Virus record (IMG/VR): IMGVR_UViG_3300035698_014127 | Span: 1 to 44,078 of that record | DNA length: 44,078 nucleotides | Source of the DNA: a virus | Direction: 5' to 3' (one strand) | Part shown: positions 1-44,078 of the stretch, in pieces | Layout of the letters: every line of letters begins with the position of its first letter | Position numbering within the stretch: position 1 is the first letter of the stretch | Made by a program: the position numbers and the translations under genes | Notes under the pieces: model-generated | What the model saw: only the letters and a program-made list of their open reading frames with translations | Told to the model about the DNA's origin: nothing | Database searches by the model: none

Positions 1-11
1 CCTTGGCTCAC
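1..11. repeat. Left copy of 11-bp terminal direct repeat (candidate cos end)
   Basis: The first 11 bases (CCTTGGCTCAC) are identical to the last 11 bases of the window. A filled-in 5' cohesive end of a cos phage would look like this; a circular assembly with a short overlap is the alternative. Confidence 0.55.
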
Positions 12-22
12 CGTATAAGCAA

Positions 23-133
23 TTACCCTCTGGAAGGACCCTTTTTTATACATGGTGGCCTTGGTGGTGGCCCAGGTGGAGGCGATGGCCTTTTAGTTCC
101 AGGAGGCGCTTTGGTTGATTCTTTTTTACTCAC
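23..133 (-). CDS. Proline-rich 36-residue peptide, unknown function
   Basis: A GTG-started frame overlaps the stop of the upstream HTH gene (GTGAGTAA arrangement), the kind of coupling seen throughout this genome. The peptide is basic at the start and consists mostly of Pro, Gly, Lys and Arg, with a central PPPGPPPRPP tract and one Cys. An AAGGG-like stretch lies about 9 bases upstream. No family is recognised. It could be a translated tail of the HTH operon or a chance frame; the overlap and absence of stops are the only support. Confidence 0.3.
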   Translation of the reverse strand: MSKKESTKAPPGTKRPSPPPGPPPRPPCIKKGPSRG

Positions 134-371
134 TGCCTCTATCCCTTCCAGCCAAGGTATGACGAAGTAGGCCAGCTTCCTTTAGATTCAGCACATCCCC
201 GACACTGATACCAAGGTATTGTGCCAGGATTGAGTAGGCAGGTAGGCCAGGCATGGGCTGTGCCAGCACGCGCTCAAGTTTGCCTTGGGATATGCCAATT
301 GACTTTGCTATCTCGCGCACAGGGATAACTGCTATCGATGGTCTGCCTATTTTCTTGCGTTTTTTGTCCAT
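126..371 (-). CDS. Small helix-turn-helix DNA-binding protein
   Basis: An 81-residue basic protein. Residues about 20-65 (VREIAKSIGISQGKLERVL, then AYSILAQYLGISVGDVLNL) look like an XRE-type HTH fold, as in phage repressors and regulators. I chose the start at MDKKRKK because the longer frame begins with an uncharged stretch lacking homology character. No strong Shine-Dalgarno is visible. A short GTGT-T-ACAC dyad sits just upstream and could be an operator. It is transcribed away from the large RNA region and could control the promoter at 709-737; that is inference. No lysogeny genes accompany it. Confidence 0.55.
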   Translation of the reverse strand: MDKKRKKIGRPSIAVIPVREIAKSIGISQGKLERVLAQPMPGLPAYSILAQYLGISVGDVLNLKEAGLLRHTLAGRDRGSE

Positions 372-437
372 ATATAAGGTGTAACACTTGTCCCTATAAA
401 CACAAAGAATAATAATCACTTTTCCTTGCTTTTGTGA

Positions 438-653
438 GGAAAAGTCTTAACAGCGCACCAGGTAGCAGGTGCAACATTTTTTATCGTTCTTGAACCTGCG
501 TTAAGCTATGCGATTGAGCGCGAAAGCTGGCATTTAGGAATACGGACCACAGGCAAGCTGGTAGAGGCTATCAGGCTGCGCTGCTCTATGCAAAAAAGCC
601 TGTTGGTCTTCGACGATGAAGGTTTATTGAAGCCGGGCTATCGCGTTGCGTGA
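438..653 (+). pseudogene. Open frame without start codon, possible gene remnant
   Basis: A 71-codon frame is open from just after a TGA at 435-437 to a TGA at 651-653. The predicted peptide is protein-like (for example KLVEAIRLRCSMQKSLLVF near its end), but no ATG, GTG or TTG with a ribosome site opens it. It may be the degraded 3' part of a lost gene. No family is recognised. The rest of 372-708 holds nothing else I can support. Confidence 0.2.
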
Positions 654-708
654 TGCGCGCATCTCGACGAACGAAGATACTATTTAAGCAACTATGCTCA
701 AATAAGTG

Positions 709-737
709 TTGACAGCAGATACCTGCCGTGGTATGGT
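709..737 (+). promoter_or_regulatory. Strong sigma-70-type promoter for the hairpin-rich RNA
   Basis: A perfect -35 hexamer TTGACA (709-714), a 17-bp spacer and a -10 TATGGT (732-737) give an expected transcription start near 744, about 100 nt before the first stable hairpin. It is among the best promoter matches I see in the window and points into the large structured region. Confidence 0.65.
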
Positions 738-1019
738 CATTATCAAGAGTGAGGGAATTCTGGACCTTGGCAACGTCCTTAAACTGCCTGATGCGAAGAA
801 TTACCGCTCTGCAATTTCGCAGCGCGGAACGCTTAGCAAGGGAATTGGCTGAAAATGATTATCCGCTGGATAGAAGCTTTCAGCCACAAAGAGAAGGGAA
901 GACTGCACTCTTCCCTTCTCTGGGAATTTTCCCAGAAAGAAAGAGAAGTCGCTGGAGAGTACATAAAATCTCCAGAGGCTTCAAAAATTTCATGGCCACA
1001 AGTTGGGCTTGTGGCCAAA

Positions 1020-1096
1020 CGCTGCGCTGTGGTCCGCTTGTGGGCTGCGGACTGCTGGTCAGAACCTGACCAGCAGGGCAGATTGACAGCGCAGCG
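1020..1096 (+). other. Three-way junction within the structured RNA
   Basis: An 11-bp closing stem (1020-1030 with 1086-1096) encloses two hairpins: 1032-1037 with 1047-1052 (6 bp) and 1052-1062 with 1066-1076 (11 bp, AAC loop). All pairs are Watson-Crick. This is a clearly branched RNA-type fold rather than a simple DNA palindrome. Confidence 0.6.
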
Positions 1097-1519
1097 CAAA
1101 AAAAGTGGAACAAGGCACACAGAGGCCTGGATCAATCCGAGCCTCTGTGCAGGATGTCCCTGGGCCGCGGTTGTGGTACGGACAACCGCGAGCAAGAAGG
1201 ACTTGAGAACTGCGAAATATTTCGCAAGTCTGCACAGCATTCCTGTGATCGTCACAGGGAAAGGAGAGGTGGGAATGTAGATTAGGACTGACAGACCTCT
1301 GCTCAGAGGGAACCTTGGTGAGATGACGCCAGAAACTCTGGCACCCAAGGTACAAGAAACAGGTCTGCTCTGACCTGGCGTCGGCAAGTCCAAGGAAAAA
1401 GCCTCTGCTTGGACAAAGAGAATAGCGCGGATTTTCCGCGCGTTCCCGTGCTACTGGGAACTAAAAATTATAGTGGCGGCTGGTAGTGCTTCCAGGCCAG
1501 AACCTTAGGGAAAGCACTA

Positions 1520-1572
1520 CGTCCTTTTTGGCTGCACTTTTTCAGGACGGTAAAAACTTTGAAAAAGCAGCC
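1520..1572 (+). other. H-type pseudoknot within the structured RNA
   Basis: Stem 1 pairs 1520-1525 with 1544-1549 (6 bp). Stem 2 pairs 1530-1543 with 1561-1572 (5 bp, a 2-nt bulge, then 7 bp). The 3' arm of stem 1 lies inside the loop of stem 2, so the two stems interleave as an H-type pseudoknot. Base 1520 could instead extend the preceding 1483-1491/1512-1520 stem. Confidence 0.5.
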
Positions 1573-1721
1573 ATTCCGAAGCACAGAAAGGGTGCTTCAC
1601 TTCCGCGAAAAAGGCTACTTTGGCGTAGTGCGGAAGCTGCCAAGACACAGCGTTTTGGCTCTAAAAGCCTTGTTTACCGCGCTGCCACTGCTGGTAGCGC
1701 AAACTTTAACTGGAGAGTGTT

Positions 1722-2105
1722 ATGGAGCTGTCTGGAAGCAAAAAACAAGTAGTGTGGGCGGAGAAAATACGCTCACACTGCCTGTCCGAAATAGAGGGTC
1801 TCTATCCTGAAGCGGACAGAGACCCTCTGGTCAAGAAGGGCCTCGCCTGGCTAGAAAGCCACTCTGATGCAGCATTCTGGATTGATTTTCGTGCTGATGG
1901 CGCGGATATCATTAACCGCGCAATTCTTTTCACAAATTCCGAAGGCAACACGTTGCCGTCTGGGGTAAAAATCTGTGATAGTGAGTTAAAGTCCGTCTGG
2001 ACAGCGGCGCGCATGCTGAACCGGTTGGACACCTGGACGCTGGGGCGGAAGCACAGGCGGTCAGATGCGCTTACTCTCTGCAAGGTAACGCTTGCAGAGA
2101 TCTAG
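1722..2105 (+). CDS. Conserved small phage protein of unknown function
   Basis: 127 residues, starting at ATG 1722 with GGAG at 1712-1715. The N-terminus (SGSKKQVVWAEKIR) and a following FWID segment recall a family of small uncharacterised proteins in phages and deltaproteobacteria that begin with a G-S/T-x-K-Q-x-x-W-A motif; I know of no assigned function. The body is helical and charged, with a basic, low-similarity C-terminus. The coding sequence carries strong RNA structures (1751-1760/1770-1779, a pseudoknot at 1782-1828, 1900-1905/1916-1921 and 2075-2084/2091-2100), which is unusual for an ordinary mRNA. It is probably co-transcribed with the structured RNA upstream. Confidence 0.6.
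   Translation: MELSGSKKQVVWAEKIRSHCLSEIEGLYPEADRDPLVKKGLAWLESHSDAAFWIDFRADGADIINRAILFTNSEGNTLPSGVKICDSELKSVWTAARMLNRLDTWTLGRKHRRSDALTLCKVTLAEI
1782..1828 (+). other. H-type pseudoknot inside the 1722-2105 coding region
   Basis: Stem 1 pairs 1782-1788 with 1813-1819 (7 bp). Stem 2 pairs 1793-1802 with 1819-1828 (10 bp). They interleave, sharing one G at 1819. The structure lies 60 nt after the start codon, where it could affect elongation or protect the RNA. Confidence 0.45.
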
Positions 2106-2246
2106 GAAAGAAGATGCGCTGGCAGACCAGGCACAGGCACAGGCTAAGGGAATTCTTCTGTACCTGGACAAGACCAGGACAGAGGAATTGTATTTATGGG
2201 AAAAAGGAAACAGGGACCAGGCATAACGGAATTCGTCATGCCTGGT
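2075..2246 (+). other. Three long hairpins at the 3' end of the structured region
   Basis: 2075-2084 pairs perfectly with 2091-2100 (10 bp, 6-nt loop) over the end of the small gene. 2151-2167 pairs with 2174-2189 (16 bp, one bulge, one G-U). 2216-2224 pairs with 2238-2246 (9 bp) around a smaller inner dyad. They continue the hairpin-dense pattern of 847-1704. I see no further gene in 2106-2366. Confidence 0.5.
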
Positions 2247-2331
2247 TCTCTTGGTTGCTGGAATGGGGCACAAATGACCTATTTTTCTCCAAAAATTTTT
2301 CTCGCTTCGCTCGTCTGTTGAAAAAGAACAG

Positions 2332-2360
2332 CTTTTTTGAGCCTTTCAAAAGGAAAAAAG
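2332..2360. terminator. Bidirectional terminator-like hairpin between convergent units
   Basis: CTTTTTT (2332-2338) pairs with AAAAAAG (2354-2360) around CCTTT/AAAGG (2342-2346/2349-2353). The T and A runs in the outer stem would let it stop both the rightward RNA unit and the leftward resolvase operon, which converge here. The GC-poor stem makes it a modest candidate. Confidence 0.4.
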
Positions 2361-2366
2361 AAACAT

Positions 2367-3161
2367 TTAGATTTCTGACTCATTGGAGCCTGCTGACTTT
2401 CTTGGAGGTACACACATTTTGAGGCCTTTGTTGAAAGTTGACCATTTGAGTCTGGTAATTTTAACATGGGTGTAGGAGTCCAGAACGTCCATTCTGGTTG
2501 GGTAAATTTTGCCTATTGAGAGCATGGCGACTTGAGAGTCATCGGCCCAGGCTGCGCCGTTCAGGCAGTCTAGAACGAATTTGGCAATATTGTCTGCGTC
2601 TGGTTTTTTTTCGTGCCAAATGGGTGCGGATTTTTTGAGAAATATTTCTCCTCTGCGTTTGCCGCTATGATTTTTTGGCCTTGGCATGCATGCTGTGATT
2701 ACGACTTCGAGCGGGCCAGACCATGGCATGGAGTCTGAAAGTTGTTGCCGCGCGAGGATAAGGAATTTGCCTTCTTCTGTTTCCTGTTCGTTGTACGTGA
2801 CAACGGCGTTGCCCCGTCTTGCGAATTTGGGTCTTTTTTTGCCTATTGGTTTTCCTGGAATTAGAATTTCCACGGTTGTTTGCTGGGTAAGCAGGTTTTT
2901 GGGTGCTGAATTTTCTTGGTTGTAGTTTTCCATGACAAGACCTTTATAATTTATCTGATTGTTGCTTGATGAGGTGCCAGCTTCTTGGTTCTTGCGCGGA
3001 GTCGAATCTTGTTGGTTTTGAGTATTGGTAGCCAATACTTTGGTTTGAGTGCCATAAGAACGTCTTTGCGAATCATTTGGGTTCTCCTCTTCGTATGTAG
3101 CCGCGAGGGCTTCTATCTGGTGCCTTATTCGGGAGTTCATGTGCTTACTCATGCACTGCAT
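2367..3161 (-). CDS. rusA: RusA-like Holliday junction resolvase with N-terminal extension
   Basis: RusA endonucleases cut Holliday junctions and other branched DNA as metal-dependent dimers. The C-terminal 170 residues match the family: an IPGKPIGKKRPKF start, then KKPDADNIAKFVLDCLNG and AWADDSQV, which contain the conserved Asp residues of the active site. The first ~76 residues are polar and low in complexity, unlike any RusA. An internal ATG at 2933 (MENYNQ), with AAAGG about 8 bases upstream, would give a normal-length 188-residue RusA and may be the true start; the upstream stretch is nevertheless open with no stops. Last gene of the leftward replication operon, probably resolving replication or recombination intermediates before packaging. 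Confidence 0.85.
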   Translation of the reverse strand: MQCMSKHMNSRIRHQIEALAATYEEENPNDSQRRSYGTQTKVLATNTQNQQDSTPRKNQEAGTSSSNNQINYKGLVMENYNQENSAPKNLLTQQTTVEILIPGKPIGKKRPKFARRGNAVVTYNEQETEEGKFLILARQQLSDSMPWSGPLEVVITACMPRPKNHSGKRRGEIFLKKSAPIWHEKKPDADNIAKFVLDCLNGAAWADDSQVAMLSIGKIYPTRMDVLDSYTHVKITRLKWSTFNKGLKMCVPPRKSAGSNESEI

Positions 3162-3181
3162 AGGGTTACGCGTTAAGCCGC

Positions 3182-3696
3182 TTAAGCAGGCTTGCAGGGC
3201 TTCGTGGTGCCTACTCTGAAAATTACGTCATTTATGACTTTTGGTACTTGGGATTTAGTTTGAGCGAGTTGCATAGTTCCGGTTGGATTTTTGTTGAAGG
3301 CTTCGGCGAAGTCTATTCTGGCAAAGTGTAGTTCGCGTTGAGGCCTTGCGGCCAGAATTTGCCACCCTCCTGTTGCTGCTACTGCGAAGGATACTGCCCT
3401 TGAGGGTTTGAATCCTATGCGGTTCCAGGCACCGGAACGGATATGGTCGAGTACTTCGAGCCACGCTGTTTGTGTGTGGTCTGGCGCTGCTTTCAAAATG
3501 TGTCCGATAATGTCAGCCACCAGAGGCATAAATTTGCATGTTTGTACGCAGGTGGTGATTGCGCTGTGCACTGTTGCGTCCTCGAAGTCGTTGAGGGCCG
3601 CGATGTACAGCAGTGTCGTATCTGCTGAAATCTTTCGGTTGAACATCTCCGCCATTGCCGTTATTGCGGTTGCTGTCTTTGCCTGTCCCTGTGTGG

Positions 3697-3700
<4 letters not shown>
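3182..3700 (-). CDS. Helicase-loader-like phage replication protein
   Basis: 172 residues, starting at ATG 3700 and overlapping the stop of the initiator gene by 4 bases (ATGA). An N-terminal helical part (TAITAMAEMFNRK, LLYIAALNDFED) is followed by a segment resembling K-F-x-P-x-x-A-D-I-I, then WNRIGFKPSRAV and a GGWQILA block. Phage helicase-loader or replisome proteins of lambda P / G39P type often have this layout of helical domain, P-x-x-x-D-I motif and C-terminal GW motif. Its place directly downstream of the initiator supports a loader role. The match is by pattern and context only. Confidence 0.5.
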
Positions 3701-4626
<926 letters not shown>

Positions 4627-4653
4627 TATACCTCCTTGCTTTGACGGCCAATC

Positions 4654-4696
4654 AAAATTGCGGTTCTCTGTCCTTAGGACAGTGAACCGCAATTTT
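4654..4696. terminator. 43-bp near-perfect hairpin between HTH gene and initiator
   Basis: Arms 4654-4666 and 4684-4696 are perfectly complementary (13 bp, beginning AAAATTGCGG). After one T-T mismatch, 4668-4674 pairs with 4676-4682. The outer A4/T4 ends fit a bidirectional terminator or attenuator that would lower initiator expression from the upstream HTH gene. It could also be an operator for the HTH protein. Confidence 0.5.
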
Positions 4697-4697
4697 G

Positions 4698-4895
4698 TTA
4701 TTTTGCGAACTTGTTGCTTTTCGGTACGACCCGGCAAGCCTTAAAAAAATCTTCCAAGTCTTGCCGCAGGTACCTGATAGTCTTGGCGGTTTTGTAGTAT
4801 GGAGGTCCAAGGTCCATTGACCTCCATGTTTGGATTGTGGACAGTTTCAACTTAAAAATGTCAGCAACTTCTTTTTCGGTAAAAAATTCTTCCAT
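4698..4895 (-). CDS. Excisionase/AlpA-like HTH protein
   Basis: 65 residues starting at ATG 4895 with AAAGGA upstream. It opens with FFTEKEVADIFKLKLSTIQTW, the usual MerR/AlpA-type HTH with the wing-like LGPPYYK and IRYLRQDLEDFF segments of excisionase-family proteins. No integrase is present, so a regulator of the replication operon is more likely than a true excisionase. A large hairpin follows it directly. Confidence 0.65.
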   Translation of the reverse strand: MEEFFTEKEVADIFKLKLSTIQTWRSMDLGPPYYKTAKTIRYLRQDLEDFFKACRVVPKSNKFAK

Positions 4896-4995
4896 TTGAT
4901 TTCCTTTCGTGGGTTGCCAGCGTTATCGCTACAAGCAACGGTACCGGCTTCCTTGGGAAATTCAATCTTTTTCTGAAGAGGGCGTATCTTTTCTC

Positions 4996-5024
4996 TTGAC
5001 AGGTCGAATTGCCCGTGTTAGGTT
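4996..5024 (+). promoter_or_regulatory. Candidate early rightward promoter
   Basis: Perfect -35 TTGACA (4996-5001), 17-bp spacer and a weaker -10 TAGGTT (5019-5024). It lies in the divergent gap between the leftward replication operon and the long rightward operon starting at 5190. Confidence 0.45.
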
Positions 5025-5189
5025 TTAACCACGACCTCGGGGAAATCAAGCCATCGAGGCAACTTTGGAGAAAAAAATGAAACGATAACTCCCGTCCCGG
5101 GCATGACGATAAACTGCCTGCCAGGCAGTCCCGCAGGGCATTCCGTCCGGCGGGCAGCACACATACTTTTGAATTTTAAGGAGAAAAAA
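5025..5189 (+). other. Structured leader before the 5190 gene
   Basis: The segment holds a perfect dyad at 5113-5120/5122-5129, a CCCG/CGGG pair near 5092-5102 and a CCCGC/GCGGG pair around 5131-5155. An AAGGAG ribosome site lies at 5175-5180. No gene is seen. It resembles the hairpin-rich leader style found elsewhere on the early transcripts. Confidence 0.35.
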
Positions 5190-6119
5190 ATGTCACTGTT
5201 TTTCCTGCTCGGGGCAGCTGACCCTGAGATGGCCTCAATTGAGGCCCTGCTCGCACAGTGCGGGCAGGGCTTCGCGCACGCCATGGTCAGCGGCGTGCGT
5301 GTCACGCCGCGGGCTACCTACCAGGCGGACGCGGCGACTGCCCCGTCAGGGGCACAAACCTTTTATGTAGAGTGCGCCCCCAGCACTCCGGTTGAGGGCG
5401 CAGTTGTCCTTGACCACCACCTGGCCGGGCATCCAGGCTTCGGCCGCCCTGCTGCTGACTTTTTCCCTGCCTCCAGCTTGGGGCAGGTTGTTGAGGTGCT
5501 GGCTCGCGCCGGTGCCTTGCCCGTGGCATGGCTGACGGCCACCCAGACCATGGGCACCCCCGGCCAGTCTGGGGGACTTAATCTGGCCTCTGAGGTTTTT
5601 TACAACGCAGCCACGGCAGTACAGTGGGTCGCGTCTGAGGCCGGGGAGGGCGAAGAGTATTTTTACGCCGTCCCTGGAACCTTATACGTAGTCGCGGCGG
5701 CTGACCACTGCCTCCGTGAAGCATACGCGGGTAACTGCCCCGGGGTGACGCCCGGGCAGGTTGCCGCATTCCGCGCCCAGTCCCGGGCATTATTTCTGGC
5801 GGTGCCGGCGGCGGAAGTCTACGCCATGCAGGCCACCGCGGTTTCCAAAGTCGCGGCGGCCCCAACCATAAACCTCGGTGACGTAGCTGTCGCCGACCTG
5901 CGGGGCGATATCGTTCCCGAATTGCCTGATGCGGCCTGTATGGCGCAGACGGCATGCCTTGCCGGGCCATTGGGGCCAAAGCAGAACAAATTTGGCCTCG
6001 TAGCCGGAGGCCCCGCCGAGGTCCAGGCATTTTTGGACCACGCCGGCACTGTCCTTGGCCTGACAGGACTTTACGGCGACCCTGCCCGAGGATACGCCGG
6101 AGGTTTTTTGAAGGAATAA
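5190..6119 (+). CDS. DHH-motif phosphoesterase-like protein, GC-rich
   Basis: 309 residues. I start at ATG 5190 (MSLFFLLGAADPEM) because AAGGAG lies just upstream. Around residue 75, VVLDHHLAGHPGFG followed by FFPASSLGQV resembles the Asp-His-His motif and next helix of DHH phosphoesterases, and the DPEMASIE opening may be another metal site. The C-terminal GYAGGFL is reminiscent of the Gly-rich end of DHHA1-type domains. If correct, it could hydrolyse a nucleotide or short oligonucleotide. Base composition is clearly GC-richer and more Ala-rich than the neighbours, suggesting recent transfer. First gene of the rightward operon, hence early. The activity is inference; the DHH match is short. 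Confidence 0.45.
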   Translation: MSLFFLLGAADPEMASIEALLAQCGQGFAHAMVSGVRVTPRATYQADAATAPSGAQTFYVECAPSTPVEGAVVLDHHLAGHPGFGRPAADFFPASSLGQVVEVLARAGALPVAWLTATQTMGTPGQSGGLNLASEVFYNAATAVQWVASEAGEGEEYFYAVPGTLYVVAAADHCLREAYAGNCPGVTPGQVAAFRAQSRALFLAVPAAEVYAMQATAVSKVAAAPTINLGDVAVADLRGDIVPELPDAACMAQTACLAGPLGPKQNKFGLVAGGPAEVQAFLDHAGTVLGLTGLYGDPARGYAGGFLKE

Positions 6120-6125
6120 TTCATA

Positions 6126-6155
6126 GCCCGGTCACTGCTAACGCGGTGGCCGGGC
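6126..6155 (+). other. Stable intergenic hairpin, copy A
   Basis: 13-bp stem (6126-6138 with 6143-6155; two G-U pairs) and a TAAC loop. It is followed by a second small hairpin (about 6176-6194) before the next ribosome site. The apical CACTGC/GCGGTG part recurs in the hairpin at 6646-6678. Confidence 0.65.
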
Positions 6156-6209
6156 AATTCGGATGATAATTTACAGCCTGGGAAGCTGCCAGGCACAAGG
6201 GGTGGGGAA

Positions 6210-6638
6210 ATGGGACTCACAAGAGTTCAAAAACACTATCGTGGCGATAGTGAAATAAAGGAAGCCCGCAAAAAGCAGGCCCTTGGTAAGTACTACCGAG
6301 AACCTGTCTGGAAGCGCGGACAGGTCCCTGTCTGCCCTGAAGAAGTTTCAGGGCAGGTTGACAGTGTTTTAGCAAAGGCGGACAGGGAAAGACCGCTGTC
6401 ACTGAAGGTCCACGAAGTGGCAGTTTTTAAGGGGCTTGGCAAAAGCAATAAGCGGAAAGTAACAATCCCGCTCCGAAGCACATCCCTTGGCGGCGAGGAT
6501 CTTTTTATCGCCGCTGACGCAAACATCAGCGACCTTGCCGCATGGGTGCAGGAAGTCTCCGCTGCACGGGCAAGCGGCACTGATGTCCCCCAAAGCCTCC
6601 CTGAGTTTTTTGAGGGGATGTACAGGCTTGAATATTAA
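6210..6638 (+). CDS. Hypothetical early protein in a hairpin-rich mRNA
   Basis: 142 residues starting at ATG 6210 after a GGGGTGGGGAA purine tract. The N-terminal half is basic (VQKHYRGDSEIKEARKKQ); the middle (KSNKRKVTIPLRSTSLGGED) may be a small beta domain. No family is recognised. The first 220 nt of the coding region contain perfect or near-perfect hairpins (6234-6241/6245-6252, 6302-6308/6319-6325, 6332-6341/6347-6356, 6396-6403/6416-6423), which shaped codon choice. It lies between two related intergenic hairpins. Confidence 0.55.
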   Translation: MGLTRVQKHYRGDSEIKEARKKQALGKYYREPVWKRGQVPVCPEEVSGQVDSVLAKADRERPLSLKVHEVAVFKGLGKSNKRKVTIPLRSTSLGGEDLFIAADANISDLAAWVQEVSAARASGTDVPQSLPEFFEGMYRLEY

Positions 6639-6645
6639 AAAAACC

Positions 6646-6678
6646 AGCCTGGCCACTGCATTAAGCGGTGGTCGGGCT
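6646..6678 (+). other. Stable intergenic hairpin, copy B
   Basis: 14-bp stem (6646-6659 with 6665-6678, G-U pairs included) and an ATTAA loop. Same architecture as 6126-6155, with identical apical CACTGC/GCGGTG arms and basal changes that mostly keep pairing. It lies just upstream of the CGGAGG site of the 6703 gene. Confidence 0.65.
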
Positions 6679-6702
6679 ATAGCTGTTTCACTCGGAGGCA
6701 AG

Positions 6703-6849
6703 ATGGGAAAAGAAATCACAAAAGAAGAAACCCTGCGTCACCGCGCCGATGACCGCCTTTTGGCAATTGCCTATAAAAAATACATCGCAGCGGCTGAAGC
6801 ATGGCTGGCCGCACAAAAAAGGAGAAAACAAAATGCAAAAGTTAATTAG
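6703..6849 (+). CDS. Small basic helical protein, 48 residues
   Basis: Starts at ATG 6703 with CGGAGG upstream. The peptide is almost entirely helical and charged (ITKEETLRHRADDRLLAIAY, then AAAEAWLAAQKRRKQ). It overlaps the next gene by 17 bases. No family is recognised. Confidence 0.5.
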   Translation: MGKEITKEETLRHRADDRLLAIAYKKYIAAAEAWLAAQKRRKQNAKVN

Positions 6850-7165
6850 CCACCAGTACAGGCACAGGTCGATGGTCTGCAAGGTGGCGTACCGGCAAGA
6901 CGCCTTTCTTGCCGCAGAGCAAGCCCTTGTGGACGGCGACCTGGCAGGGTGGACCGAGCCGGATTTTGACTCCGCCATTGAGTTGGCGGATGAATTTCCA
7001 GAGATCCAGGACCTCCTGCGGGTCATACAGGGAGAAGGCAGGGAAGCCGCCCACGACCTTAAGAAGCTTTATCGTGAGCTTTCTTACGATGAGGAGAACC
7101 TGCCCTCCTGCGCCCTGAAGCAAGCTGTTGAAACTCTGCTTGCTGGGTATTACGAGTATGTATGA
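6833..7165 (+). CDS. Hypothetical acidic early protein
   Basis: 110 residues from ATG 6833, with AAGGAG just upstream. After a basic start (MQKLISHQYRHRSMV) the rest is acidic and helical (DFDSAIELADEFPEIQDLLR, LKKLYRELSYDEENL). No domain is recognised. It belongs to a run of small overlapping early genes. Confidence 0.5.
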   Translation: MQKLISHQYRHRSMVCKVAYRQDAFLAAEQALVDGDLAGWTEPDFDSAIELADEFPEIQDLLRVIQGEGREAAHDLKKLYRELSYDEENLPSCALKQAVETLLAGYYEYV

Positions 7166-7173
7166 GGGGGGCC

Positions 7174-7473
7174 ATGGAAGTTGTCCTTGACGGCAAATGC
7201 TATCTGCTTGAAAACGTCTCTTATGTCCCAGCAGACAAGGGTGATGCCTGGACCCCGCCGAGCGAAGAAGATATCGAAAGCTCGGCTGTGTGGCACTTGG
7301 TCGATGTTTGTGCAGAGCCAGGTGACCAGCCTTTTCAGGCGTGGATGGCAATTGACGATGTTGATGCCTGGTGGGACGAGCATCGGTGTGCTGTGCTGGC
7401 ATTACTGGCTGAGGAAGCTGACGAAGCTGACCTTGAACGCAAGCTTGAAAGTAGGAGGTTGCTTGATTTATGA
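7174..7473 (+). CDS. Hypothetical acidic early protein
   Basis: 99 residues. I prefer ATG 7174 over 7162 because a GAGGGGGG ribosome site ends four bases before it. The N-terminal part (MEVVLDGKCYLLENVSYVP) is beta-like. The rest is acidic and Trp-rich (FQAWMAIDDVDAWWDEH), ending in a charged helix. Its stop overlaps the start of the next gene (ATGA). No family is recognised. Confidence 0.5.
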   Translation: MEVVLDGKCYLLENVSYVPADKGDAWTPPSEEDIESSAVWHLVDVCAEPGDQPFQAWMAIDDVDAWWDEHRCAVLALLAEEADEADLERKLESRRLLDL

Positions 7474-7610
7474 AAGAAATAGTTGAGTTTCTTGGGGACC
7501 ACCACCAGACAGTAGTGGTACCCTGCATGGTAGTTTTGCTCATAATAGTAGTATATGTGCTCGTAAAAACCATTTGCGAGTTTATGGAGGACGCGGACTA
7601 TGGTGAATAA
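7470..7610 (+). CDS. Single-pass membrane peptide, 46 residues
   Basis: Starts at ATG 7470, coupled by ATGA overlap to the gene before and overlapping ssb by 11 bases; GGAGG lies at 7454-7458. Residues ~15-34 form one hydrophobic helix ([18 protein letters not shown]) with a short acidic C-terminus. Small membrane proteins of this type in early phage operons may act in superinfection exclusion or membrane perturbation; nothing here fixes the role. Confidence 0.5.
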
Positions 7611-7998
7611 GGTGATTTTGGTAGGAAACCTTGGCGACGAGCCAGAGTCAAGGGAGACATCTGGCGGCATGGTGGTCACAAACTTTTCGGTGGCCACCAC
7701 GTTCAAGGGCAAAGGCGAAAAGCGGACCGAATGGCACCGTGTTGTGACATTCGGGAAGCTGGCCGAAATCTGCGCCAAGTACATGCACAAGGGCAAGCAG
7801 GTGTACATAGAGGGCCGATTACAGACAAATGAATGGACGGACAAAGACGGCAACAGGCGTTGGACCACGGAAATTATCGCGGACCAGACGAAGATGCTCG
7901 GCTCCAAGGGCGATGCCTCCCCGTCTGGCCGTACAGGGTATGAGGCTCCGGCACCCAAAGCAACACCGCCGCGAACCGATAACGATATTCCCTTTTAG
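7600..7998 (+). CDS. ssb: Single-stranded DNA-binding protein
   Basis: 132 residues. The OB-fold domain occupies residues 1-105, opening [16 protein letters not shown] and containing [32 protein letters not shown] and RWTTEIIA, all typical of bacterial/phage SSB. The C-terminus ends DNDIPF, the acidic tip that recruits partner proteins. It binds single-stranded DNA at forks and during RecE/RecT-type recombination. The recombination genes follow directly. Confidence 0.95.
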
Positions 7999-8007
7999 GA
8001 GATTTGC

Positions 8008-8799
8008 ATGATTGAAATGGATTTCAAGGAATATCTGCGGCACAAGGGGTTTTCCAACTCGTTTTTGAAGGTCGTGTTGCAAAAAAGTCCTGCCCACGCA
8101 TGGGTTGCCCGGAAAGGATCCGCAGCCATGGCCAAGGGCACGGCTGTCCATACACACATCCTTGAGCATGCGAAGTTCAAGGAGCAATATTTGATTGCAC
8201 CGAAAATGGATCGGCGCACCAAGGAAGGGCGCGTGGCGTGGCAAGAGTTGGAAGTCAAGGCGGCGGCGCATGGTAAACGGCTGCTCCCAGCCGCAGACGC
8301 CGCAGACGTTGTTGAGATGCACGCAAGCCTGATGGCACATCCTATGATTAGGACTATGCTTGAGCATCCAGACGCCATATTTGAGCAGTCCGTCTTTTGG
8401 AAGGACGAAGAGACAGGCTTGCGGTGTAAATGTCGCCCAGATATTTGTATCCCGTCTCTTAGAATTGTGGCTGACCTGAAGACTGCCAAGGATGCCAGCC
8501 CCAAGGGCTTTGCGCGGGCCATCAGCAACCTTGGATACGACCAAGGGCAATCTTATTACGTTGATGGCTGCACCGCCGAAGGCACCAGGATTGATGACTA
8601 TTGCTTTGTTGCCGTGGAAACTGCGCCGCCATTCGCGTGCGCCCTGCACAGAATAGGTGCTGACTGGGAAGACGCAGGGCGGACAAAGTACCGCGAAGCC
8701 CTGCGCATCGTGCAGGACTGTATAAAGAATAATTTTTGGCCCGCTTACGGGCAAGAAGTAACCACCCTCGAAACACCACGGTGGCTAAAGGAAATGTAA
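8008..8799 (+). CDS. PD-(D/E)XK exonuclease, RecE-like
   Basis: 263 residues from ATG 8008 with GGAG upstream. Residues ~10-60 (FSNSFLKVVLQKSP, AAMAKGTAVHTHILE) and ~130-160 (RCKCRPDICIPSLRIVADLK) match RecE/YqaJ-type phage nucleases: the D of RPD and the D-x-K of ADLK are the metal-binding catalytic residues, and NLGYDQGQSYYVDG is the usual helix after the active site. It would resect dsDNA ends 5'-3' for the RecT partner encoded next (start and stop overlap as TAATG). Named RecE-like rather than recE because it covers only a compact nuclease domain. Confidence 0.85.
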   Translation: MIEMDFKEYLRHKGFSNSFLKVVLQKSPAHAWVARKGSAAMAKGTAVHTHILEHAKFKEQYLIAPKMDRRTKEGRVAWQELEVKAAAHGKRLLPAADAADVVEMHASLMAHPMIRTMLEHPDAIFEQSVFWKDEETGLRCKCRPDICIPSLRIVADLKTAKDASPKGFARAISNLGYDQGQSYYVDGCTAEGTRIDDYCFVAVETAPPFACALHRIGADWEDAGRTKYREALRIVQDCIKNNFWPAYGQEVTTLETPRWLKEM

Positions 8800-9647
8800 T
8801 GGAAAATGAATTAGCTGTACGCGAAACACTGAAGCCTGCGCCAATGCAGGACAACATTTTTTTTAACGTGGAAATGTTCGGTCATCTCCAACGTGTAGCA
8901 GGGATGCTTGCAACATCAAGTATGATTCCTGCCCATTTCAAAGGAAAATCTACATCAGAAGCCACCGCCAACATCATGATTGCACTCAACCTGGCCGACC
9001 GGATGGACGTTGATGTTTTTATGCTGATGCAAAACATGTACGTAGTGCATGGGAGGCCTGGCATTGAGGCTAAATTAGCAATTGCTGTTGTTAATAAATC
9101 TGGCAAATTTTCGCCAATCCAGTACGAGACAGGCGGCAAAGGCGATGCTATGTTCTGCGTGGCCTTTGCGAAAAATCTTGCGACTGGCGAAGATTGCCGA
9201 GGCCCACGGATTGACATCGCTATGTCCAAAGCGGAGGGCTGGCACGGGAAGACGGGAAGTAAGTGGAAAACCATGCCGGAGCTGATGTTGATGTATCGAG
9301 CCGCAATGTTTTTCGCACGCCTATACTGCCCTGAGGCGTTGCTTGGACTATCCTCCCGCGAGGAACTTGCAGATGTTTACAATGTTTCACCGAATTCTGA
9401 TGGTGTTTTTGAAGTCCTTTCTGATACTTCACAAAATTCTCTTGCCGACAAATTGACGCCAAAGCCCACCAAGTCCGAATCCAAGCAATTTCACGAGACA
9501 AGGGAGCCATACCATGCAGCACCTGCGCCCGCTGGCCCGATGTGCTACATGAAGCACGTCCCTGCCACCAAGGTCTTGTGCCTTGAGTGCGCGGACAATA
9601 TTGAATGTCCTATGGCCAAGGATGTTCTTGGAGCGAAAAATGAATAA
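8799..9647 (+). CDS. recT: RecT-family single-strand annealing protein
   Basis: 282 residues. I start at ATG 8799, coupled by TAATG to the exonuclease, with AAAGGA upstream. Residues ~15-190 match RecT-type recombinases: helical entry (FNVEMFGHLQRVAGMLATS), ANIMIALNLADRMDVDVF, MYVVHGRPGIEAKLAIAVVN, and the PELMLMYRAAMFFARLYCPE helix before the end of the core. The tail after residue 210 is low in complexity and ends in a Cys-containing segment (CLECADNIEC), a possible zinc knuckle and an unusual addition. It anneals resected strands in phage recombination and repair. Confidence 0.9.
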   Translation: MENELAVRETLKPAPMQDNIFFNVEMFGHLQRVAGMLATSSMIPAHFKGKSTSEATANIMIALNLADRMDVDVFMLMQNMYVVHGRPGIEAKLAIAVVNKSGKFSPIQYETGGKGDAMFCVAFAKNLATGEDCRGPRIDIAMSKAEGWHGKTGSKWKTMPELMLMYRAAMFFARLYCPEALLGLSSREELADVYNVSPNSDGVFEVLSDTSQNSLADKLTPKPTKSESKQFHETREPYHAAPAPAGPMCYMKHVPATKVLCLECADNIECPMAKDVLGAKNE

Positions 9648-9903
9648 AAAAGACTTGGTTCAGGAAGTCGCTGACGAGATGGGCCTATCTTACGCCCAGA
9701 CCAAAAGAGTGATTGACACATTCTTCAGGGCACTTGTCGGGTTTGTCGGCTCTGGAGTCAGTGTAAAGATTTACAATTTTGGTACTTTTTCAAAAAGGAA
9801 AAAGCCTTCGCGTACCGGAGTCCTGCCAACTGGTAGAAAGTACTCGTCTGAAGGGAAAAACACAATATTTTTCAAGGGGGCACATAAAGTTTTCCCTGAA
9901 TAG
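9640..9903 (+). CDS. HU/IHF-family DNA-binding protein
   Basis: 87 residues, the usual length for HU. ATG 9640 overlaps the recT stop, with GGAG upstream. It opens MNKKDLVQEVADEMGLS and contains VKIYNFGTFSKRKKPSRTG, the conserved beta-arm base, with the DNA-contacting arm GVLPTGRKY. It bends DNA and may serve the origin or the cos/terminase complex. Lambda relies on host IHF for these jobs, so a phage-encoded copy is informative. Confidence 0.9.
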   Translation: MNKKDLVQEVADEMGLSYAQTKRVIDTFFRALVGFVGSGVSVKIYNFGTFSKRKKPSRTGVLPTGRKYSSEGKNTIFFKGAHKVFPE

Positions 9904-10124
9904 TTTTTCCTGGGCTTCCCGAGTGCCCGCCGTCAATATCGTGTCATACGGTGGCGGATTCTCCTGCCGGTGTATCCGGTTTAATAAGCATAAAACTCGG
10001 GCTTCAGACATGCACGTAACTGGTTCGCGCTGTCTGCCGTTAGATACACGGGGAGGCCTGGCCCCCGTTAGTAAACCAGTGCCAGAAAACTTAAACTTAA
10101 ACTAATACGAATTGGGGGGATAAA
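9904..10124 (+). other. Structured intergenic segment of 221 bp, no gene
   Basis: 9918-9924 can pair with 9995-10001 (7 bp). 10019-10025 pairs with 10074-10080 (7 bp), enclosing 10048-10053/10063-10068 (6 bp). An AAACTT-type direct repeat and a GGGGGG tract precede the 10125 gene. I see no coding frame and no recognisable riboswitch or tRNA. It may be a leader, a terminator/antiterminator or a second small RNA. Confidence 0.35.
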
Positions 10125-10676
10125 ATGGGACGCAAGGTTGCAGCATCCCTTGGTGGGCGCGTGTCGGTGTACGATGACGAAATGGCCGAAAGCCCGTGCC
10201 GTGGTTGTAAAAATGTTGGCGAAAGCAAGACCAGTTCGAGTAGCCCTTGTATGACCTGCAAGAAGCTGAGTCTTTCGCCCTACCTTGATAAACTTGAGCT
10301 AAAAGATATTGTGTCTTTATTTTTGGTCGAGGTGGAGAAAAACCGGAAGATTAGTTCTGAAAAGTTGAGCCTCCTGGCGGGGGTGCCAATTACGAAAGTG
10401 TATACACTGATGGCTGGCCAGGGGTTCCACAGGGACCGTGTTGGAGGATGGGCAAAGGTGCGGGCAAAATGTCGTCAGAGCGACACCATAACGAGTCGCA
10501 AACGGCTGAGCAGGATAGCCGCTGTTGACGCGCTGCTTACGGAAAATCCGAGCATGCCCCTGTCCTCTATATCTAAAAAAATCAGTGCGTGCCCCGCGTC
10601 TACCGCGAAATACGTAAGGATTAGTTGGGTTCGCAAGAGTTATCACGGAGCTTGGAAGCGGAGGGAGAATAAATGA
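10125..10676 (+). CDS. Cys-motif putative DNA-binding regulator
   Basis: 183 residues from ATG 10125 with a GGGGGG tract upstream. The N-terminal part has paired cysteines (CRGCKN, CMTCKK) that could bind zinc. The middle (KISSEKLSLLAGVPITKVYTL) looks like an HTH. The C-terminal half (RKRLSRIAAVDALLTEN to AKYVRISWVRKSY) may be a second HTH. It follows a structured intergenic gap and opens a run of genes coupled by 4-8-base overlaps, so it may regulate middle transcription. No named family is recognised. Confidence 0.45.
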   Translation: MGRKVAASLGGRVSVYDDEMAESPCRGCKNVGESKTSSSSPCMTCKKLSLSPYLDKLELKDIVSLFLVEVEKNRKISSEKLSLLAGVPITKVYTLMAGQGFHRDRVGGWAKVRAKCRQSDTITSRKRLSRIAAVDALLTENPSMPLSSISKKISACPASTAKYVRISWVRKSYHGAWKRRENK

Positions 10677-11071
10677 ATTGCGCAAATCCGAACAAATACG
10701 CGAACGCAGGGGACGATGAATCTTTTTCTTTTAGCCAAAAAGATATTTGTGTAAAAACGCCTCGCAGGTGTGACGAGTGTGGCACGTCAATCCCCGCTGG
10801 GGAAACGCATGAGCGCACTCTATGCAGGCTGCAAGAGGACTCCGCACACATTACCTTCCGAACGTGCAGGGTGTGTCAGTCTATTAGAGACGTGTTTTTT
10901 TACGACTACACGCACGGACTGGTTATAGATAACCTTCGGGACTACCTGGAAGACTGCCCCTTGCAGCTTATACCGGAGGGGTATATGGCCTCCTTGACTC
11001 TAGACGCACGGACCAGGGTTTTCGATATGATTGAGAAAATCGAAGCAGAAAGGAGAATAAAGAATGACTGA
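10673..11071 (+). CDS. Zinc-finger-like hypothetical protein
   Basis: 132 residues, coupled to the gene before by ATGA. RRCDECGTSIPAGETHERTL followed by FRTCRVCQSIRDVFF supplies C-x2-C pairs about 35 residues apart, a zinc-ribbon pattern found in many small phage proteins. The C-terminal half is acidic and helical. Function unknown. Confidence 0.5.
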   Translation: MNCANPNKYANAGDDESFSFSQKDICVKTPRRCDECGTSIPAGETHERTLCRLQEDSAHITFRTCRVCQSIRDVFFYDYTHGLVIDNLRDYLEDCPLQLIPEGYMASLTLDARTRVFDMIEKIEAERRIKND

Positions 11072-11348
11072 TAGACGCACGCTGGAGGCTTTCGTAACCG
11101 ACATGAAGGCCAATCTTGACTCCTTCGCTGATGGAGACGTAATTGCCTCTGTGGACGATAAAATGGATGCCTTAGTGAATTCCCTTGACGATAACGAAGT
11201 CCCGCTTCTTGATGTCATTGAGGTCGTCTATGGGTATATTGAAGAATTAACGCGACCTCTATCACCACGGGAGATGGAGTGCATATTCAATCTTGCTGGA
11301 GCCGCCACGCAAGGGCTTAAACCAGCAGAAAAGGAGAAGGTGAAATGA
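11064..11348 (+). CDS. Hypothetical acidic helical protein
   Basis: 94 residues from ATG 11064, overlapping the previous gene by 8 bases, with an AAGGAG site upstream. The sequence is acidic and helical (FVTDMKANLDSFADGDVIAS, LLDVIEVVYGYIEELTR). No family is recognised. Confidence 0.5.
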   Translation: MTDRRTLEAFVTDMKANLDSFADGDVIASVDDKMDALVNSLDDNEVPLLDVIEVVYGYIEELTRPLSPREMECIFNLAGAATQGLKPAEKEKVK

Positions 11349-11737
11349 GATTTAAGAATATTTCCCTTGCCGATTTCAGAGGTGGAATCGGTGCAGAAAT
11401 GCTTGACGAGGCCATGCAGAAAGCCTTGGACAATATTGAAAATCCAAACACCTGGGCGGGGGCAGCGCGGGAAGTTACGCTTACGGTCCGCCTGTCGCCT
11501 AACCGTAATAGAGAGGTCAGTATCGTAACAGTTGGAATCGAAGCGGACCTTGCCCGTGAGTTTTGCGAGCCGCCAAAGCGCAAATACGACGTTTCCTTTT
11601 TGCGCGGTGACAGAGAAGATGCACATTCGCATTCAGTATACGTACTTAAAAAATATGGCGGCCCGATAAAGTTTTACAGCACTGAAGCCGAAGCTGTAAA
11701 GGAGATGACCCGCAGGGAGGCACTGGATGATGACTAA
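11345..11737 (+). CDS. Hypothetical protein, alpha/beta
   Basis: 130 residues, coupled by ATGA to the preceding gene with AAGGAG upstream. Residues 15-40 are helical (AEMLDEAMQKALDNI). Residues 45-75 are beta-like (EVTLTVRLSPNRNREVSIVT). I recall no named family. Its stop overlaps the next start. Confidence 0.5.
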   Translation: MRFKNISLADFRGGIGAEMLDEAMQKALDNIENPNTWAGAAREVTLTVRLSPNRNREVSIVTVGIEADLAREFCEPPKRKYDVSFLRGDREDAHSHSVYVLKKYGGPIKFYSTEAEAVKEMTRREALDDD

Positions 11738-12053
11738 AATTCCGAAAGAGCCATGCCCAAAGGAAGTTGCCGGCAAGACCCGTTGGTCATTAATGCCTTT
11801 TACAGCACTGGAAGAAGTTGTTCGTGTCATTGACTTTGGGGCCAAAAACTACCATTTATGGTCATGGACGGGGCCATTTGTGTACACCCTCGCCATGGAC
11901 GCTGTTTTGCGTCACTGCACAGCTTGGCTGGCCGGAGAAAACGAGGACCAGGAAAGCGGACTGCATCCGCTGGCGCATGCCTGCTGCTGGCTGTTGTTCA
12001 TAATGTGGTGGCAACTCAATGGGGCTGGCACCGATGACCGGAGGGTGGAATGA
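11727..12053 (+). CDS. dATP/dGTP diphosphohydrolase-like N-terminal domain protein
   Basis: 108 residues. RWSLMPFTALEEVVRVIDFGAKNY, here split across residues 19-42, then FVYTLAMDAVLRHCTAW and a later HPLAHACCWLLFIMWW match the all-alpha domain annotated as dATP/dGTP diphosphohydrolase in phages (related to MazG/DatZ-type pyrophosphatases). The conserved acidic stretch before the last helix (GENEDQESGLHPLAHA) is present. It could trim deoxynucleotide pools. Substrate is unproven, and some members are purely structural N-terminal domains. GGGAGG lies upstream. Confidence 0.65.
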   Translation: MMTKIPKEPCPKEVAGKTRWSLMPFTALEEVVRVIDFGAKNYHLWSWTGPFVYTLAMDAVLRHCTAWLAGENEDQESGLHPLAHACCWLLFIMWWQLNGAGTDDRRVE

Positions 12054-12249
12054 GCCAGTTCAGGCCCTGGGGCCTTTCTCCAGCGCTGTTCTTTGGGTTG
12101 TGTCGCTGACTGTGTCCACACATGCCGTTTATAACTTGTTCTCTTTTGACGAAAACACAATGTCTTGCAATGTTATTTGCATAATAACCGTGTTTCTCAA
12201 TAATTTTAATATGAACTGGCTGCTTGTGGACTTTATGAAGGACCGATGA
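12050..12249 (+). pseudogene. Frameshifted copy of the small membrane protein at 13074
   Basis: ATG 12050 opens a peptide that matches the 13074 protein (RPWGLSPALFFGL) but stops at 12107-12109. After a one-base shift the frame continues as a homologue of the rest (FDENTMSCNVICII against FSENGLPVNICLIS), ending near 12249. A single-base deletion near 12100 explains this. A 41-bp stretch is still identical to the intact copy. Confidence 0.7.
12061..12101 (+). repeat. 41-bp direct repeat, left copy, flanking the first methylase
   Basis: Identical to 13094-13134. It lies in the frameshifted gene copy; the intact copy carries the partner. The two bracket the adenine methylase gene. An inner AGGCCC-TG-GGGCCT dyad is present. 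Confidence 0.95.
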
Positions 12250-12262
12250 TAGGAGGGGACAA

Positions 12263-13081
12263 ATGCCAACAACACAAACCCCGCTTAGGTACCCAGGCGG
12301 CAAGAGTAGCTACAGAAAATTGATGCTTGAAATTTTCAAGCTGAATGGGCTTGGTAAAGTGCCTTTTTGTGAACCCTTCGCCGGTGGGGCTGGCCTTGGC
12401 CTTGGCCTGCTGTTTGATGATAAAATAGAAAGCCTGCACATCAATGACTACGATTATGATGTGTATGCGTTCTGGATGGCAGTAGTTTGCGACACAGAAG
12501 AGCTCATAACCCTTATCCAGGACACGGAAGTTAGCGTGGATGAATGGCATCGGCAACGCGCTATTTACACTGGCAAGTCGGACGCAACCAGATGCGGTAT
12601 CGGTTTTGCCACTTTTTACATGAACCGTTGCAATTTTTCAGGCATACTTGACGCACGGCCCATTGGAGGGATGGAGCGGCGCGGACTGTACAAGATAGGT
12701 TCCAGGTATAATAAGAAAACGGCAATTGCGAAGATAGAAGCTATCGCTGAACTGTCTGGCAAGATTCTCGTTGCGGGTTCGAATTTCACGAATTTTTTCA
12801 ATCTTTATGCAAAGCCAGACTCCTTCCTTTACCTGGACCCCCCGTATTACAAGAATGGGCCGTCAATCTACAAAGAGCATCTTAGTCCTGTTGAACATGT
12901 GGAGTTATCCTCATGCCTTGCAACCCATGAATCTCCGTGGGTGCTATCTTATGATGACCATGACTTTATCCGTGACCTGTACCATGGGTTTAATTTTTAT
13001 CGTGGCGGCTGCGTGAAGCCTGGCGAAGTGTTGATAAGCCCGCTAAAGCTGCCACCGTCTGGGGGTGTGACAAATGACTGA
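12263..13081 (+). CDS. dam: D12-class DNA adenine N6-methyltransferase (first copy)
   Basis: 272 residues. PLRYPGGKSSYRKLML at the N-terminus and FCEPFAGGAGLGLGLL around residue 35-50 form the S-adenosylmethionine pocket. FLYLDPPYYKNG around residue 190 is the catalytic DPPY motif. This is the Dam/MboI group that methylates adenine in short DNA sites, here probably protecting phage DNA from restriction or marking it. ATG 12263 has AGGAGGGG upstream. The gene sits between 41-bp direct repeats and two copies of a small membrane gene, as if inserted by duplication. The second phage methylase at 18141 is only distantly similar. Confidence 0.92.
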   Translation: MPTTQTPLRYPGGKSSYRKLMLEIFKLNGLGKVPFCEPFAGGAGLGLGLLFDDKIESLHINDYDYDVYAFWMAVVCDTEELITLIQDTEVSVDEWHRQRAIYTGKSDATRCGIGFATFYMNRCNFSGILDARPIGGMERRGLYKIGSRYNKKTAIAKIEAIAELSGKILVAGSNFTNFFNLYAKPDSFLYLDPPYYKNGPSIYKEHLSPVEHVELSSCLATHESPWVLSYDDHDFIRDLYHGFNFYRGGCVKPGEVLISPLKLPPSGGVTND

Positions 13082-13292
13082 AAAACAAGACAACAGGCCC
13101 TGGGGCCTTTCTCCAGCGCTGTTCTTTGGGTTGTTCATAATGCGCTATGCTCTATGCATCTACGCCATACTTGCCTTGCGGAGTTTTAGTGAGAATGGAC
13201 TGCCTGTTAATATCTGCCTGATATCTCTCATAATTATTAATGTTTTTGAGTGGGGGTTTCTTCTTGGGCAATACCTGGAGCGTGACAAATGA
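13074..13292 (+). CDS. Small two-helix membrane protein
   Basis: 72 residues, overlapping the methylase stop with GGGGG upstream. Two hydrophobic segments are seen (about 15-36, LFFGLFIMRYALCIYAI, and 45-64, NICLISLIIINVFEWGFLL), then a charged end. It is the intact paralogue of the frameshifted 12050 copy. Its N-terminus (MTE, then D-x-RPW) is also shared with the next gene, a hint of local duplication. Function unknown. Confidence 0.55.
   Translation: MTEKQDNRPWGLSPALFFGLFIMRYALCIYAILALRSFSENGLPVNICLISLIIINVFEWGFLLGQYLERDK
13094..13134 (+). repeat. 41-bp direct repeat, right copy, flanking the first methylase
   Basis: Identical to 12061-12101. Recombination between them would delete the methylase and fuse the two gene copies into one. 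Confidence 0.95.
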
Positions 13293-13474
13293 CGGAAGAA
13301 CATGACAGCCGGCCGTGGATTGAGCGGCATTTTGCTGACTTGAAGCGGGGCATGTCTGACTGCAAGGAGTGCAAGGGCTGTGGTTACGTGCCAGACGGTG
13401 AGGGGTACAAGAAGTGTAAATGCCATATCGGAGTGGTCAAGAGGCGCGCTCTTGATTTTCATTTGGAGGATTAA
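13289..13474 (+). CDS. Small zinc-knuckle protein
   Basis: 61 residues, coupled by ATGA. CKECKGCGYVPDGEGYKKCKC gives a DnaJ-like double C-x2-C-x-G pattern over residues ~28-48. The N-terminus resembles that of the preceding membrane protein. Probably a small zinc-binding adaptor; function unknown. Confidence 0.5.
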   Translation: MTEEHDSRPWIERHFADLKRGMSDCKECKGCGYVPDGEGYKKCKCHIGVVKRRALDFHLED

Positions 13475-13475
13475 C

Positions 13476-13589
13476 GTGGGGAAACCGTTTGGGGATGGGA
13501 ATGATTGGTTTGAGGGCTTTGTGGGCGGGTTCTGGGTCTGCAACGTCCTTTGGGTTCTGATTTGGGTTGTGATTAAAATAGCGGGATAA
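13476..13589 (+). CDS. Single-pass membrane peptide, 37 residues
   Basis: GTG 13476 with GGAGG at 13465-13469. After KPFGDGNDWFEGFVGG comes one hydrophobic helix (FWVCNVLWVLIWVVIKIA). It ends just before the AAGGAG site of csf1, so it is likely co-translated with the CRISPR-like operon. Function unknown. Confidence 0.45.
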   Translation: MGKPFGDGNDWFEGFVGGFWVCNVLWVLIWVVIKIAG

Positions 13590-13600
13590 GGAGATTTGAC

Positions 13601-14296
13601 GTGAAAATAGCGACTCACTTAATAGGCAAGCATTTGCGCCACCAGGAAAGCGCAAAAGTGCTTGATTGCCAGTGCGCGATTTGTGGGGAAGAAGGATTAC
13701 CTGGATATCCGCGCCGCGATGTTCTGCCAAAAGTCTTTATGGACTCATCAATTGTTGGTTCTGGCGAAGCCATCTGTATTTATTGTGCCGCGTGTTTCGG
13801 GTATAAGCTCCAGCGAACGGATTGGCTTAGGAACCATTCCTTTTTCGCCACAGGAACAAAGTTGACCAGGCTGAAACGTGAAGACCTGTGGGCGGTGCTT
13901 TTGTCGCCACCAAAAGAGGACTTCGTTTTGTGTGTTACTTACAATCACAAGAAGCACACGGCTCTGCGTGCCGTCCTCAATCTTGCCAATCAGAGGCCAT
14001 ATTCTGTGCGGACAGAAACAGACACAATAGCCGTTTGGCCGGAAAAATTGACCGGCCTGTGCGAGGCAATGCGGGCAATGTACACTATTTGCAAGGCCAC
14101 AAAAGCCGAGCCAACATGGTTCTCAAAGAGCGATATTCTGCACGGGTGCATCAACTTCAAACGGATTGAAGATTTTGGCGCAAACGGGTTTTTCAGGCTG
14201 GATGCGATTGTGCAGCCGTATCGCAATACGGCGCTACTTGAGTTGCTCACTCGCGCCTTAAATAAGGGAGCGATGAAATGCGCGCATATCGAATAG
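13601..14296 (+). CDS. csf1: Csf1-like (Cas8-type) large subunit of a type IV CRISPR complex
   Basis: 231 residues from GTG 13601 with AAGGAG upstream. A zinc-binding pair near the N-terminus (CQCAICGEEG, then ICIYCAACFGY) is the signature of Csf1, the reduced large subunit of type IV complexes. The C-terminal half is helical and contains LCEAMRAMYTICKATKAEPTWF. In type IV complexes Csf1 sits at the crRNA 5' end with the Cas5-like Csf3. The csf3, cysH-like and csf2 genes follow with overlaps or tiny gaps, which supports the call strongly. Sequence similarity to known Csf1 is by motif only. Confidence 0.75.
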   Translation: MKIATHLIGKHLRHQESAKVLDCQCAICGEEGLPGYPRRDVLPKVFMDSSIVGSGEAICIYCAACFGYKLQRTDWLRNHSFFATGTKLTRLKREDLWAVLLSPPKEDFVLCVTYNHKKHTALRAVLNLANQRPYSVRTETDTIAVWPEKLTGLCEAMRAMYTICKATKAEPTWFSKSDILHGCINFKRIEDFGANGFFRLDAIVQPYRNTALLELLTRALNKGAMKCAHIE

Positions 14297-14937
14297 ATGT
14301 TAAATTCTATAGCCCTATGTCAGGGTATAACAGGACCACGTTGGACGGTCTGCTGGCTTGGGCCATAGAACACGAGTTGCAGCCTTGGTCATGTTTGTTT
14401 ATCGAGAACGGTGGTTGGTCAAAACGGAAACCAATTGGCATCGAAAAGACCAAGGAACTCTTACTCTACTACGAGGGCGTCCCAGTGGCCACTCGGATTA
14501 TCCCACATGGGGACACGCTGCAGCTTACTGACACCTACAAGAAAAGATTCCATTCTATCCACCACGAGCTAATTGACTTCAAGGGAAAGAAGCGGCGCAT
14601 AGACACGACTGTTGGTTTTTACAAATCGTTCAATATGCCGGTGCCAGGGGAGGTCTTCGCGCATGGGTATTGGGAGTTTCTTGGAGATGGTCCCAAGGTC
14701 TTGCACTACCTGGAACACAACGTATTTGCAATTGGGAAGCATGCTGCAAGCGGGTACGGGATTGTGCGTAATTTTTCGTTGTCAGAATCCACTTCAAGCC
14801 TCGTGGACATAATGAAAAAAAGACCAGTGCCAGAGGATATCGCAAGCCGCCTTGGAATCACGGGCAACAAAAAGGTGTGCGGGTTTCGTGCACCATATTG
14901 GGTGGCTAAAAACCAGACGATTTGCGTGGAGGCTTGA
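14278..14937 (+). CDS. csf3: Csf3-like (Cas5-type) RAMP subunit
   Basis: 219 residues, overlapping csf1 by 19 bases, with AGGGAG upstream. The N-terminal RAMP strand (RAYRIDVKFYSPMSG, then LDGLLAWA) is followed by GKKRRIDTTVGFYKSFNMP and the Gly-rich C-terminal IGKHAASGYGIVRNF. This is the pattern I associate with Csf3, the Cas5 equivalent of type IV systems, which caps the crRNA 5' handle. It is encoded between csf1 and the cysH-like gene. Confidence 0.8.
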   Translation: MRAYRIDVKFYSPMSGYNRTTLDGLLAWAIEHELQPWSCLFIENGGWSKRKPIGIEKTKELLLYYEGVPVATRIIPHGDTLQLTDTYKKRFHSIHHELIDFKGKKRRIDTTVGFYKSFNMPVPGEVFAHGYWEFLGDGPKVLHYLEHNVFAIGKHAASGYGIVRNFSLSESTSSLVDIMKKRPVPEDIASRLGITGNKKVCGFRAPYWVAKNQTICVEA

Positions 14938-14939
14938 CC

Positions 14940-15719
14940 ATGATCGAACCTGGACACATTTGGGACGATTACCACGAAGAGGATTTCTTGTGGTCACGGC
15001 TTCCGGTGCATAAGCGAAGAGTGGAAGCAGCCAAACGCATTGTTAAGAGGTGGTTATCGAAATGTGAACGGCCATATATCGCCTGCTCTGGTGGCAAGGA
15101 TTCAGTCGCCATGCTCCACCTGATACAATCAGTTGCAGATAGCCCAGTGGACGTAATGTGGCACGATTCAGGCGTTGAGTGGCCTGGTGTGCCTGAAATG
15201 TTTGACCGATTGAAAGATGCTGGCCTCGTGAAGAAGCTGGTTATTTCACGTCCAGAAATAGACGCTATCGAGCTAAAGCGCGAGCAGCTTGCAGGCAAAA
15301 TGTCTGCGAGTAAAAAAGATGCTATTCTGCTGTTTGAGCCAATTAACAAGACAGTGGCTGAAAACAAATTTGACGGCTTCGCCATGGGCCTTCGTGCAGA
15401 GGAAAGCAGGGGCCGGGCCGCCAATCGCAGGTTCCACGGGAAACTGTATACAAAAAAGGACGGGATGCATGTTTGCACTCCAGTCGCAGACTGGACATGG
15501 CAGGACGTCTACGCCTACACTGCTGCGAACACCTTGCCCCTGCACCCAATCTACTCTGCTCCGCTGGTGCATTACCCTCACAGAGGCATAATCAGACTAT
15601 CTTGGTGGGCGTCAACCGACCAAGACAGCTTAGGCTCTATCGCTTGGATACGCCAAGTATATCCAGAAATATTTAACCGCCTGGAAGAAGCCTTTCCCGG
15701 CATATCATGCAGGACATGA
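14940..15719 (+). CDS. cysH: CysH-like PP-loop ATPase associated with type IV-B CRISPR
   Basis: 259 residues. I start at ATG 14940 because GGAGG lies seven bases upstream and it directly follows the csf3 stop. ACSGGKDSVAMLHLI around residue 45 is the PP-loop (SGGKDS) that binds ATP, and MGLRAEESRGRA and CTPVADWTWQDVYAY are the usual PAPS-reductase-family blocks. The C-terminal Cys-containing E-C-G-x-H motif of true PAPS reductases is not seen, so it is more likely an ATP-using enzyme than a sulfate-assimilation reductase. A CysH-like gene is the marker of type IV-B CRISPR loci. Its substrate there is not established. Confidence 0.85.
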   Translation: MIEPGHIWDDYHEEDFLWSRLPVHKRRVEAAKRIVKRWLSKCERPYIACSGGKDSVAMLHLIQSVADSPVDVMWHDSGVEWPGVPEMFDRLKDAGLVKKLVISRPEIDAIELKREQLAGKMSASKKDAILLFEPINKTVAENKFDGFAMGLRAEESRGRAANRRFHGKLYTKKDGMHVCTPVADWTWQDVYAYTAANTLPLHPIYSAPLVHYPHRGIIRLSWWASTDQDSLGSIAWIRQVYPEIFNRLEEAFPGISCRT

Positions 15720-15730
15720 AAGGAAGAACC

Positions 15731-16945
15731 ATGCTTAAAATCTATCACAAGTTCACAACTGTTGGCCCGCTGCATACCGGAAGTGATATCAACGCAGGAA
15801 CAACAAGAACGCTGCGCCGTCAGTCTTGCGTGCTTGCGACTCCGCTAAAGTACGAGAGCAGAGTATCTGCAGATGATCGCACGGACGCTGTCGCGCATCT
15901 GCTTTTGGGTGTATGGCGGTCCATTGACCACAAGAACATGGGTGCGTCACGGCGCATGCGCATCTGGGAAGAGTTTGCGAATAAAGTACTTGCTGCGGCA
16001 CGGATGCCGACCACCAGTAGATTCTTGCAGGCGCTTTGTTCAAGCTTTGGGATTGAGGCAATTAAGGGCGAGGTGTGCCTTGAGATAACAACGCTCCTTT
16101 CTGACTTTGACGTGTTGAGTACAATCAGAAATGAGCATTTGCTCGTAATTCTAAAAATGCGTGCGCTCCGTGACGCCAGCAAGGAAAAGAACGAACCTGA
16201 AGACGCAATTTTAGGTGTGCCTAAGAAAATAACCCCGATTACGTCCAAAACCATCAAAGTTACAGAGGACATGATACCGTGCATTTCAGGCAATGGAATC
16301 AGGGGCAAAATGCGCCGTCTTGCCATGGCCGACTTTTGCACGCGAGCCGGGATCAAAGGCCTTTCAAAAAGGGCGTATCACATGCTTTTCACTGGCGGGA
16401 TACTGGACCAATCAACTCGGTGGGAAGATTTTGACCGGTTAGAAGAAATAGTTACCGCGTGCCCTATGATTGGCCTCTTTGGCTCTGCAATCGGGAACAT
16501 GACCATTGAGGGCTGGCTGAAGGTCGGGTGGGCGTACCCTGTTTGCCGCGAGCGAGGAACAGGGGAGGCGTCTTATTGGCAATACCTTGACACGGTATTC
16601 CAGACTCGTCTTGACTCGTCTAAAACAGAACGAGGAATTGAGCTAAAACGCGATTCAGAAAAAGACGCGCCGCAGCAAATGAAATATGAATTTGAAGTTT
16701 TCGCTGATGGCACGCCTTTTGAGCATTGGTTCGGCTTTGGCGGCAAGACTTCGCTTGCTGCATCCACCTTTGCGCGTGCCGCTAAGTGCTTCCTTGACGC
16801 GCCATATATAGGGGGCAAATCATCCGTTGGCGTTGGGCGGTGTGATTTTAGCGACCTTGGAAATCAGCTTGGAGACCCCGCAGAATACGATACGGCCGTG
16901 GTCGAAAACGCAGAGATGTCAAGACGAGTGCTTGGCGAGATTTGA
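15731..16945 (+). CDS. csf2: Csf2-like (Cas7-type) backbone RAMP protein
   Basis: 404 residues. I start at ATG 15731 because AAAGGA lies upstream. VGPLHTGSDINAGTTRTLRR at the N-terminus and ISGNGIRGKMRRLA near residue 195 are classic Cas7-family features (the Gly-rich turn before the RNA-binding helix). IGGKSSVGVGRCDF near the C-terminus is another Gly-rich RAMP loop. Csf2 multimerises along the crRNA spacer in type IV complexes. It ends the rightward operon, 15 bp from the convergent holin gene. No Cas11-type, DinG or Cas1/Cas2 gene accompanies it. Confidence 0.82.
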   Translation: MLKIYHKFTTVGPLHTGSDINAGTTRTLRRQSCVLATPLKYESRVSADDRTDAVAHLLLGVWRSIDHKNMGASRRMRIWEEFANKVLAAARMPTTSRFLQALCSSFGIEAIKGEVCLEITTLLSDFDVLSTIRNEHLLVILKMRALRDASKEKNEPEDAILGVPKKITPITSKTIKVTEDMIPCISGNGIRGKMRRLAMADFCTRAGIKGLSKRAYHMLFTGGILDQSTRWEDFDRLEEIVTACPMIGLFGSAIGNMTIEGWLKVGWAYPVCRERGTGEASYWQYLDTVFQTRLDSSKTERGIELKRDSEKDAPQQMKYEFEVFADGTPFEHWFGFGGKTSLAASTFARAAKCFLDAPYIGGKSSVGVGRCDFSDLGNQLGDPAEYDTAVVENAEMSRRVLGEI

Positions 16946-16960
16946 AAAGAGGCCAAACGA

Positions 16961-17437
16961 TTAGCCCTTACCGGTAAGCCCATTTTTCTTGGCCACGTGG
17001 CGGTATCCAAAAAAGAAGGCAAGAATTGTGCCCATAATTCCGTCTGTAATTGGGTCACGGGCTATTATTACCCATTGGAAATCAGGGAGCGTTTGAGTTA
17101 ATATCTGGCCCCAAAACTTGTCTGTCAGATAGAACAAGGCTATCCATCCTGCCGACGGACGTAGTAGACTGTTTAAGAGCCGTGCAATCCAGGGCTGTGC
17201 CTGTGTCCGTAATTCAGTCATGTACATTTTACGGGCACTGGCGCGGTCCACTGCCGCCATGTTTTTATCTTGAAAGTCAAGGGCCATGAGTTTCAGGGTC
17301 GCGTCCATCTTTTCTGCTTCAGACATTTTCTTTGGGGCAACGCGGTCAAGGATGTTGCTCGCCGCGCGTCCCACGCCCTTGACCACTTCCTTTGCTGCGC
17401 CACCTGTAACCCATGCCAGCCATGCAGGTAATGCCAT
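16961..17437 (-). CDS. Holin, GTA/3TM-type
   Basis: 158 residues from ATG 17437. MALPAWLAWVTGG, a charged helical middle (MSEAEKMDATLKLMALDFQD), then RPSAGWIALFYLTDKFWGQIL and IMGTILAFFFGYRHVAKK resemble the three-segment holin-type family found in phages and gene-transfer agents. It would open the inner membrane for the endolysin encoded upstream. Separated from the endolysin by two unrelated genes (methylase and cas6), so the lysis cassette has been interrupted. Confidence 0.75.
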   Translation of the reverse strand: MALPAWLAWVTGGAAKEVVKGVGRAASNILDRVAPKKMSEAEKMDATLKLMALDFQDKNMAAVDRASARKMYMTELRTQAQPWIARLLNSLLRPSAGWIALFYLTDKFWGQILTQTLPDFQWVIIARDPITDGIMGTILAFFFGYRHVAKKNGLTGKG

Positions 17438-17442
17438 TATTT

Positions 17443-18081
17443 TCACCGCCTATTTGGAATAAAAAGGCCACAGCCAAAACGCCTGCGCCCACCAAGGCCA
17501 ATTTCTTGTAGAAAAATGGATTCTTCTGGCGTTAATTCCTCAACCCCAAGGGCGAATCCTACAATATTTTTGTCCCTAATTCTAACTGTCCGTCTAAGAA
17601 CCGAGGATTTACTGCCTCCTGACCTGTCGCTGTTGGCTGCCTGGATATCAGATTGAGCTTTCAATTTTGCATTGCCCTTGATTCCCAGACTCACCAGACG
17701 TTCTCTTGCGTTTTGTAGAAAATCTTTTGGCTCCATGAACCCTTTAATGATGACAAGACGGCTATAGACTCTTGGGGATGGGATGAGGTTGTAAATGGTG
17801 GGAGAGCCGATTCGGAGTTCTGCGCCACCAAGACGAAGCCTTGTTCCAGACAGGGGAAACAACTGGCTGATGCGGTCGCTGTCAATCCTGAAAGTCAGGC
17901 GGCTTCCTGTGGTTAGTTCCATGTTGCGATTTTGTCGCGGATTTCCAGCGATGGCATGGATTCCCACTCCCTCGTCTCCATGAATTACAGGGAGAATCTT
18001 TGAAATGGCTGAAAACAAGCAAAATCCGTGATCAGCAGGGATTAATTCTCCTTTGAGATGAAAAGCGACATCTACCTTCAT
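17443..18081 (-). CDS. cas6: Cas6 (Cmx6-type) CRISPR RNA endoribonuclease-like protein
   Basis: 212 residues. I start at ATG 18081 because GGGGG lies just upstream. LIPADHGFCLFSAISKILP and GVGIHAIAG near the N-terminus are the signature of the Cas6/Cmx6 family (type I-MYXAN), with a candidate catalytic His. GLGGRRRFGCGLFIP at the C-terminus is the Gly-rich RNA-binding loop of RAMP proteins. Cas6 enzymes cleave the hairpin of CRISPR repeats. Here it lies inside the late lysis cassette, on the other strand from the Csf operon. A perfect 10-bp hairpin sits directly upstream of its start. No array is seen, so its substrate is open. Confidence 0.8.
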   Translation of the reverse strand: MKVDVAFHLKGELIPADHGFCLFSAISKILPVIHGDEGVGIHAIAGNPRQNRNMELTTGSRLTFRIDSDRISQLFPLSGTRLRLGGAELRIGSPTIYNLIPSPRVYSRLVIIKGFMEPKDFLQNARERLVSLGIKGNAKLKAQSDIQAANSDRSGGSKSSVLRRTVRIRDKNIVGFALGVEELTPEESIFLQEIGLGGRRRFGCGLFIPNRR

Positions 18082-18097
18082 GTCCACCCCCTTTTCC

Positions 18098-18122
18098 AGC
18101 TGTCAAGAAATCCTTGACAGCT
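18098..18122 (-). other. Perfect 10-bp hairpin upstream of cas6
   Basis: AGCTGTCAAG (18098-18107) and CTTGACAGCT (18113-18122) are perfect complements around a 5-nt loop, 17 bases before the cas6 start. There is no T-run for a classical terminator. It could be an autoregulatory Cas6 site, a solitary repeat-like element, an operator or a weak terminator. Confidence 0.55.
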
Positions 18123-18141
18123 CATCGTATCCACGTCACGC
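18122..18141 (-). repeat. 20-bp direct repeat, copy at the methylase 3' end
   Basis: 19 of 20 bases match 18818-18837, which is the end of the endolysin coding region. On the minus strand the copy reads as the same Val-Thr-Trp-Ile-Arg-stop, but it lies behind the second methylase. Confidence 0.9.
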
Positions 18142-18821
18142 TATCCCAGCCTGAATAGCCTCTCTGTCGCTTGCGAGTGTTCGCCTATCGGCATACTTGA
18201 CTTTACAGGTTGTTCAAACACGCAGTCAAAGTCACCAGGAGCAGCGTACTCACTCACAAAAATCTTGTGCCCTTGCCCTGCTTTATCCCTGCACCATTGC
18301 CAAAAAATATCACTGTCAAAGGAAACCCCATATTTTTTGGTATTGGCATAGGGAGGGTCACAATAAATAAAGCTGCTTTCAGGCATCCCAAGAGCGCGAT
18401 AATCGACGACTGAAAATTTTATTCCTCGCAAATTTTTGTACTGTTTTGCCGCGTTGCGGCTACCTTCTCTTGCAAAATTTCGCCCGCCGCCACGGGCATA
18501 CCCGCCAAACCATCTGCCTCTAAAACTGCACGGGAAGCCAGCAAAACCAACCAACTCAGGTGGGAAAGCGTCTTTGTCCGCCTTGATTTCCTGGTATTTT
18601 TCGTGACTTAACTCCGTGGGCGGCGTCCATCCATCCCTGACAGCTTCAAGAAAGGCAATAAGATACGCATTAATATCATTTCCATATCGTTGCCCACCCA
18701 CCTTATCAATCATGTTTGCACCGCCGACAAATGGCTCAACCCATGGCCTGTGCCCCCGCTCAGGCAACATCACCTGTAATAACTGTCTGGTAATCCTGTT
18801 TTTGCTACCCATATATTTCAT
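18141..18821 (-). CDS. dam: D12-class DNA adenine N6-methyltransferase (second copy)
   Basis: 226 residues. I start at ATG 18821 (MKYMGSKNRITRQLL), which overlaps the endolysin stop as ATGA. YMGSKNRI and WVEPFVGGANMIDKV form the cofactor pocket; FIYCDPPYANTKKYG near residue 160 is the catalytic motif. It differs in layout from the 12263 enzyme (shorter, with a Gly/Arg-rich insert near residues 95-115), so the two probably methylate different sites. It is flanked by 20-bp direct repeats copied from the endolysin end and interrupts the lysis cassette. Confidence 0.9.
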   Translation of the reverse strand: MKYMGSKNRITRQLLQVMLPERGHRPWVEPFVGGANMIDKVGGQRYGNDINAYLIAFLEAVRDGWTPPTELSHEKYQEIKADKDAFPPELVGFAGFPCSFRGRWFGGYARGGGRNFAREGSRNAAKQYKNLRGIKFSVVDYRALGMPESSFIYCDPPYANTKKYGVSFDSDIFWQWCRDKAGQGHKIFVSEYAAPGDFDCVFEQPVKSSMPIGEHSQATERLFRLG

Positions 18822-18837
18822 CGTATCCACGTTACGC
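18818..18837 (-). repeat. 20-bp direct repeat, original copy at the endolysin 3' end
   Basis: Encodes the last residues (Val-Thr-Trp-Ile-Arg-stop) of the endolysin. Its near-identical copy at 18122-18141 lies on the far side of the methylase. Confidence 0.9.
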
Positions 18838-19201
18838 CTTGCGCTTTCCGCGTGTCCGTGTCCACGTGGATAAAGCCCCTGTCTTTGTAGATTCCGATTC
18901 TCTGGAAGCCGGCTGCGTAAATCGCCGTTAAAATGGAGTGACGTTCAAGGCTGTTTCGCGCTCTAATATCCGCTGCAAGGCCGCTCATGTGCGCCGAGTC
19001 TGGCACCCCACCGACCATCGTGTTGTGGTCATGGCATCGGAAGCCAGACATGATAGTGAACGGCAGTCCTGCAAGCTTGCGGGCCTTTTGCAGCATGGCC
19101 ATGAAATCATAAACCATGGCATCCCCGTCACAACGCCCACATTTGCACGTGAATTCTTTCTTTGTGAAGTCCGCAAAATGTGCCCACAAATATGGATTCA
19201 T
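18818..19201 (-). CDS. Endolysin, M15-type D-Ala-D-Ala carboxypeptidase-like
   Basis: 127 residues from ATG 19201 with AAGGGG upstream. The peptidase M15A fold is complete: CRDNHN-like FRCHDHNTMVGG, then DSAHMSGLAADIRA (zinc-binding His and Asp) and GFIHVDTD (second zinc His). Such enzymes cut peptidoglycan stem peptides and act as phage endolysins. No signal peptide, so release depends on the holins encoded next to it. Its 3' end is duplicated beyond the adjacent methylase. Confidence 0.88.
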   Translation of the reverse strand: MNPYLWAHFADFTKKEFTCKCGRCDGDAMVYDFMAMLQKARKLAGLPFTIMSGFRCHDHNTMVGGVPDSAHMSGLAADIRARNSLERHSILTAIYAAGFQRIGIYKDRGFIHVDTDTRKAQGVTWIR

Positions 19202-19204
19202 TTT

Positions 19205-19522
19205 TTACCCCTTAAGGGCTGACAGGATAGCCGCCACAACGGCGACCAGTAGCGTGCCAGTCAAGCCGAGCATCCATCTGGCGATGTTGGATAGTGCCGC
19301 CTTGGCGTCAACTGAATCGTTCTGGAGTACGGCTACATCTGTGGCCAGTCCAGGTCGCCCATTGCCCTTGAGCGCGTGCAGTATTTCAGTGTTTTGTTTC
19401 TCTTGGCGACCAAGTGACTGCTCGATTACCGCAAACTTCGTTGCGCCCTCGGACATGCGTGCCTCAATGTTCCTGAAATGTGCCTGGCATTCCGCTACTA
19501 TTTCGCTGGGGTCTGTAGCCAT
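19205..19522 (-). CDS. Holin-like or haemolysin XhlA-like membrane protein
   Basis: 105 residues. The first ~75 residues form a charged, coiled-coil-like helix (VAECQAHFRNIEARM, LGRQEKQNTEILHAL), followed by one C-terminal membrane segment (WMLGLTGTLLVAVVAAILSA). This is the XhlA-like layout common just upstream of endolysins. Role as holin or lysis accessory is inferred from topology and position. Confidence 0.55.
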   Translation of the reverse strand: MATDPSEIVAECQAHFRNIEARMSEGATKFAVIEQSLGRQEKQNTEILHALKGNGRPGLATDVAVLQNDSVDAKAALSNIARWMLGLTGTLLVAVVAAILSALKG

Positions 19523-19537
19523 GATGCTTGGGCCTTT

Positions 19538-20485
19538 CTATACGGTAGGGGAAAGTTCTTTACTGCCGAATGAATTCGTTTCGTAGTGGACGCCAACCGC
19601 AAGGACAAACATCTGACTATTGTATTCGGTGCCAGTCGTGGCCGCTATCCTTTCAAGCCGACACTTAAGCTGTGTTCCAAACTCATAGCCAGTCATGACA
19701 AGATGACCCAACGAAAGATAGTTGCTCGCGTTTGCTGCGGTACCATCTGGGATTTCAATTTCTTCTGTTAGCGGATGTTCCACGAATTCATCCCACCCTA
19801 ACATGTGCGCCCTTGCTATGTACACGGTGAATTTGCAGTATTGTGAAGAGCCGGTGGTATTAGCCCCTCTTGTTGCCAGATGTAAATGAAATTCTAATTG
19901 GCTTCCATTTATATAATCGTGAAGGACTTCTGAAACTTGAACATTAACAAAATCCTCAACATCGAATGCGGCAGCGTCAGTATTTGTGGTTAAATCTTCA
20001 TAGCGTGGTCGTTTGGATGCGACCACGCGGCTCGGTGAGATAGGGCAGACCAAGTCTTGATAACTCGGGACCGCCGAATGTAGAAAAGCGCCAACTTGGA
20101 CATCGTCGTCAGTGGTAGCCCTCAGAAGGTCGACAGATCCCGTCCCCGCAGCGTCAACGCCCTTGATATACGCGGCATTGTCAATGGTTACATCTGCGAA
20201 GGTTGCCGCGCCCGTGGAGTCAAAAGCCCCCGTGTATTCAGCATCGCCAGAACAAACAATGTCTCCAGTGCAAGCAACGTCCCCTTCAAGAGTCGGGTTC
20301 TTAATTGTTGAGCCTTCAAGCGTTTTGTTTTTCAGCGTTTGCGCCGTCTCTGCGCCTACAAGCACATCGTTTGCCGATAACGCTGGCAAATCAAAATAAT
20401 TCGCATCCAGAGAGCTTGGGTTTCCATGTGTCATACCATAAATTCTGGATGTCGCTGTTCCGTATGGGTTTTTTTCAACTGACAT
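19538..20485 (-). CDS. Tail fibre-like protein with shared N-terminal module
   Basis: 315 residues. Residues 5-55 (NPYGTATSRIYGM, SSLDANYFDLPALSAND, QTLKNKTLEG) closely resemble the N-terminal part of the head-module protein at 35346, suggesting a common anchoring or fibre-start module. A repetitive beta-type segment follows (LEGDVACTGDIVCSGDAEYT). The C-terminal half (residues ~150-300) looks like a globular receptor-binding or tip domain. It lies next to the lysis genes, a usual place for fibres. Confidence 0.6.
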   Translation of the reverse strand: MSVEKNPYGTATSRIYGMTHGNPSSLDANYFDLPALSANDVLVGAETAQTLKNKTLEGSTIKNPTLEGDVACTGDIVCSGDAEYTGAFDSTGAATFADVTIDNAAYIKGVDAAGTGSVDLLRATTDDDVQVGAFLHSAVPSYQDLVCPISPSRVVASKRPRYEDLTTNTDAAAFDVEDFVNVQVSEVLHDYINGSQLEFHLHLATRGANTTGSSQYCKFTVYIARAHMLGWDEFVEHPLTEEIEIPDGTAANASNYLSLGHLVMTGYEFGTQLKCRLERIAATTGTEYNSQMFVLAVGVHYETNSFGSKELSPTV

Positions 20486-20494
20486 GCTGCTCCC

Positions 20495-20797
20495 CTATTC
20501 GATTAAGGACCATCTGGGGTCTGCCGCCATGGCGGCAAGCGTTGCTTGGCTGGATTCAACAAACACCCTTATAACACACGTTCCGGCGTTACACGTGGGG
20601 CGTTCGTCCAGCAGAGACCAGCCACCTTTTACGGTCAAATCGTCTGCAATATACTGTAATTCCAGACAATTCCCGTCACCAATTATCGGAGGCATTGAAA
20701 TACGACCGTCCTCTAAAGGTGCCAAAAACACCGCCTTAGCAGCATGGGCCGGAGCGGCCATGGCCATGCAAATCAGGAAAACAAAAAGCACTCGCAT
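20495..20797 (-). CDS. Small exported-looking protein in the tail module
   Basis: 100 residues; ATG 20797 overlaps the previous stop (TAATG), with GAGGTGA upstream. A clear Sec-type signal peptide is present (MRVLFVFLICMAMAAPAHA, AHA cleavage site). The mature part has two cysteine pairs and ends DPRWSLIE, a pattern reminiscent of phage tail-tip or chaperone-type small proteins. Function unknown. One of four signal-peptide proteins in the late block. Confidence 0.5.
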   Translation of the reverse strand: MRVLFVFLICMAMAAPAHAAKAVFLAPLEDGRISMPPIIGDGNCLELQYIADDLTVKGGWSLLDERPTCNAGTCVIRVFVESSQATLAAMAADPRWSLIE

Positions 20798-22803
20798 TAT
20801 TTCACCTCGAAGTCGTCCAGGGCTCCGCCAGGACCGGTTGAAAAAACCCCATACAGAGTATTGTCGCTTATGCCCGTGACCGTCTGGTTCGTTCCTACCT
20901 GTGTGCCGTTGTACCACACACTGTACAAACCCATGCCATGGCTGCGTATTTCAATCAACGCACCGCTGGCTTGCGTAATGGATGCGTTGACAATTTTCGT
21001 CCATGTCCCGTCTACGACCTTGAACAGGTTCACCGCATTCAAATAGTCATCAACGTAAGCCAGAAGGCCATTGCTCGGGTTCGCCGCGTCAAGGCATGCA
21101 GTGACGCCCACAGACTGCCCGTCAGTGGCGTATGTCTTGGCCTGGACGCTCCGTCCTGTATCCCCTGTGCCAGATGCCAACATATCTGCAAATGTGATTT
21201 GCTTCACCGAAATATCATCTATAAGCCCAGACTGACCTTGTGAGCCAGATACGTATGCCCTGAAGGTGCCAGACGCACCGCCGAACATGTTGTAAGCAAC
21301 AGTATACGCTGCCCATGCCGCCGAGCCAGTAGACGCCAGCCCGCGTAAAATAGGGCCGTTCAAGTCAAACAAATAGACAATAGCGGAAGTAGAATCAACG
21401 TCATAAATAGCCCCTGTTAGTTGCCAGAACTCAAAATTTGAGCTTGGCGTCATGGAGGGCGTTGCATACGCTGCATAATTATTGGTGCCTCTGGTGATGC
21501 TCATGCTGTTTGAGCCACTCGCTGCTGTGGTGGTCAGTGCCAGCACCGCCGAAGAACTGGCCGTCCAGTTATCCGTGTTGGTTTCAAAGTCGCCATTGAC
21601 AATCTTTTCTGCGCCATAGGCCGGTGCGCATGTTGCCTTGCCACCTGTCGCCGTCCATTGGCCGCCGGTCAGACTACCCATGCCAGCCGTAAAGTCTTCT
21701 GTGAAAGGGCCAGTACCATCCCAGACAACAAGGTCGCCGAACTTTGTAGCATGGCCAACACCAAGCAACCCGTAATATGTACCCGCTGCAACGTGTGCCA
21801 CGGTCTGTGTGGCCCCTATCTTGTTGCCATTATAATAAAGGTCATATTGGTTACTTCCAAGGTAGCGGATTTCGATAAAAGCCCCGTCAACAGGTGTCAC
21901 GCCAGTGGCAATCAGAGGCGTGAAAACACCTGACACAAACTTTGCCATATATATAACAGAACCCCAATTTGCAACGAAAGCACCTACCCAATTAGACGGG
22001 TCCGCACTATCAGCGACAGACACAACTCCGCAATACTCGTAGCCACCAGGCCACAGACGGGCTTTAATGCTTTCCCCTGCCACCGCGTTAAAACCCAAGA
22101 ATGCTTCGGCAATCGGGACAGACCGCACCGTGATGTCATCAAGCCTATGTTCACCAGACGCTTGCTGCACACCCACAAAACCGCTTGTCCTGACGCTTGA
22201 ATAACCATAGTACGAGACATCAGAACCTAACCATGACGCATTGCTATAAGTATCTGATGTAACAACCGAATCGGCGAACGCGGCCCCAAAGAGGCCCACG
22301 GACACATCCCCGCCACTAATCTTCCTTTGTGCAAATTCAAGTTGATAAAATGTTTCAGCGGCAAGCGTTATGGCCGCGCTTTGGCCTGATTGGTTTGCAG
22401 AGCCGCGCAAAAAGTTTCCAGCGTAGGAGCCAGCCGAACCCGTGGCAGGGTCTGCATTTTGTGTGATTGTGGAGCCGTTAAGCTCCGTCCATCCAGTCGG
22501 AGGTGTGCCGCCAGTCTCAAACCCACCATTAACAAGCAGGTTCGTGCCGTATGTCGGGTTAACAATCGCCTGATTTGTGGCGTTGATTTCCCAACCGTCA
22601 CCGCCTTCAAGACATTCAAAACCATTAAGAGCGGTGCCAGATGTGCCGGTAAAATCACAGGTCCAGTCCGTGTTGTCCAAGCACGGGTCAGGTGTTGGAG
22701 ATTCTTCTTGCGCCACATCTGTCAGCACAAAGAAACGATACGCTGCTGACGCTGGAGTGGCCACGGTCAAAATGACTACCAGTATTGCTACAATGGCTCG
22801 CAT
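20797..22803 (-). CDS. Large exported-looking protein with carbohydrate-binding-type repeats
   Basis: 668 residues starting at ATG 22803 with AAGGA upstream. The N-terminus is a typical signal peptide (RAIVAILVVILTVATPASA). Two segments, LLVNGGFETGGTPPTGW and KIVNGDFETNTDNWTAS, are the openings of CBM4/9-like beta-sandwich domains. Each is followed by a lectin-like unit ending in a Y-x-V/L-Y-N/Y-G-x-x-V/I-G motif (LYYNGNKIGATQTV, VWYNGTQVGTNQTV). So the protein is a duplicated CBM plus concanavalin-A-like array. It probably binds surface glycans as a tail fibre or spike; the signal peptide is unexplained. Confidence 0.6.
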   Translation of the reverse strand: MRAIVAILVVILTVATPASAAYRFFVLTDVAQEESPTPDPCLDNTDWTCDFTGTSGTALNGFECLEGGDGWEINATNQAIVNPTYGTNLLVNGGFETGGTPPTGWTELNGSTITQNADPATGSAGSYAGNFLRGSANQSGQSAAITLAAETFYQLEFAQRKISGGDVSVGLFGAAFADSVVTSDTYSNASWLGSDVSYYGYSSVRTSGFVGVQQASGEHRLDDITVRSVPIAEAFLGFNAVAGESIKARLWPGGYEYCGVVSVADSADPSNWVGAFVANWGSVIYMAKFVSGVFTPLIATGVTPVDGAFIEIRYLGSNQYDLYYNGNKIGATQTVAHVAAGTYYGLLGVGHATKFGDLVVWDGTGPFTEDFTAGMGSLTGGQWTATGGKATCAPAYGAEKIVNGDFETNTDNWTASSSAVLALTTTAASGSNSMSITRGTNNYAAYATPSMTPSSNFEFWQLTGAIYDVDSTSAIVYLFDLNGPILRGLASTGSAAWAAYTVAYNMFGGASGTFRAYVSGSQGQSGLIDDISVKQITFADMLASGTGDTGRSVQAKTYATDGQSVGVTACLDAANPSNGLLAYVDDYLNAVNLFKVVDGTWTKIVNASITQASGALIEIRSHGMGLYSVWYNGTQVGTNQTVTGISDNTLYGVFSTGPGGALDDFEVK

Positions 22804-22812
22804 AGCTATTCC

Positions 22813-23253
22813 TTAAAACGTGTAGTAATAAAGAGTTATGACTACTTCTGCGGAATCAGCGGTGTTTCCTGTCCAGACGACCGTCACAGGTCCGTTTACT
22901 GCCACAGGCCCATACGAGTTAGACACCTTTGGCCGCGCTCGCTCAGTAGGCGTATATCCACGGTCGTCCATGGCACCGCCCATAAGGTCGACTCCATCAG
23001 CATTATTTATCGCTATGTCATAATCAGCCGTGGGCGTAACCGTCCCAGGGTCCGACTGAGCGAGGACGAGGTATCCTTGCAATGGCCAATCTGTGGTTTC
23101 AGAAAAAGAACCATCAGTATCCGCCACACACGTAAGCGTTACTTGTGTCTGCGTAGTTGTTACGCGCACCACAGACTCGCTCATGGAGTCGGCAGCGTAT
23201 GCGCTGGTAGTAAAAAGTAGTAATGCGAGTAGCAAAACAAGTAATCTTTTCAT
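22813..23253 (-). CDS. Exported-looking structural protein, 146 residues
   Basis: ATG 23253 with GAGGTGA upstream. Signal peptide MKRLLVLLLALLLFTTSAYA followed by a beta-rich mature part (VRVTTTQTQVTLTCVADTDG, VVWTGNTADSAEVVITLYYY). Sits between the peptidase-domain tail protein and the glycan-binding protein. No family recognised; possibly a fibre-base or decoration component. Confidence 0.5.
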   Translation of the reverse strand: MKRLLVLLLALLLFTTSAYAADSMSESVVRVTTTQTQVTLTCVADTDGSFSETTDWPLQGYLVLAQSDPGTVTPTADYDIAINNADGVDLMGGAMDDRGYTPTERARPKVSNSYGPVAVNGPVTVVWTGNTADSAEVVITLYYYTF

Positions 23254-23261
23254 GGTTCACC

Positions 23262-25688
23262 TCATGGGTCCGCTGTTAATTCACGGCTGATAAGTGCGTT
23301 AAGGGTGAAAACCTTGGCGTCAAAATCGTTGTAAACGTAAGGCACAATTATTTCTGGCGAGCCGCCGTCTCTGGCCTGCCATTGTACTCCAGTTTCCTGC
23401 ACAATTCGCTCAGTATAAATATCCATGTCTGCCAGGGTTTTTATAGCCCTGTCAAGAACAGTGGTCCCGTCCAGCACCACCCACGCATGCCCTATAAAAT
23501 TAAATATTTCATTACCGCCTGCGTCATACTGTGGTGGCGAAAAAGACTCTTGCCGGTATCCCGCTTCAAGTTTAATCCTTGAAATTGCAAAGCCTGCGTC
23601 AAGCATCATCTGAATGGTGGTAATTGCAAAATCTTCGCAGTCTCCAGATGGGTTCGACTTGCTCAAAAATTGCCAATTGTCTTTATTCGTTTCGTCTGGG
23701 ATATACGTATAATTGGCATTGATATAATTAAGAATCGTTTGAATCGTAGCTGTTTCATTTTCTATTGGGACAGGTGGCGTTAGGTCCACTTGTGTCACGA
23801 TTGGATGGTCATAATACTGGCCAGCGAAATCTGCATAAGTGCCAGGAATCAGGTCTGTTAATGGCCTCATCCAACTATTCTCGTCTCCGTTAAATTCAGG
23901 CCCCTCTGCCCCAATTATCATGCCAAAATTATTTGGCTCTGCAAGCAAGCGCCCGCTGATTGATAGCAATAACTCAGTTACAATCTCCTTACCGACACCA
24001 CCCACAGCCCATGTGTTAGACTGGTAGTTCACTGGTGACGGGTACTGATAGATTGCCCGCCCGCCGTCAATATCAACATTACTTGAAAGCGTTTCAATCT
24101 CTCCGTCACCTGCCGCCACCGTGTACCCGTGGTCTTTTGAAAAATAATAAAAGACGCCTTTCGAGTCCAGAAAGCCACGCCCCTTCCACGCAAAAGAGAT
24201 TAAGGCAGGAACATACAAGCTGGCGTCACAAATAGGCGAACAGGCATCGTCAAGAGAATCCCACTTTGTCTCTACAAGCGATGAAATGTCCACGGCCTCT
24301 TGCAGTGGCGTGCTTGCGGTCACGTCCACAATCCCAGGTATCGGGTCACCTGGGCAACAGTCGACAACCATTCGGAATGTCCCAAGCGGCACGCCGAGTT
24401 GCTCATCGGCAGGGTCAATGCACCCGGTGTACGTGCCCAGGGCACTTGTGAGCAGCGTGGCCTTTGCAATTTTCGCGTTGGCCCAATTGGTAATGGCCAA
24501 ATTCACCGAATCCACATAAGACTGGTACCCAAGATTTTGGTTTTCGCCACCAGTAGAATCGCGCCAACTAATCCACTGGGCCTTGTCCTGGTCCGCCATG
24601 GCCTGCGTGTAGCGTTGCCAGCACACACCAGATGCCATTGATATACATGTTCCTACAAAGCCATTATAGTACTCAATCACCTGCTGAACATACGTGTTCT
24701 TGCAATAATCTGCATAGCCCTTGAAGACACCAAGCTCTGAAATTCTGGCATTTGCCAGGGCGTCAAACTCGTCATTCCCGACCAGGCTTTGCACCGAAAT
24801 CACAACTTGCATGGCGCATGGCTTCGGGTTGGACTCAAATCCAACAACGGCTGGTGTCGACCAATTCTGGCCGGTAAATTTCACCACCACAGAATCGCCG
24901 ACCTCAAAAGCTGCTTGGTCACAATCAAGATACTCAAAAGGCACGTTTATCAGTGTCGCGCCCTGGTTGATGTCCAGCCGTAAGTCATCTGATGTGGTCG
25001 CCGCATCTAACGAAATTTCGCCAAGCTCTGATTCCTCGTCAATTGCTACTATGGTCCCAATGCGAAAAATAGGCTCCCATTTTTGCCATCCTGGCTGCAT
25101 GGCTGCGTTGTAAAAACCCTCTGCGGCGGTCATGCCAAGCGTTGGCTTTAGTTGCCCGTCAGATGTATTCCACCCTGCCTGGTCGCCGTCCACGCCACCT
25201 GGCTTGACCAGTACCAAATTGCCTACACCATTCACCTCCACGGTGCCAACAGCGCCCGATAATTCCTCCGTGTAATCCAGGCACCAAGTATCGGTATCGT
25301 AATCAGGCGCAGCGTTATTTAGTCTGGTTTTTTCTTTTTCAAGCGCTTGCTCTTCAAGCACCAATACGCTGACCTCGTTTGCTGCTGCCACCTCTGCCGC
25401 CCTTTTTTCGGTTGCGACCTTTGTGGCCTCCGTAACGGCGTTGCGCAAGGATTCATTCAGTGGACTTGCCGCGTAATTATCGATAGAGATATCAAGGTCA
25501 TACAGGGCCGCATTGAGATCGGCCAAAGCGTTCCGCTTCGCCTGCCTCGCGTCAAAAATAGCAAATAGAAGCTCCCACAGCCTATCCGCTATCGCTGCCA
25601 GTCGTGCAATAATTACAGCGCGATTGTGCTCCACGGTGACCGTGTACTTTCCTTCGCCATGGTCAGTTTTTATGGTCGCCTTACCCAT
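23262..25688 (-). CDS. Tail protein with C-terminal transglutaminase-like cysteine peptidase domain
   Basis: 808 residues; ATG 25688 overlaps the previous stop (TAATG). Residues 1-120 contain long helices. The middle is tail-specific (LDINQGATLINVPFEYLDCD and VVKFTGQNWSTPAVVGF look like OB/baseplate-type beta segments). The C-terminal ~180 residues form a bacterial transglutaminase-like cysteine protease: Cys684 in PSGDCEDFAI, His734 in GHAWVV, Asp746 in LDRAI. This catalytic triad order fits the family. It may process a tail protein or attack the cell wall/surface during entry. It lies in the hub or tip region of the tail operon. Confidence 0.75.
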   Translation of the reverse strand: MGKATIKTDHGEGKYTVTVEHNRAVIIARLAAIADRLWELLFAIFDARQAKRNALADLNAALYDLDISIDNYAASPLNESLRNAVTEATKVATEKRAAEVAAANEVSVLVLEEQALEKEKTRLNNAAPDYDTDTWCLDYTEELSGAVGTVEVNGVGNLVLVKPGGVDGDQAGWNTSDGQLKPTLGMTAAEGFYNAAMQPGWQKWEPIFRIGTIVAIDEESELGEISLDAATTSDDLRLDINQGATLINVPFEYLDCDQAAFEVGDSVVVKFTGQNWSTPAVVGFESNPKPCAMQVVISVQSLVGNDEFDALANARISELGVFKGYADYCKNTYVQQVIEYYNGFVGTCISMASGVCWQRYTQAMADQDKAQWISWRDSTGGENQNLGYQSYVDSVNLAITNWANAKIAKATLLTSALGTYTGCIDPADEQLGVPLGTFRMVVDCCPGDPIPGIVDVTASTPLQEAVDISSLVETKWDSLDDACSPICDASLYVPALISFAWKGRGFLDSKGVFYYFSKDHGYTVAAGDGEIETLSSNVDIDGGRAIYQYPSPVNYQSNTWAVGGVGKEIVTELLLSISGRLLAEPNNFGMIIGAEGPEFNGDENSWMRPLTDLIPGTYADFAGQYYDHPIVTQVDLTPPVPIENETATIQTILNYINANYTYIPDETNKDNWQFLSKSNPSGDCEDFAITTIQMMLDAGFAISRIKLEAGYRQESFSPPQYDAGGNEIFNFIGHAWVVLDGTTVLDRAIKTLADMDIYTERIVQETGVQWQARDGGSPEIIVPYVYNDFDAKVFTLNALISRELTADP

Positions 25689-27142
25689 TATGCTTCGGTA
25701 ACTTCCATTTGCTGCTGTTCTATAGCCACAAAATAAGATATCATTCCCACGGCAATGGAATCGCCGTCATAGGTAGCTGTGTCCCCTGGACGCAAGTACA
25801 GGTCAGGGAATGCTGTTCTGAAAGTCGTTTTGCCCCCAGACGTTCGCTGATATGTCACATTCTCAAGCGTGACATTCTTTGCGCCCCAGGATTCAGTGCG
25901 GTACCCTGTGAGCGTGATAGATTGGCTCCTTGGCCCGATATCTGACCGAATGTCTGACAATTCGCCGCGTGCTATTTCTTCCCTGTGCTGCTCCACCTCA
26001 TCCACATTATAGGCCATATAGACGACCAAATCACCATTGGACCGGTCGTCAATATCGTCCGCGTAATCCACGCCAGGCACGACCACGCCCAGGTAAGTCG
26101 GCTCATCATCCCTGATACGCGCTTGAAAGGATTTCATGGGCAACGTCAAGTCTGTGGTGTCGTCTGCGCTGCCGGTCAATACACAATAAAAAAGCCGCTG
26201 TGCCGTGTCTCCGTATTGCCGCAAAAATTCCGACCAGTTAAAAGCGTCCGCAGAGTCGGACAATTCCAAGTTATCAGACACGTCATGCTCTGACTCGACT
26301 GCTCGGTCGGCAGTATCAGACAATCCGATGTTTTCTGCAATAACTTGCGATAAATTAAAGGCGTCTGCGCCATCTGCTATGCTAACTGTGTCTGAAATGC
26401 TCACCACAAAATCGCCGGAAGCGTCCACGCTGTCAGATATGCCAGCAGAATCAGCTATACCATCCACCAAGTTAAAGGCGTCCGTTGAGTCCGACACGCC
26501 AACGGAATCAGACACGCCATCCGTCAGGCTGTATGCGTCCGCTGTGTCGGTTACGCCTACAGAATCAGACACCTCTAAATCATAGGTCTCAGCAGTGGAC
26601 AGCTTTGAAAACCCTGACGGCATCGTGTAAGAGAAAGCCGTCGCGCCAAAATTAGCGGTGAGCGCGTCAGCGTATTTTTGAAAAGTAAAAAATGGGTACA
26701 GTGTTCCAGAAACCCCGCTATACGCCTCGTTAGTTCCGGCTGATGGGTCGCCTGACTCTGCCCATGTCCCGTTCTTTGACCACCAGATTTTCCCATTGTC
26801 GAGGTCCAGCGCAACGCCAATTACGTCCCCAGCGGTGTACGTGTCCCCATAAGACGACGCAGATCCATTGTGCCGCTTTTGCGCAGCGTTAAGATAGCCC
26901 CAGGAATTTGCGTCTGTGCCTATGCGTGCCGTCAGGCTCGCCGAAGTATTTGCCACGCCCACGCCCATGGTCCAGCCCCCGTCAACGTCAATGGTTATCT
27001 CCCAATAGTACTTGCCAGAAGACTTACCAAGGTCGCCACGGGCACCCCTGTCCCCGTTGGACGCTGATGTTGCAGTCAAGTCGCTATTCGTCAAATTGAC
27101 GCTTGCGGCCTTATCTGCGCTATTCCATTTTGCATAGGCCAT
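25688..27142 (-). CDS. Tail protein with SPRY domain and Asp-Ser-rich repeats
   Basis: 484 residues. Residues ~40-190 form a SPRY/B30.2 beta-sandwich: GKYYWEITID, GWTMGVGVAN, GYLNAAQKRHNG, AGDVIGVALDLDNGKIWWS and LYPFFTFQ are its characteristic strands. Residues ~190-305 contain six ~19-residue repeats of the type SDSVGVSDTADAFNLVDG. The C-terminal ~180 residues are a tail-hub-like domain (FYCVLTGSADDTTDLTLPM). SPRY domains bind short peptides or glycans and are rare in phage tails, so this may be an adhesin or receptor-binding part of the tip. The repeats could be an extended spacer or calcium-binding stalk. Confidence 0.75.
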   Translation of the reverse strand: MAYAKWNSADKAASVNLTNSDLTATSASNGDRGARGDLGKSSGKYYWEITIDVDGGWTMGVGVANTSASLTARIGTDANSWGYLNAAQKRHNGSASSYGDTYTAGDVIGVALDLDNGKIWWSKNGTWAESGDPSAGTNEAYSGVSGTLYPFFTFQKYADALTANFGATAFSYTMPSGFSKLSTAETYDLEVSDSVGVTDTADAYSLTDGVSDSVGVSDSTDAFNLVDGIADSAGISDSVDASGDFVVSISDTVSIADGADAFNLSQVIAENIGLSDTADRAVESEHDVSDNLELSDSADAFNWSEFLRQYGDTAQRLFYCVLTGSADDTTDLTLPMKSFQARIRDDEPTYLGVVVPGVDYADDIDDRSNGDLVVYMAYNVDEVEQHREEIARGELSDIRSDIGPRSQSITLTGYRTESWGAKNVTLENVTYQRTSGGKTTFRTAFPDLYLRPGDTATYDGDSIAVGMISYFVAIEQQQMEVTEA

Positions 27143-27145
27143 GGT

Positions 27146-27661
27146 TTATGCGTCCGCTATTGCGATTGTGATGGTGACTTTCAGTGTGTCGCCATTCTCA
27201 ACGCCCTTTGAACCGCTTGTAAATTGCGCCAGGTTGAAAAGTTTGCCACTCCCAGCCGTGTCATCCTTAGTGGTCGCGGCAGTCCCACCGCCAACCAGAG
27301 CCGCACCGTAGATGGTCTTGGTCGCGTTCATGGCAAAAGACGCCTTACTTGCGCTATTCGTTATTTCTTTTGACGTTACGCCTGCCTCGGTCCATGCCTG
27401 ACGAGTGGCTTCAGTGTAGGCCGTGCATTCAGTGTACCCTGGAGTCGCGTAAGTATTCCCTGCTGCCGGTGTATGGTTGTCCTCGAAAAGAGCCACATAC
27501 CATGCAGTGATGGCGGTCCCACCAGAAAGCGCAGAATCCAGCGCGTAGGTTAATCCTTCGTCAACGCAAAGATTGTGCTTTTTATCGGCCCATTTCAGGA
27601 TGCCATCAGGCCCAAAACACTCAATTTCATATATCGCCCCAAGCCCTATGCCGTGTTTCAT
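27146..27661 (-). CDS. Minor tail protein
   Basis: 171 residues. I start at ATG 27661, which overlaps the previous stop as ATGA and has AAAGGA upstream. Sequence blocks IYEIECFGPDGILKW, GLTYALDSALSGGT and AWYVALFEDNHTPAAG match small phage tail proteins that often lie between the tape measure and tip genes. Its beta-rich C-terminus ends in KVTITIAIADA. The role is inferred from position and resemblance. Confidence 0.55.
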   Translation of the reverse strand: MKHGIGLGAIYEIECFGPDGILKWADKKHNLCVDEGLTYALDSALSGGTAITAWYVALFEDNHTPAAGNTYATPGYTECTAYTEATRQAWTEAGVTSKEITNSASKASFAMNATKTIYGAALVGGGTAATTKDDTAGSGKLFNLAQFTSGSKGVENGDTLKVTITIAIADA

Positions 27662-28014
27662 GTCAATTTTTCCTTTACCAAAAAAGTGATGTGCAACGTC
27701 CCGCCATCGCTCGCAAAGTCTTGCGGATTGCACAAAAAAACACCATCCTTGCACGCAACCATGAGCAAATTATAAGCCTTAAACATCCGCCACAAGTTAT
27801 CCTCTTCAGCCTCGGGTACTCTTGCCTCAATATCCAGCGACCTATCCCCGTCAGTGTACCCAAGGTCCGTAACGACCACAGAGCCATCCAGGGTTGCCGT
27901 CCTCGTAACACGCCTTGCGCCAGAAAGTAAATCACTGTCTTGTATGGCCTCACGCAGCACCACAGCACCGGTCAAGTCATAAGTCTGCGTGCAAATACTG
28001 ATAATATTAACCAT
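27658..28014 (-). CDS. Small tail protein after the tape measure
   Basis: 118 residues from ATG 28014. Beta-rich: RVTRTATLDGSVVVTDLGYT, SLDIEARVPEAEEDNLWRMF, TLHITFLVKEKL. The place immediately after the tape measure is that of lambda gpM-like tail-tip proteins. No enzymatic motif. No strong Shine-Dalgarno; translation may be coupled to the tape measure gene. Confidence 0.55.
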   Translation of the reverse strand: MVNIISICTQTYDLTGAVVLREAIQDSDLLSGARRVTRTATLDGSVVVTDLGYTDGDRSLDIEARVPEAEEDNLWRMFKAYNLLMVACKDGVFLCNPQDFASDGGTLHITFLVKEKLT

Positions 28015-30660
28015 TTATAGCCCCAACAAAAAAGAACCTTGGTCCTCGTTCACGCGCAGCTTTATTGCGCTCAAGATTTCCCACATAATCGCTTGCAAAT
28101 GCGGCTGAAGCGCACCTGCATCAAAATCGATGGTTATCCCGCCGCCGCCCCTTCGCAACATGGCAGCCTTGGCTCTCATTTCCTCAACTTGCGCCTTAAC
28201 CACTTTTTCTTGGAGTTTGAATGCTTTTTCTCTAAGATTCATCTCTTTTTCCATATATATTCGTATATCAAGTGACTCACTTGACCCCTCGCGGACCCCT
28301 CCGAGCGCACTTGCGAAATCGCCCATTAACTTGCCCGTTGATATTATAGAAGTATCTATAGAATCAAATACAGCCTCGACCTTTTGAGCGTTCGCCTGGA
28401 CCTCGGCGATGTCAATCCTTGCTTTCCATTCCACAGCAGATTGCACTACGGCCGCCTGCGCCTTCAGGTTAGCGATTTTGACTTGAGCCTCAATCTCCAT
28501 CACCCGAACGGCGGGTATTTTGTCGTCAATCTCATCCACGGCCTTTGCAGTCGCAGCCGCGTCCACCTCGGTCTTTATGTACACACTTCGTTCAGTCGGT
28601 AGGCCCTCGTCTATAATCAATTCAGTATATCTAATACTGGACACGTCAGGCTCTGCAATGATTTTGACAGCTTTCGTCTTGACCTGCTCAAGCGCAGTCT
28701 CAAAAACCAATCGCTGTTCGGTTGCGCTTTCCTTGGTGGACGTCTCCTGCTCGAACAGAAAGTCCTGATATTTTGCTTTGGCTTTGTCAAAATTCCAATC
28801 TGTTACGTCCTTGTCAAAGTCTTGCAACCCTGTGAAGTTAAACACTTGGTCAGCCAAGCGAAACAAGGACTGTGCTGCTCCTTCTACCCCTGGAACAAAC
28901 TTATCTAGCAGCGTGCCAGCGAGAACGCCTAAAACACCAGCCATCCCAACCAGTCCAGCCGAAGATAGCAGAGCACCGGTCGCAGCAGACAGTCCAGCAG
29001 AGGCCGCAGTTGTGACGCCCATAGCACTCGCCACTCTGGTCAAAGTAGCTCCAGCGTTCACCACGGAGGACAGGCCAAAGAGGCCAAAAAAAGCAGCCAT
29101 TGCATCACTGTGAGCAAGTAGCTTTGAAATGCCCAGTGCCAAGCCAGAAATTGAACCAACGAGTTGCAACGTGTCCTCGCTCAACTCGTCCACGTTATCC
29201 AGCCCCGCGCCAATGGCCGTAAACATCGGGCCAAGGCCATCCACCACACCAGCAGACACACGGGTCAATGCCTCAAAAACATCCACAAGTTTTTGCAGCG
29301 CACGCGCCAGGCTTTCAGGGTCACTCGCGTCAAGCTCACCAAAGACAGCAGAAAAAGCACCCCGCAACGAGTCGCCCAAATCCCCAAAAGAATCAATGAA
29401 CGTAGAAAAGTCAATTTTTCCAAGAGCCTCCGGCAATGTTTTGGCTATTTCTTCGATTGTTGACGCAAGGTCATCACCAAGGCGGCTAATAGCGTCAAAA
29501 AGGTCATCAAATGCACCAGCGGATACCGCGTCACCTATTGATGCAAACACGCCAGAAAGCGCCCTGGCAACGTCCGCATATTCGTCTGTTATCTGGCTGC
29601 CGATCTGGATAAGTGTTGCCTGCAAGTTGTTGACAAGGCCCTGATTTATCAAGGCCATATTGTCAGCCATCTTTCCATACGCGGCCTCTGTTGCACCTGC
29701 TGCGTTCTGCATGGCAAACAATGCTTCCGCAAATTTCCCCGTGCTGTCCTTGCCCAAAACGAGCGCAGCATTCAACCCTTCAACAGAGCCGAATAATTTT
29801 GACATAGTGGCCACGTTGCCGCCGGTGGCTGCCTGCACATCTGCCAAAACGCCCTCAAAGCCCTTGGATTGGAGTGCCGCCGCACCAAACTCAAGGCCAA
29901 GAGCTTTAGCTGTTTTTTCAGCTTGCGCAGAGGGTTTAATCAGGTTTGACAACGCCGCTTTTATAGCTGTTATGGCCTGTGTCGTCGGCAATCCTGCCGC
30001 TGTGAGTGCCGCGATACTTGCGCTCAAGGTCTCAATCGGGACATCCGCAGCGGCAGCTATCCCAGTCACCTGTGCCAAAGAGGCGGCAAGCTCTGGGATA
30101 GTCGTCTGCCCCTTTTCAACCGTCTTGAAAAGCACATCAGAATATCGCGCTGCCTGGTCCGTGCTGGCACCGTAAGCATTCAGCGTTGAAGCCAATAAAA
30201 CCGTAGCACTATTCAGGTCAGACTTGCCAGCCACGGCAAGCTGCTCGGCGGTGGTCATCAAGCCGAGTGAATCGGCATAATCCGTGCCAGCAGAAATGGC
30301 TGAATAAATCGCGCCTGTGATTGAATCCAGCCCTTGAGTTGACTCGCGGGAGTAGTCCAACACTTCACCCTTAAAGCGCTCCAAATCGTCTGTGGACGCA
30401 CTTGTAAGCGTGCTTATTTCAGCGAACGAGCCGCTAAAATCTCCAGCTGCTTTCACTGCCAGGGCAAGGCCGCCGATACTCAAGGTTACAAGTGCGGCCT
30501 CGGCCTTAAGCACGCCAGTTGCAAAACCTGCAAGCGGGTCAACGACTCCTTGCAACTTACCGGCAAACTGACCAAACCGAGCCTCAATTGATTGAATTGT
30601 CTTGGTGATTTTGTCATCACCTTGAAAGACAATTTCGACTACTCTGGAAACATCAGCCAC
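28015..30660 (-). CDS. Tail tape measure protein
   Basis: 881 residues from GTG 30660, overlapping the G-T chaperone frame. The first ~400 residues follow the TP901-type tape measure pattern (GVLDYSRESTQGLDSITGAIY-like blocks here GEVLDYSRESTQGLDSITG, AATAADVPIETLSASIAAL-like AAADVPIETLSASIAALTA). Long helical stretches, Ala/Gly-rich membrane-like segments (about 490-590) and a helical C-terminus follow. It sets tail length and may form the DNA channel. Length predicts a tail of roughly 130 nm by the usual 1.5 Å per residue rule. Confidence 0.9.
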   Translation of the reverse strand: MADVSRVVEIVFQGDDKITKTIQSIEARFGQFAGKLQGVVDPLAGFATGVLKAEAALVTLSIGGLALAVKAAGDFSGSFAEISTLTSASTDDLERFKGEVLDYSRESTQGLDSITGAIYSAISAGTDYADSLGLMTTAEQLAVAGKSDLNSATVLLASTLNAYGASTDQAARYSDVLFKTVEKGQTTIPELAASLAQVTGIAAAADVPIETLSASIAALTAAGLPTTQAITAIKAALSNLIKPSAQAEKTAKALGLEFGAAALQSKGFEGVLADVQAATGGNVATMSKLFGSVEGLNAALVLGKDSTGKFAEALFAMQNAAGATEAAYGKMADNMALINQGLVNNLQATLIQIGSQITDEYADVARALSGVFASIGDAVSAGAFDDLFDAISRLGDDLASTIEEIAKTLPEALGKIDFSTFIDSFGDLGDSLRGAFSAVFGELDASDPESLARALQKLVDVFEALTRVSAGVVDGLGPMFTAIGAGLDNVDELSEDTLQLVGSISGLALGISKLLAHSDAMAAFFGLFGLSSVVNAGATLTRVASAMGVTTAASAGLSAATGALLSSAGLVGMAGVLGVLAGTLLDKFVPGVEGAAQSLFRLADQVFNFTGLQDFDKDVTDWNFDKAKAKYQDFLFEQETSTKESATEQRLVFETALEQVKTKAVKIIAEPDVSSIRYTELIIDEGLPTERSVYIKTEVDAAATAKAVDEIDDKIPAVRVMEIEAQVKIANLKAQAAVVQSAVEWKARIDIAEVQANAQKVEAVFDSIDTSIISTGKLMGDFASALGGVREGSSESLDIRIYMEKEMNLREKAFKLQEKVVKAQVEEMRAKAAMLRRGGGGITIDFDAGALQPHLQAIMWEILSAIKLRVNEDQGSFLLGL

Positions 30661-31281
30661 GTTGTTTGCTCCGTCTGTTTTGGTCTTCGTACCATTTGCC
30701 CCAGAGCGCCCGCTCTGTTGCAGTTAAAAACCCCTGTGGGAAAATGTCCGGTCTCGTCTCGTACAAAAATCGGTGTCCCCCACCTGCCCCGCCTCCAGCG
30801 CACAGTGCAAGCGAAGCCCGCACGTCAGGGTCTCGCCAGAGACGCTCTATTCCCCCGGCATGGCTCCCTCGCCGGTAAGCACCAGTATTGCGTTGGTTAA
30901 ATTGTAAAACGTCACGGGACGCACCGTCGCCAGCTTGACAGACTGCGCGTCCGTGATAGTCGGTGACACACTGCCAAATTTAAGCATGCGCAAACGCCGT
31001 ATATAATCTGGCTGTTTGGCTCCGTCGTCCAGCCCTAACGACTGTTTTACGCCCGCTATAACGCCTTCACCGGTACTGCTCGCGAAGGCAGACAATAGGC
31101 CCTCCACATTGCGGGCCTGCTCCGCCGCGTCATTTACGATTGCCAGTTCCTTCCCCGTCAGATTTCGCACGGTCCAGGCCTGGTCTTCGCCTTCATCGAA
31201 AAACGCGGCCAATTCTGGAACCGGCACGTCCTTTGTGCGGGGCTGGAATTTCACTTTTTCCAGTTTATTAATGTTAAGCAT
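30653..31281 (-). CDS. Tail assembly chaperone G-T fusion by -1 frameshift
   Basis: The G frame stops at 30847-30849. One base back, an uninterrupted 66-codon frame runs from 30853 to a stop at 30653-30655, overlapping the tape measure start. The extension contains GIERLWRDPDVRAS, HRFLYETRPDIF and ERALWGKWYEDQNRR, clearly protein-like and Trp-rich. A run of five G (30853-30857) directly before the G stop is the likely slip site. This matches the lambda G/G-T arrangement, where a small share of ribosomes make the fused protein that recruits the tape measure to the tail tube. Confidence 0.8.
30847..31281 (-). CDS. Tail assembly chaperone (G-like)
   Basis: 144 residues. I start at ATG 31281 (MLNINKLEKVKF) because GGGAGG lies seven bases upstream and it overlaps the glycosyltransferase stop. 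TKDVPVPELAAFFDEGEDQA and WTVRNLTGKELAIVND match the tail chaperone family. Length is close to lambda gpG (140). Together with the frameshifted form it chaperones the tape measure. Confidence 0.8.
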   Translation of the reverse strand: MLNINKLEKVKFQPRTKDVPVPELAAFFDEGEDQAWTVRNLTGKELAIVNDAAEQARNVEGLLSAFASSTGEGVIAGVKQSLGLDDGAKQPDYIRRLRMLKFGSVSPTITDAQSVKLATVRPVTFYNLTNAILVLTGEGAMPGE

Positions 31282-32443
31282 GTTTCGTGCCTCCCGTAAA
31301 ATCAACCTGAATTCCGAATGTAGCCATTTCGCTTTTTGCCACACGGCCTACCTCTTGAGCTACACCTGGGCTTGCCATGGCCACCGCTTTACCGAGCCTC
31401 TGCAACGCATCTACACCGGCCCGCATGCCAATACAGGCATGATAAAACAGGACTTTGGCAAGGTCGTCTTTGTTGTGATGGTAGATAAACCGGAGGTTTT
31501 TTTGTGTTGGGTCTGCATTCAGTCGGTCAAACGCCTCAAGATACGTGACGCAACCGTCAACAAGCAACCTGTGGTTCTTTGTCACGTCACCCAGACGCAC
31601 CGCTGCAAAAGCAAGGTCGATGTCCCCGCGTGCCTGAACATTGCCAAGCAGCAACCAATGGTCGGCACTGACAAAATCATCCCTTACAAAGGCGAGTTGG
31701 AAAAGTGTGTAGTAAATTGAGTCGTTGAAGGTATCTATTCTGCTGCGGTTTGCCACGTACCGCTTTGCGTGGACATTCGCCCGCTCATTTTCATCGTTAA
31801 ACGCCAGAATTTGTGCCAGATAAAAGTCGGCGTCATAATCATCAGGGTCGTCTGCAAGACGCTTTTCGAGCAAGCCCACAGTTCGGTCGCGTTTTACCTT
31901 CATTTTTTCGGGTGATAAGTCGTATCCATAATGCTTGATATGCCCACAGGGGAAAAGTGCCGCTTTTCCTTCGACTTTTGCCTGGTTGTGAACCGTTCCA
32001 TCATAAGTCACTTTGCCGCGCCTAAAAATCCGTGGCGAATTCCATTTTAGATGGACTTGCCCGCTGTGCATATCCTGACATTCAATGGCCACCGCGTTGC
32101 ATTCAGCAGGGACCGCAGCCAAAAAGCGCAGAAGCTCGGCAGAATCTCCACAAAATTCCTCATCAGCGTCAATAATAAGACACCACTCGCCAGTGGCGTA
32201 CCCAATCGACTGGTTGCGGTGCAAGGAAAAATCGTTCTCCCAGGGATGCTCAAAAATGCGCGCACCATATTCCTGTGCAATGACCCTTGTCGCGTCTACA
32301 CTGCCGGTGTCCACCACGACTATTTCAGACGCAATGTTCTGCACCGAATCAAGACACCGGCACAAATTGTCCGCCTCATCCCTCACAATCATGCAGACGG
32401 ACACGCTTGGAAGTATTTTTTGGGCTGTCTCTGTTTGTTGCAT
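31274..32443 (-). CDS. Family 2 glycosyltransferase in the tail module
   Basis: 389 residues. VSVCMIVRDEADNLCRCLDS opens a GT-A fold; VVDTGSVDATR binds the nucleotide sugar; LIIDADEEF holds the metal-binding D-x-D. After residue ~195 a helical, TPR-like region follows (LEKRLADDPDDYDADFYLAQ, YYTLFQLAFVRDDFV). It would transfer a sugar from a nucleotide sugar to an acceptor. It lies between the tail tube and tail chaperone genes, overlapping the latter, which points to glycosylation of a virion protein. Host surface modification is the alternative. Confidence 0.88.
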   Translation of the reverse strand: MQQTETAQKILPSVSVCMIVRDEADNLCRCLDSVQNIASEIVVVDTGSVDATRVIAQEYGARIFEHPWENDFSLHRNQSIGYATGEWCLIIDADEEFCGDSAELLRFLAAVPAECNAVAIECQDMHSGQVHLKWNSPRIFRRGKVTYDGTVHNQAKVEGKAALFPCGHIKHYGYDLSPEKMKVKRDRTVGLLEKRLADDPDDYDADFYLAQILAFNDENERANVHAKRYVANRSRIDTFNDSIYYTLFQLAFVRDDFVSADHWLLLGNVQARGDIDLAFAAVRLGDVTKNHRLLVDGCVTYLEAFDRLNADPTQKNLRFIYHHNKDDLAKVLFYHACIGMRAGVDALQRLGKAVAMASPGVAQEVGRVAKSEMATFGIQVDFTGGTKHA

Positions 32444-32545
32444 GGTCCCTCCTGGCTGAAGGCTGGCAAGTAAAAAGGGGAAAGCGGTGCCAGTTTCCGC
32501 GATTCGGCATGGACGGCCATACCATGCCTATCCCCAAAGATAGTG

Positions 32546-32689
32546 TCACTTCCGCAACTTCTGTGGCTTCGGCGGGTTGTCTGGCTTTGCCGTTGTTGGT
32601 AGTGGATTCGCCCTCCACCCCTTTCCATTAGGCATTGAGTTCCGCCGCGACATAGCCTTGATAACTCCATCCCTGCTTGTTTGATTCAT
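32546..32689 (-). CDS. Small basic protein between tail tube and glycosyltransferase
   Basis: 47 residues from ATG 32689 with AGAGGTG upstream overlapping the tail tube stop. Basic and Pro/Lys-rich (RRNSMPNGKGWRANPL, KPDNPPKPQKLRK). A strong ribosome site is the main support. No family. The ~100 bp from 32444 to 32545 hold nothing else I can support. Confidence 0.45.
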   Translation of the reverse strand: MNQTSRDGVIKAMSRRNSMPNGKGWRANPLPTTAKPDNPPKPQKLRK

Positions 32690-32699
32690 CAAAACACCT

Positions 32700-33722
32700 C
32701 TAAGACGTGAATGAAGGAGATTTTGTATCCGCGCTGATTGTGCAAGCAAGCTCAATTTGATTGTCAGGCGGAAAGGCCCGGGCAATGCCAAGTTTGCCTT
32801 GCATCAGAATATAAGGGGACTCGTCCTTGTCTGGATAAAAACGAAAAGTCAGCACCTCGTCCTGGCCTGCAACAAGGCCGTCTGTCACACCGTCGCCAGC
32901 ATACGCTGTAAAAGAGCCTTGCCCCAAGGTGCTGGAGCGGGATGCAATCGTGCCCTGATAAACCTGCGTGCTGTTCACAGAGTGCGTGTTTTCAGCAGGC
33001 ACGAAGTTTGTAGCGTTTTGGATTTCAGTGAAAATTGGGTCATAGTACTGGCAATACGCATGCTTGCGCGTCCCTGCCGTGTGAATCAAAGGCAACGCGC
33101 TGGCAAATTCAATATGCGCTCCCTCCTGCGCCGAAGCGTCCGCCGCGTCACCGTCACCAATGTTGTTCTCTGTCCAAGTCGGATAATCGTACCGTTCGGC
33201 ATGCGTTCCAACAGTCTGAAAAATTTCAGTTGCAGCCACAACCGCAGCAGTGGATGCGGTAACGCGGATTTGTCCGATTTCGACAGATTCATCAGGGACG
33301 TAAGGCGGCCCTCCAGCAGCGTCACGAGTCTCCACAAAGGCAGTGCTTGCCGATGCCGTGCCCGCAACCACCGCCACAGAACCGTCAGACGCCATCGTAA
33401 CGCTGAAAATTTTCCCCTTACTTGAGGTTGTTGGTCGCGTAAAAGACGCCGTGGTGGCAGATACGCTATTCAGAGCGCCCTTGCTGTACCCTGTGAAAGC
33501 GGAGACAGTAACTTTGTCGTTACTCGCATGAGTAGACAGCACATTCCGACCAGACACCATGCCATTGGGCCGGATATTAGGCGTGTAGCTCGATTTCCCT
33601 GACCAAATTGTGCCGCCGGAAATTGTGTGGACTGTGCCAGCACCAGCGTCAGTCATCACCGCATAGGCGTTCAAGGTTTGCCCTGCTTCGTATTCCAGTT
33701 TTGCTTCATCAGCAGTTGCCAT
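32700..33722 (-). CDS. Major tail tube protein (V-like)
   Basis: 340 residues from ATG 33722 with AGGGG upstream. It occupies the V position after the tail terminator. N-terminal GQTLNAYAVMTDAGAGTVHT-type strands; TKRHYTGY-like beta blocks are absent, but the Thr/Ala-rich beta pattern (SVSATTASFTRPTTSS, GQIRVTASTAAVVAATEI) and the LTFRFYPDKDESPYILMQGK segment near the C-terminus fit a tube subunit with an extra domain. Called by position and composition. Confidence 0.6.
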   Translation of the reverse strand: MATADEAKLEYEAGQTLNAYAVMTDAGAGTVHTISGGTIWSGKSSYTPNIRPNGMVSGRNVLSTHASNDKVTVSAFTGYSKGALNSVSATTASFTRPTTSSKGKIFSVTMASDGSVAVVAGTASASTAFVETRDAAGGPPYVPDESVEIGQIRVTASTAAVVAATEIFQTVGTHAERYDYPTWTENNIGDGDAADASAQEGAHIEFASALPLIHTAGTRKHAYCQYYDPIFTEIQNATNFVPAENTHSVNSTQVYQGTIASRSSTLGQGSFTAYAGDGVTDGLVAGQDEVLTFRFYPDKDESPYILMQGKLGIARAFPPDNQIELACTISADTKSPSFTS

Positions 33723-33734
33723 TGTTGGCCCCTA

Positions 33735-34439
33735 TCAGGCAAACGGATTGCCTATTTTGAAGTCATATTTTACCGTGAAAGTCGCGCTCACGGCAGTTGT
33801 TGTGTCGTCATCTTCAGGATATTCAGCCACGCCACCACCGGTATAGACAATGTCTTTTGCCAAGCTGCCTGTTACAGCCGCAATAGCCTTCGTGGCCGTG
33901 GTCACGCCATTCGTTGTAGCCACATTCAAATCCGTGCCAATGTCCAGATTTTCAGAGGAAAAAGCACCCGTCAAACGCCGCAAAGTCAAAACACCAACAG
34001 CATCACCACCAGCCCAGGAGCCGGACGTAACCGTCAAAGACTGGACCAGGGCAGTGGCTCCTGAAGTCGCGCCTATGATTGTATCGCCGGACTCGATTTC
34101 ATGCGTACCACCAGAGGTGTAGGCCATGGCCCAGGTGCGTCCGGTCATCGCCTCGATAAGATCGCCGAGCAGGCCCTCTGCCACGTCGGAAGGGTTGGAG
34201 ATGCCGTGTTCTGCCAAAGCGTTTATCAGCACCGGCATTATCACGTTCATCTCGCCATATTCCCGCGCTGCTTCTTCGACTTGTGGCCACACGACCACGG
34301 CTGGCAAGTCCCCAGACGCCAAGTGTGCCCGCACCAAATGCACGCTTGCACCCGCTTCGGTCGCATAGGCATTCGCCGTGCGGATAATCGCAAGACGAGC
34401 TTTTATGGCGTCAATAATCCTGTCTCTGATGGTGGTCAT
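33735..34439 (-). CDS. Tail terminator-like protein (U-like) with extra beta domain
   Basis: 234 residues; ATG 34439 overlaps the stop of the Z-like gene (ATGA). Residues 1-100 (TIRDRIIDAIKARLAIIRTA, LPAVVVWPQVEEAAREYGEM, LLGDLIEAMTGR) match the lambda U-type terminator layout. Residues ~108-190 are a Gly/Thr-rich beta insertion (ESGDTIIGATSGATALVQSL). The last strands (SATFTVKYDFKIGNPF) complete the U fold. It caps the tail and joins it to the head. Confidence 0.65.
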   Translation of the reverse strand: MTTIRDRIIDAIKARLAIIRTANAYATEAGASVHLVRAHLASGDLPAVVVWPQVEEAAREYGEMNVIMPVLINALAEHGISNPSDVAEGLLGDLIEAMTGRTWAMAYTSGGTHEIESGDTIIGATSGATALVQSLTVTSGSWAGGDAVGVLTLRRLTGAFSSENLDIGTDLNVATTNGVTTATKAIAAVTGSLAKDIVYTGGGVAEYPEDDDTTTAVSATFTVKYDFKIGNPFA

Positions 34440-35041
34440 TTTAACTTTTTCAACTCCCTGTCCAATTCATGAGCGAAGTTGTCATCAAGCGATTCCTGCG
34501 CAACTTTTTGCGCCTGACCCATTACTGGTGCCAGATTAAAAATGTCTGGTATTCTTGGGCCAGTAAGGCGTTCAAGTGGAAAACGGTACTTGTGCGGAAG
34601 TTTTGCATATTTGCGACCAGGCTTGACTGCTACGCGCTTGCCCTTCCACTGCCGCCAAAAGACATGAGTGGTGCCATGTTTTCCCTGTGCGATAAAAGCA
34701 TGCTTCAGTATCGTCCTTTTTGATGCCCGTTTGACCTTTACCGTCACGCCTTTTTTAGTCTGCCGCGCCCCAAATTGAAACAGACCAACAGGGGAGCCAT
34801 TGCAAGCAACCCTGCCGTCAAGCCTGCGAAAAGTTGCCTTATAAATGCTAAACGTCTTTTTTATTCTTGTGGCCTTCAAGTTGACATCTTTGCCAATAGC
34901 CTTTACTGACGCTGTCTTGACCTTGGTCATTGACTTATTTATTGCTCGTGCGGAAACTTTATTAGTGCCGTTTTTTACCGCGCCAAGCAGCAATTGCGCC
35001 CGTAAGAACTGAGCGTCATTTATTTTTAAGCCATTGCTCAT
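34436..35041 (-). CDS. Minor tail protein Z-like
   Basis: 201 residues, basic. ARAINKSMTKVKTASVKAIG and LKATRIKKTFSIYKATFRRL are the conserved N-terminal blocks of prophage minor tail protein Z. GLFQFGARQTKKGVTVKVKR and HKYRFPLERLTGPRIPDIF follow in the usual order. It links tail completion to head joining. Start and stop overlap both neighbours as ATGA. Confidence 0.85.
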   Translation of the reverse strand: MSNGLKINDAQFLRAQLLLGAVKNGTNKVSARAINKSMTKVKTASVKAIGKDVNLKATRIKKTFSIYKATFRRLDGRVACNGSPVGLFQFGARQTKKGVTVKVKRASKRTILKHAFIAQGKHGTTHVFWRQWKGKRVAVKPGRKYAKLPHKYRFPLERLTGPRIPDIFNLAPVMGQAQKVAQESLDDNFAHELDRELKKLK

Positions 35042-35346
35042 TTAACCGCCGATTTGATGAATCTTCCATCATTTTCAATGATATGCGTCACGGAATAGGT
35101 AATACCATCCACAAGAAAAGTATCACCGCGTGCGGGCACCTGGCCCAGGTCTGACAACAACGCCTCCACCGTGCGTGTTGACCCAGAGGACTGGGACTCG
35201 AAGCCTTCGACCTGATATTCCAGCACGGTGTCAAAAAGCACCAAAAGCGACACAGCATCACCGCCAGCAGGCGTATACGTTGCGTCCACACCCATGACGG
35301 CAATGATTGTTTCACCGGCGATGTCAAGTATGGTTTCGATGCTCAT
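35038..35346 (-). CDS. Head-tail joining protein (FII-like)
   Basis: 102 residues. I start at ATG 35346, overlapping the previous stop as TAATG; longer frames would run into the neighbour. TILDIAGETIIAVMGVDATY, EYQVEGFESQSSGSTRTVEA and GDTFLVDGITYSVTHI match the small beta-barrel connector family of lambda gpFII. It attaches the tail to the filled head. Confidence 0.7.
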   Translation of the reverse strand: MSIETILDIAGETIIAVMGVDATYTPAGGDAVSLLVLFDTVLEYQVEGFESQSSGSTRTVEALLSDLGQVPARGDTFLVDGITYSVTHIIENDGRFIKSAVK

Positions 35347-36053
35347 TAATTCCCGTCTGCCCAGGTACCTTTTTCGCCGGTGATAACCCAATTCGTGACA
35401 CTTATAGCTTCCGCAGTGGCAGTCGCGCCATAGGTTGCGCAGGAATAAGCATCACCGGCTGCATTCGTGGCAAGGATGATAAAGTCATCATCCTGCGGGT
35501 TAATCATCATTGCGTAGGTATCGTCATTACCCTGCACAAAGGTAAACTTCATACCAACCACTGCCGAAGGCAAATTGACGGTGTAATCTGATGTTCGTGC
35601 ATCGTTTGTCAAGGCGATGGTTTTGCCGCTGTCAGCCGCTGTTAAAGTGGTTGTGGTCGTTGCCGCTGCAATGGAGGTAACAGTCTCAACAAAACCATAC
35701 ATCGTGCCAGTGCCTCCGCCATTCACAGTCGTGCCAGTCAACGTGGCCGTACCTGTAATTGTCGGGCTGGCCAAGGTTGGTGTCGTAATTGTCGGTGTCG
35801 TCAGAATAGCGCTGGTAAAGGTCTTGTTTGTCAACGTCTGCGTTGCTGCGTTTGTCGTGATTTCGTCATTTGCTCCAAGCGTTGGAAGCTCGGCATAGTA
35901 AGAATCAAGGCTTGAAGTGTCGCCGTAATCCATACCAAACCAACGCGGAGACGCAACGCCATACGGATGCTTTGTCACAGTGGCCGCATAAGCGACCACC
36001 GCCACAATCAGCACCATGACGAAAAAGCCAAATATTTTACATTTTTTAGACAT
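35346..36053 (-). CDS. Signal-peptide protein in the head module, fibre-like
   Basis: 235 residues. I start at ATG 36053 (MSKKCKIF) because GGGAGG lies just upstream; the ATG at 36071 would overlap the capsid stop. It begins with a clear signal peptide (KIFGFFVMVLIVAVVAYA). HPYGVASPRWFGMDYGDTSS, DSYYAELPTLGANDEI and TQTLTNKTF are shared with the fibre-like protein at 19538. A Thr-rich triple-helix-like stretch and a C-terminal beta domain (GMKFTFVQGNDDTYAM) follow; the last resembles the end of the decoration protein at 37296. Possibly a head fibre; the signal peptide is odd for a virion protein. Confidence 0.55.
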   Translation of the reverse strand: MSKKCKIFGFFVMVLIVAVVAYAATVTKHPYGVASPRWFGMDYGDTSSLDSYYAELPTLGANDEITTNAATQTLTNKTFTSAILTTPTITTPTLASPTITGTATLTGTTVNGGGTGTMYGFVETVTSIAAATTTTTLTAADSGKTIALTNDARTSDYTVNLPSAVVGMKFTFVQGNDDTYAMMINPQDDDFIILATNAAGDAYSCATYGATATAEAISVTNWVITGEKGTWADGN

Positions 36054-36063
36054 GGTGCCTCCC

Positions 36064-37281
36064 TTATTCATCGTAAGGCGCGGTTGTGCCAGAGAGATTC
36101 TGAATCGTGTAAACGTAGTCGCGTGCGCCGACCTCTATATCCCAGGAGATTCGAGCCTGAAATGCAATCTCAGCGTCAAGATACGCCTGCGCTTCCATGC
36201 CCAGTGTCCGAGTCTCCATGCGGGCCTTGACCTTGCGAACGAATTGCCTCTTGAACGCGCCAATATACCAAGCATTTGTGGACAGGTCATCAAGACGCGG
36301 AGAGAAAAGCACACGTTCTTTGGGAAGCGTGAACATGCCACGCGGACCATATAGGGCAACTTCGTTTTCAACACCAGGCACAAGCTCACTGCTCAAAATC
36401 TTGGAGATGGTCCCAACCAGCGCATGAGGCACCAGGACAAAAACTTCAGACCACGGGATGTAGATGCGCTTCCCGTCAGCGTCCTTCATTCCAGCCAACA
36501 GATTACGGGCAGCATCCAGGTCGGTCTCGTTCACAAGGGCGTTGTTCTCTATCCGCGTCCCGCTTGGAGCGCGAACCCCTGGAGTTTCGGTAGATGCGCT
36601 GTAAATCGCAGTGCCGGAACCGCTCGGGCGATAAACGTAAGGCTCTGCCGGGCTGGCTTTCGAGCCGTAATAATCGCAAATCCGCTTTAGGGTCAAATCC
36701 TCTTCATGTTCAGCCGCGATTCGTCCAAGAGCATTGATGCGGTCAACAATTCCGACCATGTCATTTTCGGTAATTGCTTCTTTTGTTATTGTGAATTTGC
36801 GCCCGTTTTTGCGGTGTTTTATGGTAACGTACTCTTCACCGGCACCGATTTCGGGAAAATCGCTGCCCTCGGGGACTTCGTCCACGTTGTTATCGGTTGA
36901 ATTTACCGAAACAATGGTCGTGATTTTTTTGTTATCCTCAATTTCCGTGACCAGGTTCCCGCCGATAGTCGGTACCGCGTCATAAGCCGCATTTATCGCT
37001 GCGACAGTTGTGCTGCCAACAAGCACTGGAAAGGCAGAGGTTGACACGGTACGGACCATTCCGAGCTCGTCCGTGGATGTGAATGGAACGGGGATGTCTG
37101 CCAGGTGCCGGTATAAATCCTTAACGTCGCGCAAATGCGCCATGTTCAGTTTCCCGTCATCAACCGACTGTGCCATCAGACGGACGAAGCCTTCGCCGTC
37201 AGACTGCGCAAACGCTCGGAGGTCAGGCAACGCAAGGTGCTGCCCCTTAATACTTTGTTTATCGCCAATTTGAATACGCAT
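36064..37281 (-). CDS. Major capsid protein
   Basis: 405 residues. I prefer ATG 37281 over the upstream TTG because AAGGAAGG lies before it. LNMAHLRDVKDLYRHLADIP, DEVPEGSDFPEIGAGEEYVT (E-loop/P-domain region), GRKFTITKEAITENDMVGIV and FVRKVKARMETRTLGMEAQA, WDIEVGARDYVYTIQ match the Mu/HK97-fold capsid family found in deltaproteobacterial phages. It builds the icosahedral shell and follows protease/scaffold and decoration genes in the usual order. Confidence 0.85.
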   Translation of the reverse strand: MRIQIGDKQSIKGQHLALPDLRAFAQSDGEGFVRLMAQSVDDGKLNMAHLRDVKDLYRHLADIPVPFTSTDELGMVRTVSTSAFPVLVGSTTVAAINAAYDAVPTIGGNLVTEIEDNKKITTIVSVNSTDNNVDEVPEGSDFPEIGAGEEYVTIKHRKNGRKFTITKEAITENDMVGIVDRINALGRIAAEHEEDLTLKRICDYYGSKASPAEPYVYRPSGSGTAIYSASTETPGVRAPSGTRIENNALVNETDLDAARNLLAGMKDADGKRIYIPWSEVFVLVPHALVGTISKILSSELVPGVENEVALYGPRGMFTLPKERVLFSPRLDDLSTNAWYIGAFKRQFVRKVKARMETRTLGMEAQAYLDAEIAFQARISWDIEVGARDYVYTIQNLSGTTAPYDE

Positions 37282-37295
37282 TTTCAATCCTTCCT

Positions 37296-38144
37296 TTAGC
37301 CCTCGATGTCAATGGCCCCTGTGGTGGAGTCTGTTGACGTGATAATTGCCTGTCCAAACCAATCGCCGCCACCGATGGAGGTCACAATGAGGCTATCTCC
37401 AATGGCATCCACAGTCACATATTTGTTGTCGGTCTGTTTCGCGCCTTCGATGTAAATAGCTCCGGCAGTGCCAGGGGCAAAACCAATGTCTTGCGCGACA
37501 GTGCAAAGCACAGTGAACTTTGTCCCACGTGGCGGGTTACTCGGCAAAACATGCTGCACGGCACCCGTTGCGCCGATGTTGGTCATTTTCAAACCAGACA
37601 TTTCAGCATACAGAGTAACCGCACTGGCCTCATCAATCGTACCTCTGTCCGCATCGTTATTTTCGCCAGAGATAAACAGGCCCCAGGCGGAACAATTCAA
37701 ACCAAAAGAAACTTGACAATATGACTGATTCTGCGCACTGGTTCCACCGTTATAAACACCATCACGAATTTGATGTGCCACAGGAAAACCGTCAGCATCG
37801 TAGGTAAGTGTCTGGCTGTCGGACGCTGTAAGCGTAAAAACGTTTCCGATAGATAGTGCCCGTGCTGCGCCCATTTCAAATTCAAAAACGTCATCATGAT
37901 GCAGGCTATAAAACCGCAACTTACGTGCACTATCGCTTGCACCTTGGGCTTCCTCAGCGATTGCGAGGGCACATTTCGCGTCTGCGATCGCGCTTACAGG
38001 CACCCAATACCCAGCCGTCTTGTTGTACGCGCAAATTTCCCCACGCGAAATTTCTTGTGTGCTTCCAGCTTGAACCAGGCCCACGAAAACGTTCGGGCCA
38101 CTCTTGCTGCGGCTAAAAAGAAAAGGGCTTTTATCTGTAGCCAT
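37296..38144 (-). CDS. Capsid decoration-like protein
   Basis: 282 residues from ATG 38144 with GGAG upstream. The first ~130 residues resemble small decoration proteins (NVFVGLVQAGSTQEISRGEI, AIAEEAQGASDSARKLRFYS). The C-terminal ~120 residues form a beta domain (GTKFTVLCTVAQDIGFAP, YVTVDAIGDSLIVTSIGGGD) resembling the C-terminus of the 35346 protein. It sits between protease and major capsid, the lambda gpD position. Confidence 0.6.
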   Translation of the reverse strand: MATDKSPFLFSRSKSGPNVFVGLVQAGSTQEISRGEICAYNKTAGYWVPVSAIADAKCALAIAEEAQGASDSARKLRFYSLHHDDVFEFEMGAARALSIGNVFTLTASDSQTLTYDADGFPVAHQIRDGVYNGGTSAQNQSYCQVSFGLNCSAWGLFISGENNDADRGTIDEASAVTLYAEMSGLKMTNIGATGAVQHVLPSNPPRGTKFTVLCTVAQDIGFAPGTAGAIYIEGAKQTDNKYVTVDAIGDSLIVTSIGGGDWFGQAIITSTDSTTGAIDIEG

Positions 38145-38157
38145 TTTTCAAACTCCT

Positions 38158-39144
38158 TTACCGGATAGCCGCAGCACCGATGCTGCGGGCAAATGTTTCG
38201 GAATCCATGCCGTCAAAAGAACGGCTACCATTACCCTTGTCGCCAGCGCCGGTGTCTTTGGCATCTGGCTGGCGCTGGTCAAACATCAATCCAAGCACCT
38301 CTGCATGCGTCTTCCCCTCACCATGGGAGCGAGCAACAATGCCGATAAGCTCGGCGTCTGTTCCAGCCCGATTCACCAGGTCGCCGTACTGCTCTGGAAC
38401 CATGCCGAATTTTGGTTTGGCATCCTCTGTGGCCAAGGCCCGTGTCTCTGTAGCGATCTCTGCCGCAGTCGGCAGCTTGATTGCGCTTATGGCTTCCGTC
38501 ACCACCTCTGTCACAATCTCCCGTACTTCTTTTGCGTCCATCTTGTCGTCCTCCGTGTTGGTTGGTGCTGTTATTGTTCGTATTTCTGCTTGCTCGAACG
38601 CTCTGCCAACACCCACTGACGTATCAGCAGGAATAGGTGTAAGTGATATTTCCGTTGGCTGCCACTTGCAGACGATCGCCGGTCCTGCATGACCAAGAAA
38701 GGTTTCGCCAGTCTGGACCTCGGTAACGCTTTTCACCAGATACCCGACAGACACGCCACGGAGACTGCCAGATTGAACTTTTTTCCATGCACGCTCGCCG
38801 TCTTCATCTTCATCAAAGTAGATGCGGGCCTTACCACGCTTGCCCTCGATTCGTATTGAGTCAGGGCGACCAAGAATAATATCGGGGTCGTGATTAAGCA
38901 ATACCGAGCCAAGTTCTGACAGACGCGACAAATCGGCATCGCCAGGCTCATGACTCAAGACTTCATTGACACGTCCTTCAAGTATTTGGCCGTAATACCA
39001 ACGTATGACCGGTTCCTCGGAAGAAAAAGAGACTTCGATTGACCGACTTGAGACGTCTACAAGGGCACGGTCCATGGCGTAGCTGCGGACTAAAAGGCGG
39101 TCCTGTAGTCCGTTATCCTTCGGTTGCTTTGTTCGTTTTCTCAT
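38158..39144 (-). CDS. Prohead protease fused to scaffold-like domain
   Basis: 328 residues. I start at ATG 39144 (GAGG upstream), overlapping the portal 3' end. Residues ~20-175 match the S78/HK97-type prohead protease: LGSVLLNHDPDIILGRPD (catalytic His), VQSGSLRGVSVGYLV (catalytic Ser) and CKWQPTEISLTPIPAD. The C-terminal part (KEVREIVTEVVTEAISAIKL) is helical and acidic like a scaffold. It directs shell assembly, then cleaves itself and partners before DNA packaging. Confidence 0.88.
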   Translation of the reverse strand: MRKRTKQPKDNGLQDRLLVRSYAMDRALVDVSSRSIEVSFSSEEPVIRWYYGQILEGRVNEVLSHEPGDADLSRLSELGSVLLNHDPDIILGRPDSIRIEGKRGKARIYFDEDEDGERAWKKVQSGSLRGVSVGYLVKSVTEVQTGETFLGHAGPAIVCKWQPTEISLTPIPADTSVGVGRAFEQAEIRTITAPTNTEDDKMDAKEVREIVTEVVTEAISAIKLPTAAEIATETRALATEDAKPKFGMVPEQYGDLVNRAGTDAELIGIVARSHGEGKTHAEVLGLMFDQRQPDAKDTGAGDKGNGSRSFDGMDSETFARSIGAAAIR

Positions 39145-40705
39145 CGTTTTCAACCTCGATTATTTCTGTGGGCTGCGCGTCTGAGCTACTCATGTCCACG
39201 CCGTACTTTTCGCCCAAGTCTTTAAGTTTTTTCTTTTCTCTGGCCCGGGTTTCTGCCACCTCGTCAAAATCTTTACCCTGCGCCGCGCAAACGTCAGTCA
39301 CAGTATCCCATCCGCCATCCACGTCAGTCTGTTTGCCCTTAGCCTCTTTAACAGGGTCAACCCACTGCCACCCACGCGGAATCCAGGCATGCCGCAACCA
39401 ATCCTCACGCCGTCTGGACCAGGAAGGCGCAAACACCTTGCCACGAAAAACTAACTCGGTAAGCAGCGCCTCATAAACAGGCTCGCAAAGATGGTCAATC
39501 AGATATTTTTGCCGTTGCCGACAGGCATCATGGAACTGCAAAAGAACTGTTCTTGCATTTGAATAATTCATGCCCTTCCAGTCTTGGGTCATGACTTCTG
39601 GAGGGATATCTAACGAATTTGCAGGGCCACGCAGGACGTGTTCTGTGAATGCGGAAAACTGGTCGTTTGGCCGTTTCGGGTCAAAAATAGTAACATCTTC
39701 GCCTGGTGCTAAATAATGCCACTTATTCGGTGCAAAATCATGAATCTTTTCATATTGGCCTGGGGCTACCTCTGTGCTTGCGCCTAAAGAGTCTGCCCAT
39801 GCACCAGGGTCTGGGGCTTTCACTATCCCAGTCAAGCACGCTGCCTCAAGAGACGCCATAAGTTCAGCCTCACGATATCTATGCAAAGTCTGCATGTCTG
39901 ATAACGCGCTGGCAAACTGCGAAAATCCACGGGATTGTTCTGGGCGCAAAGGGTTGAACAGATGTATGACTTTCCGTGCGCCGGAAGGATAAAACGCTGG
40001 CACGCGCTCAAAATCCTGCGCCTTGTACGCCACAGACACAGTGTCACCAGGGTGGACGCGCAAAACGTGGTATGCTACGGGCACACCTTCTGAATCGTAT
40101 TCAATGCCGTCACGTATGCGCGGGTTCATCGAATCGGTCATCGGCGTTTGAAGCCGGTCGACTTCGAGTACTTCCAGACAATACGGAACAAGTCTATCTT
40201 TTCGTTTTGAATCACGGCCAATAACCAGCACCTCACCATCACGAATAAGGGCCATTTCGGCCATCAACTGAATCTCTGCAAAATTCAGAATCAGTCGTCT
40301 ATCAGCCTTCTTTGCCCAGAGCTTAAACACCTTTTCTATGTCAAAGTTGAACTTGTCGGCCTGCGCCCCGCTGATACGAGGCACGGTCCCGTCCTCGTCA
40401 CCGCGAACGCGGGACTGAAACCGGATACCCTGGCCAACTACATTGCGTGAAATCCTTTGAATCGGGCCAGCAACAGAACCATCGTTGTATTCCAAGCCAC
40501 GAACGCTTTGCCTGATTGCCGCCGTTTGGCCTGAAACGGCAGAATCTGCATTTCTTGAGGTGGTCAAGAAGTCTGAATTCCGACGGTTTCCGTTCGCGGC
40601 CTCAAACGTCCTGGCCTTGCCCACAGATTGGATTCGTTCAAGATTCCGCCGCGCAACGGTTCTGGCCAAGGCCCATTTAGGGAACGCTTTTTCAAGAAGG
40701 CCCAC
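39113..40705 (-). CDS. Portal protein (lambda gpB family)
   Basis: 530 residues. I start at GTG 40705, which shares its G with the stop of the gpW-like gene (TAGTG) and has GGAGG eight bases upstream; a start at 40822 would overlap that gene by 118 bp. NSDFLTTSRNADSAVSGQTA, FNFDIEKVFKLWAKKADRR, ALIRDGEVLVIGRDSKRKD and LFNPLRPEQSRGFSQFASAL are lambda-portal blocks. The dodecameric portal forms the DNA channel and docking site for terminase. The acidic C-terminus may contact the scaffold. Confidence 0.92.
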   Translation of the reverse strand: MGLLEKAFPKWALARTVARRNLERIQSVGKARTFEAANGNRRNSDFLTTSRNADSAVSGQTAAIRQSVRGLEYNDGSVAGPIQRISRNVVGQGIRFQSRVRGDEDGTVPRISGAQADKFNFDIEKVFKLWAKKADRRLILNFAEIQLMAEMALIRDGEVLVIGRDSKRKDRLVPYCLEVLEVDRLQTPMTDSMNPRIRDGIEYDSEGVPVAYHVLRVHPGDTVSVAYKAQDFERVPAFYPSGARKVIHLFNPLRPEQSRGFSQFASALSDMQTLHRYREAELMASLEAACLTGIVKAPDPGAWADSLGASTEVAPGQYEKIHDFAPNKWHYLAPGEDVTIFDPKRPNDQFSAFTEHVLRGPANSLDIPPEVMTQDWKGMNYSNARTVLLQFHDACRQRQKYLIDHLCEPVYEALLTELVFRGKVFAPSWSRRREDWLRHAWIPRGWQWVDPVKEAKGKQTDVDGGWDTVTDVCAAQGKDFDEVAETRAREKKKLKDLGEKYGVDMSSSDAQPTEIIEVENDEKTNKATEG

Positions 40706-40935
40706 TATCGGCACCTCCGATATTGTCCGTATGTAACGCGACTTGACGGCGGGCTTTCGTTGGATTGGGCTATCTGTGTCCAGTAACGGTGTAATCGTGT
40801 CAGGTCTTCGGCAGTGCGCCACGTGACGGTCTTGTCTCCGACAGTAACGGACTGAACAGGCTGGCTACTAACCTGCGAGTATATAGCGTCTTGCAATGCG
40901 TCTGCAATCTGGCGTGCGGTGTAGGTCGGAGCCAT
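40705..40935 (-). CDS. Head completion protein gpW-like
   Basis: 76 residues; ATG 40935 overlaps the zinc-ribbon stop (TAATG). TARQIADALQDAIYSQVSSQ, VTVGDKTVTWRTAEDLTRL and HRYWTQIAQ follow the helix-strand-helix layout of gpW. It lies between terminase and portal as in lambda, and would help attach the connector below the portal. Confidence 0.8.
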   Translation of the reverse strand: MAPTYTARQIADALQDAIYSQVSSQPVQSVTVGDKTVTWRTAEDLTRLHRYWTQIAQSNESPPSSRVTYGQYRRCR

Positions 40936-41153
40936 TATTTAGCACCTCCGACACTCCACGAATGTTGGCATGTTCTGCATCTATAAAAGTGGACCTGCCC
41001 ATCATACGTGCGGCACCGGCACACAACCGGATGGTCGCCGCATTCAGGGCAGGCGGGGGAAGAGCTAACCACACGTGCGACGATTTCAGTCGCCATGCGG
41101 TCCATTCGCTGCGGGATTACTGCGGATGCTACTATTTTTTTCTTTCTGGCCAT
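40935..41153 (-). CDS. Small zinc-ribbon protein
   Basis: 72 residues. Basic N-terminus (ARKKKIVASAVIPQRMDRMA), then CPECGDHPVVCRCRT and YRCRTCQHSW, three or four Cys pairs typical of a TFIIS-like or Ogr-like zinc ribbon. It could be a late activator or packaging accessory. Small zinc proteins in terminase operons of this type are common. Confidence 0.55.
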   Translation of the reverse strand: MARKKKIVASAVIPQRMDRMATEIVARVVSSSPACPECGDHPVVCRCRTYDGQVHFYRCRTCQHSWSVGGAK

Positions 41154-41224
41154 GTTGTCTCCACGGTTATTTTTTCCGTTTCGACAATTCTGGCACGAAA
41201 TACGCCACGGCTCAATACGTGCAG

Positions 41225-41434
41225 TTACTCGCTGTTCGCTGAAACTTCACGGGATTCTATAAATTTTGCCAAAGATTCGCCGCTGATGCGCAAAGCGGCA
41301 CTCGTTTTGTTCCCTGATACACTTATGCAAATCGCGCTCAAATGCCCAGCTTGGAGCAGGTTGTAGACATGCCTAGCAGTAGAACCCAACTCCGTTGCAG
41401 CCTCTGGGACTGTGAGCCTTTTTTTCTTACTCAT
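41225..41434 (-). CDS. Small HTH protein in the terminase operon
   Basis: 69 residues; ATG 41434 overlaps the terminase stop (ATGA). LTVPEAATELGSTARHVYNL followed by AALRISGESLAKFI is an excisionase/MerR-like HTH. Its position between TerL and the head genes suggests a regulator or DNA-binding packaging accessory rather than excision. Confidence 0.6.
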   Translation of the reverse strand: MSKKKRLTVPEAATELGSTARHVYNLLQAGHLSAICISVSGNKTSAALRISGESLAKFIESREVSANSE

Positions 41435-43413
41435 TTCAACCACCCTTTTGTGTTCATGCTAATTTGAGTTGAAAGCCACCCGCTTTTTTTATCTGGGCCA
41501 CGCGGTACAGATTGCGACCGGCCTTCCTGCCGGTTGTTCGCAGTGGTCCCAACTGGTTCGCGCACCAAGTTCACCCCGCCACCTGGCCATTCTGGTTCAG
41601 CGCATGCCATTGCCAGGCACTCACAGTCAAGCAAGTGATTATCGCGAGCTATCTGCACCCATGATTCTTTGCCTGTTTTGGCGTCAACCCGCTTTTCCTC
41701 TGCCATGATTTGCCGTGCGTAATCGGAACCAGTTTCGGCGTGCAAGTATGCGGCTCGCTCCCTATTTTCAGCCGCCTGGCCAAGCCGGTAATGGACCATG
41801 TCTTTAAGCGTGAAGGTGTCAAGCATCACCAGACGAAAGCCACCAGGCATAGGTTTATTTGCGGGCGTCCGCTCGATAACATTCCCGAGCTTTATTTTGC
41901 CCCCATGACTGAACGGGTTGCTTGAACCCTTGGAGCCATACACCCTGGCACCACGTCCGCGCCCATTATGTCGCAACCAAGCATAGGTTTCTTCCGTCAT
42001 ACTTGGGCCAAGCTCTGATTTTCCGCCGCCAGTATCGACCGCAGCCCTGACCACACGCATTGACTCGCCTCCTTCGCGTGTGTACCAGGTATCGAAAAGC
42101 AGCCGCGACACGTCCTCCCAGGCAGGTAGAAAGCCATAATGCACCAGCCACGAGCGATAATCTCGCGCCCAAGCACGGACCACAAACCAGAATCCAGACT
42201 TTTGCACATCAATCCCACACGTCAAAGCGACTGCGTCTTGTGGCACGGTCTGTTGTGGTAAGGCGCACCGGGCACGCAAAATGGCATCCTCGGAGGTCGT
42301 TACAAGCACCTGCGCCCAAGGTTCCGCCAGGCTTGAGTTGACAAAACCCTGTATCGTATTTGGGTCTCCAGAATTGACACACGCAACCCAATCACTGACC
42401 AGCTTCACCAAGTCGCCAGACTTCCCGAGCAGGGAATACAGCCGATTTACATGAAATCCTACCCTTGTAGGTTTTCTGTCCATGGCTGCACGTGACACCA
42501 TCTGGCCTTTTTCAACGACCAAGTTTTTTTCAAGCGTTGTCCAACCCTGCTTACATGTCCCGCACTCATACTGCACGGACTCCGCATTATCTTTGGTGAA
42601 CTCTCTCCCGCCTTCCCATACAACGCCGCCAAATTCGCGCATAGTGCCGCCTGGGTCTCGATATTTGCCGCCAACAAACCCATGGCAATGTTCACGACTC
42701 CAGCGCAATGGCTGAAAAATGCCACAATGTGGGCACGGAACCTGCCAATCAAACACAGCATCACATGAGTCGATTTCCTTTGTGATGTTCCCTGTGTCCG
42801 TGGTCGGAGTTGAACACATGAAAATTTTCCGGTTAAAAAAAGACTCTGTGCGCTCTGCCGCCAAGCTAATTGCAGACGCTTCTTTTGATGCAATGTTGTA
42901 TCCGTCCTTGTCTATCTCATCCAGAAAGACCAATCGCACATGGCGCGAAGCCAAAGCCGCGACAGACGAAGCCCACGCCATCATTACATGTGCGCCGTTC
43001 TGCATTTTCATTTCGCGCTTGCCAAATCTATTTTGGCCAACCAGCCATGACAAGTCTGTTGAGTCTCGAAACATAGGGCCGATGCGCTCGACAGCCATGT
43101 AATCAGCGGTATTCTCATCCGCCAACACATATAGGATAGGGCATGGTTCCTGGTCGCAGTAGTAGCCTATAATTGACATAGCACATTCTGTCTTGCCCAC
43201 CTGGGCAGAAGCCATAAAAACAACTCGTTCCACATAAGGCTCTTGAAGAACGTCCAGTATCTGCCGTAAATATGGAGTTCTGGCCAACCGCAACGGGCCT
43301 GATTCCTCGGCAGAAGACGGCAACACCCTGCTTCGTTCGGCCCACTCGCTGATAGTCACGTGCTCTGGGGGCTTCCACGCTCGTAGCTCAGCAGAGGATT
43401 CACTTATTCGCAT
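41431..43413 (-). CDS. Terminase large subunit (lambda gpA family)
   Basis: 660 residues. I start at ATG 43413, overlapping the TerS stop. Walker A is ASAQVGKTE (residues ~68-76); Walker B with its catalytic Glu is RLVFLDEID (~160-168). A zinc-type insert (CPHCGIFQPL, CGTCKQGW) is typical of gpA. The nuclease part begins near CGIDVQKSGFWFVV and includes AVDTGGGKS and the C-terminal HLLDCECLAMA. It cuts the concatemer at cos and drives DNA into the prohead with ATP. gpA-type terminases are found in cos phages, which agrees with the cohesive-end-like window ends. Confidence 0.93.
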   Translation of the reverse strand: MRISESSAELRAWKPPEHVTISEWAERSRVLPSSAEESGPLRLARTPYLRQILDVLQEPYVERVVFMASAQVGKTECAMSIIGYYCDQEPCPILYVLADENTADYMAVERIGPMFRDSTDLSWLVGQNRFGKREMKMQNGAHVMMAWASSVAALASRHVRLVFLDEIDKDGYNIASKEASAISLAAERTESFFNRKIFMCSTPTTDTGNITKEIDSCDAVFDWQVPCPHCGIFQPLRWSREHCHGFVGGKYRDPGGTMREFGGVVWEGGREFTKDNAESVQYECGTCKQGWTTLEKNLVVEKGQMVSRAAMDRKPTRVGFHVNRLYSLLGKSGDLVKLVSDWVACVNSGDPNTIQGFVNSSLAEPWAQVLVTTSEDAILRARCALPQQTVPQDAVALTCGIDVQKSGFWFVVRAWARDYRSWLVHYGFLPAWEDVSRLLFDTWYTREGGESMRVVRAAVDTGGGKSELGPSMTEETYAWLRHNGRGRGARVYGSKGSSNPFSHGGKIKLGNVIERTPANKPMPGGFRLVMLDTFTLKDMVHYRLGQAAENRERAAYLHAETGSDYARQIMAEEKRVDAKTGKESWVQIARDNHLLDCECLAMACAEPEWPGGGVNLVREPVGTTANNRQEGRSQSVPRGPDKKSGWLSTQISMNTKGWLK

Positions 43414-43897
43414 TGCAGTGCGTCCCTTTCCGTGAATACATATCACGCATACGCCACACCTCGTTTTGTATTATTTTGGCAATTGAGGTTCTATCTTTAC
43501 CAACCAACAATGGTGGCAATCTATGCGCCAGAGTTTCGAGACCGGAGGTCAATTCTGTGATTCGCGCCACCCAAGACTCAACTACCTCTGATGCCTTATA
43601 CAATTCACCTCTTGTCTGGTCCGCTTTGAGTCGTTCATTTTCTGCCTTAGCGTGCCAGTATAAACGCTTGGCCTCGTTAAGCGAATCGCTTTCAGGGCCA
43701 GACGCAGGCCCACGGTCAGAGTTAATATTCTCCGACCACCAGGCAACAACATCCCGAACAATCCACCGACCGTATCCGGCATTTGGGCAGCCAGCTTTTT
43801 TCCAGTTTGTAATTTGCCTTGTGCTGATTCCGAACACGCTGGCAATTTCTTCCGTGGATGCAATCAGCACAAGGCTCTTTTCGGTTTTGGCCATCAT
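43400..43897 (-). CDS. Terminase small subunit (Nu1-like)
   Basis: 165 residues from ATG 43897 with GGAG upstream. TEEIASVFGISTRQITNWKK is the DNA-binding winged HTH of Nu1-like proteins; GYGRWIVRDVVAWWSENI completes that domain. The rest is helical (RLYWHAKAENERLKADQTRG), the usual dimerisation and terminase-binding part. It should recognise the cos region, whose candidate sites lie directly upstream of the gene. Confidence 0.88.
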   Translation of the reverse strand: MMAKTEKSLVLIASTEEIASVFGISTRQITNWKKAGCPNAGYGRWIVRDVVAWWSENINSDRGPASGPESDSLNEAKRLYWHAKAENERLKADQTRGELYKASEVVESWVARITELTSGLETLAHRLPPLLVGKDRTSIAKIIQNEVWRMRDMYSRKGTHCNANK

Positions 43898-44078
43898 ATT
43901 CTCCTGTTATGTCTTGCTAAATTACGGGCTGAATGTCTTGCTTACAACCTAAATTCCGACCTCGAACCTTTGCGTTCCATGCAAACACAGTCAAGACGCT
44001 TGGTATCATTGGCTATAGAGCCATGTGGGAAGTAGGAAATTTTCCCAATAAGTGGGCAAATCTCGCGCCTTGGCTCAC
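43898..44078 (-). other. Candidate cos region with repeat motifs and right terminal repeat
   Basis: 181 bp from the TerS start to the window end, close to the 190-bp spacing in lambda. ATGTCTTGCT occurs at 43909-43918 and 43933-43942; a related CAAGAC core in the other orientation lies near 43991-44000. These could be small-terminase binding sites. A TTTGC/GCAAA dyad lies at 43970-43986. The last 11 bases (44068-44078) equal the first 11 of the window. Confidence 0.5.

Follow-up and report, generated by a model that had tools for sequence, protein, structure and literature searches.

What does a virus encode in a stretch of 960 bases (positions 744-1705 of IMGVR_UViG_3300035698_014127) that, as one strand, is predicted to form some two dozen mutually unrelated hairpins, far more than chance would give? 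The record is a 44,078-base linear sequence of a tailed phage, analysed here over its full length (the window), and its closest terminase relatives, which share 50-53% identity, come from MAGs of Deltaproteobacteria and from IMG/VR contigs. The initial annotation described the region as a ~960-nt phage RNA that could be a new class or a divergent member, with GOLLD and ROOL as the nearest precedent. The function of such large phage RNAs, including GOLLD, ROOL and the ICP1 RNA, is unknown and is an open problem. Our analysis indicates that the region is real and strongly structured, lies outside the known families and is probably an RNA.

Perfect stems were counted as Watson-Crick helices with loops of 3-25 and compared with 300 dinucleotide shuffles. 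The region contains 14 stems of at least 7 bp, against a shuffle mean of 1.40 (maximum 7); for at least 8, 9 and 10 bp the counts are 8, 7 and 3, versus 0.37, 0.08 and 0.04 in the shuffles. Other tiles of the window hold a mean of 1.8 stems of at least 7 bp. The at least ten perfect stems of 7-13 bp noticed earlier in about 860 nt are thus confirmed, and the accompanying guess of less than one chance stem per kb holds for the longer stems and is slightly low for those of 7 bp. The folding energy is distinct too: positions 744-1740 have an MFE of -436.7 kcal/mol, clearly below the -332.8 +/- 10.5 of the shuffles (z -9.9; none of 20 shuffles folded as well), and 150-nt windows of the late region have a mean z of -0.3. 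Only 5% of the pairs in the predicted fold are G-U.

The stem arms are unrelated in sequence, as had been proposed, sharing only short, two-copy direct repeats, and a CRISPR-array test for identical repeats at regular spacing found no repeat family among the hairpins. The sole 8-mer present in three copies among them, AAAGAGAA, was considered as a recurrent 3' handle and rejected, since 80 of 500 shuffles do as well. A terminator array was also rejected: the terminator scan found no U-run behind any plus-strand stem in 744-1705. The same holds for a CsrA/RsmZ-type sponge, the listed loops having no recurrent GGA pattern. At 1261-1280, within the hairpin region, AAGGAGAGG precedes ATG-TAG, a start-stop minimal ORF, by 5 nt.

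Pair probabilities divide the region into a 5' domain and a multibranched domain (Table 1). The latter, about 560 nt long, is closed by long-range helices of 8-10 bp: its outer helix has P 0.86 over 10 bp, and a second helix nested within it (1195-1202/1521-1528) has P 0.97. When the linker bases were shuffled, only 7 of 1000 trials gave linker-linker complementarity as good as that of the native sequence. The pairing between the linkers was no weaker when their order was permuted, so that this measure is uninformative on long-range architecture and the global fold is supported only moderately. The three-way junction seen in the initial annotation was recovered as a prediction, with a strong closing stem. 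The pseudoknot was not: after folding, unpaired segments within 744-1705 share at most 5 bp of complementarity, leaving no pair of at least 6 bp and no pseudoknot or kissing-loop candidate. Two alternative pairings, 1514-1521/1624-1631 and 1145-1152/1230-1237, compete with predicted hairpins.

Table 1. Positions of the hairpin region, its transcription signals and other genes of the record
Feature	Positions	Strand	Details
Sigma-70-type promoter	709-737	+	TTGACA-17-TATGGT, extended -10 TG; 10/12 matches in consensus scan
5' domain	744-1104	+	Hairpins and three-way junction, from pair probabilities; z -10.2 on +, -9.4 on -
5' domain hairpins	787-842, 846-886, 890-921 (13 bp perfect), 922-933, 945-982, 993-1017	+	Pair probabilities
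Three-way junction	1020-1096	+	Predicted; P 0.99 for the closing stem, 0.59 and 0.95 for the arms
Multibranched domain	1105-1677	+	Closed by 1105-1116/1667-1677; z -8.1 on +
Hairpins of multibranched domain	1118-1149, 1164-1193, 1205-1233, 1240-1260, 1312-1351, 1360-1377, 1388-1414, 1425-1441, 1483-1520, 1530-1572, 1578-1598, 1600-1636, 1639-1659	+	Pair probabilities
Last hairpin before downstream gene	1679-1700	+	Pair probabilities; no U-run after
Ribosome-site hairpin	1710-1735 (1710-1718/1727-1735)	+	Pairs GGAG 1712-1715, P 0.91
Small protein gene, 127 aa	1722-2105	+	phrog_16123, E 1.4e-5; hairpin-rich mRNA
Hairpins in small protein gene	1745-1785, 1788-1832, 2075-2100	+	
Structured region after gene	2106-2290	+	z -5.1; hairpins 2151-2189 (P 0.99), 2214-2248 (P 0.89)
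RusA gene	2367-3161	-	Convergent with hairpin-bearing + unit
Two orphan early genes	5190-6119, 6210-6638	+	mRNAs with excess structure versus synonymous-codon shuffles
Type IV-B module	13601-16945	+	Csf1, Csf3, CysH-like, Cas11-Csf2 fusion
Cas6	17443-18087	-	I-B/MYXAN type
Tape measure	28015-30660		
Major capsid	36064-37287		
Prohead protease	38158-39153		
Portal	39113-40822		
Terminase	41431-43446 and 43400-43897		

The promoter claimed just upstream was found again by a consensus scan, with an extended -10 TG in addition, and is the only promoter-like site on the plus strand at positions 500-2400. It predicts a transcription start at ~744, where the structured region begins. Folding energy leaves the choice of strand undecided, since the reverse strand is almost as extreme (z for the 5' and multibranched domains of -10.2 and -8.1 on plus, -9.4 and -8.4 on minus), and the composition of unpaired bases was therefore used instead. 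On the plus strand these are 44% A, 22% G, 15% C and 19% U, compared with A/G/C/U values on the true strands of 45/17/14/23 for ROOL and 48/13/15/24 for the ICP1 RNA, the strand of the ICP1 RNA being assigned from its flanking genes. Unpaired G on the reverse strand is 9% here and 6-7% for the two known RNAs. Coding strands are also purine-rich where unpaired, so this composition indicates a transcribed strand rather than a noncoding RNA. The long-range helices and the A- and purine-rich unpaired bases both favour the plus strand, from which, judging by sequence, the region is very probably read as RNA.

Excess structure extends beyond 1705, into ORF 1722-2105 and on to ~2280. The ~960-nt structured region noticed earlier is real, but its extent needs correcting, since the structure is not a discrete unit of that size. 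By its sequence relatives, ORF 1722-2105 is a genuine gene: the product aligns with chromosomal homologues over GSxK(Q/M)xxWAEKIR...WWID.R, and in a related class its family occurs in 22 of 147 genomes. Its RNA is more folded than all 300 synonymous-codon shuffles (MFE z -5.1), and hairpins continue after the stop codon. No intrinsic terminator follows the last hairpin before the gene, and there is no terminator-like plus-strand site anywhere between the hairpins and the gene, which makes the hairpin region at least partly a leader. The 3' end of the transcript probably falls between positions 2106-2290, the structured stretch behind the gene, and the convergent RusA gene.

The same kind of excess reappears in the two orphan early genes of the plus strand. 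Against synonymous-codon shuffles the first (5190-6119) gave z -3.9 and -3.2 and the second (6210-6638) z -4.5, with no shuffle as low, and the excess declines along their operon. It is absent from the minus-strand operon 2367-4737, which sits between both structured plus-strand units, and from the late genes. The excess thus tracks plus-strand transcription units, a pattern not expected from a regional DNA process, and an RNA-level cause is favoured over a DNA-level one, although the units are few.

Our best explanation, in which we place about even confidence, is that positions 744 to ~2280 form a structured early plus-strand transcript, part noncoding and part mRNA, and not an isolated ornate RNA. 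It draws on features computed from the sequence, namely the fold, the promoter match, the downstream gene and the spread of structure. More specifically, it follows from the excess of stems and energy over shuffles, the promoter just before the first hairpin, the long-range helices and linker complementarity, the ROOL- and ICP1-like unpaired composition of the plus strand, the true downstream gene, the excess in the plus-strand early genes 1722, 5190 and 6210, and energies in the range of MS2. Set against it are the failure of BLAST, covariance-model and pattern searches to find a homologue, the nearly equal energies of the reverse strand, the purine-rich unpaired bases of ordinary coding strands and the immateriality of linker order; the 5% of G-U pairs also suits recent perfect inverted repeats.

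In the mechanism that we infer, which takes in strand, transcription, transcript continuity, shielding and translational control, an early plus-strand transcript would start near 744 with the hairpin region as its first ~970 nt. These would fold almost wholly into strong independent hairpins together with a multibranched domain closed over a long range, and the transcript would continue through the 127-aa gene to ~2280. The hairpins would most likely protect it from nucleases and from host attack by RNA-directed base pairing. The hairpin at 1710-1735 would hide the ribosome site and restrain translation of the small protein until opened. The RNA would then be a structured leader and, potentially, a free-standing noncoding RNA as well.

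The nearest match in energy is the genome of the ssRNA phage MS2, where structure coexists with coding. Per 962-nt tile, MS2 has z -7 to -18 and a paired fraction of ~0.65, both in line with the region, but only 1-3 perfect 7-bp stems versus the 14 found here in a tailed dsDNA phage. Energetically the region thus resembles the genome of an RNA phage, whereas in perfection of its stems it exceeds ROOL, the ICP1 RNA and MS2. Long perfect hairpins that grade into a structured protein-coding mRNA are a build unlike that of GOLLD, ROOL or the ICP1 RNA, and may show a separate solution, in which a DNA phage has early transcripts folded like the genome of an RNA phage.

Homologues of the hairpin region were sought widely. 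DNA BLAST against phages, plasmids and E. coli found none, nor did searches of 389 genomes of a related class, of terminase-, DnaD- and RusA-related loci (more than 180 related viral and MAG loci overall) and of loci carrying the family of the downstream gene. A single-sequence covariance model of 1018-1163 had no match in 88 sources and 395 genomes, and an exact 17-mer scan of IMG/VR had none to the region. Two hairpin-dense look-alikes (L149 and L176) were rejected as AT-rich chance stems, and one intergenic region (L012) was rejected as holding small genes rather than hairpins.

The first alternative is a free-standing large noncoding RNA, a particle or scaffold like GOLLD, ROOL or the ICP1 RNA that is made in bulk during lysis, with gene 1722 merely adjacent. 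We consider it rather unlikely as a complete account, while release of a separate noncoding RNA by cleavage or termination near 1700 is quite possible. Like GOLLD and ROOL the region is large, ORF-less, phage-borne and equipped with its own promoter, and like ROOL and the ICP1 RNA it is A-rich at unpaired positions. Known families do not accommodate it, however. No Rfam family matched at gathering, and at E<=5 the best match reached 19.6 bits against a cut-off of 40; both matches in the region were on the minus strand and far below cut-off. The ROOL model (RF03087) gave no match at E<=10, with a true ROOL found at E 1.1e-29 as positive control, and the GOLLD model (RF02032), which lacked an above-cut-off positive control, gave none at the same threshold across the record. 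Membership in Rfam, GOLLD or ROOL was rejected at both gathering and permissive thresholds, and the suggestion of a divergent GOLLD or ROOL member was not upheld; with no known family matched, the region may represent a novel type of phage RNA.

Its build differs too. ROOL folds with z ~-1 and lacks perfect stems of 7 bp or longer, versus z ~-10 and 14 such stems here. GOLLD, which forms a homo-oligomeric cage and is expressed in lysis, often lies near tRNA genes, although this is not strictly required; the hairpin region has no tRNA neighbour, and the 44-kb record contains no tRNA genes. The ICP1 noncoding RNA is an ~800-nt RNA in a 1-kb space and the most abundant phage transcript (PMC7567579). 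It and the region share their size, an ORF-less gap of ~1 kb, the absence of a nearby tRNA and a near-identical unpaired composition, but the ICP1 RNA has z ~-2.7 and 2 perfect stems, and its transcription was measured whereas that of our region is predicted from sequence. A free-standing particle RNA also sits poorly with the missing terminator after 1700, the extension of structure into gene 1722 and the lack of kissing-loop or pseudoknot candidates. Another hairpin-rich phage RNA, the CBASS-sensed cabRNA, is ~400 nt long and comes from the terS-terL genes (PMC10686824); the region described here lies outside the terminase genes and has no known CBASS link.

According to the second alternative, which we judge improbable, the inverted repeats arose at the DNA level, for example by template switching that perfects imperfect palindromes, and have no RNA function. 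Perfect stems can arise and persist through template switching (PMC8794818), perfect inverted repeats within coding genes are known elsewhere (PMC6649704), and the stems described here are near strand-symmetric, with few G-U pairs. Against it stand an excess that follows plus-strand transcription units and skips the intervening minus-strand operon, long-range pairing between linkers, and a promoter exactly before the first hairpin.

The type IV-B module and Cas6 of the record offer a third alternative. A Cas6 accompanying type IV-B looks unusual, as does the fusion of Cas11 with Csf2, and the record has no CRISPR array. Cas6 cuts hairpin RNA, which makes a connection to the hairpins tempting; it usually requires a shared 3' handle. 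The hairpins would in that case be a repeat-less guide precursor, cut by the phage Cas6 and loading the phage type IV-B (Csf) complex. If true, this would provide array-less type IV-B systems with their missing RNA. Type IV-B systems have been described without a CRISPR locus or processing enzyme, leaving the source of their RNA open (PMC8175902, PMC7937560); the recombinant complex binds unrelated RNAs of 55-60 nt (PMC7937560), and Bathyarchaeia viruses are known to carry such a system (PMC10848311). Against this, the hairpins have neither a common sequence nor a 3' handle, 12 kb separate them from the cas genes, and cas6 is on the strand opposite the csf genes. The arrangement is known here from a single genome, and four other type IV-B-like plasmid loci carry no hairpin array. 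We regard a guide precursor as very improbable, and a link between the CRISPR module and the hairpins as possible but unsupported. Racr RNA anti-CRISPRs are likewise phage-encoded hairpin RNAs, and Cas6 is a possible binder here; they are copies of one CRISPR repeat (PMC10651486), unlike the mutually different hairpins of this phage.

Finally, that the hairpins are due to chance or conceal a protein-coding gene is hardly credible: ORFs of 98-186 aa do cross the region and that at 855-1280 (plus) has a gene-like codon score, but those at 728-1069 (plus) and 833-1393 (minus) score near or below zero, none of the three has a Pfam family (the only match was sub-threshold, E 0.047), and 14 stems stand against 1.4 expected. 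The initial view that 744-1705 holds no credible gene was accordingly sustained.

Several further features of the record were noted. A 41-bp perfect direct repeat (12061-12101 and 13094-13134) brackets a DNA methyltransferase gene (12263-13081), which looks as if it had been inserted recently. A second, near-perfect direct repeat of 20 bp (18122-18141 and 18818-18837) brackets a short D12-type methyltransferase gene (18141-18830). A family 2 glycosyltransferase gene is found within the structural gene block (31274-32443, minus strand). Positions 4653-4697, where the DnaD-like gene region starts, form an inverted repeat of 22 bp (95%) with a gap of 1 nt, perhaps a terminator or operator.
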